DNA of 64,000 nucleotides, taken from the NCBI RefSeq assembly GCF_018141445.1, contig NZ_CP058649.1, forward strand, positions 2,375,001 to 2,439,000, written 5' to 3'. A program made the position numbers and the translations under genes. The notes below the pieces were generated by a model that worked only from the letters and a program-made list of their open reading frames with translations, had not been told where the DNA came from and made no database searches. This document shows, piece after piece, positions 1 through 64,000 of the stretch (position 1 is its first letter; each line of letters opens with the position of its first letter). This DNA is from Vallitalea pronyensis (lineage in GTDB: Bacteria; Bacillota; Clostridia; Lachnospirales; Vallitaleaceae).

Positions 1-1445
1 TGCGCTCTTGGCCAGATTCCGTATTCTTCTTAGGCTATCAGATGTTTATTAACTTAGCCATTGGTGGTCAAACAGTTGAAGGTGAAGATGCGGTTAATGA
101 TGTGTCCTATCTATGTATAGAAGCATGTCAAGATGTGACACTCTTTACACCATCCATTTCGGTAAAATGGTTTGAAAAAACCGACGATGCCTTTATGCTG
201 AAGGCTCTAGAAGCCGTTATGGTGCATCAAGGAGGACAGCCAGCCTTCTATAATGATAAAGCTTTTATACGGACCTTAGAAAACATGGGCATTGCAAAAG
301 AAGATCTGGTGGACTGGTCACCTGATGGTTGTATTGAAGCATCCATACCGGGAAAATGGGATTTTGCTGCAAAGGGTCCTTGGTTAAATGTTGAGAAAGT
401 ACTTGAAATCACACTGAATAATGGTGTTGACCCACAAACAGGTATCTTGTTTAAGAAAACATCGAAAGATATTGCCACATGTAAAAGTACGGAAGATCTA
501 TTTGACGCTTACAAAGAAATGTTAACCTATTTTATGGATCTTCAAGTTATTACTGAACATATTAATGATGAAATACATGTACTTCATGATATTAATGCGT
601 TTCGAGCTTCGTTAGTTGAAGATTGTATTGGCAGAGGATTAGACCTGATTGAAGGGGGTTCATTATACTCAGCTGATGGAGGACCTACAGCAGGAACAAT
701 CAGTGCAGGGGATGCCCTTGCTGCCATAGAGAGCATTATTTTTGATAAAGAGTTAGTGACAATGGAACAGTTGTTGCATGCTTTGAAAACGAACTTTGAA
801 GATATGCATACCGTACCAACGGGAGAAGAGATCAGAGCCATGTTGATCAATAAGGCACCTAAATTTGGCAACGATGATAATGGGGCAGACCATTGGGTTG
901 TGAAACTTGAGGAGTTTATTGGTTCCTCATATAGGTATAATTATAAAAGCTCAAAGTATGGAAAAGGACCGATACCTTGTTCTTATTCGTATAGTCAAAG
1001 TCCTGTTACAGGTAACATAGCTTTTGGAAAATGCATTGGTGCAACACCCGATGGAAGGAAGAGTGGTGACCCTGTAAATAACGGTATTTCACCTGCTAAT
1101 GGTTCAGAAAAAAATGGTGCAACAGCGGCATGTAACTCCGTCGCCAAGTTACCCAGTATATGGTTTCAAAAAGGTGCTATATTTAACATGCGTCTTACAT
1201 CATCAGCCCTTGCAACTCAAGAGAACAGAAAACGTATTATTGATATGGTCAAAGTACTGTTTCATAACTATGGACAGCAAATACAATTTAATGTTGTCAA
1301 CGGTGACATCTATAAAGAAGCAATGAAACACCCAGAAAAGTATAATGATTTAATGGTGAGAGTATCCGGATACAGTGCTCTTTTTACCACTTTGGTACCA
1401 GAAGTACAGTTAGATGTGATTAACCGTACGGAATTAGAAGTCTAA
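1..1445 (+). CDS. Glycyl radical enzyme, diol dehydratase/lyase type (5' end outside window)
   Basis: The reading frame is open from base 3, so the N-terminal part lies upstream of the window. The C-terminal part carries the glycyl radical loop RVSGYSA, with the radical glycine codon at 1368-1370, and the thiyl cysteine in GCIE, codon at 330-332. A single cysteine followed by Glu places it with the dehydratase/lyase branch (glycerol and propanediol dehydratases, choline and hydroxyproline lyases), not with pyruvate formate-lyase, which has two adjacent cysteines. The next residues are ASIPGK, whereas many dehydratases have a proline after the Glu, so the substrate is uncertain. The activase follows 34 bases downstream. 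With the kinase, ABC transporter and aldolase it probably handles a diol derived from a deoxysugar, for example propane-1,2-diol. The family is strong; the substrate is inferred. Confidence 0.9.
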   Translation, partial: RSWPDSVFFLGYQMFINLAIGGQTVEGEDAVNDVSYLCIEACQDVTLFTPSISVKWFEKTDDAFMLKALEAVMVHQGGQPAFYNDKAFIRTLENMGIAKEDLVDWSPDGCIEASIPGKWDFAAKGPWLNVEKVLEITLNNGVDPQTGILFKKTSKDIATCKSTEDLFDAYKEMLTYFMDLQVITEHINDEIHVLHDINAFRASLVEDCIGRGLDLIEGGSLYSADGGPTAGTISAGDALAAIESIIFDKELVTMEQLLHALKTNFEDMHTVPTGEEIRAMLINKAPKFGNDDNGADHWVVKLEEFIGSSYRYNYKSSKYGKGPIPCSYSYSQSPVTGNIAFGKCIGATPDGRKSGDPVNNGISPANGSEKNGATAACNSVAKLPSIWFQKGAIFNMRLTSSALATQENRKRIIDMVKVLFHNYGQQIQFNVVNGDIYKEAMKHPEKYNDLMVRVSGYSALFTTLVPEVQLDVINRTELEV

Positions 1446-1479
1446 TCATTGCAATAATTGGATTATTGGAGCTGAAGCT

Positions 1480-2385
1480 ATGGAGACAGCACGGGTTTTT
1501 AATATTGAAAGGTTCGCTACAGAAGATGGAAAAGGCATTCGGACAGTGGTTTTTTTAAAAGGTTGCGCATTACGGTGTAAATGGTGTGCCAATCCCGAAT
1601 CACAGGCATTTAAAAAAGAGGTATTGTTTAATCAAAATTTATGTACAGGTTGTGGGAAGTGTTTAGCATGTGAGCAGAAGGCAGTAACATACATGGAAGG
1701 TTATGGTTATATAACGGATGCAGATAAGTGTAACCACTGTAAAAAATGTGTTGATCATTGTCTTCATAATGCAAGAAGTATGGTTGGTAAAGATATGCGT
1801 GTGGAAGAAGTCGTAGAAGAAGTTTTGAAAGACCAAGCCTATTATAACATGTCAGGGGGCGGCGTTACATTCAGTGGCGGTGAACCATTTTACTATAGCA
1901 AGTTTATTAAAGCATGTAGCCTAAGGTTGAAGGAATATGGGATTACTACATTAGTAGAAACTTGTGGTTATGTGGAGAGATACAAGCTAAAAGAAGCTTG
2001 TCCGTATATCGACTATATTTTCTATGATATTAAGCATATCAATGGTGAAAAACATAAAGCATTAACTGGGAAAGATAACCAACTAATTATTCATAATTTG
2101 ATATGGCTATCCAATCATTATAAAGGAACATTATCCGTGAGATACCCTTATATACCTGGCTGTAATGATGAGGAGGAGGCTATAAGGAAGTTTTTGGATT
2201 TTATACAGCTCTTAAGTCATATTGAAGAAGTTATTTTCTTGCCTTATCACAGATTAGGGTTGCCAAAGTATCTTGGATTGGGACGACAATATGAAATGGA
2301 TGATATGAAATCTTTGAAACCAAGTGATCTGAAAGGTTTAACACCTATCTTTAAGGATTATAACATGACCATAAAAATTCAGTGA
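1480..2385 (+). CDS. Glycyl radical enzyme activating enzyme (radical SAM)
   Basis: This 301-residue radical SAM protein installs the glycyl radical on the enzyme encoded just upstream. The SAM-cluster motif is CALRCKWC with Cys29, Cys33 and Cys36. It is followed by a ferredoxin-like insert with two four-cysteine sets (about residues 55-64 and 84-94), the usual arrangement in activases of the dehydratase/lyase branch; pyruvate formate-lyase activase lacks this insert. A GGE motif for SAM binding is present (SGGEPF, about residue 130). The start codon at 1480 follows a GGAG ribosome binding site. It sits between the glycyl radical enzyme and the kinase in one operon and should be co-transcribed with both. 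Confidence 0.93.
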   Translation: METARVFNIERFATEDGKGIRTVVFLKGCALRCKWCANPESQAFKKEVLFNQNLCTGCGKCLACEQKAVTYMEGYGYITDADKCNHCKKCVDHCLHNARSMVGKDMRVEEVVEEVLKDQAYYNMSGGGVTFSGGEPFYYSKFIKACSLRLKEYGITTLVETCGYVERYKLKEACPYIDYIFYDIKHINGEKHKALTGKDNQLIIHNLIWLSNHYKGTLSVRYPYIPGCNDEEEAIRKFLDFIQLLSHIEEVIFLPYHRLGLPKYLGLGRQYEMDDMKSLKPSDLKGLTPIFKDYNMTIKIQ

Positions 2386-2403
2386 CAAAACAAGGAGGCT
2401 TAT

Positions 2404-3879
2404 ATGAAAACAGTTAAAAATATCCTATCACTTGATTGTGGTAATTCTTCATATAGAGTTGTACTTGGTCGATATGACGGTGAGAAGATAACAACAGAAC
2501 TTATTGCTCAAGAACCAAATAATATGATTGAAATAAAAGAATACTATTACTGGGATATGCATAAAATATTCAATTTTTTTATGACAAGTCTCAAAAAAAC
2601 ATTAAAAATAGTAGAGCGGGTTGATTCCATTGGCGTTTGTACATGGGGTGTTGATTTTGCATTATATGATAAGGATGCTAACATGCTTAGCAATCCACTG
2701 AGTTATCGTAACACCATGGGTAAAAAATCTTTAGATAAATTATCAAAAGGAGAAAAAGATGATTTATTTTATGAGACAGGCATCTTGTGTGACAAAATTA
2801 ATTCCCTTTATATGCTGAATGGTATAAAAGAAAACATGCCCCATATTTTTGAAAAGGCAGACAAGTTATTAATGATACCGGATATCCTCAACTACATGCT
2901 AACAGGTGTGATGCTCAATGAACCCAGTGAACTAAGCACAACACAAATGTTAAGTACACAATCTAAAAAAATAAGTCAGAAAGTATGTGATAAGTTTCAT
3001 ATACCTGCAAAGCTATTCAATAGAATAGGTGTTCACGGTGAAGTCATTGGTAACTTACTTCCGAGCCTGAAAAAAGAATTAGCAATTGATTACGATATAC
3101 CCGTTATCTGTGTGCCCTCTCATGATACAGCTGCCGCAGTTGCCGCTATACCTGCCTTAGAAGATAACTTTGCTTTTATCAGCTCAGGCACTTGGTCATT
3201 AATCGGTGCAGAATTAGATGAGCCTGTGATGACAAAAGAAGTTTTAGAAAGTCAATTAACCAATGAACTGGGTGCTTTTAATAAGATCACCATGTTAAAA
3301 AATAGTGCAGGTATGTTCTTAATTCAGAACATAAAAAAAGAGTATGATGACATAACAAATACACACAATTCTTGGGAGAATATTAATCAAATAGCCAATA
3401 GCTATGACGGTGACATCCCACTTATTAATATCAATAACCAACGTTTTTTCAATCCACCTCATATGGGGAAAGAAATATACAATTATTTAGTTGAAACCAA
3501 TCAAACTGTAGAATCATTTAGTTGGGGGATTGTGATCAAGGCTGTATTGGAATCCATGGCTTGCTGTTATGCACAAACCATTAGAAATCTAGAACATGTT
3601 ATTGATAAGCAGTTTAAAAACGTTTACATGGTAGGTGGGGGCTCCCAAAATGATGTGGTCAATGGGTTAACGGCAAAACGGTCAGGTAAAAAAATCATTG
3701 CCTGCAGTAAAGAAAGTACGTCTCTGGGTAATATTATTGTTCAAATAAAACATTTTGAAGAAAATCTATCGTTGAAAAACATGAGAGATATCGTTAAGAA
3801 ATCCATTACGTTGGAAACCTATCAAGACGACGATATGGAAGACGATTCTATGGTGGATAGGTATTCTAATTTAGTATAA
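2404..3879 (+). CDS. FGGY-family carbohydrate kinase, rhamnulokinase-like
   Basis: A 491-residue FGGY sugar kinase. The N-terminal ATPase fold has DCGNSSYRV near residue 10. The substrate region TWGVDFALYD and the block SHDTAAAVAAIP followed by SSGTWSLIG closely follow the rhamnulokinase (RhaB) pattern rather than xylulokinase or glycerol kinase. It probably phosphorylates a ketose (rhamnulose, fuculose or a related sugar) at C1, giving the substrate for the class II aldolase at 7442. An AAGGAGG ribosome binding site precedes the ATG. No sugar isomerase gene lies in the visible part of the operon. The kinase family is secure; the exact sugar is not, so no symbol is given. Confidence 0.85.
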   Translation: MKTVKNILSLDCGNSSYRVVLGRYDGEKITTELIAQEPNNMIEIKEYYYWDMHKIFNFFMTSLKKTLKIVERVDSIGVCTWGVDFALYDKDANMLSNPLSYRNTMGKKSLDKLSKGEKDDLFYETGILCDKINSLYMLNGIKENMPHIFEKADKLLMIPDILNYMLTGVMLNEPSELSTTQMLSTQSKKISQKVCDKFHIPAKLFNRIGVHGEVIGNLLPSLKKELAIDYDIPVICVPSHDTAAAVAAIPALEDNFAFISSGTWSLIGAELDEPVMTKEVLESQLTNELGAFNKITMLKNSAGMFLIQNIKKEYDDITNTHNSWENINQIANSYDGDIPLININNQRFFNPPHMGKEIYNYLVETNQTVESFSWGIVIKAVLESMACCYAQTIRNLEHVIDKQFKNVYMVGGGSQNDVVNGLTAKRSGKKIIACSKESTSLGNIIVQIKHFEENLSLKNMRDIVKKSITLETYQDDDMEDDSMVDRYSNLV

Positions 3880-3894
3880 AAAGGAGGTGTATGT

Positions 3895-5400
3895 ATGCAT
3901 GAATATATACTTGAAATGAAAGGTATCTCAAAAAGTTTTTATGGTGTGCGGGTTTTAAAGGATGTGCAGTTAAATGTAAAACCTGGTGAAGTACATGTTT
4001 TATTGGGAGAAAATGGTGCTGGCAAATCCACTTTAATTAAAATATTGTCAGCAGCTTACAAAAAGGAATGCGGTATGATTAAGTTTAATGGTGAATGTGT
4101 TGAATTTCGATCGCCAAAAGAAGCCATTGATAATGGTATCAGTGTGATTTATCAAGAATTCAACTTAAACCCTTGTGTACCTATTTATGAAAACATATAT
4201 TTGGGAAAAGAATATACAAAGAAAGGATTTATTGATACAAAAGCAGCCATAAAAGAATCCAAAAAGTACATGGACTTAATTGGACTGGATGTGAGCCCAA
4301 CCACATTGGTATCGGAACTAAGTGTAGCCCAAAAACAAATGGTTGAAATTGCAAAAGCCATATCCAGTGATGTTAAAGTTCTCGTTCTAGATGAACCTAC
4401 TGCTGCAATCACGGATAAAGAAACAACTAAACTCTTTGAAATTATTCATGCATTAAAATCAGAAGGCGTAGGTATTATTTACATTTCACACAGAATGAGT
4501 GAGTTGTTTGAAATAGGGGATCGATGCACGGTTATGCGAGATGGTGAATATGTGTCAACAGTTTATCTACATGAAACAGATTGTGATGCATTAACGAAAC
4601 TGATGGTTGGAAGAAAAGTTAGCTTTGAAAAGATTGAGAATCATGCCATTAAACACGATGAGGTTGTTTTGGAAGTGAAAAACTTATGCTACAAAGATGT
4701 GATTAAAAATGTGAATTTGAGCCTTAAGAAAGGTGAGATTTTAGGGATAGCTGGTCTTGTTGGAGCAGGGCGGACTGAATTAGCAAAGTGCATTATCGGT
4801 GCTTATAAAACAAAAATAGGAAGTATTATACTCAAGGGAGAAGCATTAAAAGGAAACAGTATCAAAGAATCCATTGATAAGGGGATGGTGTATCTCAGTG
4901 AAGATAGAAAAGATGAGGGCTTAATCCTGATGCATACTGTTCTGGATAATATGGCGTTACCGAATTTAAAAAGGTTTGGTGGATTTTTATTAAGTAAAGA
5001 CAAAATGAAACAAGTTACACACGCATTTATTGATAAATTGAAAATCAAGACATACAGTCCTTTCATTAAAGTAGAGAATCTGTCAGGTGGTAATCAGCAA
5101 AAAGTAGTCATAGCCAAATGGTTATATTCTGATTCTGATATTTATATATTTGATGAGCCCACAAGAGGAATTGATGTTGGGGCACGTGATGAAATCTATG
5201 AAATCATGCGAACACTTATAGAAAAAGGTGCTTCAATTGTAATGATTTCATCCGATTTAGTAGAAATTTTAAAAATGTGTGATTCTGTGGCAGTTATGCG
5301 CGAAGGAGAAATCACAGCTGTATTACCAAACGATAATAACTTGACACAAGAGGACATTTTAGCTTGTGCTCTATATGGGGGGAATAATCATGAATGCTAA
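3895..5400 (+). CDS. Sugar ABC transporter ATP-binding protein (RbsA-type, two ABC domains)
   Basis: This 501-residue protein has two fused nucleotide-binding domains, as in RbsA, XylG and MglA. Domain 1 has Walker A GENGAGKST (about residue 40), signature LSVAQKQ and Walker B VLVLDEPTA. Domain 2 has the degenerate Walker A GLVGAGRTE and the signature LSGGNQQK, both normal for this family. It energises import of a monosaccharide by the permease and binding lipoprotein encoded next. A strong AAGGAGG site precedes the ATG, and its 3' end overlaps the permease start. The natural substrate is probably the sugar used by the neighbouring kinase and aldolase. Confidence 0.95.
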   Translation: MHEYILEMKGISKSFYGVRVLKDVQLNVKPGEVHVLLGENGAGKSTLIKILSAAYKKECGMIKFNGECVEFRSPKEAIDNGISVIYQEFNLNPCVPIYENIYLGKEYTKKGFIDTKAAIKESKKYMDLIGLDVSPTTLVSELSVAQKQMVEIAKAISSDVKVLVLDEPTAAITDKETTKLFEIIHALKSEGVGIIYISHRMSELFEIGDRCTVMRDGEYVSTVYLHETDCDALTKLMVGRKVSFEKIENHAIKHDEVVLEVKNLCYKDVIKNVNLSLKKGEILGIAGLVGAGRTELAKCIIGAYKTKIGSIILKGEALKGNSIKESIDKGMVYLSEDRKDEGLILMHTVLDNMALPNLKRFGGFLLSKDKMKQVTHAFIDKLKIKTYSPFIKVENLSGGNQQKVVIAKWLYSDSDIYIFDEPTRGIDVGARDEIYEIMRTLIEKGASIVMISSDLVEILKMCDSVAVMREGEITAVLPNDNNLTQEDILACALYGGNNHEC

Positions 5401-6364
5401 TGCAATACAAAAAGATAATAAGAAGAAAATTGATTTCCAATCTCTAACCTTATATATTGGTGCCATTGCTATTTTGATTATATTTACAGTTGTCAGTAAG
5501 CTGGCGGGAAAAAACTTTTTGACATTCGGCAACATTCAAAATGTCATTACTCAATCATCTGTTATCGCCGTCATTGCAATTGGACAATCTGTTGTCATTC
5601 TAACAGGTGGTATTGATTTATCGGTTGGTTCTATTGTAGGTTTTGTTGGTATTCTGGGAGGGTTGCTGATGAAAGCAGGTATGCCCATTGGATTGGTATG
5701 TGTCGTACTTATTATTATGGGTATATTGATTGGCATGTCCAACGGTGCTTTGATTAGTTATGGAAAGATTCCTGCATTTATTGTTACATTAGGTTCCCTT
5801 CAAATCATTAGAGGAGTCACCATGGTTGTGAATTCAGGCAAACCTATATCTGGTTTTCCTGAGGGGCTAAGAGCCATTATGAATACGAAAATTATGGGGA
5901 TGCCCATATCCATTTTGTACGTTTTCATTCTCTACGCCATCATCATGACCATTATGAAGCGTACTCGATTAGGTAGATGGATTTATGCCATTGGTGGCAA
6001 TGCTAAGGCAGCTAAGTTAGCAGGCGTTAAGACAAGAAAAATTGAATTATATGCCTATGCCATGTCCGGTTTATTTGCAGCTGTTGGTGGTATTCTGCTG
6101 TTATCTCGACTTTCTTATGCAGACCCAAATGCCGGTTCAGGATATGAACTGGATGCCATTGCAGCAGTTGTCATCGGTGGCATTGCTATGTCGGGTGGTA
6201 AAGGTAACATAGGCAATACACTTGTTGGGGCGTTAATACTAGGTATGTTGAAATGTGGGCTTCAAATCTTAAATGTTCCTGTATATTTTCAAACCATCAT
6301 TATTGGCTTAGCGATTATTACAGCAGTCTTCTTTGATAAGGCAAAGGAGAGGAAAGCTGAATAA
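5390..6364 (+). CDS. Sugar ABC transporter permease (RbsC-type)
   Basis: A hydrophobic protein of 324 residues with about eight to ten membrane segments and the family signature GGIDLSVGS in the first third, typical of the RbsC/XylH/AraH permeases. I chose the ATG at 5390, which follows GGGGGG at 5377-5382 and overlaps the last codons of the ATPase gene, over an upstream ATG at 5366 in the same frame that has no such site. The overlap suggests translational coupling with the ATPase. A conserved cytoplasmic EAA-like loop is visible around GGNAKAAKLAGVKT. It forms the membrane channel of the sugar importer. Confidence 0.94.
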   Translation: MNANAIQKDNKKKIDFQSLTLYIGAIAILIIFTVVSKLAGKNFLTFGNIQNVITQSSVIAVIAIGQSVVILTGGIDLSVGSIVGFVGILGGLLMKAGMPIGLVCVVLIIMGILIGMSNGALISYGKIPAFIVTLGSLQIIRGVTMVVNSGKPISGFPEGLRAIMNTKIMGMPISILYVFILYAIIMTIMKRTRLGRWIYAIGGNAKAAKLAGVKTRKIELYAYAMSGLFAAVGGILLLSRLSYADPNAGSGYELDAIAAVVIGGIAMSGGKGNIGNTLVGALILGMLKCGLQILNVPVYFQTIIIGLAIITAVFFDKAKERKAE

Positions 6365-6401
6365 TGATAAATGCTCTAAATAAATTTAAGGAGGATGTGT
6401 T

Positions 6402-7409
6402 ATGAGAAAAAAATTATCAATCGTCATTGTATGCATGCTTTTATTATCATGGGTATTGGCAGGGTGTGACTCTACTTCTACTAAGGAATCAAAGCCATCA
6501 ACGCAAGACGGGGATAAAGAGAAAGAGGCAATCACCATAGGATTTGTTCCTATGACATTAAACAATGAGTATTTCATTACCATGGTGAATGGTGCTAAAC
6601 AAAAAGCAGAAGAATTAGGTATTCAATTAGATGTACAAGCAGCGGACCAACATGCTAGCGCTGCGGCACAATTAACCATTGTAGAAAATATGATTACATC
6701 AGGTGTTGACGGCATATGTATTGTACCCAGTTCATCAGAAGGATTGTCCACTGCTTTAAAGAAATGTAAAGAAGCAGGGATTCCTGTGATTAATTTAGAT
6801 ACAAAGATAAGTCAAAGTATTTTGGATGAAGCTGGACTTGAAGTGGCTTTTTATGGAACGGATAACTACGCAGGTGCAAAATCTGCAGGCGAGTTTGTGG
6901 TAGCTAACATAGCAAAAGGGGTAGAAACAGCTATACTAACAGGTATCGAGGGGCAGCAAAATGCAGCAGACAGACGTAATGGTTTCTTTGATGCAGCAGG
7001 TTCACATGTCAAAGTTGTTGCAGAACAATCAGCAAATTGGGAAGTAGATCAAGGGTATACAGCCACGCAAAACATTCTAAGTGCTAACCCTAATATTGGC
7101 TTAATCTTTGCTTCTAATGATGGTATGGCTATTGGTGCTTTACGTGCAGTAGAAGAAGCAGGTAAGCAGGACGCTATTAACATTATAGGGTTTGATGCCA
7201 TTAGTGAAGCCTTAAATATGGTGGAAGCAGGAGATATGTACGGAACAGTCGCTCAATATCCAGCTGAAATGGGTATTTTAGGTGTTGATAATATGGTGAA
7301 AATGATTAAAGGTCAAGAGTCAGAATCCTATATTGACACAGGAGCAAAATTAATTACATCAGAAAATGTCGAAGAACACAAGAAGTATTGTGAGCAATTT
7401 GCAGATTAA
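6402..7409 (+). CDS. Sugar ABC transporter substrate-binding lipoprotein (RbsB-type)
   Basis: A 335-residue periplasmic-binding-protein-like (type 1) lipoprotein. Residues 1-22 form a lipoprotein signal ending in the lipobox LAGC, so the mature protein is anchored by a diacylglyceryl cysteine outside the membrane. The mature part starts with a charged Ser/Thr/Lys linker and then ITIGFVPMTLNNEYF, a typical first strand of the RbsB family. The later SNDGMAIGA and IIGFDA segments are also characteristic. It captures the sugar for the ATPase and permease encoded directly upstream. The ribosome binding site is AAGGAGG. Confidence 0.94.
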   Translation: MRKKLSIVIVCMLLLSWVLAGCDSTSTKESKPSTQDGDKEKEAITIGFVPMTLNNEYFITMVNGAKQKAEELGIQLDVQAADQHASAAAQLTIVENMITSGVDGICIVPSSSEGLSTALKKCKEAGIPVINLDTKISQSILDEAGLEVAFYGTDNYAGAKSAGEFVVANIAKGVETAILTGIEGQQNAADRRNGFFDAAGSHVKVVAEQSANWEVDQGYTATQNILSANPNIGLIFASNDGMAIGALRAVEEAGKQDAINIIGFDAISEALNMVEAGDMYGTVAQYPAEMGILGVDNMVKMIKGQESESYIDTGAKLITSENVEEHKKYCEQFAD

Positions 7410-7441
7410 ACAGTTAATCATAAGAGTAAAGGATGAAAAAA

Positions 7442-8089
7442 ATGGATTTTAAAAAACTCATAATAGAATCAGGTAAACAATTAATTGACTCAGGGTTTAC
7501 CATTGAAACCTGGGGAAACATCAGTGTGAAAGATGATGAAACAGGTCTAATTTATTTAACACCTAGTGGTATGGACTATTGCAATTGCGTCTCAGAAGAT
7601 GTGGTTGTGTGTAATCTTGATGGCACCATTGTTGAAGGAAATAGAAAACCAACAATTGAGACAGAATTACATCTTAGTGTTTACAGGAGTAGACCAGAAG
7701 TTAAGGCGGTGGTACATACACACCCTGTATATTCTACGGTATTTTCTTGCATGGGAGAAGATATCCCTTTATTAATTGATGAAGCAGCTCAAGCTTTAGG
7801 CGCAACAGTAAAAACGGCCAATTATGCTCTGCCAGGTACCAAAGAACTTGCGGAAGCATGTGTACATGCGTTAGGAAAAGACGCGAATGCTTGTTTACTT
7901 CAATCGCATGGTGCAGTATGTGTTGGTGAAACCATGGATGCTGCATTTAAGGTTGCCAATGTTTTAGAAGTAACAGCTGAAATCTATTATTTAATTCGAT
8001 CCATAGGCAAACCTTATATTCCTTTGTCTGATAAAAATATTGAAGCTATGAAACTTTTTGTAAAGCATAAATACGGCCAGGATAAATAG
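7442..8089 (+). CDS. Class II (zinc) sugar-phosphate aldolase, FucA/RhaD-type
   Basis: A 215-residue class II aldolase/adducin-fold enzyme, the size of L-fuculose-1-phosphate aldolase. Zinc ligands are visible as HTHP (about residue 93) and a later SHGAVCVG histidine, and TPSGMDY is the usual phosphate-binding loop. It should cleave a ketose 1-phosphate into dihydroxyacetone phosphate and an aldehyde (lactaldehyde if the sugar is fucose or rhamnose). The ATG at 7433 in the same frame directly abuts the AAAGG ribosome binding site, so the ATG at 7442, nine bases downstream of that site, is the more likely start. It is the last gene of the sugar operon. Confidence 0.9.
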   Translation: MDFKKLIIESGKQLIDSGFTIETWGNISVKDDETGLIYLTPSGMDYCNCVSEDVVVCNLDGTIVEGNRKPTIETELHLSVYRSRPEVKAVVHTHPVYSTVFSCMGEDIPLLIDEAAQALGATVKTANYALPGTKELAEACVHALGKDANACLLQSHGAVCVGETMDAAFKVANVLEVTAEIYYLIRSIGKPYIPLSDKNIEAMKLFVKHKYGQDK

Positions 8090-8154
8090 GACCAAACTAC
8101 GTTAAATCTTTGTAAAAAGCTGGTAAACATTCCATAAAACATCTGTATAGCATA

Positions 8155-8184
8155 TTGATTTAATTGGTTTGTACGTTGTATAAT
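8155..8184 (+). promoter_or_regulatory. Candidate sigma-A promoter for the membrane-anchored protein gene
   Basis: TTGATT and a perfect TATAAT are separated by 18 bases, about 55 bases upstream of the ATG at 8240. The match is good by eye but has no experimental support. Confidence 0.5.
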
Positions 8185-8239
8185 ATAAGCATGTAGTCCG
8201 TCATAATATTTGCTACCACTTAAGAGTGGAGGTTTTTTG

Positions 8240-8680
8240 ATGAAGAAAGAAAAAGGATTAATGCCCATGGTTTTATCACTGGGTGTCGCTACAGCATTGT
8301 TTATACATTATATGAGCCATGATAATCAGGTCGTACAGAGTGCCGATGAATCTATGGAATATCAACAGCAGACACGGTTTTCCGTTGAAAAGCTTCCAGA
8401 TAAATCGAATAGAAAAGCATCCGATTTAGAAGAAGATATCCCCTTTATTCATGGTAAGATTGGAAAGTTAGAAAAATTAGATCATAGAAATCTTAATCTT
8501 ATGGTTCGTAATCAAAGAGAAGCACTTCAGATTAGGGTAACACCCAATACCTACATTGGTAACATGACAAAAACCCCTAAAAAAACGTTGGAGTTTTTGG
8601 AAGTAGGTATGGTAGGTCATATTCATTATTTTTCAGAAGGCGGCATTCATACAGCAACAACGATAAACATCAATCATTAG
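8240..8680 (+). CDS. Membrane-anchored hypothetical protein
   Basis: A 146-residue protein I do not recognise. The ATG at 8240 follows GGAGG at 8229-8233; an in-frame upstream start exists but lacks this site. Residues 1-25 are a short positively charged start and one hydrophobic segment (MVLSLGVATALFIHYM), a signal anchor without an obvious cleavage site. A polar linker follows, then about 75 residues with a regular beta-strand pattern beginning IHGKIGKLEKLD. This resembles the small OB-like domains of DUF5666-type extracytoplasmic proteins, but the similarity is only impressionistic. It is a single gene between a promoter and a terminator. Confidence 0.7.
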   Translation: MKKEKGLMPMVLSLGVATALFIHYMSHDNQVVQSADESMEYQQQTRFSVEKLPDKSNRKASDLEEDIPFIHGKIGKLEKLDHRNLNLMVRNQREALQIRVTPNTYIGNMTKTPKKTLEFLEVGMVGHIHYFSEGGIHTATTININH

Positions 8681-8683
8681 ATA

Positions 8684-8743
8684 AAAAAAGGACTGAGGTA
8701 AGTGAAGTTTGGTAGTGACTTTAACTTACATGACAGTCCTTTT
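8684..8743. terminator. Bidirectional rho-independent terminator
   Basis: AAAAAAAGGACTG and CAGTCCTTTT form the outer stem, with an inner GTAAGT/ACTTAC pairing. There is an A-run on one side and a T-run on the other. It lies between the convergent genes ending at 8680 (+) and 8780 (-) and can serve both. Confidence 0.8.
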
Positions 8744-8779
8744 ATGTTAGTTGAATTCTATAGCATACAACCATACTGT

Positions 8780-9067
8780 TTATCGTATGGATTCAATACT
8801 TCTAATGGAATTGTTTAAGGCTTGAATGCTACTGGAATGACATCTTACAACAGGAATATTTTTACGTTTGGCCTCTTTGTTGGCTATGTTAACCATCTTA
8901 TGTGACACAGTACTTGTAAAAATCAAGAGAGCATCAGGGTTACCAATACTTTTGCTTAGTCCTGCTGTCATTTGTGTAAATACTTTTAATTTATGACCAG
9001 CCTTTTTACAGACTGTTTTATACTCACGGTGCATGCGATCATGTCCACCAATTAATACGATACTCAT
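8780..9067 (-). CDS. DUF2325 family protein
   Basis: A 95-residue protein with the DUF2325 layout: an N-terminal strand and GGHDRMH motif, a middle segment with LLIFTSTVSHKMV, and a C-terminal IPVVRCHSSS strand, together like a small Rossmann-type fold. The function of the family is unknown to me. An AGGAGG site lies directly upstream of the ATG. A Fur-like box lies 53-71 bases upstream of the start, which suggests expression under iron limitation. In other clostridia such genes often lie near ferrous iron transport genes; none is visible here. Confidence 0.82.
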   Translation of the reverse strand: MSIVLIGGHDRMHREYKTVCKKAGHKLKVFTQMTAGLSKSIGNPDALLIFTSTVSHKMVNIANKEAKRKNIPVVRCHSSSIQALNNSIRSIESIR

Positions 9068-9119
9068 AGCAAAACCTCCTAAGTTGATGCATGTTATTTG
9101 AAACTATTATATATTAAAT

Positions 9120-9138
9120 GATAATGATTGTCAATATC
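9120..9138. promoter_or_regulatory. Fur-like operator (iron box)
   Basis: The 19 bases starting GATAATGATTG match the consensus Fur box GATAATGATAATCATTATC at 16 of 19 positions. The site lies between the divergent DUF2325 gene (ATG at 9067, minus strand) and the fructose-bisphosphate aldolase promoter at 9155. Position and spacing fit repression of the DUF2325 gene; an effect on the aldolase gene is also possible. The match is direct; the regulator is inferred, as no fur gene is in the window. Confidence 0.6.
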
Positions 9139-9154
9139 AAATCACTATTAAGCA

Positions 9155-9183
9155 TTGACGAATAATCCATAATAATTTATGAT
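9155..9183 (+). promoter_or_regulatory. Candidate sigma-A promoter for fructose-bisphosphate aldolase
   Basis: TTGACG and TATGAT are separated by 17 bases. The start codon at 9317 is about 130 bases downstream, leaving an untranslated leader of roughly 125 bases in which I see no recognised riboswitch. Confidence 0.55.
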
Positions 9184-9316
9184 GTATGTGTAACACTATG
9201 CTATAGTAAAATATTTAACATAAATTAAATAAAGTTTAGGATGTTATCCTAGCATTTTTTACGTACACGGTAGCTAGCCTTTTTTAAGGTTAAAATAAAT
9301 CTAAGGAGTGAATGAA

Positions 9317-10345
9317 ATGCCCGTTGTTAATTATCAAGAATATTGTAAAATGCTAGATAGAGCACTTGAAAATAAGTTTGCTTATCCAGCAGTGAATGTA
9401 GCGTCAATTGAATCAGCTAATGGTGTTTTGGAAGGATTTGCAAAAGCAAAGTCAGACGGTATTATTCAAGTGTCTATCGGAGGAGGAAAACATGTTTCTG
9501 GTAGTCTTGGCGATAGTGCTCTAGGTGCTATTTCTTTAGCCAATCATATCCATACAATGGCTGCAAAATATGATATAAACGTAGCTTTGCATACAGACCA
9601 CTGTACAGCTGGAAACCTCAATACATTCATGAAACCCCTTATTGAAGAGACAAGAAGAAGAAGAGAACAAGGCTTACCTAATCTCTTTAACAGTCATATG
9701 TTTGATGGTTCCGATATTCCTCTTGAGGAAAACATTGCTATATCGAAAGAGTTAATGGCACTATGTGCAGAGAATGAAATCATTCTTGAGGTAGAAGCAG
9801 GTGTTGTTGGTGGTGAAGAAGATGGTGTAAGTAATGAGCATGTATCAAAAGAAAAGCTCTATACAACACCAGAAGATATGCTGATGTTTGAAGAGGCACT
9901 AAAAGACATAGATGGGAAATATATGTTAGCGGCTACATTTGGTAACGTTCATGGTGTGTATAAACCAGGGAATGTTAAGCTTACACCCTCTATTTTAAAA
10001 GAAGGACAAGATGCTTTAAAAGCTAAGTACGGCGACGATGAAAACTATTATCTCGTATTCCATGGTGGTTCTGGTTCCACAAAAGATGAAATTGAAGAAA
10101 CACTCGAGTACGGTACAGTTAAGATGAACATTGATACAGATACCCAATATGCATTCACAAGACCTATTGTCGATCATATGTTTAATCATTATGATGAAGT
10201 ACTGAAGGTTGAGGGCGAGGTTGGTAATAAAAAGGCTTATGATCCACGTGCTTACTTAAAAAAAGCACAAGGAGCTATGGCTCAAAGGGTCATTGAAGCA
10301 TGTGATGTATTACGTTCAAGTGGACAAAGCATGAGTCAAAAATAA
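9317..10345 (+). CDS. fba: Class II fructose-bisphosphate aldolase (long, FbaA-type)
   Basis: A 342-residue zinc aldolase that splits fructose 1,6-bisphosphate into dihydroxyacetone phosphate and glyceraldehyde 3-phosphate in glycolysis. The metal-binding motif HTDHCTAGN is near residue 96, followed by the EVEAGVVGGEEDGV loop and HGGSGSTKDEI. The length and these motifs fit the longer class IIA enzymes (E. coli FbaA, yeast) rather than the shorter roughly 285-residue Bacillus type. The ATG at 9317 is eight bases after AAGGAG; an upstream GTG lies inside that site and is unlikely. It is a single gene with its own promoter and terminator. Confidence 0.93.
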   Translation: MPVVNYQEYCKMLDRALENKFAYPAVNVASIESANGVLEGFAKAKSDGIIQVSIGGGKHVSGSLGDSALGAISLANHIHTMAAKYDINVALHTDHCTAGNLNTFMKPLIEETRRRREQGLPNLFNSHMFDGSDIPLEENIAISKELMALCAENEIILEVEAGVVGGEEDGVSNEHVSKEKLYTTPEDMLMFEEALKDIDGKYMLAATFGNVHGVYKPGNVKLTPSILKEGQDALKAKYGDDENYYLVFHGGSGSTKDEIEETLEYGTVKMNIDTDTQYAFTRPIVDHMFNHYDEVLKVEGEVGNKKAYDPRAYLKKAQGAMAQRVIEACDVLRSSGQSMSQK

Positions 10346-10362
10346 ATAAATTTCCATTAAAT

Positions 10363-10403
10363 AAAAAAGCGAGGTTGCTGTGTATGCAAGCCTCGCTTTT
10401 TTG
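10363..10403 (+). terminator. Rho-independent terminator after fba
   Basis: AAAAAAGCGAGGTTGC pairs with GCAAGCCTCGCTTTTTT around a seven-base loop. It is a strong stem with a T-tract and shortly follows the aldolase stop codon. Confidence 0.93.
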
Positions 10404-10566
10404 TGAATTATTTTAATATGTGAGACTATTTCGTATAAAGTGTTACAAAATGTTGAAACATGTAACTGGAAAAAACTTGTAATTTATATTGTTAGATTAT
10501 ACAATATTATTATGCAATTTATAATTGTACAAAATTAAAAAGGACCAGAGAGGAGAAAAGTTTTAT

Positions 10567-12702
10567 ATGAAGAGTAGAAAGAGAGTATCTATCATTACAG
10601 CATTAACACTCGTATTTGTTTTATGTATTCAAACGTTTACTTATGCCACTGAGGATATTGTAAAAAGGTCGGATGCAGAAGATAAGTATAAATGGGACTT
10701 AACAGAGTTTTATGCAACACGTGCTGATTTTGAGGCGGATATGGATAAATTAGAAAATGAGTACATACCTCAGTTGGCTTCCTTTAAAGGGAAGTTAAAC
10801 ACAGCAGAGGAATTAGCAGCCTATCTAGAAACGGATATAGCAGCGTCTTTAATCTTAGAAAAAGGTTACGTCTATGCCAACTTATCTTTAGATTTAAACC
10901 AAACGGACAGTAATGCGTCTGAAATGTCAGCTATCGCTGGTAGAATCTATAGCGAATATGTACAAGCAATTTCATATGTAGAGCCAGAGTTGCTTGCTCT
11001 TAAGGATGAAACCCTGACAAGCATCCTTAATGATGACGCAATGGCACCATATAAAATGTATCTAGACAAACTTATTAAGAAAAAGGAACATGTATTATCT
11101 GACAAAGAAGAATCTATAATATCGAGTTTTACAGAAGTATTAGATGCTCCAAGAAGCATATTTGATAAGGTATTATATGGGGATTATGTGAAACCTATTA
11201 TTCAAGATGCAGATGGTAAGGATATTGAATTATCATCAGGTGCTTATGGTCACATATTAGATAATTCTCCTGATCGTGACTTAAGAAAAAGAGCTTATGA
11301 AGCCAGATGGAAAAGCTATGACAGTTTTAATAATGTATTGGCAGAAATCTACATGACAGAAGTAAAAGCCAATGTAGCAACAGCAAAAGTAAAAGGTTAC
11401 AACTCTGCTATAGATGCGGCATTATCAAGTGAGTTCATACCCAATACGGTTTATAATCAGTTAGTGGATGCCGTAAATGCTAATCTAGAACCCTTACATC
11501 AATATTACCAAATGAGAAAAGATGCATCTGGTTATGAGGAGTTACACGGTTACGATACGTCCATTCCTCTCGTTGATAATTATAACATGGAGTTTACATA
11601 CGATGAAGCTTGTGACCTCATTGAAAAAGCATTAGCACCACTTGGTGAAAAGTATGTTAACGATTTTAAAGATGGTATTGCTTCACGATGGGTTGACGCT
11701 TTTGAAGATGATAACAAATACACAGGTGGCTATCAATGGGGCGCTTATGGTCTTCATCCATTCATTTTAATGAATTATAACAATTCGTTAGATTCAGTCC
11801 TTACATTAGCACATGAGATGGGTCATGCACTGAACTCCAAGTATTCTGACGCGGAGCAGAACTTTGTTAATGCTTCCTACCCAATCTTTACGGCTGAGGT
11901 AGCTTCTATTACCAATGAATTTCTTGTGATGGATTATTTAATCAACCATGCAAAAGATGATAAAGAAAAGTTATTCTTATTAAACAAACAAATTGAAAAT
12001 ATTCGTGGTACCATGTATGTGCAAGTGATGTTCTCAGAATTTGAGAAAACCATCCATGAAAAAGTAGAAGCAGGAGAACCTGTTTCCAAAGATACTCTTA
12101 ATAACCTATGGCTAGAGCTTCTAAAGAAATATTTTGGTGAAGCTTATATCACCGATGATATTGCCAAGATTGGTTGGTCAAGAATACCTCATTTCTATAT
12201 GAATTTTTATGTATATAAATATGCAACATCCATGGCAGCAGCTTATCAAATTGTGAATGACATTACATCGGAAAAAGAAGGAAGTGTTGAGCAATATCTG
12301 GACTTCCTAGCCGCTGGAGGATCAGATTATCCACTAGAAGTCTTAAAAGCTACAGGTGTTGATATGACTTCGTCTAAACCAGTTGATGCAACGCTATCCT
12401 ATTTTAATGGTCTTGTAGAGGACATGGATGGTTTGCTTAAAAAAGTCAATGCTGATAAACCAGCAGTAGAACCTGTTAAAGAGGTAACAGTAGAAGATAA
12501 ACCCGTTGAAGAGACATCCGTTGATAATGAACCTGTAAAAAAACCTGGAAAAGTAAAAACATATATTGTTAAGGCCAATGATGTACTTTGGAAAATTGCT
12601 GAAAAATTCAGCACAACATGGGAAAAAATTGCAGAGTTAAATGAACTCAAAGATCCAAATACAATCCATGAAGGTATGGAGTTAGTTGTTCCAAGTAACT
12701 AA
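10567..12702 (+). CDS. Secreted oligoendopeptidase F (M3B) with C-terminal LysM domain
   Basis: A 711-residue zinc metallopeptidase. Residues 1-28 form a Sec signal peptide (KSRKR, hydrophobic core, then TYATE). The M3B catalytic domain fills about residues 45-610 with the zinc motif HEMGH in TLAHEMGHALNS and a downstream glutamate in FTAEVASITNE. A Lys/Glu/Pro-rich linker leads to one LysM domain (about residues 660-709, YIVKANDVLWKIAEKF). Most PepF enzymes are cytosolic peptide-degrading proteins of about 600 residues; export and wall anchoring by LysM are unusual and suggest extracellular peptide processing. The ATG at 10567 follows GAGAGGAG; an in-frame TTG at 10525 would spoil the signal peptide. 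Confidence 0.92.
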   Translation: MKSRKRVSIITALTLVFVLCIQTFTYATEDIVKRSDAEDKYKWDLTEFYATRADFEADMDKLENEYIPQLASFKGKLNTAEELAAYLETDIAASLILEKGYVYANLSLDLNQTDSNASEMSAIAGRIYSEYVQAISYVEPELLALKDETLTSILNDDAMAPYKMYLDKLIKKKEHVLSDKEESIISSFTEVLDAPRSIFDKVLYGDYVKPIIQDADGKDIELSSGAYGHILDNSPDRDLRKRAYEARWKSYDSFNNVLAEIYMTEVKANVATAKVKGYNSAIDAALSSEFIPNTVYNQLVDAVNANLEPLHQYYQMRKDASGYEELHGYDTSIPLVDNYNMEFTYDEACDLIEKALAPLGEKYVNDFKDGIASRWVDAFEDDNKYTGGYQWGAYGLHPFILMNYNNSLDSVLTLAHEMGHALNSKYSDAEQNFVNASYPIFTAEVASITNEFLVMDYLINHAKDDKEKLFLLNKQIENIRGTMYVQVMFSEFEKTIHEKVEAGEPVSKDTLNNLWLELLKKYFGEAYITDDIAKIGWSRIPHFYMNFYVYKYATSMAAAYQIVNDITSEKEGSVEQYLDFLAAGGSDYPLEVLKATGVDMTSSKPVDATLSYFNGLVEDMDGLLKKVNADKPAVEPVKEVTVEDKPVEETSVDNEPVKKPGKVKTYIVKANDVLWKIAEKFSTTWEKIAELNELKDPNTIHEGMELVVPSN

Positions 12703-12714
12703 GTAACATGCAGG

Positions 12715-12778
12715 GAGGGGACTATCTTATAAAACGCTGTCTGAGACAGGTGTTTTATAAGAAGTCCCTTTTTTTTGG
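12715..12778 (+). terminator. Rho-independent terminator after the peptidase gene
   Basis: A long stem is made of GGGGACT/AGTCCC, TTATAAAAC/GTTTTATAA and an inner CTGTC/GACAG, followed by eight or more T residues. Confidence 0.93.
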
Positions 12779-12891
12779 GCTTATATATAAATCCGACTAA
12801 CATGAAAACCTGGCTGGTGTATTTTTCTTTATGTTGAATTACATTTATGGTAAAATATAGAGGTATGAATTTTAATAAGAGGAGTGATAAG

Positions 12892-13692
12892 ATGAGTATA
12901 GCACATGAAATTGAGTATAAGATTCACGGTGATGATATGCAATTAGTTGAGGTTGAACTTGATCCACAAGAAAGTGTCGTAGCGGAAGCAGGGGCTATGA
13001 CATATATGGAGCAAGGTATAGAAATGGAAACTATCTTTGGTGATGGCAGTTCAAATCAACAAAGTGGGTTTATGGGGAAATTATTTGGTGCTGGTAAGCG
13101 TGTTTTAACAGGTGAAAGTCTATTTATGACCGTATTTACCAATGCATGGAATGAGAAGAAACACGTTGCTTTTGGTGCACCTTATCCAGGTAAAATCATT
13201 CCATTAGACCTTACCCAGTACCAAGGGAAAATTATTTGTCAAAAAGATGCATTTTTATGTGCTGCAAAAGGTGTATCCATTGGCATTGAGTTTCAAAAGA
13301 AACTTGGTGTGGGCTTCTTTGGTGGTGAAGGATTCATTATGCAGAAGCTAGAAGGGGACGGCTTAGCCTTTGCACATGCTGGCGGAACAATCGTAGAACG
13401 GGAATTGCTTCCAGGGGAAACATTAAAAGTGGATACAGGTTGCCTTGTAGCGCTAACACGAGATGTCCAATATGAAATAGAATATGTGGGTAAAATAAAA
13501 ACTGCTTTTTTTGGTGGTGAAGGCTTATTTTTCGCTACAGTGACAGGACCAGGAAAAGTATGGCTTCAATCCTTACCCTTTAGCCGGTTGGCAGAACGTG
13601 TAGTAGGATCCATGCGCGGCATGCCAGGGAGCAGTTCAAAAGGTGAAGGCAGTATTCTTGGGGGATTAGGTAATCTCTTTGATGGTGATTAG
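12892..13692 (+). CDS. AIM24 / TIGR00266 family protein
   Basis: A 266-residue protein of the AIM24 family, recognised from the opening [18 protein letters not shown], the EAGAMTYM segment, the glycine-rich [15 protein letters not shown] motif and the later [10 protein letters not shown] repeat. The fold is a beta-barrel/helix of repeated tubby-like units. The bacterial function is unknown; the yeast namesake is mitochondrial. The ATG at 12892 follows AGAGGAG with normal spacing, so the in-frame ATG at 12847 is unlikely. The Ser/Gly-rich C-terminus lacks a membrane segment. The gene is monocistronic, with a terminator starting about 30 bases after the stop. Confidence 0.9.
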
Positions 13693-13723
13693 ACAATTTA
13701 TCTAGATGTTGTCCATAATAATA

Positions 13724-13766
13724 AGGGAGTTAACCGTTGCATGGATGGAATGGCTGACTCTCTTTT
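13724..13766 (+). terminator. Probable rho-independent terminator
   Basis: AGGGAGTTAACC can pair with GGCTGACTCTCT, allowing G-U pairs, around a 16-base loop, followed by TTTT. It is weaker than the other terminators here. Confidence 0.6.
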
Positions 13767-13871
13767 GTAAAAAATGGTTATCTATGAGTCATTGTACCTA
13801 ATGGTAAACTATAAACACGTCGATATAATAAGGGATAAAGTAATAAACTTAGGAAGTAAAAGGGTGGTTAT

Positions 13872-14666
13872 ATGCATATAAGTATGAACAATAATACCAG
13901 TGTGGTGGGCCTAGGAAATGATATGCTTCAAAAACAAGAGAAGCAAGAGACATACATAGGTAAATTACAGAAACAGATGATGGGTTTAGAGAAGCAAATT
14001 GCTGATGTAAGAGAGAATGACCAGTTATCAAGTGAGGAAAAAAAGAGTAGACTGAAACAACTAGAAGAGCAAAAACAAGAAATAATGATTAAAATTCAAG
14101 AAGAACAGATACAAGAAAAGATGCGAGAAACAGAGAAGAAAATAGAAGAGGCGGAAGAAAGAGCTGAAAAGCAAAAAGAATTGGAGCAAACCCCCGCCAC
14201 GCCTTTAGATGAAATAAAAGCAGAACTTGGTATACATGATATGCCAACAAAACATATGATGAAAGCGTCAAAAGCTTTATCAACAGCACAACATAAATTA
14301 AATATTTCGAGGCAATTAAAACAGGAAGCGAAAATTCTTGAGAAAGAGTACGAGACAGATATGGGACGAGGCCAATCTGTAACCCATGATGATTACCGAC
14401 TTCAAAAATCCATCAAACGTAGAACCAAAGCAGAGCTTGCTGAAGATGAGGCATATGAAGCATTAGGTAAGGCAAACAAATGGGTTAAAAAAGCTATAGA
14501 AGAGATCGAGAAGGATAAAAAAGAAGTGAGTGATACCAAGGAAGATACGGAAGATAAGGAAAAGAAAGCAGATAAAAAGATAGAGGGTCATCTCCTTCAA
14601 GAAGAAAGTTTAGACAAACAAAACAAAAGTCAACCTGTTGGCACTTATGTGGATGTACGTCTATAA
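13872..14666 (+). CDS. Coiled-coil protein, FlxA-like
   Basis: A 264-residue, highly charged protein without signal peptide or membrane segment. Residues 20-110 are almost continuous coiled coil rich in Glu, Lys and Gln (for example KLQKQMMGLEKQIADV), a pattern like the short FlxA-like proteins of clostridia. The C-terminal half is also Lys/Glu-rich, with a less regular middle (DEIKAELGIHDMPT) and a charged tail. Nothing in the neighbourhood points to a function. The start at 13872 follows AGGGTGG. The FlxA likeness rests on composition and the N-terminal segment only. Confidence 0.75.
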   Translation: MHISMNNNTSVVGLGNDMLQKQEKQETYIGKLQKQMMGLEKQIADVRENDQLSSEEKKSRLKQLEEQKQEIMIKIQEEQIQEKMRETEKKIEEAEERAEKQKELEQTPATPLDEIKAELGIHDMPTKHMMKASKALSTAQHKLNISRQLKQEAKILEKEYETDMGRGQSVTHDDYRLQKSIKRRTKAELAEDEAYEALGKANKWVKKAIEEIEKDKKEVSDTKEDTEDKEKKADKKIEGHLLQEESLDKQNKSQPVGTYVDVRL

Positions 14667-14683
14667 AATAATATACACCATCG

Positions 14684-14714
14684 TAAAGGGTTTCCATAGC
14701 ATGGAAACCCTTTA
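14684..14714 (+). terminator. Terminator hairpin after the coiled-coil gene
   Basis: TAAAGGGTTTCCAT and ATGGAAACCCTTTA pair perfectly around AGC. The T-rich stretch after it is short. Confidence 0.8.
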
Positions 14715-14899
14715 TTTTAAGGGGGTTGTATGATACGTTTATTTTGTGGAACCGTATGATGATGGTTCACAATGGATGAACATGCCAGATGGACTTTTAA
14801 CCAGAATGACTTTAATTCATGCTGAGTTTTTGTTATAATAAGTAGAAAGTTGTAATGTAAAGGTACATTCATGTTTACAATAGATTAGGGGGAAAATAA

Positions 14900-16018
14900 A
14901 TGCCACCATTAAGCTTACTGATAAAACCAGCGTCAGGGAATTGTAACCTGAGATGTAAATATTGTTTTTATTATGATGTGATTCATAAGCGAGAAGTACC
15001 AAGCTATGGCATGATGTCCGAAGAAACGCTAGAAACGTTAGTTAAAAAAGCTTTTGAATATGCAGAGGGCAGCGTTACTTTTGCTTTTCAAGGGGGAGAG
15101 CCTACTTTAGCCTCACTGGATTTTTTTAAGCAATTTATAGCCTTCCAAGAAAAATATAACACCAATAACATAAAGATTAATAACGCCTTACAAACAAATG
15201 GTATGGTGATAGATGATGCCTGGGCTGAATTCTTTTATGATAACCAATTCCTTATTGGGTTATCCTTAGATGGACACAAAGATATACACAACTATTATCG
15301 CATTGATGCCAAAGGCGAAGGCAGCTTCAATCGTATCATGAAAACATGCAAAATCTTTGATAAGCACAAAGTCATGTACAATATACTTTGTGTAGTCAAT
15401 AAGCATGTAGCAAAACATCCAAGCAAAGTTTATAATTTTTTTAGAAAGCAAGGCTTTGAATTTTTACAGTTTATTCCGTGTTTGGATGAATTGGATCAAG
15501 AACCAGGACAAAATCAATACTCTTTAACACCGGATGGTTATGAACATTTTTTGAAAACTATATTTGATCTATGGTATGCTGACTTTATGAATGGTAAGGG
15601 TGTTAGTATACGTATGTTTGATAATATTTTACAGATGATATTAGGGTATCCGCCTGAGAGCTGTGACATGAATGGTCACTGTTCGGTGAATGCAGTTGTT
15701 GAAGCTGATGGTTCAATCTATCCATGTGACTTCTATGTCATCGATAAGTGGAAACTAGGTAATATTATGCAATCCGATCTTAACACCATATTAAGATGTG
15801 ATCTAGCAAAAGAATTTGTACAAGAATCCGTTAACACAGACCCCCAGTGTCGTACTTGTGAATTTTATCGCATATGTCGAAGTGGTTGTAAAAGACATAA
15901 AGAACCAAAAGTTAATGGTCAATACAGCAGGAATTACTTCTGTGATGCGTATAAGCGTTTTTATGGTTATACATTACCACGGTTTATGGAAGTAGCAAGA
16001 AAAGTAAGTGCTCGCTAA
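14900..16018 (+). CDS. Anaerobic sulfatase-maturating enzyme (radical SAM/SPASM)
   Basis: This 372-residue radical SAM enzyme converts the active-site Cys or Ser of a sulfatase to formylglycine without oxygen. The radical SAM motif CNLRCKYC is at about residues 16-23, followed by the GGEPT SAM-binding motif. The C-terminal SPASM region has auxiliary-cluster cysteines in CDFYVIDKW, CRTCEFYRICRSGC and a later Cys. The opening MPPLSLLIKPASGNC, the overall length and the CDFYVIDKWKLGNI block agree closely with the clostridial enzyme studied from C. perfringens, as I remember it. AGGGGG precedes the ATG. No sulfatase gene lies in this window, so the substrate is encoded elsewhere. Confidence 0.9.
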   Translation: MPPLSLLIKPASGNCNLRCKYCFYYDVIHKREVPSYGMMSEETLETLVKKAFEYAEGSVTFAFQGGEPTLASLDFFKQFIAFQEKYNTNNIKINNALQTNGMVIDDAWAEFFYDNQFLIGLSLDGHKDIHNYYRIDAKGEGSFNRIMKTCKIFDKHKVMYNILCVVNKHVAKHPSKVYNFFRKQGFEFLQFIPCLDELDQEPGQNQYSLTPDGYEHFLKTIFDLWYADFMNGKGVSIRMFDNILQMILGYPPESCDMNGHCSVNAVVEADGSIYPCDFYVIDKWKLGNIMQSDLNTILRCDLAKEFVQESVNTDPQCRTCEFYRICRSGCKRHKEPKVNGQYSRNYFCDAYKRFYGYTLPRFMEVARKVSAR

Positions 16019-16043
16019 TGATGATAATGATAATAATGATGAT

Positions 16044-16073
16044 AAATGTGCTGTCCTAAGGGGCAGCACATTT
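16044..16073 (+). terminator. Terminator-like hairpin after the maturase gene
   Basis: AAATGTGCTG pairs with CAGCACATTT around a ten-base loop. The T-tract is poor (TTTGTC), so its efficiency is uncertain. Confidence 0.6.
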
Positions 16074-16172
16074 GTCATAAGAAGAGATATTATGGTAATA
16101 TCTAACGGTTCATGTGCATAAACCCTATTACTATGATGTCTGATAATGGTAAAAAATGGATACGAAATCGTA

Positions 16173-16571
16173 TCATTTAGGGCGAAAATTACCTATATTT
16201 GGTTTCGCTGGATTTAATTCCTTTTGTAAAGAATAAGCATGAATACCCGCTTCCACAAGTTTTAATTCGATCATACCTTCTATTTTAGTCTGTTCATTTT
16301 TATCCAGTTGGCGTAATTGTTTAATAATTTGTATTTCTCTCTCTGTTAATCCATTTGGATGAATGTATTCGCTACCATTCAATAACCAATCTAGTGAAAT
16401 GTGAAAATAATTGGCAAGCGCTTTCAAAACATCAATTTTAGGTTCTCTTTTATCTTTTTCGTATTTGCTCAAATTTTCGAAACCCAATTCATCCATCAAT
16501 CTTCTTTGACTCAATCCGCATTTAGTTCGTAAATATGAAATTCTTTGACCTAATGTTTCTAAGTTATTCAT
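16173..16571 (-). CDS. XRE-family transcriptional regulator
   Basis: A 132-residue repressor-like protein. The N-terminal helix-turn-helix (about residues 5-62) has LGQRISYLRTKCGLSQRRLMDELG and the SKYEKDKREPKIDVLKALANYF pattern of the Cro/C1 family. The remaining 65 residues are helical (NEQTKIEGMIELKL) and may serve in dimerisation. The start at 16571 is preceded by AGGAGG. It is divergent from the small XRE gene at 16972 across 400 bases of AT-rich DNA, an arrangement like a phage or element control region, but no phage structural genes are nearby. Confidence 0.88.
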   Translation of the reverse strand: MNNLETLGQRISYLRTKCGLSQRRLMDELGFENLSKYEKDKREPKIDVLKALANYFHISLDWLLNGSEYIHPNGLTEREIQIIKQLRQLDKNEQTKIEGMIELKLVEAGIHAYSLQKELNPAKPNIGNFRPK

Positions 16572-16971
16572 GGGTATAACCTCCTAATGGTAGTGATATG
16601 CTCATAAATGCAGTATTAAGGTGTTTTTCATGGAGTCCAATAGGACAACAATCTATTGACATAGAGTCAAAATGACCTTATAATGTTTATAAGATAAGAA
16701 TTCACATCATAATTTTATCATATTTTATTTCAAAAATATAATATATATTTTATGGAAATGCATTAAACATACATATTTTGTATTATGTTGAAAATATATC
16801 CTATTGAAATATTTTGGTGTATAAGTTTATTGTTTTATTAACAGTGTAATAGCTACTATTAATTCAATAATTCAATTAATATCATATTTTTCAGAATAAA
16901 ATAGCTTGAACGGTGCAATTTCCTCGATAATGGTTAACAACTAGAATGACCAAAAAAGGGGGCAATAAATA
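16572..16971. other. AT-rich divergent intergenic region between two XRE genes
   Basis: There are 400 bases without a gene, very AT-rich in 16690-16900. It must hold the two divergent promoters and probably operators for one or both regulators. I could not single out a convincing -35/-10 pair or a repeated operator by eye. Confidence 0.5.
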
Positions 16972-17211
16972 ATGACTAACAAGACAGATATTCCATTCTT
17001 TGGCATAATCGTTAAAAAACGTTTAATAGAGTTGGATATGACTCAAAGGGAGCTTGCTAGATCGATTGGTGTGAATGAAAATTATCTTACAGACATATTA
17101 AAGGGGAGACGGTCTGGAAAAAAATATAAAGAAGCTATATTAGAGACTTTAGAAATAGATAGCACGGATGGGAAAACTAGTTTTCTGACAAAATCATATA
17201 TACAAAAGTAA
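16972..17211 (+). CDS. Small XRE-type DNA-binding protein
   Basis: A 79-residue protein that is almost entirely a Cro/C1 helix-turn-helix: IVKKRLIELDMTQRELARSIG, then VNENYLTDILKGRR as recognition helix. The spacer GGGGGC lies upstream of the ATG. It is followed 10 bases later by the zinc-ribbon gene, so the two form a small operon. Function beyond DNA binding is unknown. Such short XRE proteins are common in clostridial prophages and integrative elements. Confidence 0.8.
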   Translation: MTNKTDIPFFGIIVKKRLIELDMTQRELARSIGVNENYLTDILKGRRSGKKYKEAILETLEIDSTDGKTSFLTKSYIQK

Positions 17212-17221
17212 GGTGATTAGA

Positions 17222-17419
17222 ATGTATTACAAGTGTAGAGTTTTTTGTGAGCGAATTATAGGTTTCAAAGACAGAGAACGTTATATTAAACAGAGAAGAG
17301 AAAACAACAAAATATGTGTTATCTGCCATAGTATTATGGACAAAGAAGGTGCCTACTGCAAAGCATGTCTAAGAAAAATCTGTGATAAAGATAAAAGACG
17401 AAGTCATTCTGAAGAATAG
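17222..17419 (+). CDS. Small four-cysteine (zinc-ribbon-like) protein
   Basis: A 65-residue basic protein. Two CxxC pairs, CVIC and CKAC, sit 15 residues apart in the C-terminal half (CVICHSIMDKEGAYCKAC), as in a treble-clef or zinc ribbon. The rest is rich in Arg and Lys, so nucleic acid binding is plausible. The ATG at 17222 follows AAGGTG; an in-frame GTG at 17213 lies inside that site. It ends 16 bases before the convergent cotJC fragment. I do not recognise a named family. Confidence 0.6.
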   Translation: MYYKCRVFCERIIGFKDRERYIKQRRENNKICVICHSIMDKEGAYCKACLRKICDKDKRRSHSEE

Positions 17420-17435
17420 GCTTCGTCTTTCTATA

Positions 17436-17825
17436 TTAATAATACTTTTTACTGTTCATCTTACGTTGCACATCATCTAAAGCTTCTCCAAAACGTTGGA
17501 AGTGAATGACTTCTCTTTGACGTAAGAATTTTAGCGGCTCAATGAGATCAGGATCATCTGTTAATGCCATTAGATGTTCATATGTAGCTCGCGCTTTTTG
17601 CTCTGCTGCTAAATCTTCTACTAAGTCAGCTACAGGGTCACCTAATGCACCAATACCTTGTACTGTAAAGGGTATACCACTGGCATCTGTTGGGAATAAA
17701 GCATGGTCATGTTGGGCATAGTGAGGAGCCAAACCTGCATCTTTTATTTCTTGGATACTTGCACCTTTTAACAACTGATAAATCATAGCAGATATCATTT
17801 CTACATGAGCAAGTTCCTCTGTACC
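17436..17825 (-). CDS. cotJC: CotJC manganese-catalase-like coat protein, C-terminal segment (split gene)
   Basis: This is the C-terminal two-thirds of cotJC, a spore coat protein of the manganese catalase family. Translated from the repeat at 17814-17826 it reads GTEELAHVEMI and runs to the usual end NSKKYY. It includes DLAAEQKARATYEHL and FLREREV-like FLRQREVIHFQRFG, which supply metal ligands. It has no start of its own; the first Met at 17798 lacks a ribosome binding site. The missing N-terminus is at 20935-21156, beyond the 3.1-kb element. Joining at the 13-bp repeat gives 65 + 5 + 120 = 190 codons in one frame, the normal CotJC length. In the unexcised state the enzyme cannot be made. 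Confidence 0.93.
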   Translation of the reverse strand, partial: GTEELAHVEMISAMIYQLLKGASIQEIKDAGLAPHYAQHDHALFPTDASGIPFTVQGIGALGDPVADLVEDLAAEQKARATYEHLMALTDDPDLIEPLKFLRQREVIHFQRFGEALDDVQRKMNSKKYY

Positions 17826-17826
17826 A
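17814..17826. repeat. 13-bp direct repeat, left attachment site of the cotJC element
   Basis: TTCCTCTGTACCA (plus strand), identical to 20962-20974. On the coding strand it encodes the GTEE of CotJC. Immediately inside the element lies TCAT then GTTAT (17831-17835), the right half of the dyad that the excised circle would contain. The recombinase stop codon begins at the very next base, 17827-17829. Confidence 0.92.
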
Positions 17827-19437
17827 TCATGTTATCGTTATTTCCTTAGGTAATTTAGGGAAAATAAGTAATTCAAAGTCATCAGCATGATGATGCCATC
17901 GCCCATTAACTGTCTTGATATATTCAACTTTTTCTAATACCTCTTTGAGAAGGAGGTTTTTGGCAGATGCGTTTGATAAATTGTTATAGATCTGGAGAAT
18001 TTTTTCTACTTTAAATATAGGTGTCTTTCTATTATCATGTATGGTTTCATGTTCAACGAATAGCCCCAACAAGTCATTTCGCTGATCATTTATTATTTGA
18101 ATTTTAGCCGTAATAACATTGTATCTCTCTGAAAATTTTTCTGCTGTATAAATTCCTTGTTCAAGTAAATCATGTAAATTATCACGTTGACCTTCTAAAA
18201 CGACAAGTTCTTGTTCTAACTTACGAATATTTTTTTTTGCCATATCATGATGAAAAGGGTTATGTTGTATTGTAGGATGACTATTACATGCAAGATTTAA
18301 TTGATATGCAGCTAACCAATTTTGTAAAGCGTCCATTAATTTCTTTTCAATAACTGTTAACTTTGAACTAATGTTCTTACAAGAAGGTACAGGACATATT
18401 AAAGCATCTGGATAGCCGTTAGAATAAGGGCGCCTAACCATCTTTCGACCGCATAGACCACATACTATAAGTCCAGCAAGAGGATTTTTGATGGTGAGTC
18501 CAGTGGGTACAGGTGCAGGTGTATTTTTGGATAATCGATGCTGAACAAGATTATAGACATGGGTGTCTATGATGGCTTCATGTAAACCATCCACAAGTAT
18601 CCAATTCTTTTGCTTAGCCCTAGGTCTGATTTTAATCAGCTTACCATCTATCATTTTTTTAACTTCAGGACGAGCGTTCCAACGAATTTTGCCTATATAC
18701 ACTGGGTTTCTAAGCATACTTCTAATAGTAGAAGCAACCCATTTATCACTTCTTAACGGCTTAATATTAAGCTTATTTAGCTGTTTAGCAATAGATGATA
18801 CACCTAGTGGTGTAGATGTGCCATTAGATGGTATATTACCTTGACTATACAGATTAAATATGAAGCGCACAACATCTGCTTGTTGTGGATGGATAGCAAG
18901 GGAGTAGCCTTTATCATGGACTAACTTCTTTCTTATATAACCATAAGGAGGTGTTGTGCCTAGATATTTACCTTCCTTCACGGATTCAATTCTACCACGT
19001 TGTAGTCGTCTATTAATGGTTTTGTATTCACGTCTGGACATGAATAAACCAAATTCAAAATATTCTTCATCAAAGGCATTACGAGGGTCATATACCTTCA
19101 TAGGTGTAATAATTTTGGTATCTGAGTATTTAAAGCTTTGAGCAACAATACCTTGATCAACTGTGTCACCACGAGCCAATCGTTCAATCTCTACAACAAG
19201 TACTCCAGTCCATAACCGTTGCTCAACTTCCGTTAGTAGCTGCTGCATAACTGGACGAGAAGATATGGTTTCGCCAGATACGATTTCTCGATAAGTTTGG
19301 GTTATACCAATTTGCATCTTATTAGCTAAATCCAATAAGATTTTCTCATGCCTAGCAAGGGTTTCCCCTTCGCCACGGGATTCAGCTTCCATATCTGCTC
19401 TTGATTTTCTTAGATAGATACAATAGCCTAATGCCAT
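17827..19437 (-). CDS. Large serine recombinase (SpoIVCA-type)
   Basis: A 536-residue site-specific recombinase. The resolvase domain (about residues 1-150) has the catalytic serine in YLRKSRAD (Ser12) and the arginine-rich active site EIERLARGD. The recombinase domain follows (GTTPPYGYIRKK, NPVYIGKIRW), then a zinc ribbon CGLCGRKM...CPVPSC near residue 345, and a coiled coil (about 400-460) as in large serine integrases. Start ATG 19437 follows GAAGGTGA. Its 3' end abuts the attachment repeat, as is common for integrases next to their site. It is the likely enzyme for precise excision of this element; SpoIVCA of skin belongs to the same group. No clear sporulation promoter is visible by eye. 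Confidence 0.94.
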   Translation of the reverse strand: MALGYCIYLRKSRADMEAESRGEGETLARHEKILLDLANKMQIGITQTYREIVSGETISSRPVMQQLLTEVEQRLWTGVLVVEIERLARGDTVDQGIVAQSFKYSDTKIITPMKVYDPRNAFDEEYFEFGLFMSRREYKTINRRLQRGRIESVKEGKYLGTTPPYGYIRKKLVHDKGYSLAIHPQQADVVRFIFNLYSQGNIPSNGTSTPLGVSSIAKQLNKLNIKPLRSDKWVASTIRSMLRNPVYIGKIRWNARPEVKKMIDGKLIKIRPRAKQKNWILVDGLHEAIIDTHVYNLVQHRLSKNTPAPVPTGLTIKNPLAGLIVCGLCGRKMVRRPYSNGYPDALICPVPSCKNISSKLTVIEKKLMDALQNWLAAYQLNLACNSHPTIQHNPFHHDMAKKNIRKLEQELVVLEGQRDNLHDLLEQGIYTAEKFSERYNVITAKIQIINDQRNDLLGLFVEHETIHDNRKTPIFKVEKILQIYNNLSNASAKNLLLKEVLEKVEYIKTVNGRWHHHADDFELLIFPKLPKEITIT

Positions 19438-19615
19438 CTCATCACCTTCTTATTTAGCATTCAGACAGTGGAACGAATATAGTGATGTTATATATCACCT
19501 ACTTTATATCCTATTCCCTATTTTCTTTTCTAATACTAAATACCCCTAATCAAGGCTTATCTATGTCATAGGACAATGTTGATTGTACATAAATTGTGTT
19601 ATAGGGGGTGCACAT

Positions 19616-19798
19616 GTGAGTAGAACAACACCAAAAGGTCACTTGGTTGAAACCTATATGTTGGATCACACTAAAGTAAAAATATATGATAGTGCCTATA
19701 TAAATAGGACATCAAAAGAAATAGAAAGAACGCTTCAGATAATAAAAGATATGGCTATAAGTCATTATCAGGGAGAAGTTAGGCTAAAAAGAGACTAG
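19616..19798 (+). CDS. Small element-encoded protein, divergent from the recombinase
   Basis: A 60-residue protein read from GTG 19616, which follows the strong site AGGGGGTG. The ATG two bases earlier is in another frame and stops at once. It is basic, with no membrane segment, and the C-terminal half (SKEIERTLQIIKDMAISHY) is predicted helical. I do not recognise the family. Its position next to, and divergent from, the recombinase makes it a candidate recombination directionality factor, since large serine integrases need a small partner protein for excision. That role is purely inference from context. Confidence 0.65.
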   Translation: MSRTTPKGHLVETYMLDHTKVKIYDSAYINRTSKEIERTLQIIKDMAISHYQGEVRLKRD

Positions 19799-20056
19799 AT
19801 CTAATAAAGGTTACTAAGACCATAGTTTAATCTCGTTGTTTACCTTAGATTTCACGGATTAGGACAACCTCTGATACTAATGTTAATAGTGTGGGTTTAC
19901 TTTCATAACATAACTTTGTTTAATTAAAACAATGGCTTGCTTTTTTGCTATTTTCCCTTGATTGTGTATTGCATATCAAAGAATAAATACCATTATATGA
20001 CAGTGGACAGGAAAAGTTTAACAGGATAAGATAAGGTTAAAGGAGTGTTATGTGTT

Positions 20057-20506
20057 ATGTTAGAAGAACAGATTCATGTAAAAAGTAAACGAAAATTATT
20101 AATACGTTTAATAATCATCTTTCTTATTCTATTCATTATAAAACCCATTAAATGGATGAACTTTTCTAATATAAATAAAATAGTCATTACAAATGAAGCA
20201 GAAAAGCAGCAAAACCCATTAATTCTTAATGATGATGATCTTATACAATTCAAGGAATTGGCAGGACACTATACCTTTTTAACGATACGTCCATTTGGGG
20301 GTTATAAACTTCTAGTTAATTTACGAATAGATTTTTATAAAAATAATAATAAGAAGTACAGTATGTACTTGTATTCTAGTAACGATGGTATTGAGTCTTA
20401 CATATTATTACCATATCATATACATGGATATAATTTGCCTAAGAAGGTCATTGAAGCACTTGAAACCATTATAAAAACATATAATTTTTCTTTAGATACC
20501 TTTTAA
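20057..20506 (+). CDS. Element-encoded single-pass membrane protein
   Basis: A 149-residue hypothetical protein. After a short polar start with Lys/Arg (VKSKRK), residues about 15-35 form one very hydrophobic segment (LLIRLIIIFLILFIIKP). The remaining 110 residues are probably extracytoplasmic and mix strands with Tyr-rich stretches. An AAAGGAG site precedes a GTG at 20045 and the ATG at 20057; I prefer the ATG, although the spacing of about 12 bases is long. No family is recognised. It lies inside the cotJC element and is not needed for excision by analogy with other elements. Confidence 0.65.
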   Translation: MLEEQIHVKSKRKLLIRLIIIFLILFIIKPIKWMNFSNINKIVITNEAEKQQNPLILNDDDLIQFKELAGHYTFLTIRPFGGYKLLVNLRIDFYKNNNKKYSMYLYSSNDGIESYILLPYHIHGYNLPKKVIEALETIIKTYNFSLDTF

Positions 20507-20626
20507 ATGAGTACATACTTTTAAAATAAACCTGATTACCATGATTTAAGTATAGAATGATTAAGGAAAGGATAAATTATTTATGATAGGTGCAGAGAGT
20601 GAAAGATAGATAAAGGAGAATGCGTT

Positions 20627-20929
20627 ATGGAGATAATAACAGATGAGAGATTTAAAGCATTAAAGAATAAGTCAATACTCGTTGGACTTACTTATGTGCA
20701 TAACGATAATAGCATAAGTCATAGAGTTGAATTTTTGGGAACCATTATAGATCTTGATAACGAAGGATTAGTTATAAAAAAAGATAGTGATGGCGATAAA
20801 TTCTGGCTTCCACCAGATAATTCAGCCATTCAACATGCTCCTAAAGGTGAGTATACATTGCAAACAACAGGTGAGGTCATCTCAAATCCTGATTTTATGA
20901 CCATTTGGACAATAGATTTACAAGAATAA
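20627..20929 (+). CDS. Element-encoded small soluble protein
   Basis: A 100-residue hypothetical protein with a good AAAGGAG site before the ATG. It is acidic, without a signal or membrane segment, and has a strand-rich pattern (SILVGLTYVHND, VEFLGTIIDLDNEGLVIKK, DKFWLPPD) suggestive of a small beta-barrel. No family is recognised. It ends 33 bases before the right-hand repeat of the element and converges on the cotJC N-terminal segment. Confidence 0.65.
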   Translation: MEIITDERFKALKNKSILVGLTYVHNDNSISHRVEFLGTIIDLDNEGLVIKKDSDGDKFWLPPDNSAIQHAPKGEYTLQTTGEVISNPDFMTIWTIDLQE

Positions 20930-20934
20930 TAGTA

Positions 20935-21156
20935 TTAACAGTTATAACCAGGTGGTACGGATTCCTCTGTACCAATATCTGTTAATAATCCTTTAGCTTT
21001 GTTAGTAGGCATGGTGTATCTTTGGTTAAGGTAACGAATAGCTGCCCCTAGCTCGCCATCGGGACCACCGTATTGTGTTACCAATAAACCTGCCATTCTT
21101 AAATCTTTACGCTTGATATTAACAGGAAATTCTAATCGTTTTTCATATAACCACAT
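20935..21156 (-). CDS. cotJC: CotJC N-terminal segment (split gene)
   Basis: This is the first third of cotJC. It starts at ATG 21156 after AGGGGG, 16 bases downstream of cotJB. Residues 1-65 match the CotJC start (MWLYEKRLEFPVNI, then QYGGPDGELGAAIRYL, the first helix with a metal-ligand glutamate) up to GTEE at the 13-bp repeat. The last eight residues, SVPPGYNC, come from element DNA and are not CotJC-like; a stop follows. Excision would replace them with LAHVEMI and the rest at 17436-17825. In the present configuration a truncated 73-residue peptide would be made, lacking most metal ligands. Confidence 0.92.
   Translation of the reverse strand: MWLYEKRLEFPVNIKRKDLRMAGLLVTQYGGPDGELGAAIRYLNQRYTMPTNKAKGLLTDIGTEESVPPGYNC
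20962..20974. repeat. 13-bp direct repeat, right attachment site of the cotJC element
   Basis: TTCCTCTGTACCA, identical to 17814-17826. Inside the element it is preceded by ATAAC (20944-20948), four bases, TGGTAC (20953-20958) and GGA. In the excised circle these would face GTACCA and GTTAT from the left end, making the symmetric arms of a recombination site. Confidence 0.92.
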
Positions 21157-21172
21157 TTATGCTTTCCCCCTT

Positions 21173-21421
21173 TTATTCATGCTCCCAAGGCCAAGGTCCT
21201 TCTAACCATTGCCAAGGATATTTACTTGGGCTCATACCAAAGTTAACAAGTGGACCTACGTTCATTTCATACATTTCACGTTTCTTTTCATATTGGCATT
21301 GAATGGCATTGTAATCCGACAATGCTTTTTTGTCATCTGGATGTGTATCCAGATAAAGATTCAGGTCGAGGACAGCAAAGCCTAGCTTCTGAATGTCACG
21401 CATGAGTTTTGGATTATACAT
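21173..21421 (-). CDS. cotJB: Spore coat protein CotJB
   Basis: An 82-residue CotJB-family protein, recognised from the LMRDIQKLGFAVLDLNLYLDTHP start, the YNAIQCQYEKKREMYE helix and the PWQWLEGPWPWE tail. It is a mother-cell inner coat component that works with CotJA and CotJC. The ATG at 21421 overlaps the cotJA stop (TAATG), indicating translational coupling, with GGAGG upstream; an in-frame GTG four codons earlier is less likely. It is the middle gene of cotJABC and intact. Confidence 0.92.
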   Translation of the reverse strand: MYNPKLMRDIQKLGFAVLDLNLYLDTHPDDKKALSDYNAIQCQYEKKREMYEMNVGPLVNFGMSPSKYPWQWLEGPWPWEHE

Positions 21422-21651
21422 TAGTAGGAACACCTCCGATTATAGTGGCCAGGTTGGTATAGATTAGGAAACATGCTGCCTCTTTTGAAGCCTTCATCTA
21501 ACGGTACTAGTCCTACGTATGGTTGATTACGAATGTAAGCAGTGGCTAAGGGTATATCTGGACATGGTTCTTCTGGCATGACCTTTGTTCCCTTGTAACG
21601 GTCAGCTGGTTCAGGACGCATAGAGTTCTGATTATCATACATATTTCTCAT
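21421..21651 (-). CDS. cotJA: Spore coat associated protein CotJA
   Basis: A 76-residue CotJA-family protein with the typical acidic/proline-rich body: EEPCPDIPLATAYIRNQPY followed by PLDEGFKRGSMFPNLYQPG. It is the first gene of cotJABC; in Bacillus the operon is made in the mother cell under sigma E. The ATG at 21651 follows AAGGAGAT; an in-frame ATG 12 codons upstream lacks a site. I could not identify a convincing sigma E promoter by eye in the roughly 85 bases upstream. Confidence 0.9.
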   Translation of the reverse strand: MRNMYDNQNSMRPEPADRYKGTKVMPEEPCPDIPLATAYIRNQPYVGLVPLDEGFKRGSMFPNLYQPGHYNRRCSY

Positions 21652-21736
21652 GGAAATCTCCTTAAAACATATCTCTAACAATACCATATGATTGGGTCAA
21701 GATGTAGGTGTTTTTCCAAATGAAAAAAAATGATAT

Positions 21737-22606
21737 TTATTCATGATAGTAAAAATGACGAAATTGGGAAGGGGTGTGCCCAGTCAGTTTTTTAAATTGC
21801 TTGGAAAAGCTATAGGAGTCGGGATAACCTAATTCCATAGCAATTTCTTTAATGGATAACTTGCCTGCCGATAACATCTTTTGTGCTGTATTAATACGAC
21901 GATTGAGGATATAATTACCTGGAGAAATACGGTATTGCTTTGTAAACAGTTTTCTGAATTTCTCATATCCCATGTTCACATGAGCAGCAACCTCCTCCAC
22001 ACTAAGGCGGTGAGTAATATTGGCCTCAATGTATTGGATGCTCATGGCTAAAATATTCATTTCATCGGTGGTGGTACGTCTTATCCGATCTAAATAAGTA
22101 GCCTTGGCAATGATTGCAGTGGCTTCACTAAGCAGTAAAGGAAGCTCAATACGATTTGCATTACCAAGCCTTGCATGATAATCCAGTATTTGCTGAATCA
22201 GCTCAAAGTCATGTCCAGGTGATAAGACAGGCTTATCTGGTGCAAAAACATAGATTTCTGCAAAACTACGATAAATATGAGAACCAATGGATAGATAAAG
22301 TTCACTCCAATCATTGGATGTAATAATGGTACTATGGGTTTTACCTGGGAAACGTTGAATAAAATCCCCAGGTTGAATGGGGATTTCCATACCCTCATCT
22401 GTTTGATAAATACCTTCACCAGATAAGATGAAAATACCATGATATTCGTTTGGGGTGTAATTATAGTGAGATCCAGAAGCTGTATTTTTTCGAACATAGC
22501 CGCTAAATAATATACCTAATGAAGGGTTATCACTTAAGGTGCGATGATGGGATTCATTGTGTTTGAACTTGTTATAAACGATTTCAGCAATATTCATTTT
22601 AGTCAT
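21737..22606 (-). CDS. AraC-family transcriptional regulator
   Basis: A 289-residue regulator with a cupin-like sensor domain (about residues 25-150, including YHGIFILSGEGIYQ and PGDFIQRFPGKTH) and a C-terminal pair of helix-turn-helix motifs (about 190-287) ending in the AraC signature LGYPDSYSFSKQFKKLTGHTPSQFR. It is divergent from the MFS transporter gene at 22760 with about 150 bases between them, so it probably responds to a small ligand, perhaps a sugar, and controls that transporter. The start at 22606 follows AAAGG; the Met four codons later is an alternative. Confidence 0.88.
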   Translation of the reverse strand: MTKMNIAEIVYNKFKHNESHHRTLSDNPSLGILFSGYVRKNTASGSHYNYTPNEYHGIFILSGEGIYQTDEGMEIPIQPGDFIQRFPGKTHSTIITSNDWSELYLSIGSHIYRSFAEIYVFAPDKPVLSPGHDFELIQQILDYHARLGNANRIELPLLLSEATAIIAKATYLDRIRRTTTDEMNILAMSIQYIEANITHRLSVEEVAAHVNMGYEKFRKLFTKQYRISPGNYILNRRINTAQKMLSAGKLSIKEIAMELGYPDSYSFSKQFKKLTGHTPSQFRHFYYHE

Positions 22607-22759
22607 CCTAACCTTTATGTTTGATTTAAATATTGTATCACATTAACCCAAAAAATCCATACCAAATTTGACATATTAAATACCATTATGAACATTTTTT
22701 AAATGGATTAATCTTCGTATAATGCTAGTAACTAATAAGTTACATAAGAGGTGAGGATA

Positions 22760-24091
22760 ATGAGTTCATTTGTTTTAAACATATTTAAAAAAAAGGGTTC
22801 TCGTCAAATGGTAGATAAAAATGATTCATTACATAGAAGTAGACAATTTTTTATTTTAGAAGGTGTGACAGGCATAGGGCAATTTTCTCTGACATCTGGA
22901 GCATTTCTTGCTGGGTTTATACATATGTTAAAAGGCTCAGACCAGATTAATGGGATGATAGCGGTTATACCAGCTATGGCAGGGGTATTTCAGATCTTTT
23001 CATCTTTAATCTTTGAAAAGATGACAAAGCGTAAGCATACCATGGTCAAAATGGCTATTGGGCTGCGAAGCATCTTGGCATTGGTTTATTTTATTCCCAT
23101 GTTAATGATGCCTTTAGGGCTAGGTCTTGAAGCCTTTGTACTGTGCTTTATTATTGCGTATACCATTAATGCCCTAAATACACCAGCTCTCGTGAATTGG
23201 CTTGTTGAATTGACGCCTCTATCCATAAGAGGGCAGTATTTAGCTTATCGAGAAAAGATTTCTCTTTTGGTAACGGCCATGTTAACCATTGGTTTGGGTA
23301 AGGTGCTGGATTATACAAGAGATGCAGGAAATGACATGATAGGTTTTGGCATTGTTGGGCTTATCGTTATTGTTTTTAGTATATTGAATATCTATGCCTT
23401 AATCCATATTCAAGAACCAAGTGAGCATGTACCGAATCACTATAAGTTAAAAGAGGTTGTTACCACGCCAATAAAAAGTCCATCCTTTAAAAGAATCATT
23501 CTGTTATTTATTATATGGAATTTTGCCTTGCAGATAGGTGGTCCTTTTATCACGGTGTACATGGTAACACACCTTAAACTACAGTATACTTATATGATGA
23601 GCTTATCCGTTATAACAACCCTCGTTCGGGTAGCCATATCGGGTTATTGGGGTAGAATGGCAGATAAGAAATCTTGGTTTTTAAGTACGAAATGGTCCGT
23701 TGGTATTCTTGCTGTGGTACACTTTTTATGGGGATTTGTCACAGATGGCAACTACCATGTGCTTGTACCGATTCTCCATGTATGTTCAGGTATAGCATGG
23801 GGAGGAATCGGTATTTCCCTATTCAATATGCAGTTTCTATTTGCTAAAAAAGAAGGTAGGACCATGTACATTGGTCTCAATGCAGCCATTGGCGGTATTG
23901 CCAGTGGTGTAGCAGTATGGATTGGTGGACAGATGATTAAATTACTGGAAAATCAAAGTTTTATGTTATTTAACATACCAATAGGTAATTTACAGATGAC
24001 TTTCTTTATATCCGGCCTCCTGTTATTCATATGTCCTATATTTGTTAAGTTGTTCATTGAGCATCAACAAGTAGAACAAGAAGATGGTTAA
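22760..24091 (+). CDS. Major facilitator superfamily transporter
   Basis: A 443-residue membrane protein with about twelve hydrophobic segments. The cytoplasmic loop after the second segment contains EKMTKRKHTMVK, and the centre carries a long polar loop, both typical of MFS carriers. The early LVNWLVELTPLSIRGQYLAYREK segment is like loops in putative clostridial sugar or drug carriers. The ATG at 22760 follows AGAGGTGAGG; an in-frame GTG at 22751 is inside that site. It is divergent from the AraC gene, which suggests ligand-induced expression. The substrate cannot be read from the sequence. Confidence 0.85.
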   Translation: MSSFVLNIFKKKGSRQMVDKNDSLHRSRQFFILEGVTGIGQFSLTSGAFLAGFIHMLKGSDQINGMIAVIPAMAGVFQIFSSLIFEKMTKRKHTMVKMAIGLRSILALVYFIPMLMMPLGLGLEAFVLCFIIAYTINALNTPALVNWLVELTPLSIRGQYLAYREKISLLVTAMLTIGLGKVLDYTRDAGNDMIGFGIVGLIVIVFSILNIYALIHIQEPSEHVPNHYKLKEVVTTPIKSPSFKRIILLFIIWNFALQIGGPFITVYMVTHLKLQYTYMMSLSVITTLVRVAISGYWGRMADKKSWFLSTKWSVGILAVVHFLWGFVTDGNYHVLVPILHVCSGIAWGGIGISLFNMQFLFAKKEGRTMYIGLNAAIGGIASGVAVWIGGQMIKLLENQSFMLFNIPIGNLQMTFFISGLLLFICPIFVKLFIEHQQVEQEDG

Positions 24092-24138
24092 CATAAAAGG
24101 GTGATGGGTGTAAAGTATATGTCATCACATAAGATAAT

Positions 24139-24219
24139 AGAAGGGGCTGTCTTATTAAAGCAATTTTGTTGCCTACGATATTGACGTTATTTTGCTTTAG
24201 TAGATAGCCCCTTCTATTC
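24139..24219. terminator. Bidirectional terminator between convergent genes
   Basis: AGAAGGGGCTGTCT pairs with AGATAGCCCCTTCT, with an inner TTAAAGCAA/TTGCTTTAG pairing. It lies between the MFS gene (+) and the HAD gene (-). Confidence 0.8.
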
Positions 24220-24235
24220 TATGCATTTTTTCATC

Positions 24236-24955
24236 TTATAAACAAATATCAGAAGGTTTTAAACGATAAATCATATCTTTACGTTCAACGATAATTTGTG
24301 CTTTGTGACGGGTATCTGGATCCTCTTTGAGTTTGGTAACCAGTTCTTTAGTAGGATTAATGGCTACAGGATTGGCAACGGATTTCAACATAGAAAAGTC
24401 ACCAGCAGTATCCCCATAGGCATAAGAGCTTGATAAATCAATATGGTATTTTTTTACAAGGGCTTCAATGGCAAGTTTTTTGTTCTTACTGTCCCACATA
24501 GGTTTGACATCTCCTGTATACATGTTTTTATCATCAGTAATATAGTGAGAGCCTATATAATCATGAAAGCCATGTTTAATGGACATGGCCCTGACCAGCT
24601 CAAAAGGTGAACCAGAAATGGTAATGACTTTATGACCTTGTTCAATATGCCACTTGATTTGATTCCGGGTAAAAGTATAGACACGGTCACCTTTTTGCTC
24701 GATAACTTTACCGGCAATAAATTCAATTTGGGTTCGATGAAGCCCTTTTATGGCATCGGTATAGATTTCTGCCATCTTAAGGAGATAATCATCATAGTTA
24801 CCGATCCGTTTATCCCACTTAATGTATTTTTCCCTTACTTCATTGTACCAACGTTGTTGGTCAATAATCTCTGATTTAATGAGCTTTTTAAATATTTCTG
24901 TTATTAATCCTTCACGGTACAGTGTGCCATCAATATCAAAAAATGCGCCAATCAT
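24236..24955 (-). CDS. HAD-superfamily phosphatase (HAD-IB-like)
   Basis: A 239-residue haloacid dehalogenase hydrolase. Motif I is DIDGTLY at residue 7, motif II ITISGSPFEL near residue 115 and motif III/IV YAYGDTAGDFSML near residue 178. The helical insert after motif I fits the HAD-IB group, which includes phosphoserine-phosphatase-like enzymes. The start is the ATG at 24955. It is a single gene between a terminator and a divergent oxidoreductase gene; the substrate is not predictable from the context. Confidence 0.87.
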   Translation of the reverse strand: MIGAFFDIDGTLYREGLITEIFKKLIKSEIIDQQRWYNEVREKYIKWDKRIGNYDDYLLKMAEIYTDAIKGLHRTQIEFIAGKVIEQKGDRVYTFTRNQIKWHIEQGHKVITISGSPFELVRAMSIKHGFHDYIGSHYITDDKNMYTGDVKPMWDSKNKKLAIEALVKKYHIDLSSSYAYGDTAGDFSMLKSVANPVAINPTKELVTKLKEDPDTRHKAQIIVERKDMIYRLKPSDICL

Positions 24956-25172
24956 AACGTCACCTCGCTTAGTCGTTCTTTAGTCATGAGGAGAAACACT
25001 GTATGCATGTCCAAAAAATAGAGCTTCTCCATATTGATATCTATATTCTGTGTAAACTTCATGAATCTTATATTCATTATACCTTATTTTGTACAAAATT
25101 GGGCTTTTATTTCATTAGAAAAATAAAGCGGCTATGCTATAATGTAATTACATTGAAAAAAGGAGTGGAATT

Positions 25173-26306
25173 ATGTACATACATTATCATCTTATAGGAC
25201 TTGGTTATATCGGCAAAGTTCATCTGATGGCTATGAATAATTTTCATATGGTAAACATGCCAATAGACAGCCAGCTCATACGTCAACAACTCATAACAAG
25301 AAACCCACAAAAGATAGATGCCAATCAACAACAAGCATTAGGGTTCAAACGTATTATTCAACAAGAGGACATGGTATATGATCCACAAGGTATCCATATA
25401 GTCGATTTATGTAGTCCTAATGTGTATCACCATGATTTATTGCTTCATGCCATAGAGCACCAAGCCCACGTATATTGCGAAAAACCACTGACCATGAATG
25501 GACAGGAAACCAAGCATGTCTTGAAGTACTATAAGGCAGGCCAATCAAAGATACAATTATGCTATACCTTGCGCTATTTGCCAGCTTTTGCAAAAGCCAG
25601 AGCCGCCATTAAGAACCATGTTATCGGTGACATCACCAGTTTTAGAATAGAATATTACCATTCATCTTATCTGAATCCGGATAAACCTTATGCATGGCGT
25701 TTAGATAAACAGATGAGTGGCGGCGGTGCTTTGTTTGACCTTGGAAGTCATGCTATTGATCTATTACAATTTCTTGTAGCACCTGTGGCAGAAGTGTTAT
25801 CTTATTCCGACACAGTTATTAAAACAAGAAAAGACCATGAGGGTATGGAACATCCTGTCACAGTGGATGATCAGGCATTCATTCATGTGTCTACTAGGAA
25901 TCAGATTAAGGGGACAGTGGAAGTATCACGAATAGCTGCTGGTGATGACGGTATTCGTGTACGTCTGTATGGCACAAAAGGTTCTCTTATGGTGGATGTG
26001 TTTCATAATCCATATGACGTGATTTATCATAATGTTTTAGGGCAACCCTGTCATTTAGATGAACGTTGCTACCAAGATGATGCTTATTATCAGCATGTAT
26101 CTGCTTTTTATCCTACACCTAAGCTTTCACAAGGCTTTTTTATGGATTCTCATATGGCTTGTCTCGGATCGTTTATTTCTCAGGTTGAAAAAGGTGATAC
26201 TGTAGAAGGTGCACCCAGTTTAGAAGCGTGTCAATCCATTGAAGCTGTATTAAGTGCATGTCTTAAATCAGCAACAACAGGTAGAAAAGAGAAAATAGAC
26301 TATTAA
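25173..26306 (+). CDS. Gfo/Idh/MocA-family oxidoreductase
   Basis: A 377-residue NAD(P)-dependent oxidoreductase. The N-terminal Rossmann fold has LIGLGYIGKVH in place of the usual GxGxxG start, VDLCSPNVYH and the family motif EKPLTMN (about residue 100). The C-terminal substrate domain includes GGGALFDLGSHAIDLLQFL, with the conserved histidine of the sugar dehydrogenase group. An AAGGAG site precedes the ATG. Substrate is probably a sugar or inositol derivative; the neighbours give no further hint. A TATAAT at about 25137 may be its -10 element. Confidence 0.9.
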   Translation: MYIHYHLIGLGYIGKVHLMAMNNFHMVNMPIDSQLIRQQLITRNPQKIDANQQQALGFKRIIQQEDMVYDPQGIHIVDLCSPNVYHHDLLLHAIEHQAHVYCEKPLTMNGQETKHVLKYYKAGQSKIQLCYTLRYLPAFAKARAAIKNHVIGDITSFRIEYYHSSYLNPDKPYAWRLDKQMSGGGALFDLGSHAIDLLQFLVAPVAEVLSYSDTVIKTRKDHEGMEHPVTVDDQAFIHVSTRNQIKGTVEVSRIAAGDDGIRVRLYGTKGSLMVDVFHNPYDVIYHNVLGQPCHLDERCYQDDAYYQHVSAFYPTPKLSQGFFMDSHMACLGSFISQVEKGDTVEGAPSLEACQSIEAVLSACLKSATTGRKEKIDY

Positions 26307-26434
26307 ATAAGAATACAGTAGGACTTAATACTTATACATACCATATATCTAAATACTTATGTGGCAATAATTGACAGTATTAGCTAAATAATCTATAATT
26401 TTTTATGAAGAAAAATATAGTCAAGGAGGATGTT

Positions 26435-27307
26435 ATGAGTATAATATTAGGACTGGTATCACTTGTTATAGCTACAGCCATATCCATTGCTGCAACTGTG
26501 TTTTTGGATTTTGAGGTCCTTCATTTTTCTATTGTGTTTATCATTCCTATAGGAGCCTTAATCATTGGTGGCATCTGTGGTTATGGTTATTTCAAAGGTC
26601 TTGTGCTATCCAATAAAGCCATCAAAGGTTATCACTACCTGATAGCATTCATCCTAGGTATTATTTGCCTTGGTGCCATAAAATACGGTACATATCAATT
26701 AACATGCATTAATCCTGAAACGTTTAATATTGAATACTCGCTGGATGGGGATCACATTAGTAACTATGAATTACCAGATTATGGTCCCATGACATTTGTT
26801 AATTTTAATCGCTATTTAATTGAAACAACACCTGTGTCCTTTAGTTACCGTAGAAGGGAAGTTGCTGAAGTTTCTAACAAAACTGCTGGTTGGGTGCTAA
26901 CCATTATTGACTATTTAGGCCTTATCGTAGGGTGCATGGTGGTATCTGGTTTAGCTACAGGTGATCGTATTTACTGTGATAAGTGCAAAAAATACATGAA
27001 ACGAAAACATATTTTTAATATACCAAAAGAAGAGGGAGAAGGCTTTTTTATTGCATTAGAGTCCTTAATGGCTGAGCCGATGCCTGTTACCACACTCAAA
27101 GAACTTGAACAGAAATTTAGCAAAAATGCAAAAGAGTATTATAAGTGCTATATATCCTATTGTGAATCATGTAAAGACACTATCTTGGATATTACGCTTA
27201 TTGAAAAAGACGGAAATAATAAGTATACTGAAAACGATGAATTTGAATACAAGAAAAAAATTGATTTCAATTTAGTACAAGTTTATACGGAGAAAAAAGT
27301 AGGATAA
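26435..27307 (+). CDS. Membrane protein with cysteine zinc-site loop
   Basis: A 290-residue protein I do not recognise. Three hydrophobic segments lie in the first 85 residues and one near 155-175. The C-terminal cytoplasmic part has two cysteine pairs, CDKCKKYM and CESC, about 60 residues apart, with a third cysteine near the second pair, suggesting one zinc-ribbon-like site. The ATG at 26435 follows AAGGAGG, so the in-frame ATG at 26405 is not the start. It is a single gene followed by two hairpins. Function unknown. Confidence 0.75.
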   Translation: MSIILGLVSLVIATAISIAATVFLDFEVLHFSIVFIIPIGALIIGGICGYGYFKGLVLSNKAIKGYHYLIAFILGIICLGAIKYGTYQLTCINPETFNIEYSLDGDHISNYELPDYGPMTFVNFNRYLIETTPVSFSYRRREVAEVSNKTAGWVLTIIDYLGLIVGCMVVSGLATGDRIYCDKCKKYMKRKHIFNIPKEEGEGFFIALESLMAEPMPVTTLKELEQKFSKNAKEYYKCYISYCESCKDTILDITLIEKDGNNKYTENDEFEYKKKIDFNLVQVYTEKKVG

Positions 27308-27347
27308 TTAAATAAAGTTAAGGTAATAACCTTAAGAAATCTTCATT

Positions 27348-27379
27348 AAGACTAGCGTATTTTTACTCTAGTCTTTTTT
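27348..27379 (+). terminator. Rho-independent terminator
   Basis: AAGACTAG pairs with CTAGTCTT, followed by TTTT. A second hairpin, TTAAGGT/ACCTTAA, lies just upstream at 27318-27335. Confidence 0.82.
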
Positions 27380-27481
27380 GCAGTAAAGAAACACCATCTA
27401 GTAGCAACATAGCCTCTCTTTCAATATAGTATAACAAGACAACCATTAACAGCGATAGAAGAAGAAATGAGGGTTGAAACC

Positions 27482-28492
27482 ATGAAAATAGGATTCCCTG
27501 TACCAGCAGAGGGAAAAGGGGGAACAAAAACGTGGATGATGGCATTTCAAAATTACTGTATTGCTCAAGGGCATCAAGTATTTTGCAAACGTATGGATGT
27601 AGATGTTTTTGTATCCTTAGCCAATTTCGCATCTTTTGATATGCTAGAAGCATTGAAAGCGAAAAAAACAAAAATGATATATCGAATGGATGGTATTTTT
27701 TTTGACTATTTTATTGAATCCCAGCTTATGAGGAAAGACTTTAATGATTTGGTCGCTGCTACAATAGAAAGTGCCCATAAAGTCGTCTATCAAAGCCAAT
27801 TTTCTAAAGAAGTTGCCAGCCACATTGTGGATGTTGATAACATACCAGGAACGGTCATTTATAATGGGGCTGATACCCGATTTTTTAAGCCAGAAGGACC
27901 GATACTTGAACGGCCAAAAGATAAGAAAATTGTGCTGTCCATTGCTTATTGGGGGCCTCCTATGTTGGCTCAATATAGTATTCAGCAATTTATAGACATT
28001 GCTAAGTGTTTTGTCAATCATAAAGATATTGAATTTTGGATACTAGGGGAAGCTTATCCTGAAAATGAAGCTAAGATTATAGAAGCGGACTTACCCAATG
28101 TAACCAAAATAAATCTCCATGAACAAGTGCCTCGAGAAGACATGCCAACATATATTCGAACAGCAGATATTATCATGCATTTAAGACCAAATGATGCCTG
28201 TTCCAATCTCATAATTGAAGCCATGAATGTTGGTAAGCCCATTGTTGGTTTAGACTTGGGAAGTACGCCAGAACTCCTTGGAGATGCGGGTCTGCGTTGT
28301 GAATCAGAACCGTCTTTCACAGAATTTCCCAAGATAAACCCTATGAGCATGTATGAACAGATTATCAAAACTTTTGATGATTATGCTTTTTATCAACAGA
28401 AGATATTAGAACGTGGTAAGCTGTTTACATTAGAAAAAATGTGCCAAGCTTATTTAAGAGAAATGAATAACCTTGTAGAAAACAAATCATGA
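27482..28492 (+). CDS. Glycosyltransferase, GT-B fold (group 1-like)
   Basis: A 336-residue glycosyltransferase. The start IGFPVPAEGKGGTKTWM has the N-terminal glycine loop of GT4-type enzymes. The C-terminal half contains the nucleotide-sugar site region VPREDMPTYIRTADIIMHLRP and the acceptor/donor motif NLIIEAMNVGKPIVGLD, with the E-x7-E-like pattern of group 1. The ATG at 27482 follows GAGGG; an in-frame ATG at 27467 is less well placed. The next gene, also a glycosyltransferase, starts 16 bases after the stop, so both probably act on one glycan or surface polymer. Confidence 0.85.
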   Translation: MKIGFPVPAEGKGGTKTWMMAFQNYCIAQGHQVFCKRMDVDVFVSLANFASFDMLEALKAKKTKMIYRMDGIFFDYFIESQLMRKDFNDLVAATIESAHKVVYQSQFSKEVASHIVDVDNIPGTVIYNGADTRFFKPEGPILERPKDKKIVLSIAYWGPPMLAQYSIQQFIDIAKCFVNHKDIEFWILGEAYPENEAKIIEADLPNVTKINLHEQVPREDMPTYIRTADIIMHLRPNDACSNLIIEAMNVGKPIVGLDLGSTPELLGDAGLRCESEPSFTEFPKINPMSMYEQIIKTFDDYAFYQQKILERGKLFTLEKMCQAYLREMNNLVENKS

Positions 28493-28507
28493 TGGTGAGG
28501 GAATGCA

Positions 28508-29530
28508 ATGAAGATTAAATTTTTTATATCCGATAATGAGCTGGCTCCTACGACTATTTCAGCAAAACTTATTATAGCATGTCTATTAGAGCGAGGTCTT
28601 GATGTAGAGGCAATTAATGACACACAAAAGAAACTTGCATTATTAAAAAATCCGGATTATGATATGATTATTTTTCAAAAAAAGATAGGTCGTGGGCATA
28701 CCTATCCAGATATCAAGCACCTCAAAGGCATTGTTAAACTGGTCTTCATAGATGATGATTTTCTTGGTATGGATAGTGCCCACCATGTTCAAACCCTTAA
28801 TCATGCAGACCTCATTCTGGTTGGTAATAAGCAGCACCAAGGGTTAATGGGAGATTATGTGGATGTACCCGTGGAGACATTTACATCCATACTGGATTTT
28901 CACAATTATCCATACATGGGGTATGCATCCAAACATAACAATCCCTTAATTATTAGCTGGCAGCAAAGTCTAGCAGATATCTATATTGAAGATTTACTAA
29001 GTATTAAAGATGTGTTGATTGATTTACACCATAAGTACCATATTCATTTACATCTGTATGGTTGGCATGAAGGCAAACATTATCATGTACCCGACAAACG
29101 ATCGGTAATCAAGAAAGCACTGCCTTTTGCAACATGCGTCTCTTTTCAACCCTATGAAGGTTATGTGAAAAACATTGTACCTCAAATTGCAGCATCGGAT
29201 ATAGCCATTGTACCTTATGTCAATCGGTCAGACCGTTATGGCAAGTCAGGGTTTGCATTAAAAAGAACCATGTTATTAGGTGTACCCTTAGTCGTATCCA
29301 ATATAGGTGTCCATGAAGAATTGATTCAAGATGGGCTTAATGGATTTATTGCAGAAAATGAAGAGGAGTGGTACCAGAAGCTTGAAGATTTAATTACCCA
29401 TGGTGAATTAAGACAACAGTTTTCGTTACAAGCAAGACATGTAATGGAAAGCAAGTTTAGTTATGAACAATGTACGGATATCTTTATACAAGCCATTCAT
29501 AAACATATACCAGCTTTTAAGCCCAGTTAA
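28508..29530 (+). CDS. Glycosyltransferase, GT-B fold
   Basis: A 340-residue protein with a GT-B-like layout: N-terminal domain MKIKFFISDNELAPTTISAKLI, then a C-terminal domain with IVPQIAASDIAIVPYV, LKRTMLLGVPLVVSN and GLNGFIAENEEEWYQKL, the usual donor-binding and C-terminal signature of GT4-like enzymes. It forms a two-gene operon with the glycosyltransferase before it. A weak GGTGAGGG site precedes the ATG. No lipid-carrier or polymerase genes are nearby, so the product is unknown. Confidence 0.82.
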   Translation: MKIKFFISDNELAPTTISAKLIIACLLERGLDVEAINDTQKKLALLKNPDYDMIIFQKKIGRGHTYPDIKHLKGIVKLVFIDDDFLGMDSAHHVQTLNHADLILVGNKQHQGLMGDYVDVPVETFTSILDFHNYPYMGYASKHNNPLIISWQQSLADIYIEDLLSIKDVLIDLHHKYHIHLHLYGWHEGKHYHVPDKRSVIKKALPFATCVSFQPYEGYVKNIVPQIAASDIAIVPYVNRSDRYGKSGFALKRTMLLGVPLVVSNIGVHEELIQDGLNGFIAENEEEWYQKLEDLITHGELRQQFSLQARHVMESKFSYEQCTDIFIQAIHKHIPAFKPS

Positions 29531-29653
29531 CATAAGTCATTGACCATTACAAATATCCGTTAAATTTCATAGACGATGCTTGACAGCAGTAAATGGGTGT
29601 TATTATAATAAAGGTGAAATAGACTATCTTAAATATAATGTTGGTGAATCCAT

Positions 29654-30643
29654 ATGAAATTTGAAATTGATAAGAATAGTGTTATCCCAATATACCGCCA
29701 GATTATTCAGCAGATGACGACCCATATTAATCAAGGTGCGTTAAAAGCTGGTGATAAGCTGCCTGCTGAAAGGGATTTAGCTGCTGAACTTAACATATCA
29801 AGGGGGACCATTACCAAAGCTTATGGTGAGTTGGAACGTAATGATGTCATTGAGGTGATTAGGGGAAGTGGTAGTTTTGTTGCCAAGGAGCAGGATGTTC
29901 TTGATAAGGGGCGAAAGGAACAGGCCATTACGCTTATTGATCATACCATAAAAGAATTGGAAAAAATGCAATTTTCATTTCATGAGATGAAGTTATTTTT
30001 TGATTTAATGGTCATGGAAAGAGAAAAACAATTGGAGGGCATACCCATTGCTACAGTGGATTGTAATCCAGAAGCATTGACCATCTTTAAAAATCAGATT
30101 GGGTATATCTCGAAGGTAGAAATAACCAGGTTCTTATTAGAGGATTTAATTAAGCTGCCGGATATTCCTAAGGTATTTGAGCCTTATCATTTAATCATTA
30201 CCACATCCAATCATTATGACGAACTGATAGCATTACTTCCTGAACAAAAGGACAAAATTGTAAAAGCAGCCGTATCACCCAGTCAACAAACCATTATTGA
30301 TCTTGCAAAAATTGGCCATGGTGATCGTATTGGTATTCTATGTTATACCCATAGATTCTTTGAAATCATTAGAGAGACCTTGTTATCATTTGGTATTGGA
30401 GAGCAACAATTTGCCAATGCTCAAGTAGAAGGATTAGATGAGCACGCTATTGAGAAATTTCTACAGGATAAGAAATACCTTTTGCTGCCTGCGGATTCTA
30501 ATATTGAGCACAGCTATCGTCAAGTTATCATGGATTTTAAACGTGGTGGAGGTAAGATCATTTACTTTGAATATCAGATTCAGCGAGGAACCCTTATCTA
30601 TATTGAAGAGCGGATTTACCATATTATTAATAGGCAAAAATAA
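29654..30643 (+). CDS. GntR-family regulator with ligand-binding C-terminal domain
   Basis: A 329-residue regulator. Residues 1-75 form a GntR winged helix (PIYRQIIQQMTTHINQGALKAGDKLPAERDLAAELNISRGTITKAY...). The C-terminal 230 residues show alternating strand and helix with VEITRFLLEDL, ITTSNHYDELIALL and DRIGILCYTHRFFE, like a periplasmic-binding-protein fold rather than an aminotransferase or UTRA domain. No clear ribosome binding site precedes the ATG (GGTGAATCCAT only). Its targets may be the glycosyltransferase pair upstream or distant genes. Confidence 0.85.
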   Translation: MKFEIDKNSVIPIYRQIIQQMTTHINQGALKAGDKLPAERDLAAELNISRGTITKAYGELERNDVIEVIRGSGSFVAKEQDVLDKGRKEQAITLIDHTIKELEKMQFSFHEMKLFFDLMVMEREKQLEGIPIATVDCNPEALTIFKNQIGYISKVEITRFLLEDLIKLPDIPKVFEPYHLIITTSNHYDELIALLPEQKDKIVKAAVSPSQQTIIDLAKIGHGDRIGILCYTHRFFEIIRETLLSFGIGEQQFANAQVEGLDEHAIEKFLQDKKYLLLPADSNIEHSYRQVIMDFKRGGGKIIYFEYQIQRGTLIYIEERIYHIINRQK

Positions 30644-30683
30644 GCATGTATAGGTTAGAGCTATCCCATATATGGCGTAAAAT

Positions 30684-30727
30684 AAGGGATGACTTCTCAA
30701 CGATTATTTTGAGAGCGTCATCCCTTT
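30684..30727. terminator. Bidirectional terminator between gntR and merR genes
   Basis: AAGGGATGAC and GTCATCCCTT form the stem, with inner CTCAA/TTGAG pairing. It separates two convergent regulators. Confidence 0.85.
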
Positions 30728-30759
30728 GGTATGCTTATAGAAATAGCACCAATAAACGA

Positions 30760-31521
30760 TTATAGATTGTCGCAATAGATGCCCATTGCTTCTTTCATAA
30801 AAGCTGCAAAGCCTTCACCATGTTTGTTAAGGTTCTTGGTAAAACGTTGGTCCGTTATATACATGTCGCCTAGTCCTCGGAAAATTTCAGGCGTACATGT
30901 ATAGAAGTAATCGGTAATATATTGTCTATAAGCACCAACTGCTTCTTGAACTTCAGCATCAGCAGGTCCTTTATCCATAAGCGATACAATCTTATCAAAG
31001 ATTGCGGTATTTTTTTCTTTAATTTCTTTCCATTGCTCACTTTTATAAGAAGCGGTTTTTTTAGCACATTCTTTGTAAGCATCGCTATGCCCATACTTTT
31101 CTTCTACTTCTTTAGCATATTTTTCTTTGTGCGCTTCAATGTCACGCATATCAAATCCATCAAACATTTCTTTTGTTTTCATCGTTGTCCCTCCTTGAAC
31201 AGCTTGGATGGTTCGGTCAACTGTTTTGATAATACTTTCCAATCGCTTCTTCTTTTCAAGAAGTAACTGACGGTGCGACTTTAACGCTTTATGACGATCA
31301 AAACCTGGGTCATCCAACAGCTCTTTTATTTGATTGAGGCTAAAGTCCAGTTCCTTGAAGAATAAGACTTGCTGTAATCTTTCAAGGTCACTGTCGCTAT
31401 ATAGTCTGTAGCCGGCTGCATTTACAGACTGTGGTTTAAGAAGACCAATCTTATCATAATGATGAAGCATACGTATGGTTATACCCACCATATCTGCAAC
31501 TTCCTTAACCTTATAACGCAT
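30760..31521 (-). CDS. MerR-family regulator, TipA-type
   Basis: A 253-residue regulator. Residues 1-70 are a MerR winged helix (YKVKEVADMVGITIRMLHHYDKIGLLKP), followed by a dimerisation coiled coil (about 75-110). The C-terminal region (about 125-253), with MFDGFDMRDIEAHKEKYAKE and a helical body, is a TipAS drug-sensing domain, the type that binds thiopeptides and other amphipathic compounds. The ATG at 31521 is eight bases after GGAGG; an in-frame TTG at 31536 is not needed. No target transporter is adjacent, so it may regulate only itself or distant genes. Confidence 0.9.
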   Translation of the reverse strand: MRYKVKEVADMVGITIRMLHHYDKIGLLKPQSVNAAGYRLYSDSDLERLQQVLFFKELDFSLNQIKELLDDPGFDRHKALKSHRQLLLEKKKRLESIIKTVDRTIQAVQGGTTMKTKEMFDGFDMRDIEAHKEKYAKEVEEKYGHSDAYKECAKKTASYKSEQWKEIKEKNTAIFDKIVSLMDKGPADAEVQEAVGAYRQYITDYFYTCTPEIFRGLGDMYITDQRFTKNLNKHGEGFAAFMKEAMGIYCDNL

Positions 31522-31930
31522 TAACATCACCTCCAATACCTATTGTAAACTATGACATTATGTGAGGGTCAAGGGTTTTTTTGAAGATTTTTTTAAATGT
31601 TTGAAACATCTTTTTTATTATAAGATGAAGTGAGGTTTTTCATTCTATTATATCAAGAACAGCTGTAAAAATATATAAGATGGATGAACAATAGAAACAA
31701 GATTAATGACTAGAATTTATAGCGGACAAAATAAAATTAGAATATATATAAGCTTTAAATTGTTATTTAATCAACTATAATAAAGCAGAAATTATAAATA
31801 ATAATATTGTAATAAAAATATTAAATATAAAAATAAATTATTAATAAAACTATTAATACATAATATAAAATAAATAAATAATAAATAGTAAAATTAAAAT
31901 AAACAAATTTAATATATAAATAAATAGGTA
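31522..31930. other. Very AT-rich non-coding stretch
   Basis: About 400 bases without a gene; 31700-31930 is almost pure A/T with TAAATAA-like runs. I see no repeats with defined units and no coding signal. It ends in the promoter of the secreted orphan gene. Confidence 0.5.
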
Positions 31931-31959
31931 TTGACATATAATTTAATAAATAGTATTAT
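31931..31959 (+). promoter_or_regulatory. Strong candidate sigma-A promoter for the secreted orphan
   Basis: A perfect TTGACA and TATTAT are separated by 17 bases, 46 bases before the start codon at 32005. A TATAAT overlaps three bases further downstream. Confidence 0.65.
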
Positions 31960-32004
31960 AATTTTGTAACTATTAAAAATTTACTAATCAAAGGAGGAAA
32001 CACT

Positions 32005-32499
32005 ATGTGTAAGAAGTTAGTAGCAATCGTATTAATTTTATGTATGGCCGTAGGTTTTAATAGTACAGTATTGGCTAGTACTTGGGATCAGGAAGTATCA
32101 TCTGAAACATCAACAAAACCTACTAAATGGGATGGCACAAGATATTCAAGTAATTCTGGTTGGTCCACATTTTATGCACCAGCAGGAAAAGTTATTTTTG
32201 GTTTTGGCGAAGAAGAAAAACCTACAGGAACAGTAACACATACAATTGATCTTAAGAATTCAGCAGATGTGAAGAACCTGCCAAATAACAGTTATTTTAA
32301 AGTATATATAACGTCAATGAATGGATCTGAAAACAAGTATATCGTACAATTATCTGATTATGTACAAATTGGTTGGAATTATTATCCTACCAAAATGAAG
32401 GTTCAAGTTCATGCAAGAAGTCCAAAAGGAAGTATGTTTGAACTTCCAGGTAGAGGATGGACAGAAGTTAAAACTTGCATTACATATAGAGCATATTAA
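32005..32499 (+). CDS. Secreted protein of unknown function
   Basis: A 164-residue protein with a clear Sec signal peptide (MCKKLVAIVLILCMAVGF...VLAS, cleavage about residue 25). The mature part of about 140 residues is rich in Ser, Thr, Tyr and Trp and has a beta-rich pattern (YFKVYITSM, KYIVQLSDYVQIGW, KMKVQVHARSP); it contains one cysteine. I recognise no family. AAAGGAGG precedes the ATG and a strong promoter precedes that, so it may be well expressed. It is alone between AT-rich DNA and a terminator. Confidence 0.75.
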   Translation: MCKKLVAIVLILCMAVGFNSTVLASTWDQEVSSETSTKPTKWDGTRYSSNSGWSTFYAPAGKVIFGFGEEEKPTGTVTHTIDLKNSADVKNLPNNSYFKVYITSMNGSENKYIVQLSDYVQIGWNYYPTKMKVQVHARSPKGSMFELPGRGWTEVKTCITYRAY

Positions 32500-32541
32500 A
32501 TAAAAACTTGATATAAGTTGAATAAGTGAGTTCTATTAATA

Positions 32542-32586
32542 ATAGGGCATGATTGATTATGATAATCGATCATGCCTCTATTTTAT
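32542..32586 (+). terminator. Rho-independent terminator
   Basis: GGCATGATTGATTAT and the near-complementary ATAATCGATCATGCC form a stem followed by a T-rich run. Confidence 0.8.
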
Positions 32587-33069
32587 ATGTCTACAGCCAT
32601 ACGATTATCTAATACATGACTAAAACTTTAAGAAAGCTTTAAATAATTCTATGGTATAGTTTGTTTATAGAATTAAAAGAATATATATGGAAATACAACG
32701 GAATAATTTTATTTTGTAGTTATCCAATATTGCTATTGAACTTTTTATTTGCTATACTTATTGACAATAAGGAAGAGGAGGATTATTCATGATGATGTTT
32801 GCAATTTTTCTATAGATTCCAGTTTCATAAAGGAATTGAATGGAATGCATTAAGGTTTATTTTGTGTGTTCAAATATGAAAGAGAGCATCATCTGAGAAT
32901 AAAAATGGATACTTTGTGTAAGAAGTTAAGGCATAAGCATTACTTCTTTCTATTTGCAATATTTTAATTAAGATGATGACTATTGAAAAAGGTTTTTTTC
33001 ATGGTCTTTTTTATATGTGAAAAAAGATATAAGATTAATAAAAATTTAAATAATGGAGAGATAATCGGA
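32587..33069. other. Non-coding stretch before the ParB-like gene
   Basis: About 480 bases with no convincing gene. A good ribosome binding site (AGGAGG near 32777) precedes three consecutive ATG codons at 32789, but the frame stops after eight codons, so it may be the remnant of a decayed gene. I see no other structure. Confidence 0.45.
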
Positions 33070-33522
33070 ATGAGAAAAAATAAAAAGTTTACATTTAGTG
33101 TAGAAGAAGCCAGATGGTATGGAAGTAATCATAAAATAGAACAATGGGTACACAGCTTTTTAACAACAATAGGCAACAATCGTGGATTTTCGGATGGATT
33201 GAAGCTACAAAAACGATATTGGTTAGGTCCTGTATTATGTGATTTAAATATGTTTGGAAGATGTTGTGGTCCAGAGGATGGACTAAAATATTATGAGCCA
33301 TTATTAAATTTTGAAGAGCGGGTTAAGAAGATGCAGTTATCTATTAGAGATGGTTGGGAAGTGCCTCCCCTAATAGTGAACCACAACAAAGGCAAGTTTG
33401 AACTTAATGATGGTAATCATAGGTATGAAGCTCTAAGGAGATTGGATATTCACATGTATTGGGTTATATTTTGGGATAGTGACAATCATTTACATACACT
33501 AAAAGAGAGGATTAAAAGATGA
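33070..33522 (+). CDS. ParB/sulfiredoxin-fold domain protein
   Basis: A 150-residue protein. The C-terminal part holds IRDGWEVPPLIVNHNKGKFELNDGNHRYEALRRL, with the DGNHRYEA motif of the ParB N-terminal (CTPase/nuclease-like) domain. No ParB helix-turn-helix follows, so this is not a chromosome-partition ParB. The ATG at 33070 follows a weak GGAGAG; an in-frame ATG 29 codons upstream would add an unlikely extension. Its stop overlaps the next start (ATGA), so it is translationally coupled to the phosphotransferase-like gene and the two products probably act together on a small molecule or nucleotide. No named function. Confidence 0.78.
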   Translation: MRKNKKFTFSVEEARWYGSNHKIEQWVHSFLTTIGNNRGFSDGLKLQKRYWLGPVLCDLNMFGRCCGPEDGLKYYEPLLNFEERVKKMQLSIRDGWEVPPLIVNHNKGKFELNDGNHRYEALRRLDIHMYWVIFWDSDNHLHTLKERIKR

Positions 33523-34424
33523 GTCACACGATTGAGCACAATGATAAAATATTGGAGTTATTACAGAAGGTATTTGATAATCATATAACAGAGTATATCC
33601 CTGTTGTAGGCGGCAATATAAAAAATGTATATTTTTTTAGGCATAGAAATAAGGATTATGTCCTTAGCGTATTTACTGAACATACAAACAATATGCATAA
33701 TAAGTATTTAAACAGACGATTAATCCAAAATAATATAGGTGTAAAGCAACTTATTAGTAGTGGTTATGATGAAGGGTGTTACTATGAGATACATACCAAA
33801 CTCGTAGGTGACCCTTATAGGAGAAATGACAATTTAAACAGGTTAATTCCTCAGTTATTTAGAAATCTTGTTACCATTCATCGTGTTGATGTAAGTGATT
33901 CTACTGGTTACGGATGGATTAAGCACAATGGCCAAGGGACATATCCATCGTTTAATGCTTTTTTAGAAGGTTTTTTTCAAGAGGTTCAGAATGGCTTCTG
34001 GGAAAACTGGTATGACTTATTCATGGGGGATATGCTCAATAAAGACATATTTTATGGATTTTATGATAGAATGATGATGTTATCTAAGTTCTGTGAAGGA
34101 AAGCGATATCTGGTTCATGGGGATTTTCATTTAGGTAATGTCATAGGTATTCATGGTAAAATAACAGGTATTATTGATTGGGATAATGCATTATATGGTG
34201 ACTATGTATATGATATTTCCACCTTACAAATGACATTACCCAATTATCCTATATATGATATGTTTCACTCTAATTATGTAGACAGCAAGATAGATACGCA
34301 TTGTTTTCTAGAACGTTTCACTTGTTTAAGTATTTTAAGAGGTTTAGATGCTTTAAGGTTTTATGCCAAGAAAAATAAGAAATGTGCTTATGAGTCCGTT
34401 ATTAGATATCTAAAACTTCTCTAA
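33519..34424 (+). CDS. Aminoglycoside phosphotransferase-family kinase
   Basis: A 301-residue protein of the APH/choline kinase fold. The catalytic loop is LVHGDFHLGNV (HGDxxxxN, about residue 200) and the metal-binding aspartate follows in GIIDWDNALYGD. The N-terminal nucleotide-binding lobe is weakly conserved (YVLSVFTE). The family includes antibiotic, homoserine and sugar kinases, so resistance cannot be assumed. It overlaps the ParB-like gene by four bases and ends before a terminator. Confidence 0.85.
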   Translation: MSHTIEHNDKILELLQKVFDNHITEYIPVVGGNIKNVYFFRHRNKDYVLSVFTEHTNNMHNKYLNRRLIQNNIGVKQLISSGYDEGCYYEIHTKLVGDPYRRNDNLNRLIPQLFRNLVTIHRVDVSDSTGYGWIKHNGQGTYPSFNAFLEGFFQEVQNGFWENWYDLFMGDMLNKDIFYGFYDRMMMLSKFCEGKRYLVHGDFHLGNVIGIHGKITGIIDWDNALYGDYVYDISTLQMTLPNYPIYDMFHSNYVDSKIDTHCFLERFTCLSILRGLDALRFYAKKNKKCAYESVIRYLKLL

Positions 34425-34463
34425 AAGGTATTATTTTTATTATAATAATGTTTTTAAATGATG

Positions 34464-34503
34464 AAAAGCAGTGGAATGACTATGGTGTCACTTCACTGCT
34501 TTG
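34464..34503 (+). terminator. Rho-independent terminator
   Basis: AAAGCAGTG pairs with CACTGCTTT around a loop that can itself pair GAC/GTC. Confidence 0.8.
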
Positions 34504-34620
34504 CATTAATTATAGAGTTTAACAAGGTTACAACAACCGAAGAAAAAAATAAAAACTACCATAATCAGAATATCTCACCTACATCTGGAAAAAATACCTC
34601 TATAAGCCTATTAATTATAT

Positions 34621-34826
34621 AAATTGGACTAATCCAATTTATTGTATACAATTCTAAAATTGAACCCATAACCTCAAATTAGAGGATAACGGGCTTTAAG
34701 ATATATTGAAAACTCACTAATACCATTATGCCTGTAGATATGTGGATGGGTATGATATAATGCGTGAATAATTGTATACAATCACTAAAATTTCAGGGTA
34801 AATATTCTTTGAAAATTGTATATAAT
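34621..34826. promoter_or_regulatory. Cluster of palindromic operator-like sites before the glutamate mutase operon
   Basis: The 12-bp palindrome ATTGTATACAAT occurs perfectly at 34641-34652 and 34771-34782 and with one change (ATTGTATATAAT) at 34815-34826. Directly upstream of the first copy, AAATTGGA and TCCAATTT (34621-34640) form another perfect inverted repeat. A possible promoter TTGGAC-N16-TATACA overlaps the first copy. Three near-identical palindromes within 190 bases suggest binding of a dimeric regulator, plausibly GntR-like, controlling glmS onwards. The sites are seen directly; the regulator is unknown. Confidence 0.6.
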
Positions 34827-34971
34827 ATATAAGAAAGCTATTGACATATTGGATCATTCATTATATATTAATGGCATAGTCCAATGTAATATTTTGGTTT
34901 CAATCGTGACTAAAACAATAAGGGATTTTATAATCCATTTAAATCTCTTGAAGAGTAACCGGAGGTCAAAA

Positions 34972-35391
34972 ATGAATGGTAAAAAAATAGTCTTAGGTGT
35001 TATAGGGGCAGATGTACATGCTATAGGTAATAAAATACTAGCTTATGCCTTTGAAGAAGCAGGTTTTAAAGTGATCAATCTAGGTGTTATGGTAGCTCAG
35101 GAGGAATTTATTAAGGCAGCTATTGAAACAGGTGCTGATGCTATTTTGGTATCCTCATTATATGGTCATGGCGAGTTGGATTGTCGTGGTCTTCGAGAAA
35201 AATGTGAAGAATCAGGTATTGGTGACATTCTATTATACGTAGGTGGTAACTTAGTTGTTGGTAAAGCAGACTTTGAAGATGTCAAGGCAAAGTTTTTGGA
35301 GATGGGCTTTAATAAAGTATATCCTCCAGGAACACTTCCAGATGTTGCAATTTCCGACTTGAACGAGGATTTAGGAGTGAGTGATGAATGA
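34972..35391 (+). CDS. glmS: Glutamate mutase sigma (B12-binding) subunit
   Basis: A 139-residue cobalamin-binding protein, close to the usual 137 residues. The DxHxxG motif [11 protein letters not shown] supplies the histidine that coordinates cobalt in base-off B12; [17 protein letters not shown] and [10 protein letters not shown] complete the fold. With GlmE it isomerises (S)-glutamate to (2S,3S)-3-methylaspartate. The ATG at 34972 follows GGAGG; a 52-codon in-frame extension upstream is non-homologous and rejected. Its stop overlaps the glmL start (ATGA). First gene of the methylaspartate operon. Confidence 0.96.
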
Positions 35392-36779
35392 AGGTAGTGC
35401 TCCTCATTGATTTTGGTAGTACATATACCAAAGTAACAGCTGTGGATTTTGATGAAGAAGTGATTATAGGTTCGGCTAGAGCATTTACAACCATTGAGAC
35501 GGATATAAATGATGGGCTTGAAGGGGCCATTGCTCAGTTAAAGAAAAAATATGGTCATATGGACATACATGAAATGTTTGCTTGCAGCAGTGCTGCTGGT
35601 GGGCTTCGTATGATTGCTATTGGTCTTGTACCTGATTTGACTGCAGAAGCTGCCAAGCGAGCAGCACTTAGTGCAGGTGCTAAGGTGATGAACGTTTTTT
35701 CTTATGAACTGAATGAGCAAGAGAGAAAAGAAATTGATGCACTGAAACCAGACATTATTCTGTTAACAGGTGGGACAGATGGTGGAAATAAAGATGTTAT
35801 TCTACATAACGCCAAAGTTGTTGCAGAGCTTCAGTCCAATGCTCCTGTTATTGTAGCTGGCAACAAATCCGTACAAGAACAAGTGATGGACATACTAAAA
35901 GAGAAAGAGGTAACCTTATGTGAGAATGTAATGCCTGAGCTAGATGTACTGAATATTACATCAGCTAGATTAGCCATCCGAGATGTGTTTTTAAGAAAAA
36001 TTGTCTATGCAAAAGGTTTATCCCGTGTGCAAGAGCTCATTCAAGGCATACTTATGCCAACACCTTCAGCCGTACTTAAGGCTGCAAAAACCTTAAGCCT
36101 TGGAACTAAGAACCAGAAGGGGTGGGGCGATCTCATTGTGGTGGATGTGGGTGGTGCTACAACGGACATACATTCTATAGCAGAGGGACTGCCAAGCAAA
36201 GGTGGGGTCTTGTTAAAAGGTCTGCAAGAGCCTTTGGTAAAACGTACTGTTGAGGGTGATCTAGGTGTTCGGTACAGTGCACATGCACTTATAGAAACCT
36301 GTGGTATACAGGACATGGAGAAGATAACCGGTTTATCCAAAGAACGAATCATTACTTATCTGGATAAAATCAAACATAATCCAGAGTATTATTCCGATGA
36401 AGATGACGATTTTAAGACCTTTGATTTTGGTCTTGCATCGCTAGCCGTAAGAGATGCTGTACACCGACATGTAGGGCGGTTAGAAACCCACTATACACCT
36501 TTTGGTGCCACATACCTTCAAACAGGCAAGGACCTTACAGAACTTCGAAAAATAATTGGAACAGGTGGTTCCATTATACATTGTGATTGCATTCAAAAAG
36601 TACTTGAACAGGCTCTTTTTGATCCCACTGACCCAACAGTACTTCGACCCATGCAAAGTGATTATTATATTGATCATAAATATATTTTAGCAGCTATGGG
36701 ATTACTAGCTGAACATTATCCCGATAAAGCATTAAATATCATGAAGAAAGAAATAAAACTAATTTCTAGAGGTGAATAA
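35388..36779 (+). CDS. glmL: Glutamate mutase-associated reactivating ATPase GlmL/MutL
   Basis: A 463-residue protein of the GlmL family, an ASKHA-fold ATPase thought to reactivate B12-inactivated glutamate mutase. The phosphate loop [15 protein letters not shown] opens the protein; the second, [14 protein letters not shown], is near residue 250. GTGGSIIH near residue 390 is the adenosine motif. It overlaps glmS by four bases and is followed at once by glmE; the order S-L-E is the classical one of clostridial glutamate fermenters. Confidence 0.95.
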
Positions 36780-36780
36780 A

Positions 36781-38232
36781 ATGGAATTGAAGAATAAAAA
36801 GTTAGAGGATGAACTTTTTAACAGCATCAGACAGGACGTATTATTACAGTGGTCAACAGGCAACGATGTGGATTTTGATGAAGCAGTGGCTTATCATAAA
36901 GAAATTCCTAAGCATAAGGTTTTTTCGGATAAACTGATAGAAGCCAAAGAACAAGGTAACACATTGATTCAACCCCGGGCAGGTGTTGCACTGGTGGATA
37001 AACATATTGAGCTTTTGAACTACTTGGTGAATGAAGGCGAAGCAGACCTTCTTCCAACAACCATTGATAGTTATACAAGGCACAACCGATACCATGAAGC
37101 AGAAGAAGGTATTAATGAAAGCCGAAAAGCAGGTCGCTCTTTATTGAATGGTTTTCCAGCCGTTAATCATGGTATATCTTTATGCCGAAAAGTAAATGAA
37201 TCCGTCAATGTACCGGTACAAGTAAGACACGGTACACCCGATGCAAGATTACTGACAGAAGTGACCATTGCAGGAGGCTTTACATCCTATGAAGGTGGCG
37301 GTATCTCTTATAATATTCCCTATTCAAAGAATATACCTCTAGACAAAACCATCTATGACTGGCAGTATGTGGACCGTTTGATAGGTAAGTACGAGGAAGC
37401 GGGCATCACCATTAACCGTGAGCCTTTTGGACCATTAACAGGGACCCTTGTGCCGCCTTGTATCTCCCATAGTGTAGCCATTATTGAAAGTCTTCTTGCA
37501 GCCGAGCAGGGTGTAAAAAATATAACAGTGGGTTATGGACAATGTGGTAACCTGATTCAAGATATAGCAGCTATTCGTACGCTAGAAAGTCTTACGGAAG
37601 AGTATCTTCATAAGTTTGGTTATGAAGACGTTGTGGTAACAACCGTTCTTCATCAATGGATGGGTGGTTTCCCACAAGATGAATCCAAGGCATTTGGCGT
37701 GATTTCATGGGGAGCAGCTACGGCGGCATTAGCTGGTGCCACAAAGGTGATTGTCAAAACACCTCATGAAGCCATGGGTGTGCCAACAAAAGAAGCCAAT
37801 GCCAGTGGGATTAAAGCAACAAAACAATTAGTGACCATGTTACGTGACCAGCAGATGGTATCTATCAGTGACTTAAAACTTGAAAAAGACATGATTATGG
37901 CAGAGACACGTTGTATCGTAGATAAAACCCTTGAATTGGGAGATGGTGATTTAGCTGAAGGTACCATTCGGGCTTTTCAAGCAGGTGTTATTGATATTCC
38001 ATTTGCACCTAGCCGACAGAATGCAGGTAAAGTGTTCCCTGCTCGTGATAACACAGGAGCGGTACGTTTCCTAGAATGCGCGCATTTACCTTTTACACAA
38101 GACATTAAATCTTATCATCATGATAAGATGAAAGAACGGGCAGACTATGAAAAAAGGGATATGAGCTTTCAGATGGTGATTGATGATATCTATGCGATTG
38201 GGAAAGGTAAGTTAGTGGGACGACCAAGATAA
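36781..38232 (+). CDS. glmE: Glutamate mutase epsilon (catalytic) subunit
   Basis: A 483-residue protein, exactly the usual GlmE length. Hallmarks are [30 protein letters not shown] and TAGG-like [13 protein letters not shown], which build the TIM barrel that binds glutamate and covers the B12 of GlmS. The ATG at 36781 follows AGAGGTG at the end of glmL; an in-frame GTG at 36772 overlaps that site. It makes 3-methylaspartate from glutamate, the first step of the methylaspartate route of fermentation. Confidence 0.96.
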
Positions 38233-38273
38233 AAAATACAATCACTTATGGTACAAGAGAAAGGGAATAAAAT

Positions 38274-39530
38274 ATGAAAATAGTTGATGTCATCCTATCA
38301 AAAGGTAAAACAGGTTTTTTCTTCGATGACCAAAGAGCCATTAAAAAACATGCTGTTCCAAACGGGGCATCTTATAGCGGTATGCCCATTACACAAGGCT
38401 TTGAATCCATTCGACAGGCAGGAGAGGCTATTTCAGTTATGCTGTTATTAGAAGATGGGCAGATTGCCCATGGGGATTGTGCTGCCGTTCAATATTCAGG
38501 AGCAGGAGGAAGAGACCCGTTATTTCTTGCAAAAGATTACATACCGATTATCGAAAAGTACTTAAAACCAATCCTGATTGGGAAAGAGCTCCATTCTTTT
38601 CGTGACTTAGCAGAAGAGATTGACCACTATGTGATGCCAACAACAGGTAAGCCATTGCACACTGCCATTCGTTACGGTATGACACAGGCTATCTTGGACG
38701 GGGTAGCTAAGAGTAAAAAAAGACTCATGGCAGAAGTGGTTGCAGAAGAATATGGGACAGCGATGACAAAAGAAGAAATCCCTATATTCATGCAATCAGG
38801 TGATGACCGTTATAATAATGTGGATAAAATGATTTTAAAAGAAGCGGATGTGTTACCCCATGGTTTGATTAACAACGTGGAGTTAAAACTTGGAAAAGAA
38901 GGGGAACTCCTTAAGAAATATATTGCTTGGCTTCGAGATCGTGTGGGTGAAATTAGTCAAGATGCTGTTTATCAACCCATCTTGCATTTAGATGTCTATG
39001 GGACCATTGGTATGATTTTTGATTACGATATGGATAGAATGGTCGCTTATATGAAAGAATTAGAAGAGGCAGCGTATCCATTAAAGCTACGTATTGAAGG
39101 ACCTATGGACATGGAAGAGCGGACAGCTCAGATGGAAGCATTAAGAGAGATGTGCCAGCGTCTCGATGCTCAAAACATACAAGTGGAAATTGTAGCTGAC
39201 GAATGGTGTAATACCTTTGATGATATAAAATATTTTGCTGATAATGGAGCAGGCCATATGATTCAGATTAAAACACCGGATCTAGGGGGCATCAATAATA
39301 CCATAGAAGCTGTACTCTATTGTAACAAAAAAGGTATTGGCGCATACCAAGGCGGTACGTGTAACGAGACAGACCGTTCTTCACAAGTCTGTGTTCACTT
39401 GGCTATGGCAACGAAACCTGTACAGATTCTAGCGAAACCAGGCATGGGTGTTGACGAAGGTTATATGATTGTGTTTAATGAAATGCAGCGCATCTTAGCT
39501 GTACGTAAAATGAGAGAAAGGATAGAATAG
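38274..39530 (+). CDS. mal: Methylaspartate ammonia-lyase
   Basis: A 418-residue enolase-superfamily enzyme that removes ammonia from 3-methylaspartate to give mesaconate. The start MKIVDVILSKGKTGFFFDDQ, the block GDCAAVQYSGAGGRDPLF and PILHLDVYG (catalytic His) and VQIKTPDLGG-like MIQIKTPDLGG (catalytic Lys) are diagnostic; metal ligands lie in ADEWCNT and neighbours. The clostridial enzyme is about 413 residues. It follows glmE by about 40 bases and ends one base before the AtuA-family gene, so all belong to one operon. Confidence 0.95.
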   Translation: MKIVDVILSKGKTGFFFDDQRAIKKHAVPNGASYSGMPITQGFESIRQAGEAISVMLLLEDGQIAHGDCAAVQYSGAGGRDPLFLAKDYIPIIEKYLKPILIGKELHSFRDLAEEIDHYVMPTTGKPLHTAIRYGMTQAILDGVAKSKKRLMAEVVAEEYGTAMTKEEIPIFMQSGDDRYNNVDKMILKEADVLPHGLINNVELKLGKEGELLKKYIAWLRDRVGEISQDAVYQPILHLDVYGTIGMIFDYDMDRMVAYMKELEEAAYPLKLRIEGPMDMEERTAQMEALREMCQRLDAQNIQVEIVADEWCNTFDDIKYFADNGAGHMIQIKTPDLGGINNTIEAVLYCNKKGIGAYQGGTCNETDRSSQVCVHLAMATKPVQILAKPGMGVDEGYMIVFNEMQRILAVRKMRERIE

Positions 39531-39531
39531 G

Positions 39532-40896
39532 ATGAAAGAATTAAGAGTGTTATCCCCAACGGCCATATTGGGATACGGATTTCCTATGGCATCTTTTGAA
39601 GAAGGCATGAAGCGAAAACCCCATGTCATCGCAGTGGATGCAGGGTCAACGGACCCTGGACCTTATTATCTAGGTGCAGGCATATCGTTTACAGATGCCA
39701 CAGCAGTAAAACGTGATCTATCCATCATGATTGAAGCAGCTATGAAAGAAGACATTCCTGTGATTATCGGAACGGCAGGCGGGGCAGGCGGTGAGCCTCA
39801 TTTACAAGAAGTTGTTGACATCATTAAGGCTATTGCTGCTGAAAAAAAGTTAACGTTTAAAATGGCTGTCATCCATGCTGAGATTGATAAAGAGATGGTA
39901 GCTAAGAAATTGGCAGATGGTAAAGTAAGTCCTCTTCACCCAGCACCTGAATTAACAGAAGGCGAGCTAGAGGAAACAGAGAGAATCGTTGGGCAAATGG
40001 GGCTTGAACCCATAATCAAAGCCCTTGATGAGGGAGCTCAAGTCATTGTTGCTGGTCGTGCCTATGATCCTACTGTATTTGCAGCATTAGCTGTAAAAGA
40101 GGGTTATGATACAGGTTTAGCACTCCATATGGGTAAGATTTTAGAATGTGCCAGTATAGCGGCTACGCCTGGTAGCGGCAGTGATTGTATGTTTGGTTAT
40201 TTAGGTGATGATTATTTCAAGCTGGAACCCTTAAGTCCCATTCGAAAATGTACCACATTATCTGTAGCCGCCCATACGTTATATGAAAAAACCAATCCTT
40301 ATGTATTACCAGGACCAGGCGGTGTCATTGATTTACATGATGCAAAATTTGAACAAGAAACAGACAGCATGGTAAAAGTGACAGGTTCCAAATTTATCCC
40401 TTCGGATGCCTACACCATTAAATTAGAAGGGGCTAAGAAAGTGGGCTATCGCACGGTATCCATTGCAGGCACAAGAGACAGCATCATGATCGGGCAGATT
40501 GATGCTATTGTAGAAGAAGTGAAAGAACGTGTAAAAGATAATTTTTCAGATGCTGATTTTGACTACTATCTGGACTTCAAAATATATGGTAAAAATGCAG
40601 TTATGGGTTCTTTAGAGCCAATGAACGAGATTACAAGTCATGAGATTGGTATTGTGATTGAAGCTGTAGCCGATACCCAACAGATTGCTAACACCATCTG
40701 CAGCTTTGCCAGGTCTACTATGTTGCATTATGGGTACAATGGACGTATATCCACAGCAGGTAATCTTGCATTTCCTTATTCTCCATCGGATTTTAAAGCA
40801 GGTGAAGTATACGCATTCAGCTTATATCATGTGGTTGAAGTGGACCCTTATGAATTGTTCCCTATTGATTATATGACAGTTGGGGAGGCATTATAA
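39532..40896 (+). CDS. AtuA / DUF1446 family protein
   Basis: A 454-residue protein of the DUF1446 (AtuA, acyclic terpene utilisation) family, recognised from VDAGSTDPGPYYLG near the start, IGTAGGAGGEPHL, and VAGRAYDPTVFAALA. Its activity is not established. It starts one base after the mal stop with AAAGGA upstream and is followed directly (no gap) by the DUF4387 gene. In other bacteria AtuA-like and DUF4387 genes also travel together. Here they occupy the place where the next pathway enzyme, mesaconate hydratase, would be expected, which is absent from the window. Confidence 0.88.
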   Translation: MKELRVLSPTAILGYGFPMASFEEGMKRKPHVIAVDAGSTDPGPYYLGAGISFTDATAVKRDLSIMIEAAMKEDIPVIIGTAGGAGGEPHLQEVVDIIKAIAAEKKLTFKMAVIHAEIDKEMVAKKLADGKVSPLHPAPELTEGELEETERIVGQMGLEPIIKALDEGAQVIVAGRAYDPTVFAALAVKEGYDTGLALHMGKILECASIAATPGSGSDCMFGYLGDDYFKLEPLSPIRKCTTLSVAAHTLYEKTNPYVLPGPGGVIDLHDAKFEQETDSMVKVTGSKFIPSDAYTIKLEGAKKVGYRTVSIAGTRDSIMIGQIDAIVEEVKERVKDNFSDADFDYYLDFKIYGKNAVMGSLEPMNEITSHEIGIVIEAVADTQQIANTICSFARSTMLHYGYNGRISTAGNLAFPYSPSDFKAGEVYAFSLYHVVEVDPYELFPIDYMTVGEAL

Positions 40897-41214
40897 ATGA
40901 AGAGAAGATTAAAAGACATTGCAGAAGTCATCCGAAGTAAAAATGCAGGTCCCTATGAACTAACCTTTGATATTATATTCAAGGATTGGGAGCTTTTTGA
41001 GACAGCATGTAAGCATCATATCATTAATAAGCAAGTTATTGCATCCCTCTATGATATCCCTATAACAGATGTCATCAACATCATTGAATTTAAACCTGCA
41101 AAAGCCATCAAAGCTACGATTGTAAGACCAATGGCATCCGGTCAATTAGGAGAAACAGATGTTTACGGTGCGCAACAACATGCACCATTAGTGGATTTAG
41201 AAGTGCCATTTTAA
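40897..41214 (+). CDS. DUF4387 family protein
   Basis: A 105-residue protein with the DUF4387 features LKDIAEVIRSKNAGPYELTFDI and IVRPMASGQLGETDVYGAQQHAPLV. It starts at the base after the AtuA stop codon, so the two are probably made in equal amounts and may form a complex, with this protein like a small second subunit. Function unknown. It is the last gene of the methylaspartate operon, before a terminator. Confidence 0.88.
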   Translation: MKRRLKDIAEVIRSKNAGPYELTFDIIFKDWELFETACKHHIINKQVIASLYDIPITDVINIIEFKPAKAIKATIVRPMASGQLGETDVYGAQQHAPLVDLEVPF

Positions 41215-41225
41215 AGGAATAGCCA

Positions 41226-41267
41226 AGGGAATTTTATCACGGGATAGCTGATAGAATTCTCTTTTTT
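41226..41267 (+). terminator. Rho-independent terminator after the methylaspartate operon
   Basis: AGGGAATTTTATCA can pair with TGATAGAATTCTCT, allowing G-U pairs, and is followed by six T residues. Confidence 0.82.
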
Positions 41268-41374
41268 ACTTATTAGAAAGTCCTTGAATGTAACATATGA
41301 AATAGCTAATCAACTTTTAAAGGGGATATTTTTTTGATATAATAACCCTATAATAAAAAGTAGGAGACAAGCAG

Positions 41375-42172
41375 ATGATTCCAAAAGTCCAAAAAAGAAG
41401 AGCAGAGATTAAGAATATTGTTAACATAGAAGGTAAGGCTTATGGCAATGAACTCTCAAAGATGTTTGGTGTAACCACTGAGACCATTCGTGCTGATTTA
41501 GATTTTATTGGTATGCAGGAAGGTTATATACGTATACATGGTGGTATCACCAAAGAAGAAACAGAACATTTCAATATGCAGTATAAATACCACGAACGCC
41601 AGACCAATTATGTTGAGGCTAAGAAGAAAATATGTTACCATACCATGGATCTGATTGAAGATAATGACTGCATTTATGTGGATACAGGTTCAACGGTTAC
41701 TTTTTTACTTCATTATATTAATCGGAGAAGAAACATCACCCTTGTAACACCTTCTATCGCTTTATTGATGAAATATGTCACTGAGAATTATGCGCAAGTG
41801 TTTCTAAATCAAGGACATACCTTCATCTTCATAGGGGGTGAGGTGGATGCCAACATATTAACAACCTATGGTACATTCTTTCATCAAACAGTAGAGGATT
41901 TTAACTTTGATAAAATGATTTTTTCTGTAGATGGCATTGATTATAAAAAAGGATGTACAGACGTGGATTACGCTTCTTATGCGATGATAAAGTCCGTGAG
42001 TAAAAAGGCCAACAAGAAGATTGCCATCATGGATAAAAGTAAATTTGGACGGGTTGCAACCCACCATGTTATTGGCTGGGACAGCATAGATTACTTGGTT
42101 ACAGACTATGCATTGGACCACAAATGGAAATCCCTATTAAAGCAAAAAAACATCACCTATAAGCAGATGTAA
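41375..42172 (+). CDS. DeoR-family transcriptional regulator
   Basis: A 265-residue regulator. The N-terminal helix-turn-helix is KVQKRRAEIKNIVNIEG...LSKMFGVTTETIRADLDFI, followed by the DeoR ligand domain with YVDTGSTVTFLL (sugar-phosphate binding) and FSVDGIDYKKGCTDVD. DeoR proteins usually repress sugar operons and respond to a phosphorylated sugar. The ABC importer cluster starting at 42306 lies directly downstream on the same strand, making it the likely target. GTAGGAG precedes the ATG. Confidence 0.9.
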   Translation: MIPKVQKRRAEIKNIVNIEGKAYGNELSKMFGVTTETIRADLDFIGMQEGYIRIHGGITKEETEHFNMQYKYHERQTNYVEAKKKICYHTMDLIEDNDCIYVDTGSTVTFLLHYINRRRNITLVTPSIALLMKYVTENYAQVFLNQGHTFIFIGGEVDANILTTYGTFFHQTVEDFNFDKMIFSVDGIDYKKGCTDVDYASYAMIKSVSKKANKKIAIMDKSKFGRVATHHVIGWDSIDYLVTDYALDHKWKSLLKQKNITYKQM

Positions 42173-42179
42173 AATTTGG

Positions 42180-42300
42180 CATTTATAACATAAAACAAAA
42201 TTATTTGCTATAAAAACAAAATATTAACCAAATATTAACGAGCTCTTTACTTGAGCTTTATTTTTTTTTGCTTTTTTTATGCTATTATGATTTTGAAAGG
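42180..42300 (+). promoter_or_regulatory. Leader with repeated AAACAAAAT motif and terminator-like hairpin
   Basis: ATAAAACAAAATTATT (42190-42205) and ATAAAAACAAAATATT (42210-42225) are spaced two helical turns apart, followed by a shorter AACCAAATATT (42226-42236). Such direct repeats fit a DeoR operator. AGCTC/GAGCT (about 42240-42256) with a T-run follows and could be the deoR terminator. No unambiguous -35/-10 pair was found for the downstream ABC cluster. Confidence 0.4.
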
Positions 42301-42305
42301 AGGGA

Positions 42306-43184
42306 ATGGTGAAAGTGAGTAAGAAACATACGATTAGATTACTGTTTGTTTTACCTTTTTTAATACCCTTGTTTTTGTTTTGGATTATTCCGCTATGCTT
42401 AGCATTTGCCATTAGTTTCACCGATTGGGATTATTTATCGGCAGATATTCATTTTGTTGGACTATACAATTATGTGGATATCTTTACAGATAGTGACTTT
42501 ATGAAAGCGTTAATCAATACCTTGGTGTTTGGTCTTGGAACTATTGTATCAACCATTGCACTAGGTCTGCTCTTTGCTTTTATTTTTCAAAAAAATTTCA
42601 AGGGTCATCGCATCTATCAGATGATTATCTTTAGCCCTTGGGTTACCCCTGCTGTTGCCGTATCTTTGGTATGGTCTTGGATCTATGAACCGGAGAGGGG
42701 ATTTGCTAACTTTATCCTTGGATTGTTTGGTTTACAGCCATTGGAATGGCTTCATAGCTCAGATACAGCTATGTTGAGTATCATTATTTTTACCATATGG
42801 AAGTCCATTGGTTGGACCATGTTATTTTATATTGGTGCTTTGGAACGAGTTCCTAGAAGTACATACGAAGCAGCTGAGATAGATGGTGCTAATGATATAA
42901 GCAAATTTATCCATGTCACAGTTCCTCTTATATCACCCACTACTTATTTTTTATTTATTATTAATTTAATCTCATCCATACAAGTATACGACCAAATACA
43001 GATTATGACACAAGGTGGCCCAGGAGGCAGTACAACCACCTTACTTTACTTGTATTATAAAAAGGCTTTTCAAAACTTCCAGATGGGTTCTGCAAATGCT
43101 GTAGCAATGGTCATACTGGCTATCATTATTCTATTGTCACTACTAAGTACTTATGTCAGTAAGAAATGGGTGCATTATGAATAG
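42306..43184 (+). CDS. Sugar ABC transporter permease (UgpA/MalF-like)
   Basis: A 292-residue permease with about six membrane segments and the EAA loop YEAAEIDGANDISKFIHVTVPLI near residue 195, which docks the ATPase. It belongs to the carbohydrate uptake transporter 1 group. The ATG at 42306 is very close to the GGAGGG site; GTG codons at 42309 or 42315 may be the real start, which would not change the product greatly. First gene of the cluster permease-permease-binding lipoprotein-PHP-HAD; no ATPase gene is included. Confidence 0.9.
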   Translation: MVKVSKKHTIRLLFVLPFLIPLFLFWIIPLCLAFAISFTDWDYLSADIHFVGLYNYVDIFTDSDFMKALINTLVFGLGTIVSTIALGLLFAFIFQKNFKGHRIYQMIIFSPWVTPAVAVSLVWSWIYEPERGFANFILGLFGLQPLEWLHSSDTAMLSIIIFTIWKSIGWTMLFYIGALERVPRSTYEAAEIDGANDISKFIHVTVPLISPTTYFLFIINLISSIQVYDQIQIMTQGGPGGSTTTLLYLYYKKAFQNFQMGSANAVAMVILAIIILLSLLSTYVSKKWVHYE

Positions 43185-43203
43185 AAAAGAAGGGATGTTA
43201 AAC

Positions 43204-44034
43204 ATGAAAAAAATGAGATTGACCATCAAGCATATTTTCCTCATTAGTATAGCCATTATCTTTGCATTTCCTTTTGTATGGATGGTCTTTGGTGTCTTTA
43301 AAACCAACAACGAGATTTGGCAGGAACCTTATAAGTTATTGCCTAGTCACTGGGACATTGCAAAAGTGGTTGAAAGTCTTGGACAGATCAATTTTAATGG
43401 CTACATGTTGAACAGCTTTTATGTGGGTATATTCGGTACCTTATCGATACTGATTGTTGCGCTGTTGTTTACCTATGTGGTTGTTTTTCTTAAAAATAAA
43501 AATACCAACTTCTTGTTTGTATTAGTGCTTGCCACCTATATGCTGCCAAGTGCAGTTACCTATGTACCATCTTATGTGATTCTTGCAAAAATGGATTTGC
43601 TAAACAAGCTAAATGGTATGATATTTTCATGTTTAGCCAGTGTTTTCGCAGTATTTTATCTGCGACAATCCTTTCTTAAGATGAGCTATGATTTTGTGGA
43701 AGCTGCAAGAATTGATGGGGCCAACGATTTTAAAATTATCTATCATGTGATTTTTCCAATGAACAAGTCAGCCTTCTATACAGTAGGTGTGTTGACATTT
43801 GTACAACTCTATAACAGTTATATGTGGCCAAGTATCATGATTAATGACGATAAAAAATTCTTGGTTTCCCAAGGTTTGCGCCAATTCTTTATTCAAGACG
43901 GAGCATATGGTATGAATTGGTCGGAGGTTATGCTGGCCAGTACATTAACCCTACTGCCAGTCATTCTGATCTTCATTATTGGACAGAAATGGTTTGTAAC
44001 AGGGATTGTACAAGATAGTGGTATAAAAGGTTAA
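43204..44034 (+). CDS. Sugar ABC transporter permease (UgpE/MalG-like)
   Basis: A 276-residue permease with about six membrane segments and the EAA loop VEAARIDGANDFKIIYHVIFPM near residue 175. It pairs with the permease encoded just before it. I chose the ATG at 43204, nine bases after AAGGG; in-frame ATG codons at 43177 and 43195 are worse placed. The first hydrophobic segment starts at HIFLISIAII. The start lies shortly after the preceding stop, consistent with one operon. Confidence 0.9.
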   Translation: MKKMRLTIKHIFLISIAIIFAFPFVWMVFGVFKTNNEIWQEPYKLLPSHWDIAKVVESLGQINFNGYMLNSFYVGIFGTLSILIVALLFTYVVVFLKNKNTNFLFVLVLATYMLPSAVTYVPSYVILAKMDLLNKLNGMIFSCLASVFAVFYLRQSFLKMSYDFVEAARIDGANDFKIIYHVIFPMNKSAFYTVGVLTFVQLYNSYMWPSIMINDDKKFLVSQGLRQFFIQDGAYGMNWSEVMLASTLTLLPVILIFIIGQKWFVTGIVQDSGIKG

Positions 44035-44074
44035 ATCATTCAACATAACAATGACATGAAATGGAGGATTAGAA

Positions 44075-45454
44075 ATGAAAAAAATATGGAGTTTATTAGT
44101 CGTTATTGCTTTATTGGTAGGCTGTTCCAGTACACCAAGTTCAGAAACAAAGGTACCTGCTGACTCAGATGCTCTAACAAAAGCAGAGCAAGGAACAGAT
44201 AAAAAAGACAACACAAAAGAAACGGTGGTTGTGGAACTGTGGCATGCATTAGGAGGTTCTCTTGGTGATGGTTTATTACAGATTATTGATACCTATAATC
44301 AATCACAAGATACCTACCAAGTGAAGCCAGTGACCATTGGCAGCTATAGTGAAATTGATGAGAAATTACAAGCAGCCTATGTGGCAAAAACAGTGCCCGC
44401 ATTAGTAGCTGGAGGTTCTTATGATACATTTTATAAGAAAGGATTAGTGGAGAGCTTTGAAGACTATATGCCAGAAGACTACGATAAAAGTGATATTGTT
44501 GGCGGATTTATGGATGCAGCTCTAAGAGATGGCAAGATGGTCTTTGCACCTGCTTACGGTACATCTCAGGTATTATACTATAATAAAGCTGTTTTACAAG
44601 AAGCAGGGTACGATAAAGAAGACATGAAATCTTGGCAAGACATCGTGGCTATGTCAGACAAGGTGATGGGCATGGATACCAATAAGGATCAGATTAAGCA
44701 CATATGGGAGCCCATGTGGGGTTCAGGTAATATGGCAGATGTTGTGTCAAGTGCAGGTGGACATTTTATATCCGATGATGGACAAACCGTTACAATTAAC
44801 GACGCCATCTGGGTAGAAGTACTTGAACAATATAGGAAGTGGATTCATGAAGACAAAGTCATGCGTATTCATTCTGGTGGACAAGGCTGGGAATATTGGT
44901 ACAAAACCATGGATGATTGGGTATATGGTAAATCTTTGGGTTATACAGGATCACCAGGGGACTATGTCATAGCTCTTGAAGCCGTAGGAAAGGCAATTGA
45001 TGAAGGGTACAAAAATGAGTTTGGTGTGACACACCAAGCAGGATGGAAAGGCAACGATCCAGCACCATACTTCTCAAGCCTTATGTATTTCATTCCAAAA
45101 AGTGATAAGTTAACAGAAGAACAAAAGAAAGGTGCGGCAGAATTTGTGACCTTTGCCACAAACACCAACAACACAGCTATGTTCTCCATGGCAACAGGTT
45201 ATGCAGCTGTTCGAAAATCAGTACTTGATTTACCAGAGTATCAAGCCTACCTTTCATCTAATCCAGATGCTGATGCAGCTCTCAAGCAGATTGACTTATA
45301 TGCTGTACCGGAATTTGTTGATCCCACAGGTGGCGCAATAATGGATGCTCTGTCCGAAGCCGTTGATAAGATACAGATTGAAAATATATCAGCAAAGAAA
45401 GCTTTAGATGAAGCGGCTAAAAAAGCACAGAGGGCATTAGATAAAGTTAAGTAA
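44075..45454 (+). CDS. Sugar ABC transporter substrate-binding lipoprotein (UgpB-like)
   Basis: A 459-residue extracytoplasmic binding protein. The lipobox LVGC ends the 17-residue signal, followed by a polar Ser/Thr/Lys linker. VVELWHALGGSLGDGLLQIIDTYNQ is the typical opening of the family that includes UgpB and maltose-type binding proteins, and GVTHQAGWKGNDPAPYFSSL is a late family segment. It delivers substrate to the two permeases before it. The PHP and HAD phosphatases that follow suggest a phosphorylated or phosphodiester ligand, such as a glycerophospho compound, but this is inference. Confidence 0.9.
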   Translation: MKKIWSLLVVIALLVGCSSTPSSETKVPADSDALTKAEQGTDKKDNTKETVVVELWHALGGSLGDGLLQIIDTYNQSQDTYQVKPVTIGSYSEIDEKLQAAYVAKTVPALVAGGSYDTFYKKGLVESFEDYMPEDYDKSDIVGGFMDAALRDGKMVFAPAYGTSQVLYYNKAVLQEAGYDKEDMKSWQDIVAMSDKVMGMDTNKDQIKHIWEPMWGSGNMADVVSSAGGHFISDDGQTVTINDAIWVEVLEQYRKWIHEDKVMRIHSGGQGWEYWYKTMDDWVYGKSLGYTGSPGDYVIALEAVGKAIDEGYKNEFGVTHQAGWKGNDPAPYFSSLMYFIPKSDKLTEEQKKGAAEFVTFATNTNNTAMFSMATGYAAVRKSVLDLPEYQAYLSSNPDADAALKQIDLYAVPEFVDPTGGAIMDALSEAVDKIQIENISAKKALDEAAKKAQRALDKVK

Positions 45455-45468
45455 ACGAGGTAGATAAT

Positions 45469-46938
45469 ATGGATAATAAAGGATATACCCAATCACTTGA
45501 AAAACGTCTTCATCATGGTATGGAAGTCTTTCATATGGATATAGCTGACCCCATCCATTCACTGTCATTGGCATGTGAAACAACCATAAAAGCACCCATT
45601 AGGGTATGGCTGTATAATCCGACTGGTATATTTATCGGAGAAGTGAGTATGGGATATAGTCATTTTATTCCCTATGTCTATATATCCCGTGTAAAAGCGA
45701 CTATGAACGGCTTAGCCCATGACCTTATTGGCGGTAGCTATAAGGTGGTTATCTTCACCTACGAAGAGGAAGCAGCATTTGTAAAAGATGAGCTTATGGT
45801 CCGTTTTAACATAACCGTCAATGAAGATAAGGCCATTGATAAGGCATATCTTCAAGAAGAAGCATGGTATGGTGAAAACGGTGTGCGATTAGATTTTGAT
45901 CACTGTATCAAGGATGAAGCCAAGTATTATAAAGGCGATTTCCACGGACATAGTATATATTCGGATGGTAAAAACCAACCATCACAAGTGGCAAAAATTG
46001 TGCGGCAGCAAGGACTTGATTTTATAGCTCTAACAGAACATAACACCATTCCTTTTGGTTACAAGAAACTGGGCTGTTTACCTATTCCATCCTTTGAATT
46101 GACATTGGATATGGGGCATATGAACATACATGGTGTCCATCGATTAGCCTTTCCAGAACTTGTGCAATCCAGTCAAAATCCATATGATTTATTGCATCAA
46201 ACACTGGAAACTTATACCCCTACCGCAAATATTTCAATGAACCATATGTTTCTAGAACCTTGGCACTTTCAAGATGGTGATTTTGATATGCGGCGTATTC
46301 ATACCCTTGAAATCATCTGTGACCCAACCTATCCCACTTCTCCAGAAGCCAATGATAAAGCTGCTAGGTTCTTGGACTTTTTATGGGAAGCTGGTTTTAA
46401 AATCTATGGCATTGGGGGAAGTGATAGTCATAACCTGTACGAAGAACGTTATGAAGGTGCTTCTTTACCATCTGTCTATGGTGACCCTGCTACGTATGTT
46501 CATTGTCATGGGTTATCCATTAACCATGTCATTGATGGCATAAAACATGGTCATTGCTACGTGGCAAGATTTGTACAATTGGATATAAATATTATGCATG
46601 AAACGTATTTACCAGGGCAGCAAATAGGTGATGATGTACGTGAACTGACTTATCAAATAAAGGTCAAAAATTGTTGTAGCACGTATAGGGGGCGATTCAT
46701 TTGTAACGGCAGAGTCATAAAACAGCAAATGATCTCCAAAAAAAATTCAACCATGAAGCTGACCATCATCTTATCTGAAGACCCCTTTTGGCTACGATTT
46801 GGATTATACGATGAAGATGGACATGTTATTGCTTATGTGAACCCTATTTATAACAAGTTAAATGAAATAGCCGAAACAAAGTTAAGTCAATTACTAGAAA
46901 AGTTTGGTGAACAATATGATAAAAGGTATATTATTTGA
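45469..46938 (+). CDS. PHP-domain metallohydrolase (CehA/McbA-like)
   Basis: A 489-residue protein. The first 150 residues form a beta-rich domain. A PHP metal-dependent phosphoesterase domain follows, with GDFHGHSIYSDGKN (about residue 158), IALTEHNT and the later GSDSHNLYE, giving the clustered histidine and aspartate ligands of a trinuclear metal centre. Such CehA/McbA-type enzymes cleave phosphate or carbamate esters. There is no signal peptide. It overlaps the next gene by 23 bases and follows the binding-protein gene by 14, so it is part of the same operon. Confidence 0.87.
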   Translation: MDNKGYTQSLEKRLHHGMEVFHMDIADPIHSLSLACETTIKAPIRVWLYNPTGIFIGEVSMGYSHFIPYVYISRVKATMNGLAHDLIGGSYKVVIFTYEEEAAFVKDELMVRFNITVNEDKAIDKAYLQEEAWYGENGVRLDFDHCIKDEAKYYKGDFHGHSIYSDGKNQPSQVAKIVRQQGLDFIALTEHNTIPFGYKKLGCLPIPSFELTLDMGHMNIHGVHRLAFPELVQSSQNPYDLLHQTLETYTPTANISMNHMFLEPWHFQDGDFDMRRIHTLEIICDPTYPTSPEANDKAARFLDFLWEAGFKIYGIGGSDSHNLYEERYEGASLPSVYGDPATYVHCHGLSINHVIDGIKHGHCYVARFVQLDINIMHETYLPGQQIGDDVRELTYQIKVKNCCSTYRGRFICNGRVIKQQMISKKNSTMKLTIILSEDPFWLRFGLYDEDGHVIAYVNPIYNKLNEIAETKLSQLLEKFGEQYDKRYII

Positions 46939-47629
46939 CAAAGATGGTACGCTCATTGAATTTATGGTCATGTGGCATCAGGTGATGACCTATATATTTG
47001 ATGAACTGGAACATGTGTTTCATATGGACAATGATACACTTACAGCGTTAAAGCATCTTTCTGGCTATGGTCCAGAAGGGTTTCAAAAAGAAAGCATGAT
47101 CCAATATGTATCAACCACAGACATCATCCGTCAATGGTATCAGGTCATGACCAATGATTCACAACCAGCGTCTATTACAAGAAAACAACTGATGAAACTA
47201 TTTGAAAAGCATGCTGTAAGAAAAGATATTCCAATTCAAGTTCTTGAAGGGGTCGAACGTTTATTACAGGATTTGAAAAGTGAAGGTTATTATCTTGGTA
47301 TCGCCACTGCTGATACCTTAGAATCGGCAGAGTATAGTTTGAAAAAAGCAGGCATATATGATTACTTTCATTATATAGGTGCTGATGATGGTCAATATGA
47401 AGCAAAGCCATCACCTCAGATGGCACATGCGTTCTGTCAGCAGATGGCTATATCTCCAGAAGCCTTATTAATCGTTGGTGATAGTGTGACGGATATGATG
47501 TTTGCTCAGAATTCAGGTGCACATTTTATTGGTTTGGAAACACCCTATAACGATTCCAATCAATTTATACATAACCAGTATCCTACTGTTGATAAGATCT
47601 ATAAAATTATGGATCGTCTTAAATACTAG
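46916..47629 (+). CDS. HAD-superfamily phosphatase (phosphoglycolate phosphatase-like)
   Basis: A 237-residue HAD hydrolase with a helical cap. Motif I is LFDKDGTL (residue 6), motif II GIATADTLESAE and motif IV LIVGDSVTDMMFAQNSG. It resembles the phosphoglycolate phosphatase/beta-phosphoglucomutase group. The ATG at 46916 lies inside the end of the PHP gene, a coupling that suggests the two phosphatases act on successive products of the imported compound. An in-frame TTG four codons earlier is less likely. Confidence 0.88.
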   Translation: MIKGILFDKDGTLIEFMVMWHQVMTYIFDELEHVFHMDNDTLTALKHLSGYGPEGFQKESMIQYVSTTDIIRQWYQVMTNDSQPASITRKQLMKLFEKHAVRKDIPIQVLEGVERLLQDLKSEGYYLGIATADTLESAEYSLKKAGIYDYFHYIGADDGQYEAKPSPQMAHAFCQQMAISPEALLIVGDSVTDMMFAQNSGAHFIGLETPYNDSNQFIHNQYPTVDKIYKIMDRLKY

Positions 47630-47640
47630 TACCATTTTAA

Positions 47641-47677
47641 AAGAAGCCTGTCTCTTATGGGATAAGGCTTTTTTTTC
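47641..47677 (+). terminator. Rho-independent terminator after the ABC/PHP/HAD operon
   Basis: AAGCCT pairs with AGGCTT, with inner TCTC/GGGA pairing, and eight T residues follow. Confidence 0.85.
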
Positions 47678-47876
47678 GTTATAATGCGTTCCATAGATAG
47701 GATTGAAAAATTAATGAATTGTATGTATAATATGCGGTATAATGAGAGCTATAGGAATAACGGAGATACCCATAAAAAATTGGTTAACTTAAGGAACATA
47801 TGAGGAAGGATATTAAGGGTTTCATGTCGAATACACTAATAGGATTGTGTAAAAAAATAGATAGGATGTGAATGGT

Positions 47877-48812
47877 ATGGCCATTACTTTACTACAAGAA
47901 GCTTTAATGTACTCTGTATATTTTGCACCCCGTGGACGTAAGCGGATATTAAATTTAGGGCATCAGATCTCTCAAAGGTATTTAAGTCCATTAGATAAAT
48001 TAATCGGTTTTGTAGGCGATTCTGGAGCAGGTAAGTCGGTAATTATTAAGGGTATGTTTCCAGGGCTTGAGCTGACCAATGATGACGATGGTGTCAACGT
48101 AAGACCATTGCCATTATTAGATGGTTCCGATACAGGATTTTTTAGCAGTCATACGTATCATATAGATGTACGGTTTGAGTCGGCATTCACACAGATGTAT
48201 ATCTTAGCGGATGCCATAAAAGAGGCTGTTAAAAATGGTAAAAGGGTTATTGTGGAGCATTTTGAGTTGGTGTACCCTTATTTGAATATGAATGCTGAGA
48301 TCATCATTGGTATTGGTGAAGAAGTCATTGTGACAAGGCCAAGTATTTTTGGTCCATGTCCTGAAAACGTTGCTAATATTGTGCATAAATCCATTAAATA
48401 CAGACGGATGGCCCATACAGCCGAGGACCTTACAGGCTATGTTTTGGAAAAAGAATTTGGATTTGAGCATTGTGAAGGGCATAATGATGTGAAGCACGGA
48501 TTTGTATTAGAGTTTGATACGAAGCCTAACATTGATATTGAAGCATTGGAAAAGAAAACCTTGGCATTAATTAATCAGAACCTTGACATATGTTATGTGG
48601 ATGATAATCATATCAACATTGGTGGTCAAGAAAAATTTGAGTGTACGGGTCCAAGGATTCACCTAAAAAATTCAGGAGAAATAGAGAACTTCCAACTGGT
48701 TAAAGAACTTAAGTATAGCCCAATGACGAAGTTGTACGCCTTAATTGGCATTGTTGGCTATGGTTCTCCAACCAATGTTAATGCTCTGAACAGTATAAGT
48801 TACAGCAATTAA
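47877..48812 (+). CDS. P-loop NTPase of unknown function, possible AlaX-like middle part
   Basis: A 311-residue protein. A clear Walker A, GFVGDSGAGKS, is near residue 47, with VEHFELVYPYL perhaps serving as the kinase-type acidic residue, so the N-terminal half looks like a small kinase or ATPase. The middle, RRMAHTAEDLTGYVLEKEFG...VKHGFVLEFD, resembles the second additional domain of alanyl/threonyl-tRNA synthetases and AlaX proteins, but the second zinc histidine of HxxxH is Asp here. I do not recognise the complete family. The ATG at 47877 follows AGGATG; an in-frame GTG lies inside that site. No operon partner. Confidence 0.75.
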   Translation: MAITLLQEALMYSVYFAPRGRKRILNLGHQISQRYLSPLDKLIGFVGDSGAGKSVIIKGMFPGLELTNDDDGVNVRPLPLLDGSDTGFFSSHTYHIDVRFESAFTQMYILADAIKEAVKNGKRVIVEHFELVYPYLNMNAEIIIGIGEEVIVTRPSIFGPCPENVANIVHKSIKYRRMAHTAEDLTGYVLEKEFGFEHCEGHNDVKHGFVLEFDTKPNIDIEALEKKTLALINQNLDICYVDDNHINIGGQEKFECTGPRIHLKNSGEIENFQLVKELKYSPMTKLYALIGIVGYGSPTNVNALNSISYSN

Positions 48813-48830
48813 TTCAGCAATATGTTTTAT

Positions 48831-48914
48831 CTTATAGGAAACGCCCATGAAATTAACATATGCAATAGAAGGGTTTTCCTATGTAGTAAGGATACTTCTT
48901 AACAAAACAACTGG
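48831..48914 (+). repeat. Dispersed hairpin repeat, copy A
   Basis: The sequence starts CTTATAGGAAACGCCC and contains ATGAAATTAACATATG, AATAGAAGGGTTTTCC and GGATACTTCTTAAC. It aligns over its whole length with 59034-59120. ATAGGAAA can pair with the later TTTTCCTAT, so a transcript would fold. It lies in an intergenic region. Confidence 0.75.
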
Positions 48915-49059
48915 CTTTCCAAGGCGCCATGTAATTGCTTTGTTTCAAGGTTCAAATTGGTACTTGTAATGGTATAATTTTCATGCTATTATATTAAATA
49001 AGAGTTTTATCATTAAAACCCTTATTTATGTGATATAAATCGTGAAAGGAGGTCATAAT

Positions 49060-49134
49060 ATGTTTAACCAAACAGGAAGCAAATTAATAAAAGCACACAA
49101 CATATTGTCTAATGGCCTACAGAAAAGTTATTAA
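49060..49134 (+). CDS. Possible 24-residue leader peptide
   Basis: A 24-codon reading frame (MFNQTGSKLIKAHNILSNGL and four more residues) begins after a very strong AAAGGAGG site. It has no membrane segment and no run of identical codons. It ends 25 bases before the first of two mutually complementary hairpins and about 150 bases before the large GNAT-fusion gene, the position of a leader peptide. Only the ribosome binding site and position support it. Confidence 0.4.
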   Translation: MFNQTGSKLIKAHNILSNGLQKSY

Positions 49135-49159
49135 AATTAAGGTATCCTTATACCTATAA

Positions 49160-49234
49160 GCTGTAGGAATAGCTACAGCATATCTATACGTACATGTTAG
49201 AACAATGGCTGTAGCTAGATGCTACAGCTTTTTT
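49160..49234 (+). promoter_or_regulatory. Attenuator-like tandem hairpins with terminator
   Basis: Four complementary arms are present: GCTGTAG (49160-49166), GCTACAGC (49172-49179), GCTGTAGC (49208-49215) and GCTACAGC (49221-49228), the last followed by six T residues. Arms 3 and 4 make a rho-independent terminator with an 8-bp stem; arms 2 and 3 can pair equally well and would prevent it; arms 1 and 2 pair by 7. This is the classical attenuator arrangement. It lies about 45 bases before the GNAT-fusion start. The signal that chooses between forms is not visible. Confidence 0.6.
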
Positions 49235-49280
49235 GATGCTTTTTTTAGGCCGAAACATGATTGAAGGGGGCAGTAAAGCA

Positions 49281-52200
49281 ATGAATGATATTAAGATTGT
49301 CATGTATGAACATGGTTACGCACAACCTCTTGCGGATATGTGGAATAAAAGTGGTGAAAACTGGGGTGGAGAGGATGTCATTAAGACTGCTGAAGACATC
49401 ATCAATGAAAATGAAAGTATGGGTAACATCTGTGCTTACCTTGCCCTAGATGGGGAGGAAGTCGTAGGTTACTGTAGTTTTTCAGAGTACAAACAGGATG
49501 AAGGTGCTTCTTATATACCTTTACTGAATGTACGACCAGACTGCATTGGTAAAAAAATAGGTAAAAAACTTGTACTGGAATGTGTGAACAAGGCTATGGG
49601 TGAGAAATGGCCTCGTTTAGATCTCTATACGTGGCAAGGCAATGATAAAGCTGTACCTTTATATAAAAAATGTGGTTTCTTCTGGGAAAACAGAGACGAT
49701 AGTACACATCTCATGAACTTTATCCCTTATGTGATGCGCACAGAAGCTGTTAAAGAATTTTTTGAGGTGTTTGACTGGTATAAAGATAACAAGCGAGATA
49801 TAAAGGTTGAATGCGATGGACGTCTAGAAGGTGATTTTGACTACTTTGATTATCGATGGGAAAAGGATGGTCTTAATCTGGCCATGGAATTTGAAAGAAG
49901 AGGTAGAGGGTTAACATGTATCAAAACCAATGATTACCTTATACGTGCACGTGTAACCAAACAAAACCTTGTCAGTGGTAGAGATTATGACATCACTTAT
50001 GAAGTGGTGAACATCAGTGGTAAGCCACTACATGTTGCCATTGAGGGTGTGGAAGATAAAAACATTGCCTTTGATTTTGAGTATGCTGGTGATATAAAAG
50101 GCCAAGAAAAGATAGTGGCAAATTATCATCTAGATGCCATCGATGAACCACAAGATAAATGGAAAACACATCCCTGTGTGACAGCTCAAGTGACTATTAA
50201 TGGGCAAAAAGCACTTTTCAAAGTAGGGATTAACCCCAAATTACCCATAAAAATGGCTATTGGCGATCAAGAAAACCCAAGGGTTATAGGTGAAAACACC
50301 TGTTATGTGGACATTGAGAATGGTTTTGATGAAGAGATGACCATGACCTGTCGCTTAGCCAGCACAGATGTTGTGACCTTTGATGAGCCAGAGATAACAT
50401 GCACAATAAAGGCATCTGAAAAAGTATCCATTCCCGTTAAATGTCAGGTATTAACCTATGGTTTTTATAATCAAATGATTGATGTGGTCATCAACACAAA
50501 AAATGAAACATTAGAGCATCAAGCCAAATTAAGAGGTGCTTTTCGAGGACGACATGGTAGGTATCATGGTGAAGATGAGAAAAATTATTTTATTTATAAC
50601 GGTTCTTATTGTGTCAATTTATTTAAGAAAAATAACGCCCTCTCATTAAAACGTTTAGGTGGTCATGAAAAGGATGCGTTATATATCATCGTACCCCTAT
50701 TAGGAAAACCTTACTTTAATGAGTTGGAAAATAAAAAACCAGAATATGTGGAACTGATTTCAAAAGAGACCAGTGAAATGATGAAAGCACATTATCCATT
50801 AGAAAAGAAATCAGGTATTGAATTAGATGTATGCATAGAGTTACTTGAAGAGGGTATTATAAATACCTTTGTGGAAATAGTAAACGTTACAGATGACCAT
50901 AACTTTGATACACTATATGTCACACAACAGTTCTATCAATTATGTTACAATTCACATCTGCCTTATGATGGAAGCATTATGCGAACACCTAATGCTGATG
51001 GTATGTTGCCCTATAAATGGGATAGTAATAAGCTAGATGAACCTTGGGTATTTAGCCAATATGAAGGTACCAGGTGCATTGGTTGGGACCCGAGTATGAA
51101 CGTTACTTTGAATCATGTATTTCTTTCTCTTGAAACGGAGATAAAGGATTTAAAACCGGGTGAAGGTTTTGTAACCCAACCTGTTACTTGTGCAGTTGAC
51201 GCATTTGATACATGGCAAGCATTTCGACGTTACATGGGGCATACCACGCCTGTCGATCCCGTAAAACAAGATTTTCAGTGTGTTGTTAATGATAACAATC
51301 CATTTATTGAAGAAAGTAAAGTAGCCATTACCTTTGAAGAAGCTAAGAAGATTCCCATAGAAGGAAAAGTAAATGCCATATCGCAAATGGGTGCCTTTGG
51401 TCCTATGGAACAGAAGTTAACCTATACCGATAACAAAGCAGCCTTCACATTGTCTTATAATAAGGTGCCAGAAATGGATGTGTTGCACATGGACATTGAT
51501 ACCATTAACAAGTGCATTAGCCGTGAGAAAGCAATCTTTTTTAAAGGTTCAGATGCGGTTGTTACAGAATCCTATATGGAACATGATGTGGAAGTATATA
51601 AGGTAAGTAACGGGCTTGTGACCATGAAATCAGCACCAAGCTTTGCATCGGGTATCTATTCCTTATCCTATAAAGGTCATGAGTGGCTGGATTCTAGTTT
51701 TCCAACACCTGCTATTAAAGGATGGTGGAACTATTGGACTGGTGGTATGCATACGAAGCCAGAAAAATTAAGTTATGCATCTGCTTATGAAGAGGTAAAG
51801 CATGCAGAATTTGTTCATCAGAAGGATAATATGGGGAACATGTGGTCGGGTATTAAAACCACCTTATCCATAGATAAACAAAAAGAATTGAAAGGTATTG
51901 TCATTGAAGAATACTTCCTACTATTACCAGGTGTACCTGTTATCTGCCAATATGCAGTGATTACCCAAAATATGGATAAGTATCTTCTAGGGGAAAAAGC
52001 CATTCGATTGATGTTTATCAAAGCAGGTGATGACGTAAAAGATAATTATGTATGGGGTGATAACAGAGGTCAGAAAGAGATGTATCGGTGCATGGGTTCT
52101 GAATTTGACTTTTATGTTAAAAAATACATGATTCATGGTTCTAACAAGCAAGATTACTTGATGACACGTCTGTTATCAGAAGGGAACATACATGAATTCT

Positions 52201-52358
52201 ACCATACCAATGGTGTTAATTTTACAGAAGACTTTCATAAACTAAACATGCCTCATGGCACAAAAAAAGCGACGAAACCTTCTTTTATCCTATTTTCTAA
52301 AGACATGTTAGATGATGTGGTCCTTGAAGACCTCTATGGCATTCAATTTGATGTATAA
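49281..52358 (+). CDS. GNAT acetyltransferase fused to a very large unknown region
   Basis: A 1,025-residue protein. Residues about 1-150 are a GNAT acetyltransferase (LLNVRPDCIGKKIGKKLVLECVNKA is the acetyl-CoA loop; then VPLYKKCGFFWENRD). The remaining 870 residues contain strand-rich segments in which several immunoglobulin-like or CARDB-like units can be guessed (about 250-460), then a region I do not recognise with LPYKWDSN, WNYWTGGMHTKP and a C-terminal catalytic-looking part. There is no signal peptide. The ATG at 49281 follows AGGGGG. It is read with an amidohydrolase and a second GNAT and sits behind an attenuator-like leader. The role of the C-terminal part is unknown. Confidence 0.8.
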   Translation: MNDIKIVMYEHGYAQPLADMWNKSGENWGGEDVIKTAEDIINENESMGNICAYLALDGEEVVGYCSFSEYKQDEGASYIPLLNVRPDCIGKKIGKKLVLECVNKAMGEKWPRLDLYTWQGNDKAVPLYKKCGFFWENRDDSTHLMNFIPYVMRTEAVKEFFEVFDWYKDNKRDIKVECDGRLEGDFDYFDYRWEKDGLNLAMEFERRGRGLTCIKTNDYLIRARVTKQNLVSGRDYDITYEVVNISGKPLHVAIEGVEDKNIAFDFEYAGDIKGQEKIVANYHLDAIDEPQDKWKTHPCVTAQVTINGQKALFKVGINPKLPIKMAIGDQENPRVIGENTCYVDIENGFDEEMTMTCRLASTDVVTFDEPEITCTIKASEKVSIPVKCQVLTYGFYNQMIDVVINTKNETLEHQAKLRGAFRGRHGRYHGEDEKNYFIYNGSYCVNLFKKNNALSLKRLGGHEKDALYIIVPLLGKPYFNELENKKPEYVELISKETSEMMKAHYPLEKKSGIELDVCIELLEEGIINTFVEIVNVTDDHNFDTLYVTQQFYQLCYNSHLPYDGSIMRTPNADGMLPYKWDSNKLDEPWVFSQYEGTRCIGWDPSMNVTLNHVFLSLETEIKDLKPGEGFVTQPVTCAVDAFDTWQAFRRYMGHTTPVDPVKQDFQCVVNDNNPFIEESKVAITFEEAKKIPIEGKVNAISQMGAFGPMEQKLTYTDNKAAFTLSYNKVPEMDVLHMDIDTINKCISREKAIFFKGSDAVVTESYMEHDVEVYKVSNGLVTMKSAPSFASGIYSLSYKGHEWLDSSFPTPAIKGWWNYWTGGMHTKPEKLSYASAYEEVKHAEFVHQKDNMGNMWSGIKTTLSIDKQKELKGIVIEEYFLLLPGVPVICQYAVITQNMDKYLLGEKAIRLMFIKAGDDVKDNYVWGDNRGQKEMYRCMGSEFDFYVKKYMIHGSNKQDYLMTRLLSEGNIHEFYHTNGVNFTEDFHKLNMPHGTKKATKPSFILFSKDMLDDVVLEDLYGIQFDV

Positions 52359-52410
52359 ATGGTTAACGTATCATGTGTAACCACGTAAGTCTAAAATTAA
52401 GGGGGCAGCA

Positions 52411-53268
52411 ATGAAGATAATTGATGCACACATTCATTTTTCAAATATTAAAGTATTTCGAGAGACAGCCGATGTTTTATCCCGTGTGAATTATACCTAT
52501 AAGGGTCACATGGATACTTTCAAAAAAAATAATGTGGTGGCTACTGTTGCTATGGGCCTTCAAGAAATCAGGGAAGATCACTTCCCTGATTCTGACTGTC
52601 CAAATCCAATGGTCTGTGATCTGGATAGTAGGCAGCCAGCAAACATGTACACCTGTCTAGGCATTAATCCAGCAAGACTTGCAGGTGATTTAAAAAGTCA
52701 GGAACTTCATCATATTGAAATTGGATTAAAAGAACAGTACACAATTGGCCTAAAAATCTATGCAGGCTATTATCACTACCATATCTATGATGACATCTAT
52801 CAACCCATCTACCGTTTAGCAGCCAAATACCAAGTACCTGTCGTTATTCACACAGGAGATACCTATTCAGAACAAGGCATATTGAAATACGCTCATCCTT
52901 TGAACGTAGATGAATTAGCCGTTGCTAATCGTGATGTCACCTTTGTGATTGCTCATATTGGTGATCCATGGGTCATGGATTGTGCAGAAGTCGTTTATAA
53001 AAACGCTAATGTCTACGCAGATCTATCCGGGCTCATTGTAGGTGATCGCCAACAAGTAGAGCGTATGGCAGGAAAAAAACATTTTGTGGACCATCTTAAA
53101 AGAGCCCTTGTATATACGGATAACTATAAAAAATTCATATTCGGGTCGGATTGGCCCCTTGTGGATCTGAATGCTTACATAGCCTTCATTAAGGGGCTTA
53201 TTCCAGAAGCACATCATGAAGATGTCTTTTATAAAACAGCTGGTAAAATTTTTAATATAAACCTTTAA
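52411..53268 (+). CDS. Amidohydrolase-family metal-dependent hydrolase
   Basis: A 285-residue TIM-barrel hydrolase of the amidohydrolase_2 type. Metal ligands are visible in DAHIHFSN (residue 5), VVIHTGDTY (near 145), IAHIGDPW (near 175) and FGSDWPLVD (near 250). It could hydrolyse or decarboxylate a small cyclic or amide substrate. AGGGGGC precedes the ATG. It follows the GNAT-fusion gene by about 50 bases and probably shares its transcript, which suggests modification and hydrolysis of the same small compound. Confidence 0.88.
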   Translation: MKIIDAHIHFSNIKVFRETADVLSRVNYTYKGHMDTFKKNNVVATVAMGLQEIREDHFPDSDCPNPMVCDLDSRQPANMYTCLGINPARLAGDLKSQELHHIEIGLKEQYTIGLKIYAGYYHYHIYDDIYQPIYRLAAKYQVPVVIHTGDTYSEQGILKYAHPLNVDELAVANRDVTFVIAHIGDPWVMDCAEVVYKNANVYADLSGLIVGDRQQVERMAGKKHFVDHLKRALVYTDNYKKFIFGSDWPLVDLNAYIAFIKGLIPEAHHEDVFYKTAGKIFNINL

Positions 53269-53333
53269 ACATGACGATGATATAGGTGAGATAAGCATGA
53301 TGACTAACATATAAAACATAAGGAGTGTTGAGC

Positions 53334-53855
53334 ATGGAGATACGTTTTGAAGAGATTGATAAAAAGCAGATTAAGCCTTTTGAATATATAGCCAAATGGA
53401 GTAACGACCCAGAAATTAAATATCTGATAGGCGCTAATTTTTCAGAAGAAGAGATGCCGGATGTGACCAAGGAACAGATTCACACCAATGCTAATAAGGA
53501 TCATAAAAAATATATCTATTTAATATTGGATGGAGATGAGCCCATTGGTGATTTATCCATTACCATTGACCCACCTCATTTAAACAAAAAAGAAGAACAT
53601 ACAGGATGGATTAGCATCTGTATTGGTGAAGGCAGTTATCGTGGAAAAGGTGTTGCTTTTCAAGCCATGATTTTTTTAGAAGAAACATGTAAAGCACTGG
53701 GACTGAAGCGTATTGAACTAGGTGTTTTTGAATACAATGAAAGAGCCAGGGCCTTTTATGAAAAATTGGGATACAAGACCTTTGCTCGTATTGAGGATTT
53801 CGTTTATTTTGATGGTAAATGGCGTGCAGATATACGTATGGAAAAATATTTATAA
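53334..53855 (+). CDS. GNAT-family N-acetyltransferase
   Basis: A 173-residue GNAT protein. ISICIGEGSYRGKGVAFQAMIFL is the acetyl-CoA loop (RGxG near residue 103), followed by LGVFEYNERARAFYEKLGY, the classical motif B. It resembles the RimJ/L-like group acting on amines or peptide N-termini. The ATG at 53334 is eight bases after AAGGAG. It is the third gene of the group behind the attenuator-like leader. Confidence 0.9.
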   Translation: MEIRFEEIDKKQIKPFEYIAKWSNDPEIKYLIGANFSEEEMPDVTKEQIHTNANKDHKKYIYLILDGDEPIGDLSITIDPPHLNKKEEHTGWISICIGEGSYRGKGVAFQAMIFLEETCKALGLKRIELGVFEYNERARAFYEKLGYKTFARIEDFVYFDGKWRADIRMEKYL

Positions 53856-54000
53856 ATTAATTTCATTTTTTTGGAACTTTTTAAAATACTTTCCGTCTAA
53901 AAAGATATAACACCATATAAGAGACTTTTGGCGTGCTTAAAATCATGTTAAGAAGCACGTTGCCTTATACGTATGAACCACAAGGAAAGGGGAAAGAAAA

Positions 54001-57000
54001 ATGAAGAAAAAAATAGTGAGTTTAGTCATTATGATTGCTCTTGTTGTAACGATTTTTACAAGCCGTTCATTACATCAAGATATTGTTGTCAATGCGGAAG
54101 AATTTCGAAACGGTTATGCACTGATACCTGATCAGTTTGATTCAACAGGTATTCATTTGGACACGACATTTTTATTAAAACCTGAAGGCAGTACAAAGCT
54201 GACGTCAGATGACGTACAGAAGAAACTCCAAATGGAGCCTGCTATACCATTTGCTGTTACGAAAGTGGAAGAAGGATTCCGTATTACATTGGAAAAATCC
54301 ATGAACTTAGACAGTTTGTATCAATTTTCATTTGAAGACGTTTCTTGGGTGTTCCAAACAAGGTCAGAATTTGCACTTCTAGGTGTTTTACCAAGACATG
54401 AGTCTTCCAATGTACCTGTTAATACAGGGATTGAATTTTATTTTAACCAGGCAAATGCTGAGATTGAAAAGTTCTTTCAAATTGAGCCAAAAGTTTCAGG
54501 AAAGTTTGAAACCCATGGTAAAGCTGTTGTGTTTGCACCTAAAGGCGGCTTAAAGCCAGGAACCATCTACACCGTAACCCTTAAAAAAGGTGCCAGCCTA
54601 AAAGGGTCTGAGCAACAATTAAAAGAAGATTTTGTCTTCCAATTTGAAACATCTCCAGAAGGGAATAGTGAACAACAAAATCCATTAGGACAATTCAATT
54701 TTTTAAATATAGTCAATGAATTTGGGACGAAAGAAGTACCTCGTGTTCCCATCAATTATTATGTTTATGATACCAAGAAAGCGAAAGATGACATGGACAT
54801 TAATGTCTATGCTTATAAAACCATAGATGATTTCACCTCCGCTCTAAAAACCTATAGTGAAGTTCCCAGATGGTCTTATTTGAGCAGAGAAAAGACAGCA
54901 TTAAGCGTAAAGGGTTTGTCGAAAGTTCAATCATTCACACAACCCCTTAGGCTTCAAGAATTTGATGAACATTTTATAGAACTACCAGAAGCTTTACCAG
55001 CAGGTTATTATGTCATAGATGGTCATTGGAAAGATATTAACTTCCAAACTCTTATACAAGTAACGGATATTAGCTTTTATTATATTGGTGGCGGTCATAA
55101 TACACCTATTCCCTTTGCAGAAAAGAGTACAAATAACCCATCAGGTGGCAAAGATAATCTTTTATGGATTAATGATTTGAAAACAGGTAAATCCATAGAA
55201 GGTGCTCAGGTGGCAAGAGTTGGTGCAACTGACAAGTATACCAGTGATGCTTCAGGGGTTGTTCAAATGGCTTCTACAAAAGAAGAAGATGACCAATCAG
55301 CTATCTATACCATCAATGACGGTGAACGAAGCGCTGTTTTCATGTCAATGGGTATCTATGGTAGGAAAGGTTATAATGAAGCCAATCATTGGCGTTATCT
55401 ACAAACGGATAGAGGCCTATATCAACCGGATGATACAGTGGAATTCTTTGGTTTCTTACAAGGTCGCTATAAAGATGAAGAAATCAACGAGTTAACCATT
55501 GAGATTACCCAGAGTAACTGGTATTTCTGGAAATATATGCCTTATGCAGGTGATGATTTAGCCTTAGAAAAAGTAACAGTAAAAGCAGACCATGGATTTT
55601 TTGATGGTAAGATTCAACTACCTTATTTAGACGAAGGCAGTTATCAAGTATCTGTTCGTCATAAGGATGAAATTGTAGCCAGTCAATATATTCAAGTGGA
55701 ACAATATACCAAACCTGCTTATAAACTTGAAATGGATAAAGATAAAGAAGCTATCTTTATTGGTGAAAAAGTAACCTTTAATATTAACACGTTATTTTTT
55801 GAAGGCACTCCTGTAGCCAATCTTGAAGTGAACTATAATCTTAATGGTATGGAACATCGTAATGGTACAGAGAAATCAGATACAAAAGGGCAAGTGAATG
55901 TGGACTACAAGCCGGATTATGTAAAGGATACACAGGGTATTCAACATATGAACATCAGTGCCTTTGCCAAGTTACCAGAATCAGGTGAAATCTATGGCAA
56001 TGAAGATGTCCGCGTATTTGTTAATGATATTCATGTCAACATTGAAGCCAAAAGAGAAGATAAAGAAGGTACATTATCCTTAGATGTTCATGAATATGAT
56101 CTTAGCCGATTAAATAATGGTACCGCAGAACACGATAATGATTACTTGGGTTCAGTGAAGCCTGGTCAAACAATAACAGGAACCATCTATAAAAACGAAT
56201 GGATCAAACGTGAAGTAGGCGAGTACTATGATTTCATTAACAAGGTTGTGCGTAAGCGTTATGAATATGATAAGAAAAAAACCAAAGTTAAAGATATCAC
56301 CCTCACCACAGACCAAGAAGGAAAAGCCACAACATCCCTTCAATTTGACCAAATAACCAGCTGTTATTACAGTGCTGAATTAAACACCGTTGATGGTAAT
56401 GGCAGAAAGATGACATTTGATGCTCATTTTAGTAAAAGATGGCACTATACACCTTATGAAGGTGATGCTTATAAACTTCAATCCGATAAAGATGTTTTTG
56501 ATGTGGATGAAGATATGACATTAACATTTGTGAATAAAGATGAACCACTTAAGGGCGGCAATTATCTCTACATGACGGCTCAAAATGGTATACACGATTA
56601 CCATGTAAGTGATCAGTCCACCTATACAAGAACATTTGATGCAAGCTTAATACCGAATGCGACCATTAGAGGGGTGTATTTTAACGGTAAAACCTATGTA
56701 CAACAAGATTTTAGTGCCAGGTTTAATATAGAATCTAAAAAGCTTGTATTTGAAGCCAAAACCGATAAAGACGCGTACAAACCAGGGGAGACATGTACCG
56801 TTACATTAACAGCCAAAATCTATTCAAAAGAAGAAGGCAAGCATATACCAGCTAAAGATGTTTATGTCAATGCAAGTCTAGTAGATGAAGCATTATTAAA
56901 GTTGAATGATCAAGAGATTAATACGTTAGAAGAATTGTATAGTCATATTGACAGTGGTTTAGGTATGAGTTACATGTCTCATAGCAACCGGAATCATAAT

Positions 57001-58989
57001 GTGTTTATGTATCGAGGATATGGCATGGTGGTTGAAGAATTAACCAAGGAAGCTATGCCTCAAGCAGCTAATATGAAATTTGATATGGCCATGGACGATA
57101 GCCTAGAATCTGGATCCGTCTATGTGAGATCTGTATTTAAAGACACAGCTTTATTCAAAACCATCAAATTAAATGAGCAAGGTGAGGGTACTTTCTCATT
57201 TACATTACCAGATAATGTGACGTCATGGCGTATGACTTTTGCAGGTATTTCCAAGTCGTTACAAGCAGGAACCAATAAAGAAGAAGTCATTGTGTCATTA
57301 CCATATTTTATAAACACAAGTCTTGCTAAGACTTATCTCGTAGGGGACCAACCATTTGTTGGTGTGAGTGTATATGGAAAAGCATTAAAAGAAGGCGAGA
57401 AGATAGACTATCTTGTGACAGCAGAAGGTACGGATTTTAAAGCGACAGCTACAGGAAAAGCTTTTGAACGTGTGAACATCCCATTATGGGAAATGAAAGA
57501 AGGTTCTTACGATCTTGTCATAAAAGCCAAGTCAGAATCAGGTTATACAGATGGTCTTCAACAAACCATTAACGTGGTTACAACGTATCATGAAATGCAA
57601 GTAGCCGATTACTACGATTTGAAAAAAGGTTTAAAAATTAAGACCAATGATAAAGGGTTGACCACCATCATGATGCTTGATCAAGGTAAAGCCAAGTTTT
57701 TACCAAGCCTTTATGGATTAGCTTATAGCGGTGGAAAAAGAGTGGATCAGAAATATCTAGGCTATCAGGTGAGTGCATTCTTAAAAGAGCACTTTGACTT
57801 AGATGAGATTATTAAAGATGAAGTGAAAATTTCAGATTATGAAATACCTGAAGGCGGTATAGCATTACTACCTTATGCCGACAGTGATCTTGAAACAACC
57901 GTGAAGCTATTACCTATCATTAAAGATCAGATTAATACCCAGAAGATGACGTTATACTTACGTAATGAACTTCAAAACAAAGCCAGTAGAAATCATGCAG
58001 CAGCCCTTTATGGATTGGCTATTCTAGGTGAACCTGTGTTAAATGAATTAGAGCGTTATGATACAATATCTAATAACACTTTAAAAGACCAGTTATATCT
58101 GGCGTTAGCATACAGTGAAGTGGGAGATACCTATAAAGCTAAAATCATATACGATAATAAGGTAGCGAAACATGTGGAGAGTTATGATGCCGTTAAGCGT
58201 GTAAAATATGGTAAGTCAACAGATGATTATCTTGTATACTCAGCTCTTACCATGGTATTAGCCTCTAAACTAAACATGGAAGATCGTGACCTATTCCATG
58301 CTTATGTTACCAGTGAATACTCAGAAGAGGTACTGACAAATATTGAAGAATTCGTCTATGTGATGCAAGAGTTTGATAAGGTGACCGATGAAAAAGCTAA
58401 AGTGACCTATCGTTATCAAGGTAAAACCGTTGAGAAGGTGTTAGAAGGCGGATGGTATGAAAACATCAAAATACCTTCTAAAAACTTATCGGCACTGGAC
58501 ATTCAAAAAGTTGAAGGTGACGTTGCACTTGTAGCCATTTACAATAAATCAGCTGTAATTGACCGGAAACAAGATGAGCATATTACCATTAACCGCACCT
58601 ATTATGATTATGCAACAGGTAAGCAACAAAATACATTTAATGAATCGGATATTGTTAAAGTTGTTTTGGATGTGGATATAGATCAAAAGGCGATCGACAA
58701 TTACTACACCATTACAGACTATGTACCATCTGGCCTGGCACCCATAGCTAATTCAAGAAAATTTGGACTTAGAGATACAGATAATTACTATTATTACAAA
58801 GATGTAGAGGGTCAAAAAGTAACCATGCATATTGGTAAGAATTATAAAGATAAGCCTGAATTATATTATTACGCAAGAGTTGTCACACCAGGAACCTATA
58901 AAGCAGAAGGTACCATTGTATCTGGAAGCCGTATAAGAGACAGCTTTAAAATATTAGAGATGAGTGAAATCAAGATAAATCATGAGTAA
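54001..58989 (+). CDS. Alpha-2-macroglobulin-like surface protein without thioester
   Basis: A 1,662-residue exported protein. A signal peptide or anchor occupies residues 1-31. An Ig-like (Big_5) domain follows at about 125-218 (LPRHESSNVPVNTGIEFYF...), then macroglobulin domains, with the typical LQTDRGLYQPDDTVEFFGFL near 468. The central A2M domain has LPDNVTSWRMTFAGIS near 1070, and a helical domain plus receptor-binding-like C-terminus complete the family layout. At the site of the thioester motif CxEQ the protein has KRVDQ (Arg1247 in the Cys position), so no thioester can form. Bacterial homologues trap proteases; a thioester-less one may have a structural or adhesive role. A good ribosome binding site (GGAAAGGGG) precedes the ATG. 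Confidence 0.88.
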   Translation: MKKKIVSLVIMIALVVTIFTSRSLHQDIVVNAEEFRNGYALIPDQFDSTGIHLDTTFLLKPEGSTKLTSDDVQKKLQMEPAIPFAVTKVEEGFRITLEKSMNLDSLYQFSFEDVSWVFQTRSEFALLGVLPRHESSNVPVNTGIEFYFNQANAEIEKFFQIEPKVSGKFETHGKAVVFAPKGGLKPGTIYTVTLKKGASLKGSEQQLKEDFVFQFETSPEGNSEQQNPLGQFNFLNIVNEFGTKEVPRVPINYYVYDTKKAKDDMDINVYAYKTIDDFTSALKTYSEVPRWSYLSREKTALSVKGLSKVQSFTQPLRLQEFDEHFIELPEALPAGYYVIDGHWKDINFQTLIQVTDISFYYIGGGHNTPIPFAEKSTNNPSGGKDNLLWINDLKTGKSIEGAQVARVGATDKYTSDASGVVQMASTKEEDDQSAIYTINDGERSAVFMSMGIYGRKGYNEANHWRYLQTDRGLYQPDDTVEFFGFLQGRYKDEEINELTIEITQSNWYFWKYMPYAGDDLALEKVTVKADHGFFDGKIQLPYLDEGSYQVSVRHKDEIVASQYIQVEQYTKPAYKLEMDKDKEAIFIGEKVTFNINTLFFEGTPVANLEVNYNLNGMEHRNGTEKSDTKGQVNVDYKPDYVKDTQGIQHMNISAFAKLPESGEIYGNEDVRVFVNDIHVNIEAKREDKEGTLSLDVHEYDLSRLNNGTAEHDNDYLGSVKPGQTITGTIYKNEWIKREVGEYYDFINKVVRKRYEYDKKKTKVKDITLTTDQEGKATTSLQFDQITSCYYSAELNTVDGNGRKMTFDAHFSKRWHYTPYEGDAYKLQSDKDVFDVDEDMTLTFVNKDEPLKGGNYLYMTAQNGIHDYHVSDQSTYTRTFDASLIPNATIRGVYFNGKTYVQQDFSARFNIESKKLVFEAKTDKDAYKPGETCTVTLTAKIYSKEEGKHIPAKDVYVNASLVDEALLKLNDQEINTLEELYSHIDSGLGMSYMSHSNRNHNVFMYRGYGMVVEELTKEAMPQAANMKFDMAMDDSLESGSVYVRSVFKDTALFKTIKLNEQGEGTFSFTLPDNVTSWRMTFAGISKSLQAGTNKEEVIVSLPYFINTSLAKTYLVGDQPFVGVSVYGKALKEGEKIDYLVTAEGTDFKATATGKAFERVNIPLWEMKEGSYDLVIKAKSESGYTDGLQQTINVVTTYHEMQVADYYDLKKGLKIKTNDKGLTTIMMLDQGKAKFLPSLYGLAYSGGKRVDQKYLGYQVSAFLKEHFDLDEIIKDEVKISDYEIPEGGIALLPYADSDLETTVKLLPIIKDQINTQKMTLYLRNELQNKASRNHAAALYGLAILGEPVLNELERYDTISNNTLKDQLYLALAYSEVGDTYKAKIIYDNKVAKHVESYDAVKRVKYGKSTDDYLVYSALTMVLASKLNMEDRDLFHAYVTSEYSEEVLTNIEEFVYVMQEFDKVTDEKAKVTYRYQGKTVEKVLEGGWYENIKIPSKNLSALDIQKVEGDVALVAIYNKSAVIDRKQDEHITINRTYYDYATGKQQNTFNESDIVKVVLDVDIDQKAIDNYYTITDYVPSGLAPIANSRKFGLRDTDNYYYYKDVEGQKVTMHIGKNYKDKPELYYYARVVTPGTYKAEGTIVSGSRIRDSFKILEMSEIKINHE

Positions 58990-58998
58990 GTGAAATGG

Positions 58999-59035
58999 AG
59001 AAAGCAATCATCCATGGGGTGATTGCTTTCTTTCT
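58999..59035 (+). terminator. Rho-independent terminator after the macroglobulin gene
   Basis: GAAAGCAATCA pairs perfectly with TGATTGCTTTC around a nine-base loop, followed by a T-rich run. Confidence 0.88.
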
Positions 59036-59120
59036 TATGAAGAAAATTATTTGAAATTAGCATATGAAATAGAAGCTTTTTCATATGCCTCATGGATACT
59101 TTCTTAAGGAAACAACTTGG
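59034..59120 (+). repeat. Dispersed hairpin repeat, copy B
   Basis: It starts CTTATGAAGAAAATT and shares TTGAAATTAGCATATG, AATAGAAGCTTTTTCATATG and GGATACTTTCTTAAGG with copy A at 48831-48914. CATATG...CATATG and ATGAA...TTCAT allow folding like copy A, although several stem bases differ. It lies between the terminator of the macroglobulin gene and the stop of the convergent selU gene. Confidence 0.75.
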
Positions 59121-59123
59121 TTG

Positions 59124-60176
59124 TTATTTGCTGCTTTCTTTTTTGTGAATATCAATGAGGTTTTTAACAGCTGTATCTAAATCAGCTGAATTAATTTCAT
59201 AATCAAATGTACCATAGAATTTCTTCCATTTTTTATACATAGGATCATAATAATGGTCCAGTAGCAGGCTAACAAATGCGTGTAAGTTTCTTGTTTCCAA
59301 GTCATGTACCATTTTATTATAATCCGCATTGGATAGGTAAGATTTTATACATGAAAGAGCTTCCTTGATTTGATTAAAGTTTGCCTCAGGTATACCTTGG
59401 CTTTGCATATAATCGTCAATAAGCAGCTGAATACGTAACGCTTTATCTAAGTGGATCATGACGTGAATACCAGTCTTAATGTGATGCATGGCATAGGCAG
59501 GTACCGTTCTTTTGCCTATTTTTGTACTTTCTGCCTCTACAAAAACCATGTTGTCACCAAAAGCTTTGTTTTTATTATAAATGGCCGTTTCAAAAGCTTT
59601 TTGGGAGGGTTGTTCACCAAGACCAACACCACCAAAGACAGACCCTCGGTGATGAGCTAATCCTTCGAGATCCAGAACAGGCATGCCAGCTTTTTCAAGT
59701 GCTTTTAGAAGTAAGGTTTTACCACAACCAGTATAACCATGAAGTACAATATATGGCGATGGTGTATCCAAACGCCTTTCAAAATCACGAAGAACATAAT
59801 GGCGATAAGCTTTATAACCACCTTCTAATTGGAAAATAGGCAGGTGCATAAGGGACATGACTGTAGCAATGGATTTACTTCGCATACCTCCACGCCAACA
59901 AAAAATAACGATTTTGCTATAACCTTTTGACACCGTTTTAATTTTTTGATACATATCCGGTAGTTTATGGCATGCAATGTCAAACCCATTTTCTTTGGCT
60001 GTGGTTTTACTGATGTTTTTATAGGTGTGACCTAGCATAGCCCGTTCATCGTTATCAAACACAGGTATATTAATAGCACCGGGTATGGTATCTTCTGCAT
60101 ATTCTAGTGGTGATCGAACATCTATGAAAATGACTCGGTCCATATGCAGACAAGTATCTATGGTAATGGTATTCAT
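59124..60176 (-). CDS. mnmH: tRNA 2-selenouridine synthase
   Basis: A 350-residue enzyme (also called SelU or YbbB) that replaces sulfur by selenium in the wobble 2-thiouridine of Lys, Glu and Gln tRNAs. The N-terminal rhodanese domain has FIDVRSPLEY and the catalytic cysteine in FCWRGGMRSKS (about residue 97). The C-terminal P-loop domain starts HGYTGCGKTLLLKAL (about 148) and has the LAHHRGSVFGG motif. ATG 60176 follows AGAGGAT; an in-frame start 22 codons upstream is unlikely. It implies selenophosphate supply (selD), which is not in the window. Confidence 0.92.
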   Translation of the reverse strand: MNTITIDTCLHMDRVIFIDVRSPLEYAEDTIPGAINIPVFDNDERAMLGHTYKNISKTTAKENGFDIACHKLPDMYQKIKTVSKGYSKIVIFCWRGGMRSKSIATVMSLMHLPIFQLEGGYKAYRHYVLRDFERRLDTPSPYIVLHGYTGCGKTLLLKALEKAGMPVLDLEGLAHHRGSVFGGVGLGEQPSQKAFETAIYNKNKAFGDNMVFVEAESTKIGKRTVPAYAMHHIKTGIHVMIHLDKALRIQLLIDDYMQSQGIPEANFNQIKEALSCIKSYLSNADYNKMVHDLETRNLHAFVSLLLDHYYDPMYKKWKKFYGTFDYEINSADLDTAVKNLIDIHKKESSK

Positions 60177-60361
60177 GTTGAAATCCTCTTTTCTATAGTA
60201 TTCGACTTCTATAGTATACAGTATTAACCTTGTGTTCATCAATATAAAATCTTAATGCTAAACAGATATCAATATTATCATGAAACTTATTGGCATTTGC
60301 TAATAATGGGTATATAATGAATAAGGGCGTATAGATAATGAATAAGTAAAGGGTGAAGAAC

Positions 60362-61237
60362 ATGTGTATTACGATTACAACTTTAATTGAAAACAGTGGA
60401 GGAGGTAATGGTTTATACCAAGAACACGGTTTGTCTTTTTATGTTCAGGTAGACCAGCACAACATCCTCTTTGATACGGGGCAGAGTGATAAGTTTTTAC
60501 ATAATGCAGAGGTATTAGGTGTGGATATGACAACACTGAATGATGTCATTATTAGTCATCGGCATTATGACCATGGTGGAGGTTATCCATATTTAGTGGA
60601 TCGTTTGCAAGTGCAACCCACATTGCACATTAGTAAACATTTTTTTGTCGAAAAATACGCCCTTAATGAGGGAGAGTACCGAACAAAGGATACATGTATT
60701 CATGAAGACGCTATAAACCGTCATCATATTCCTACAGAACTTGTTCGTGATAAGATTAAGTACATAGCTAGAGATGTTTTTATCGTCGGTAATTTTCAAG
60801 AACAGATAGATTTCGAAAAAACAGATAACCATTTTTTTATCAAAAAGGATGGTAAGTATGTACGGGACAGTTTTAGAGATGAGATTGCCCTATGCATTAA
60901 AACATTTGAGGGGCTTATTGTCATGGTTGGCTGTTCTCATCCAGGTATTGTTACCATGTTGACATCCATTGTGAAACGTACAGGTGAATCCATCTACATG
61001 GTTATTGGTGGAACACATCTCATTCACGCCAGTGACCAACGCATTAAAAAAACCATGGATTATTTTACAAAACAAGATATCGATTACATTGGTGTATCCC
61101 ATTGTACTGGAGAAACGGCAACGGATGCTATGCAATCCATGAAAGGTTATTTTTTAAATAAAACCGGTACAGTCATACATATTGGTAAATATGGGGAAGT
61201 TAGCATAAGTCATTCCGATGACCATATTGTGCCATAA
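60362..61237 (+). CDS. Metallo-beta-lactamase-fold hydrolase
   Basis: A 291-residue protein with the metal motif SHRHYDHGGG (HxHxDH) near residue 64 and CSHPGIVTMLTSI, GGTHLI and SHCTGETATDAM as further ligand segments. The opening ITITTLIENSGG...HGLSFYV is typical of the archaeal/clostridial group annotated as dihydropterin-6-methyl-ribofuranosylaminobenzene phosphate synthase, although the activity of bacterial members is unproven. ATG 60362 lies eight bases after AAAGGG; an in-frame GTG at 60353 overlaps that site. Confidence 0.87.
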   Translation: MCITITTLIENSGGGNGLYQEHGLSFYVQVDQHNILFDTGQSDKFLHNAEVLGVDMTTLNDVIISHRHYDHGGGYPYLVDRLQVQPTLHISKHFFVEKYALNEGEYRTKDTCIHEDAINRHHIPTELVRDKIKYIARDVFIVGNFQEQIDFEKTDNHFFIKKDGKYVRDSFRDEIALCIKTFEGLIVMVGCSHPGIVTMLTSIVKRTGESIYMVIGGTHLIHASDQRIKKTMDYFTKQDIDYIGVSHCTGETATDAMQSMKGYFLNKTGTVIHIGKYGEVSISHSDDHIVP

Positions 61238-61252
61238 TAAAAAATGTTATAC

Positions 61253-61299
61253 AAAAACTCGCTCAATGATGATTTGATTATCCATTGGGCGAGTTTTTC
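61253..61299 (+). terminator. Rho-independent terminator
   Basis: AAAAACTCGCTCAATG pairs with CATTGGGCGAGTTTTT (one mismatch) around a 14-base loop. It is strong and may work in both directions. Confidence 0.88.
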
Positions 61300-61301
61300 T
61301 T

Positions 61302-61324
61302 CTTTAGGAATGCTCATGAAATTA
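61302..61324 (+). repeat. Dispersed hairpin repeat, partial copy D
   Basis: CTTTAGGAATGCTCATGAAA and the next three bases match the first 25 bases of copy A (48831 onward) with few changes; the rest of the unit is missing. It lies 30 bases before the 129-bp inverted-repeat element. Confidence 0.5.
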
Positions 61325-61353
61325 CACAAGTTATTATGAAATTACCGAGTGGA

Positions 61354-61482
61354 AATAGTAAAGGGGAATATGGAGCTACGAGCCACGGACGGCGAGTTCA
61401 GCATGGGTTCAAGCAACTTTTACAAGTTGCACTATTAAACATGGACGTTTAATCTGCTGACGTAATATTCCCTTTTACTATT
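61354..61482. repeat. 129-bp MITE-like or structured-RNA element with 18-bp inverted ends
   Basis: AATAGTAAAGGGGAATAT (61354-61371) and its inverted copy (61465-61482) differ at one position. Inside are further pairings GCAACTT/AAGTTGC, ATTAAAC/GTTTAAT and CAGCA/TGCTG, so the transcript would form a branched structure. It contains no gene and no clear target duplication. It could be a miniature inverted-repeat element or a non-coding RNA; the sequence alone does not decide. Confidence 0.65.
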
Positions 61483-61521
61483 GGAACGACTGTTGTTACA
61501 GTGGGAATGTTCTCTAATCAA

Positions 61522-62493
61522 TTATTTACGAATAAAAATCTGTGTAAACATGTTGCCATATTGTCCACCTTTTTGAATACCCACACCAATATGTGTATAC
61601 TCTGAGCTTAGAATATTTTGACGATGACCAGGAGAATTCATAAGGGCTTCGTGAGCTTTATCAACAGTTTGATTACCTGCAATGTTTTCTCCAGCTTTAA
61701 TATAACTTACGCCAAAGTTTTTGAGCATATCAAAGGGGCTACCATAAGTTGGTGAGTTATGACTGAAATAATTCTTATCAATCATATCTTTGGACTTAAT
61801 TCTTGCTATCTCCGATAATTCATTATCGGCTTGTAATGCTGGAAGACCATTTTGTTTACGTGACTGATTAACAAGGTTAATCATTTGTTGCTCGCCACTG
61901 GATATACTTTGGTTAGTGGTTGTGTTTTGGTTTCCATTAGCTGTTGCATTATCATTTGGTGCTGTTGTATTAGGTGTTGCAGCATTATTAGGTGCTGGTG
62001 TTGTGTCTCTTCCTGGAGTCGTTGCCGTACTGCCTGGTGTAGTTGGTGCTCCATTTGCACCAGGTGTACGCATGATATTACCAGGTAATTGTGGGGTTTT
62101 GCCACCACCAGGCATGTTTACATTTGGGGTACCTTGGGGTGCATTCATATTGGTTTTATTAGGTTGTTGAGGTGTTACAGGTGTACATTGTGCTTGTGGC
62201 ACAAAACCAATTTTATTATTGGGGAGTTGTACGCAATACCAATCATCATTGACTTTGCTTAAAACATTTAAATTGGTATTTTTGTTGGCACTTTGTAAAA
62301 CTTGTGAATTGGGGTCACAGCCCACAGTCACATTAGCTTTGGGTGCTGTAATTTGAACAGCTTTTACTTCGCCAGTTTCGTTAATAGAAGATTCAACGCC
62401 TTTTACAGGCTCATCTTCTTTTGTTGTACATGCTACATTGAATACCATCAAGAGCATCATACATGACAATAATAGCGCTTTTATTTTTTTCAT
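61522..62493 (-). CDS. CAP-domain (SCP/YkwD-like) lipoprotein with SH3-like domain
   Basis: A 323-residue exported lipoprotein. The signal ends in the lipobox NVAC (residue about 22). An SH3-like domain (about 40-105: NTNLNVLSKVNDDWYCVQLPNNKIGFV) suggests wall binding. A Pro/Thr/Asn-rich linker of about 95 residues leads to a CAP domain (about 200-323) with INLVNQSRKQNGL, SHNSPTYGSPFDML, AGENIAGNQT and SPGHRQNILSSEYTHIGVG, including the family histidine and glutamates. The ATG at 62493 follows AAGGAGG. YkwD-like proteins occur on clostridial cell and spore surfaces; the function is unknown. Confidence 0.92.
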   Translation of the reverse strand: MKKIKALLLSCMMLLMVFNVACTTKEDEPVKGVESSINETGEVKAVQITAPKANVTVGCDPNSQVLQSANKNTNLNVLSKVNDDWYCVQLPNNKIGFVPQAQCTPVTPQQPNKTNMNAPQGTPNVNMPGGGKTPQLPGNIMRTPGANGAPTTPGSTATTPGRDTTPAPNNAATPNTTAPNDNATANGNQNTTTNQSISSGEQQMINLVNQSRKQNGLPALQADNELSEIARIKSKDMIDKNYFSHNSPTYGSPFDMLKNFGVSYIKAGENIAGNQTVDKAHEALMNSPGHRQNILSSEYTHIGVGIQKGGQYGNMFTQIFIRK

Positions 62494-62596
62494 GGTTACC
62501 TCCTTATAAAATGAATAAATGTGTTTCGTTTGAGCATTCAATCCTCTTTTTGATAGAACAAAAGAGGCTACGCCTCGTTCCGCAAAGCGGATTTGT

Positions 62597-62670
62597 CCGT
62601 TAGGAAAATTTCATTAGCACAAATGAGAATGATTCTATCTCATTTGTTAAATTGAGAACTTTCCTATAAG
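62597..62670 (-). repeat. Dispersed hairpin repeat, diverged inverted copy C
   Basis: On the minus strand it begins CTTATAGGAAA and ends TTTTCCTAACGG, the same outer arms as copy A. The interior differs and forms its own hairpin CAAATGAGA/TCTCATTTG. The relation to copies A and B rests on the outer arms only. Confidence 0.45.
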
Positions 62671-62714
62671 ATAAATACTCAAATACAAGATGAATACTCA
62701 AATACAAGATGAAT
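62668..62714. repeat. 19-bp tandem repeat, about 2.5 copies
   Basis: AAGATAAATACTCAAATAC and AAGATGAATACTCAAATAC follow each other directly, then AAGATGAAT. It differs by one base between units. Function unknown. Confidence 0.75.
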
Positions 62715-63061
62715 GAGAAGCTTGTGCTTCACCAATAATAAATAGAGAATGTGGTTTTTGACATCATTATTGGTTTGTATTCTCTCATATAATTAGTATC
62801 TGATGTACACAAAATATTATTAAAAAAAATACAAGTAATATAGGAGATATTTACCATTAAAAAATTATGAAAACAAGTATATCAACATACGTATATTAAG
62901 CGATAAGATGTAATTAATGGAATCATATGATTACTTAATTTTGCTAGACTTTCAGGTAGAAAGAAGATAGAATAATAGAGTAGAGACAGTATAAACTAAA
63001 AGCATTATAAGAAACCTATGATTAATCCATGCAAATGCAAGCATGCATAAAGGAGATGATA

Positions 63062-63646
63062 ATGATGAACCATTTGATCGTATATGCCCATCCTAATCCT
63101 CGGAGTTTTAATCACGCTATTATGGATACGGTTGTAGACCTTTCAGATAAAAAAGGTCATGAAACCCGTGTTAGAGATTTGTATGCCATGAATTTTAATC
63201 CTGTCCTTCAAGGGTCCGATTTTGAAGCTTTCCATAAAGGAGACGTTCCAAAAGATATTCAAGAAGAACATGAACATATTAAATGGGCAGATACCATAAC
63301 CTTTATTTATCCTATATGGTGGGCGGCAATGCCAGCCATGATGAAAGGATACGTTGATAAAGTTTTTTCTAACGGATTTGCTTATGAATATGTTGGTGGG
63401 AATCCTGTTGGATTACTAGGCGATAAAACAGTTATTATATTGAATACAACAGGCAGTCCTAGTGATTTGTATGAGCAAATGGGCATGCACGATGCCATAA
63501 AGCTGGTATCGGATACAGGTAAATTCCAATTTTGTGATATGAAGGTAGCAACGCATACTTTTTTCGGTGCTGTGCCAAAAGTGGATGATGACACACGTAA
63601 AGGTTATTTACAAGATGTTAAAAGAATAATGGATATGTATCTATAG
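63062..63646 (+). CDS. NAD(P)H-dependent oxidoreductase, flavodoxin fold (NQO/KefF-like)
   Basis: A 194-residue FMN/FAD oxidoreductase. The start LIVYAHPNPRSFNHAIMD is the phosphate-binding loop of the NAD(P)H:quinone oxidoreductase family, followed by YPIWWAAMPAMMKGYVDKVFSNGFAY, its hallmark. GTG or Met residues upstream are less well placed; the ATG at 63062 (or the adjacent one at 63065) follows AAAGGAG. It may reduce quinones, azo compounds or nitro compounds with NAD(P)H. Single gene ending in a terminator. Confidence 0.9.
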   Translation: MMNHLIVYAHPNPRSFNHAIMDTVVDLSDKKGHETRVRDLYAMNFNPVLQGSDFEAFHKGDVPKDIQEEHEHIKWADTITFIYPIWWAAMPAMMKGYVDKVFSNGFAYEYVGGNPVGLLGDKTVIILNTTGSPSDLYEQMGMHDAIKLVSDTGKFQFCDMKVATHTFFGAVPKVDDDTRKGYLQDVKRIMDMYL

Positions 63647-63660
63647 AAGGTCATATCATA

Positions 63661-63698
63661 AAAAGCTAAAAAAGCCTATGAAAACTTTTTTAGCTTTT
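63661..63698. terminator. Bidirectional terminator
   Basis: AAAAGCTAAAAAAG and CTTTTTTAGCTTTT are perfect complements around a ten-base loop, placed between two convergent genes. Confidence 0.88.
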
Positions 63699-63719
63699 CT
63701 CATGTGTATGCTGTAAAAT

Positions 63720-64000
63720 CTATAGCTGATCGGATTTAAATGCAGCACATGCTTCAACGTAAGCTAGAACATTTTCCCAAGGCACTTCAGGTTCCAGTAT
63801 ATGGGTAGGGGCACATATGAGACCACCTTTTTTTCCAGCTAAGTTAAGATTTTTATAAACTTCCGCCTTTACTTCCTCAGGTGTACCAAAAGGCATGGTG
63901 GTCTGTGTACCGATGGTGCCAAAGAAAGCTATCTTATCGCCATATTGAGCATGGATATCTTCAAAAGACATGCATTCTGGTTGAATAGGATTCAGAACAT
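63720..64000 (-). CDS. Uroporphyrinogen decarboxylase-family protein, C-terminal part
   Basis: Only the last 93 or so codons are inside the window; the frame stays open to the edge at 64000, reading NPIQPECMSFEDIHAQYGDKIAFFGTIGTQ, then PFGTPEEV and a final helix. This is the C-terminal barrel of the uroporphyrinogen-decarboxylase family. NPIQPEC and the GGLICAPTHILEPEVPWENV ending resemble the members acting as methyl-cobalamin:coenzyme methyltransferases (MtaA/CmuC-like) or uncharacterised clostridial homologues rather than true HemE. The Met at 63971 is internal, not the start. Confidence 0.85.
   Translation of the reverse strand, partial: VLNPIQPECMSFEDIHAQYGDKIAFFGTIGTQTTMPFGTPEEVKAEVYKNLNLAGKKGGLICAPTHILEPEVPWENVLAYVEACAAFKSDQL

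Follow-up and report, generated by a model that had tools for sequence, protein, structure and literature searches.

A two-subunit citramalate lyase very probably encoded by the AtuA/DUF4387 gene pair of a Vallitalea pronyensis glutamate mutase operon

Two genes annotated merely by family, as AtuA/DUF1446 and DUF4387, directly follow the genes of glutamate mutase and methylaspartate ammonia-lyase in a 64,000-nucleotide stretch of the Vallitalea pronyensis genome (contig NZ_CP058649.1, positions 2,375,001 to 2,439,000; hereafter the window), raising the question of which pathway step they supply. The initial annotation had proposed that the pair stands in for the mesaconase expected at this place or, more broadly, takes part in mesaconate or citramalate metabolism. 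Here, we report that the pair belongs to a known and recently solved kind of enzyme and is most likely not a substitute mesaconase; the two "unknown" genes are likely to close the last gap in a fermentation pathway. The operon comprises the following genes:

34972-35391, forward strand: mutS (glmS), glutamate mutase B12-binding subunit (NCBIfam NF002612, 223 bits, cut-off 110, scanned from 34966)
35388-36779, forward strand: mutL (glmL), glutamate mutase accessory protein (NF040745, 650 bits, cut-off 475)
36772-38232, forward strand: mutE (glmE), glutamate mutase catalytic subunit (TIGR01503, 787 bits, cut-off 390)
38274-39530, forward strand: mal, methylaspartate ammonia-lyase (TIGR01502, 579 bits, cut-off 286)
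39532-40896, forward strand: cmlA-like gene, annotated AtuA/DUF1446, 454 residues (PF07287; homology to 9ERQ_A; predicted fold)
40897-41214, forward strand: cmlB-like gene, annotated DUF4387, 105 residues (PF14330; homology to 9ERQ_B; predicted fold)

The first gene, mutS, starts at an ATG read from the sequence behind a GGAGGT site, and the products of mutS, glmL, mutE and mal all passed NCBIfam equivalog cut-offs, with Pfam scores in the operon of 582 bits for MutL, 770 for MutE, 395 for MAAL_C and 235 for MAAL_N. The larger protein of the pair is a member of the AtuA superfamily (PF07287, 80 bits, cut-off 22.8) and the smaller one matches DUF4387 (PF14330, 135 bits, cut-off 27). The tight spacing described initially was confirmed, with a single base between mal and the AtuA-type gene, whose stop codon directly abuts the ATG of the DUF4387 gene, and so was the lack of a class I fumarase among the operon genes. 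Searches for RNA families (Rfam, window positions 28000-43000) gave nothing at gathering score, and within 34400-41500 neither promoter-like sites (24 vs 24.4 in shuffles) nor terminator-like sites (4 vs 4.6) exceeded shuffled sequences; the best promoter-like site, with an 11/12 match, lies upstream of mutS at 34841-34869. Downstream of the cmlB-like gene, the same strand carries a DeoR-type regulator and then, as judged by eye, a sugar-type ABC-like transporter. This region (41375-47629), which also encodes a CehA/McbA-type metallohydrolase and, again by eye, a HAD-like protein, resembles a catabolic operon of its own.

Against solved structures, each protein had a single significant match, and both matches led to entries 9ERQ and 9EVF, whose chains A and B the depositors name as the subunits A (cmlA) and B (cmlB) of a citramalate lyase. 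The AtuA-type protein aligned with 9ERQ_A over residues 4-439 of 454 (E 9.6e-158) and the DUF4387 protein with 9ERQ_B over its entire length (residues 1-105 of 105, E 5.9e-26), while the next matches were at chance level (E 0.58 and 1.1). The predicted folds are likewise similar. AlphaFold models were computed without templates from an alignment of 72 rows for CmlA (A1, including the window sequence and excluding loci L045, L055, L072, L077, L081, L084, L086, L087 and L090) and one of 37 rows for CmlB (A2), and reached mean pLDDT values of 89.0 and 91.2, respectively. The CmlA model superimposed on 9evf_A with a Z-score of 49.6 (rmsd 2.3, 450 aligned residues; next row Z 8.8), and the CmlB model on 9evf_B with a Z-score of 16.4 (rmsd 2.1, 104 aligned residues; next row Z 7.4), in agreement with Foldseek; the other structures matching the CmlA model do so largely over residues 304-427, with Z-scores of at most 8.8. 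No paper on the 9ERQ/9EVF enzyme was found in the literature searched, where most subscription journals fall outside coverage and which such a paper may well have escaped, and PMC12290011 was not informative on it, so that the name of lyase rests on the depositors' label. We infer, at a probability of about 0.9, that the two window proteins together form a citramalate lyase, CmlAB, of the 9ERQ/9EVF kind. The suggested role in citramalate metabolism is thus well supported, both proteins being homologous to a solved citramalate lyase and sharing its folds.

In the pathway that we propose, the window operon would probably convert glutamate into mesaconate, a class I fumarase encoded outside the operon would hydrate mesaconate to (S)-citramalate, and CmlAB, taking the role of the citrate-lyase-type complex CitDEF, would split the latter into acetate and pyruvate. 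Judging from excerpts of two studies (PMC4682846, PMC8473912) and from the loci surveyed here, CitDEF of clostridial glm operons resembles the window pair in operon place and in proposed reaction. It belongs to different families, and the window pair has no detectable homology to CitF, CitE or CitD, AtuA and DUF4387 being the only families under an E-value of 0.1. The genome of V. pronyensis (6.3 Mb, 2 contigs, 99% complete) is consistent with this scheme. It contains no match to CitF, in a search that was positive in 3 of 14 control genomes. The initial annotation had held that a mesaconase encoded elsewhere and co-regulated would count against its proposal, and the first half of this was found: a single class I fumarase alpha gene lies at C1:396060-396857 with its beta gene adjoining, its alpha subunit sharing 52-63% identity with 42 main-type alpha subunits from the fetched loci, and 28-35% with another 14. 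This distant fumarase would be the mesaconase of the pathway. Furthermore, in the available portion of a genome report on Vallitalea guaymasensis (PMC6163223), citramalate lyase is the sole missing step of the pathway, for which its authors considered that an enzyme not yet described might exist; the window pair would fit this gap.

To place the pair in a broader context, we turned to the AtuA-type protein's 328 relatives and examined the loci of the best 80 (60-86% identity). In these 80 loci, cmlB adjoins cmlA in 78 and mutE or mal lies within the fetched flank in 63, so the linkage is not due to chance. A class I fumarase alpha gene was present on the same strand in 31 of the 80 loci and on either strand in 39, and in 24 of the 80 the pair is accompanied both by glm genes and by a class I fumarase on the same strand, some as an unbroken mutS-mutL-mutE-mal-cmlA-cmlB-fumA-fumB series (e.g. 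L025, L030, L065 and L073). These counts are lower bounds, since contig ends shorten many flanks. The fetched flank lacks mutE and mal in the remaining 17/80 loci, some of them on short contigs. Among such glm-less loci, a TRAP-type transporter precedes the pair in L026 (open reading frames, by eye) and a DctM gene occurs in L039; Pfam annotation of sampled neighbours in L013, L022, L042, L044, L056 and L076 was mixed and offered no common clue to a substrate. One Desulfovibrio locus (L033:4976-6358) displays mutS-mutL-mutE-mal-cmlA with no cmlB found adjoining, and a Neorhizobium plasmid (L118:6983-10192) carries cmlAB with a fumarate hydratase gene directly behind it; the cluster includes a P450, and its listed genes comprise none of the glm type.

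In a tree of 80 sequences, the nearest to the window CmlA were one Desulfoluna and three Vallitalea sequences, the latter being its nearest glm-linked relatives. Rows linked and unlinked to glm genes are interleaved, with 12 label changes where three groups need at least 2, and the pair is therefore not tied to glm operons. The closest neighbour of all, at 85% identity, is a Desulfoluna pair from another phylum (L013:9001-10679) with no glm genes within 9 kb, which suggests lateral transfer. Conserved residues were then compared between a 75-member CmlA set and five other AtuA proteins. Twenty-five polar positions proved specific to CmlA, each with conservation of at least 97% in its set and with its residue retained in no more than one of the five others (e.g. 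H90, R238, K253 and R405); the window protein has all 25 and E. coli CmlA has 23. Another 21 positions conserved at the same level are common to all five other AtuA proteins (e.g. D41, R176, D179, E205, C206 and K297). The AtuA-wide positions may have a part in the chemistry or in binding a nucleotide, and the CmlA-specific ones in binding the substrate.

These residues bear on the possibility that the window pair has drifted towards another substrate of the AtuA family, either a different tertiary hydroxy acid or some CoA ester, in an operon that would not ferment glutamate to acetate and pyruvate. More distant AtuA/DUF4387 pairs, at 34-43% identity, do adjoin tripartite tricarboxylate transporter genes with no glm genes in the stretch seen, and two genomes hold second pairs with about 37% identity to CmlA of the window (L115:8240-10042 in G383 and L116:8241-10028 in G022), on contigs other than those bearing mutE, the L116 pair adjoining a DctM-like gene (by eye), again with no glm genes in the stretch seen. 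These second pairs probably act on another substrate. The window pair, however, groups with the glm-linked set apart from the 34-43% pairs, on a branch whose support is only 83/49, and keeps the CmlA-specific residues, which makes such a drift very improbable.

The mesaconase reading is best confronted with the homologous operon of E. coli O157:H7, whose order is mutS-mutL-mutE-mal-cmlA-cmlB-transport protein-fumarase (ECs_0757)-cobalamin adenosyltransferase. The chains of 9ERQ match its pair ECs_0760/ECs_0759 with E-values of 1.3e-291 and 5.2e-57, and this pair, which also follows mal, is 56% (CmlA) and 44% (CmlB) identical to the window proteins; the window operon differs by lacking the mesaconase gene and the transporter. 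ECs0757 is FumD, a demonstrated mesaconase, in the work of Kronen and Berg (PMC4682846), who, in the part of their paper available to us, left open the fate of citramalate and gave the function of the DUF1446 gene downstream of mal as unknown. That the pair coexists with a demonstrated mesaconase in one operon is a strong argument against assigning the mesaconase function to the pair. In the Sakai annotation (L117:31934-33618), ECs_0759 (cmlB) is labelled acyl-CoA synthetase and ECs_0760 (cmlA) 3-methylaspartate ammonia-lyase, both apparently wrongly.

The initial annotation had also called for a survey of glm operons for mutual exclusion between the pair and fumarase. We conducted it on 100 genomes with a full-length or strong mutE match, 22 from 391 genomes of the window's class and 78 from 398 of its phylum, each searched for DUF4387, CitF and the class I fumarase alpha domain. 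The class set yielded 23 matches, 22 of them kept after removal of G199 (partial mutE, E 9.1e-5); the phylum set yielded 119 matches in 398 genomes, from which those with a best mutE match below 390 bits were dropped, leaving 78 and G000, the latter counted once, in the class set. Also excluded were a DUF4387 match of 27 bits in G529, phylum-set citF matches below 500 bits, and, in the class set, two citF fragments in G339 and a citF match of 18 bits in G030. Within 12 kb of mutE, cmlB (DUF4387) was found in 54 of the 100 genomes and citF in 17, and the two never occurred together there (0 observed vs 9.2 expected, Fisher p 2.6e-7 uncorrected for kinship); the true weight of this exclusion is lower, as relatedness is uncorrected and families tend to be uniform. 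Exclusion was thus observed between cmlB and citF, and not between cmlB and fumarase: among the 54 cmlB operons, 20 have a fumarase alpha gene no further than 12 kb from mutE, as do 13 of the 17 citF operons. Neither cmlB nor citF was near mutE in 29 genomes, in at least one case owing to a contig break (G120, split into L096 and L097). At the scale of whole genomes, 62 of the 100 contain DUF4387 only, 20 CitF only, 8 both and 10 neither. The exclusion is not absolute, given these eight genomes and the cit genes found with cmlAB in 3 of the 80 named loci, all from Prevotella (L060, L067 and L080), where cmlAB lies in the glm operon and the cit genes within the flank. An operon of the CitF type is illustrated by G030 (mutS-mutL-mutE-mal-fumA-fumB-citD-citE-citF-citC), its cit genes named from order and sequence, with citF in agreement with the CitF profile match. 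With cmlB and citF excluding each other and fumarase lying either in or out of the operon, CmlAB most likely replaces the citramalate lyase.

In the window's own class (22 mutE genomes), citF is absent from all 7 cmlB operons and fumarase from 6 of them (the exception being G022), when all 13 citF operons have a fumarase near mutE. This renders the mesaconase guess reasonable as far as close relatives go, and could also suggest a single enzyme performing both steps, from mesaconate to acetate and pyruvate. Such a dual role is nevertheless extremely improbable, as the pair and a fumarase stand together in a number of operons and a class I fumarase persists in 66 of the 70 DUF4387 genomes, with no match in the other 4. 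A new type of mesaconase, hydrating mesaconate where classical glm operons rely on a class I fumarase, deserves as little credence and was rejected: the solved homologue is a citramalate lyase, the pair shares operons with FumD and with other class I fumarases, and class I fumarase/mesaconase (FumD or the two-subunit form), which catalyses the adjacent step, matches neither window protein, the Fumerase domains (PF05681 and its C-terminal partner) being unlisted for the pair at E-values up to 10, a range in which HMMER filters drop most matches above about 0.1.

If CmlAB is the citramalate lyase, its chemistry probably departs from that of the classical enzyme, which cuts citramalate via an acetyl thioester on a prosthetic group. 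The title of 9EVF, "Citramalate lyase - ADP - pyruvate complex" (released 2025-10-08), gives ADP and pyruvate as its ligands, and since the solved complex holds both, CmlAB probably uses a nucleotide. The ADP raises the question of how, without CoA, the enzyme can break a carbon-carbon bond adjacent to a free carboxylate. Perhaps the carboxylate of the CH2-COO- arm is phosphorylated, after which the C-C bond would break without CoA or a prosthetic-group thioester; judging from the chemistry and one structure title, this route would yield acetyl phosphate and pyruvate. The clostridial pathway is credited, in excerpts of PMC8473912, with about 4.75 ATP per 5 glutamate. At this yield unrecovered ATP would be costly, which makes acetyl phosphate release or another use of the nucleotide likelier than plain hydrolysis. 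Acetate kinase family matches are present in the V. pronyensis genome, compatible with acetyl phosphate release, though not specific to it.

Extending this scheme, we put forward the tentative and rather doubtful generalisation that CmlAB and the AtuA/DUF4387 superfamily are nucleotide-dependent, CoA-free lyases, in which the CH2-COO- arm of a tertiary hydroxy acid would be phosphorylated and released as acetyl phosphate or as acetate and Pi. If so, acetyl phosphate would pass straight to acetate kinase in glutamate fermenters and the ATP would be recovered, CmlAB would be the CoA-less counterpart of ATP-citrate lyase, and AtuA would act likewise on a terpene-derived substrate. AtuA itself, of the same Pfam family as CmlA, has also been proposed to release acetate, from a different substrate, an assignment given as tentative in the text available (PMC4847356); the Thauera AtuA protein is 615 residues long vs 454 for the window CmlA, and a review, seen in excerpt, assigns the acetate-lyase step to LiuE instead (PMC4097962).

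The pair may moreover be widespread and overlooked: as cmlB is more frequent than citF beside mutE (54 vs 17 of 100), no model of NCBIfam matched the window pair or that of E. coli, and the Pfam name of the smaller protein is still DUF4387, many genomes may carry this step unrecognised. Two further observations concern its context in other bacteria. In an iron-response table for Prevotella intermedia, drawn from the accessible part of PMC10434189, methylaspartate ammonia-lyase and the adjoining AtuA-annotated genes (PIOMA14_II_0010 to 0012) shift together, 2.2-2.5 fold, and a fumarate hydratase gene has the opposite sign (-3.4). Finally, one locus of G022 (L113) combines, on one contig, cmlAB, two fumarase-type pairs and a divergent mutE (39%) in whose vicinity no mal was detected, and perhaps represents a variant of the pathway.
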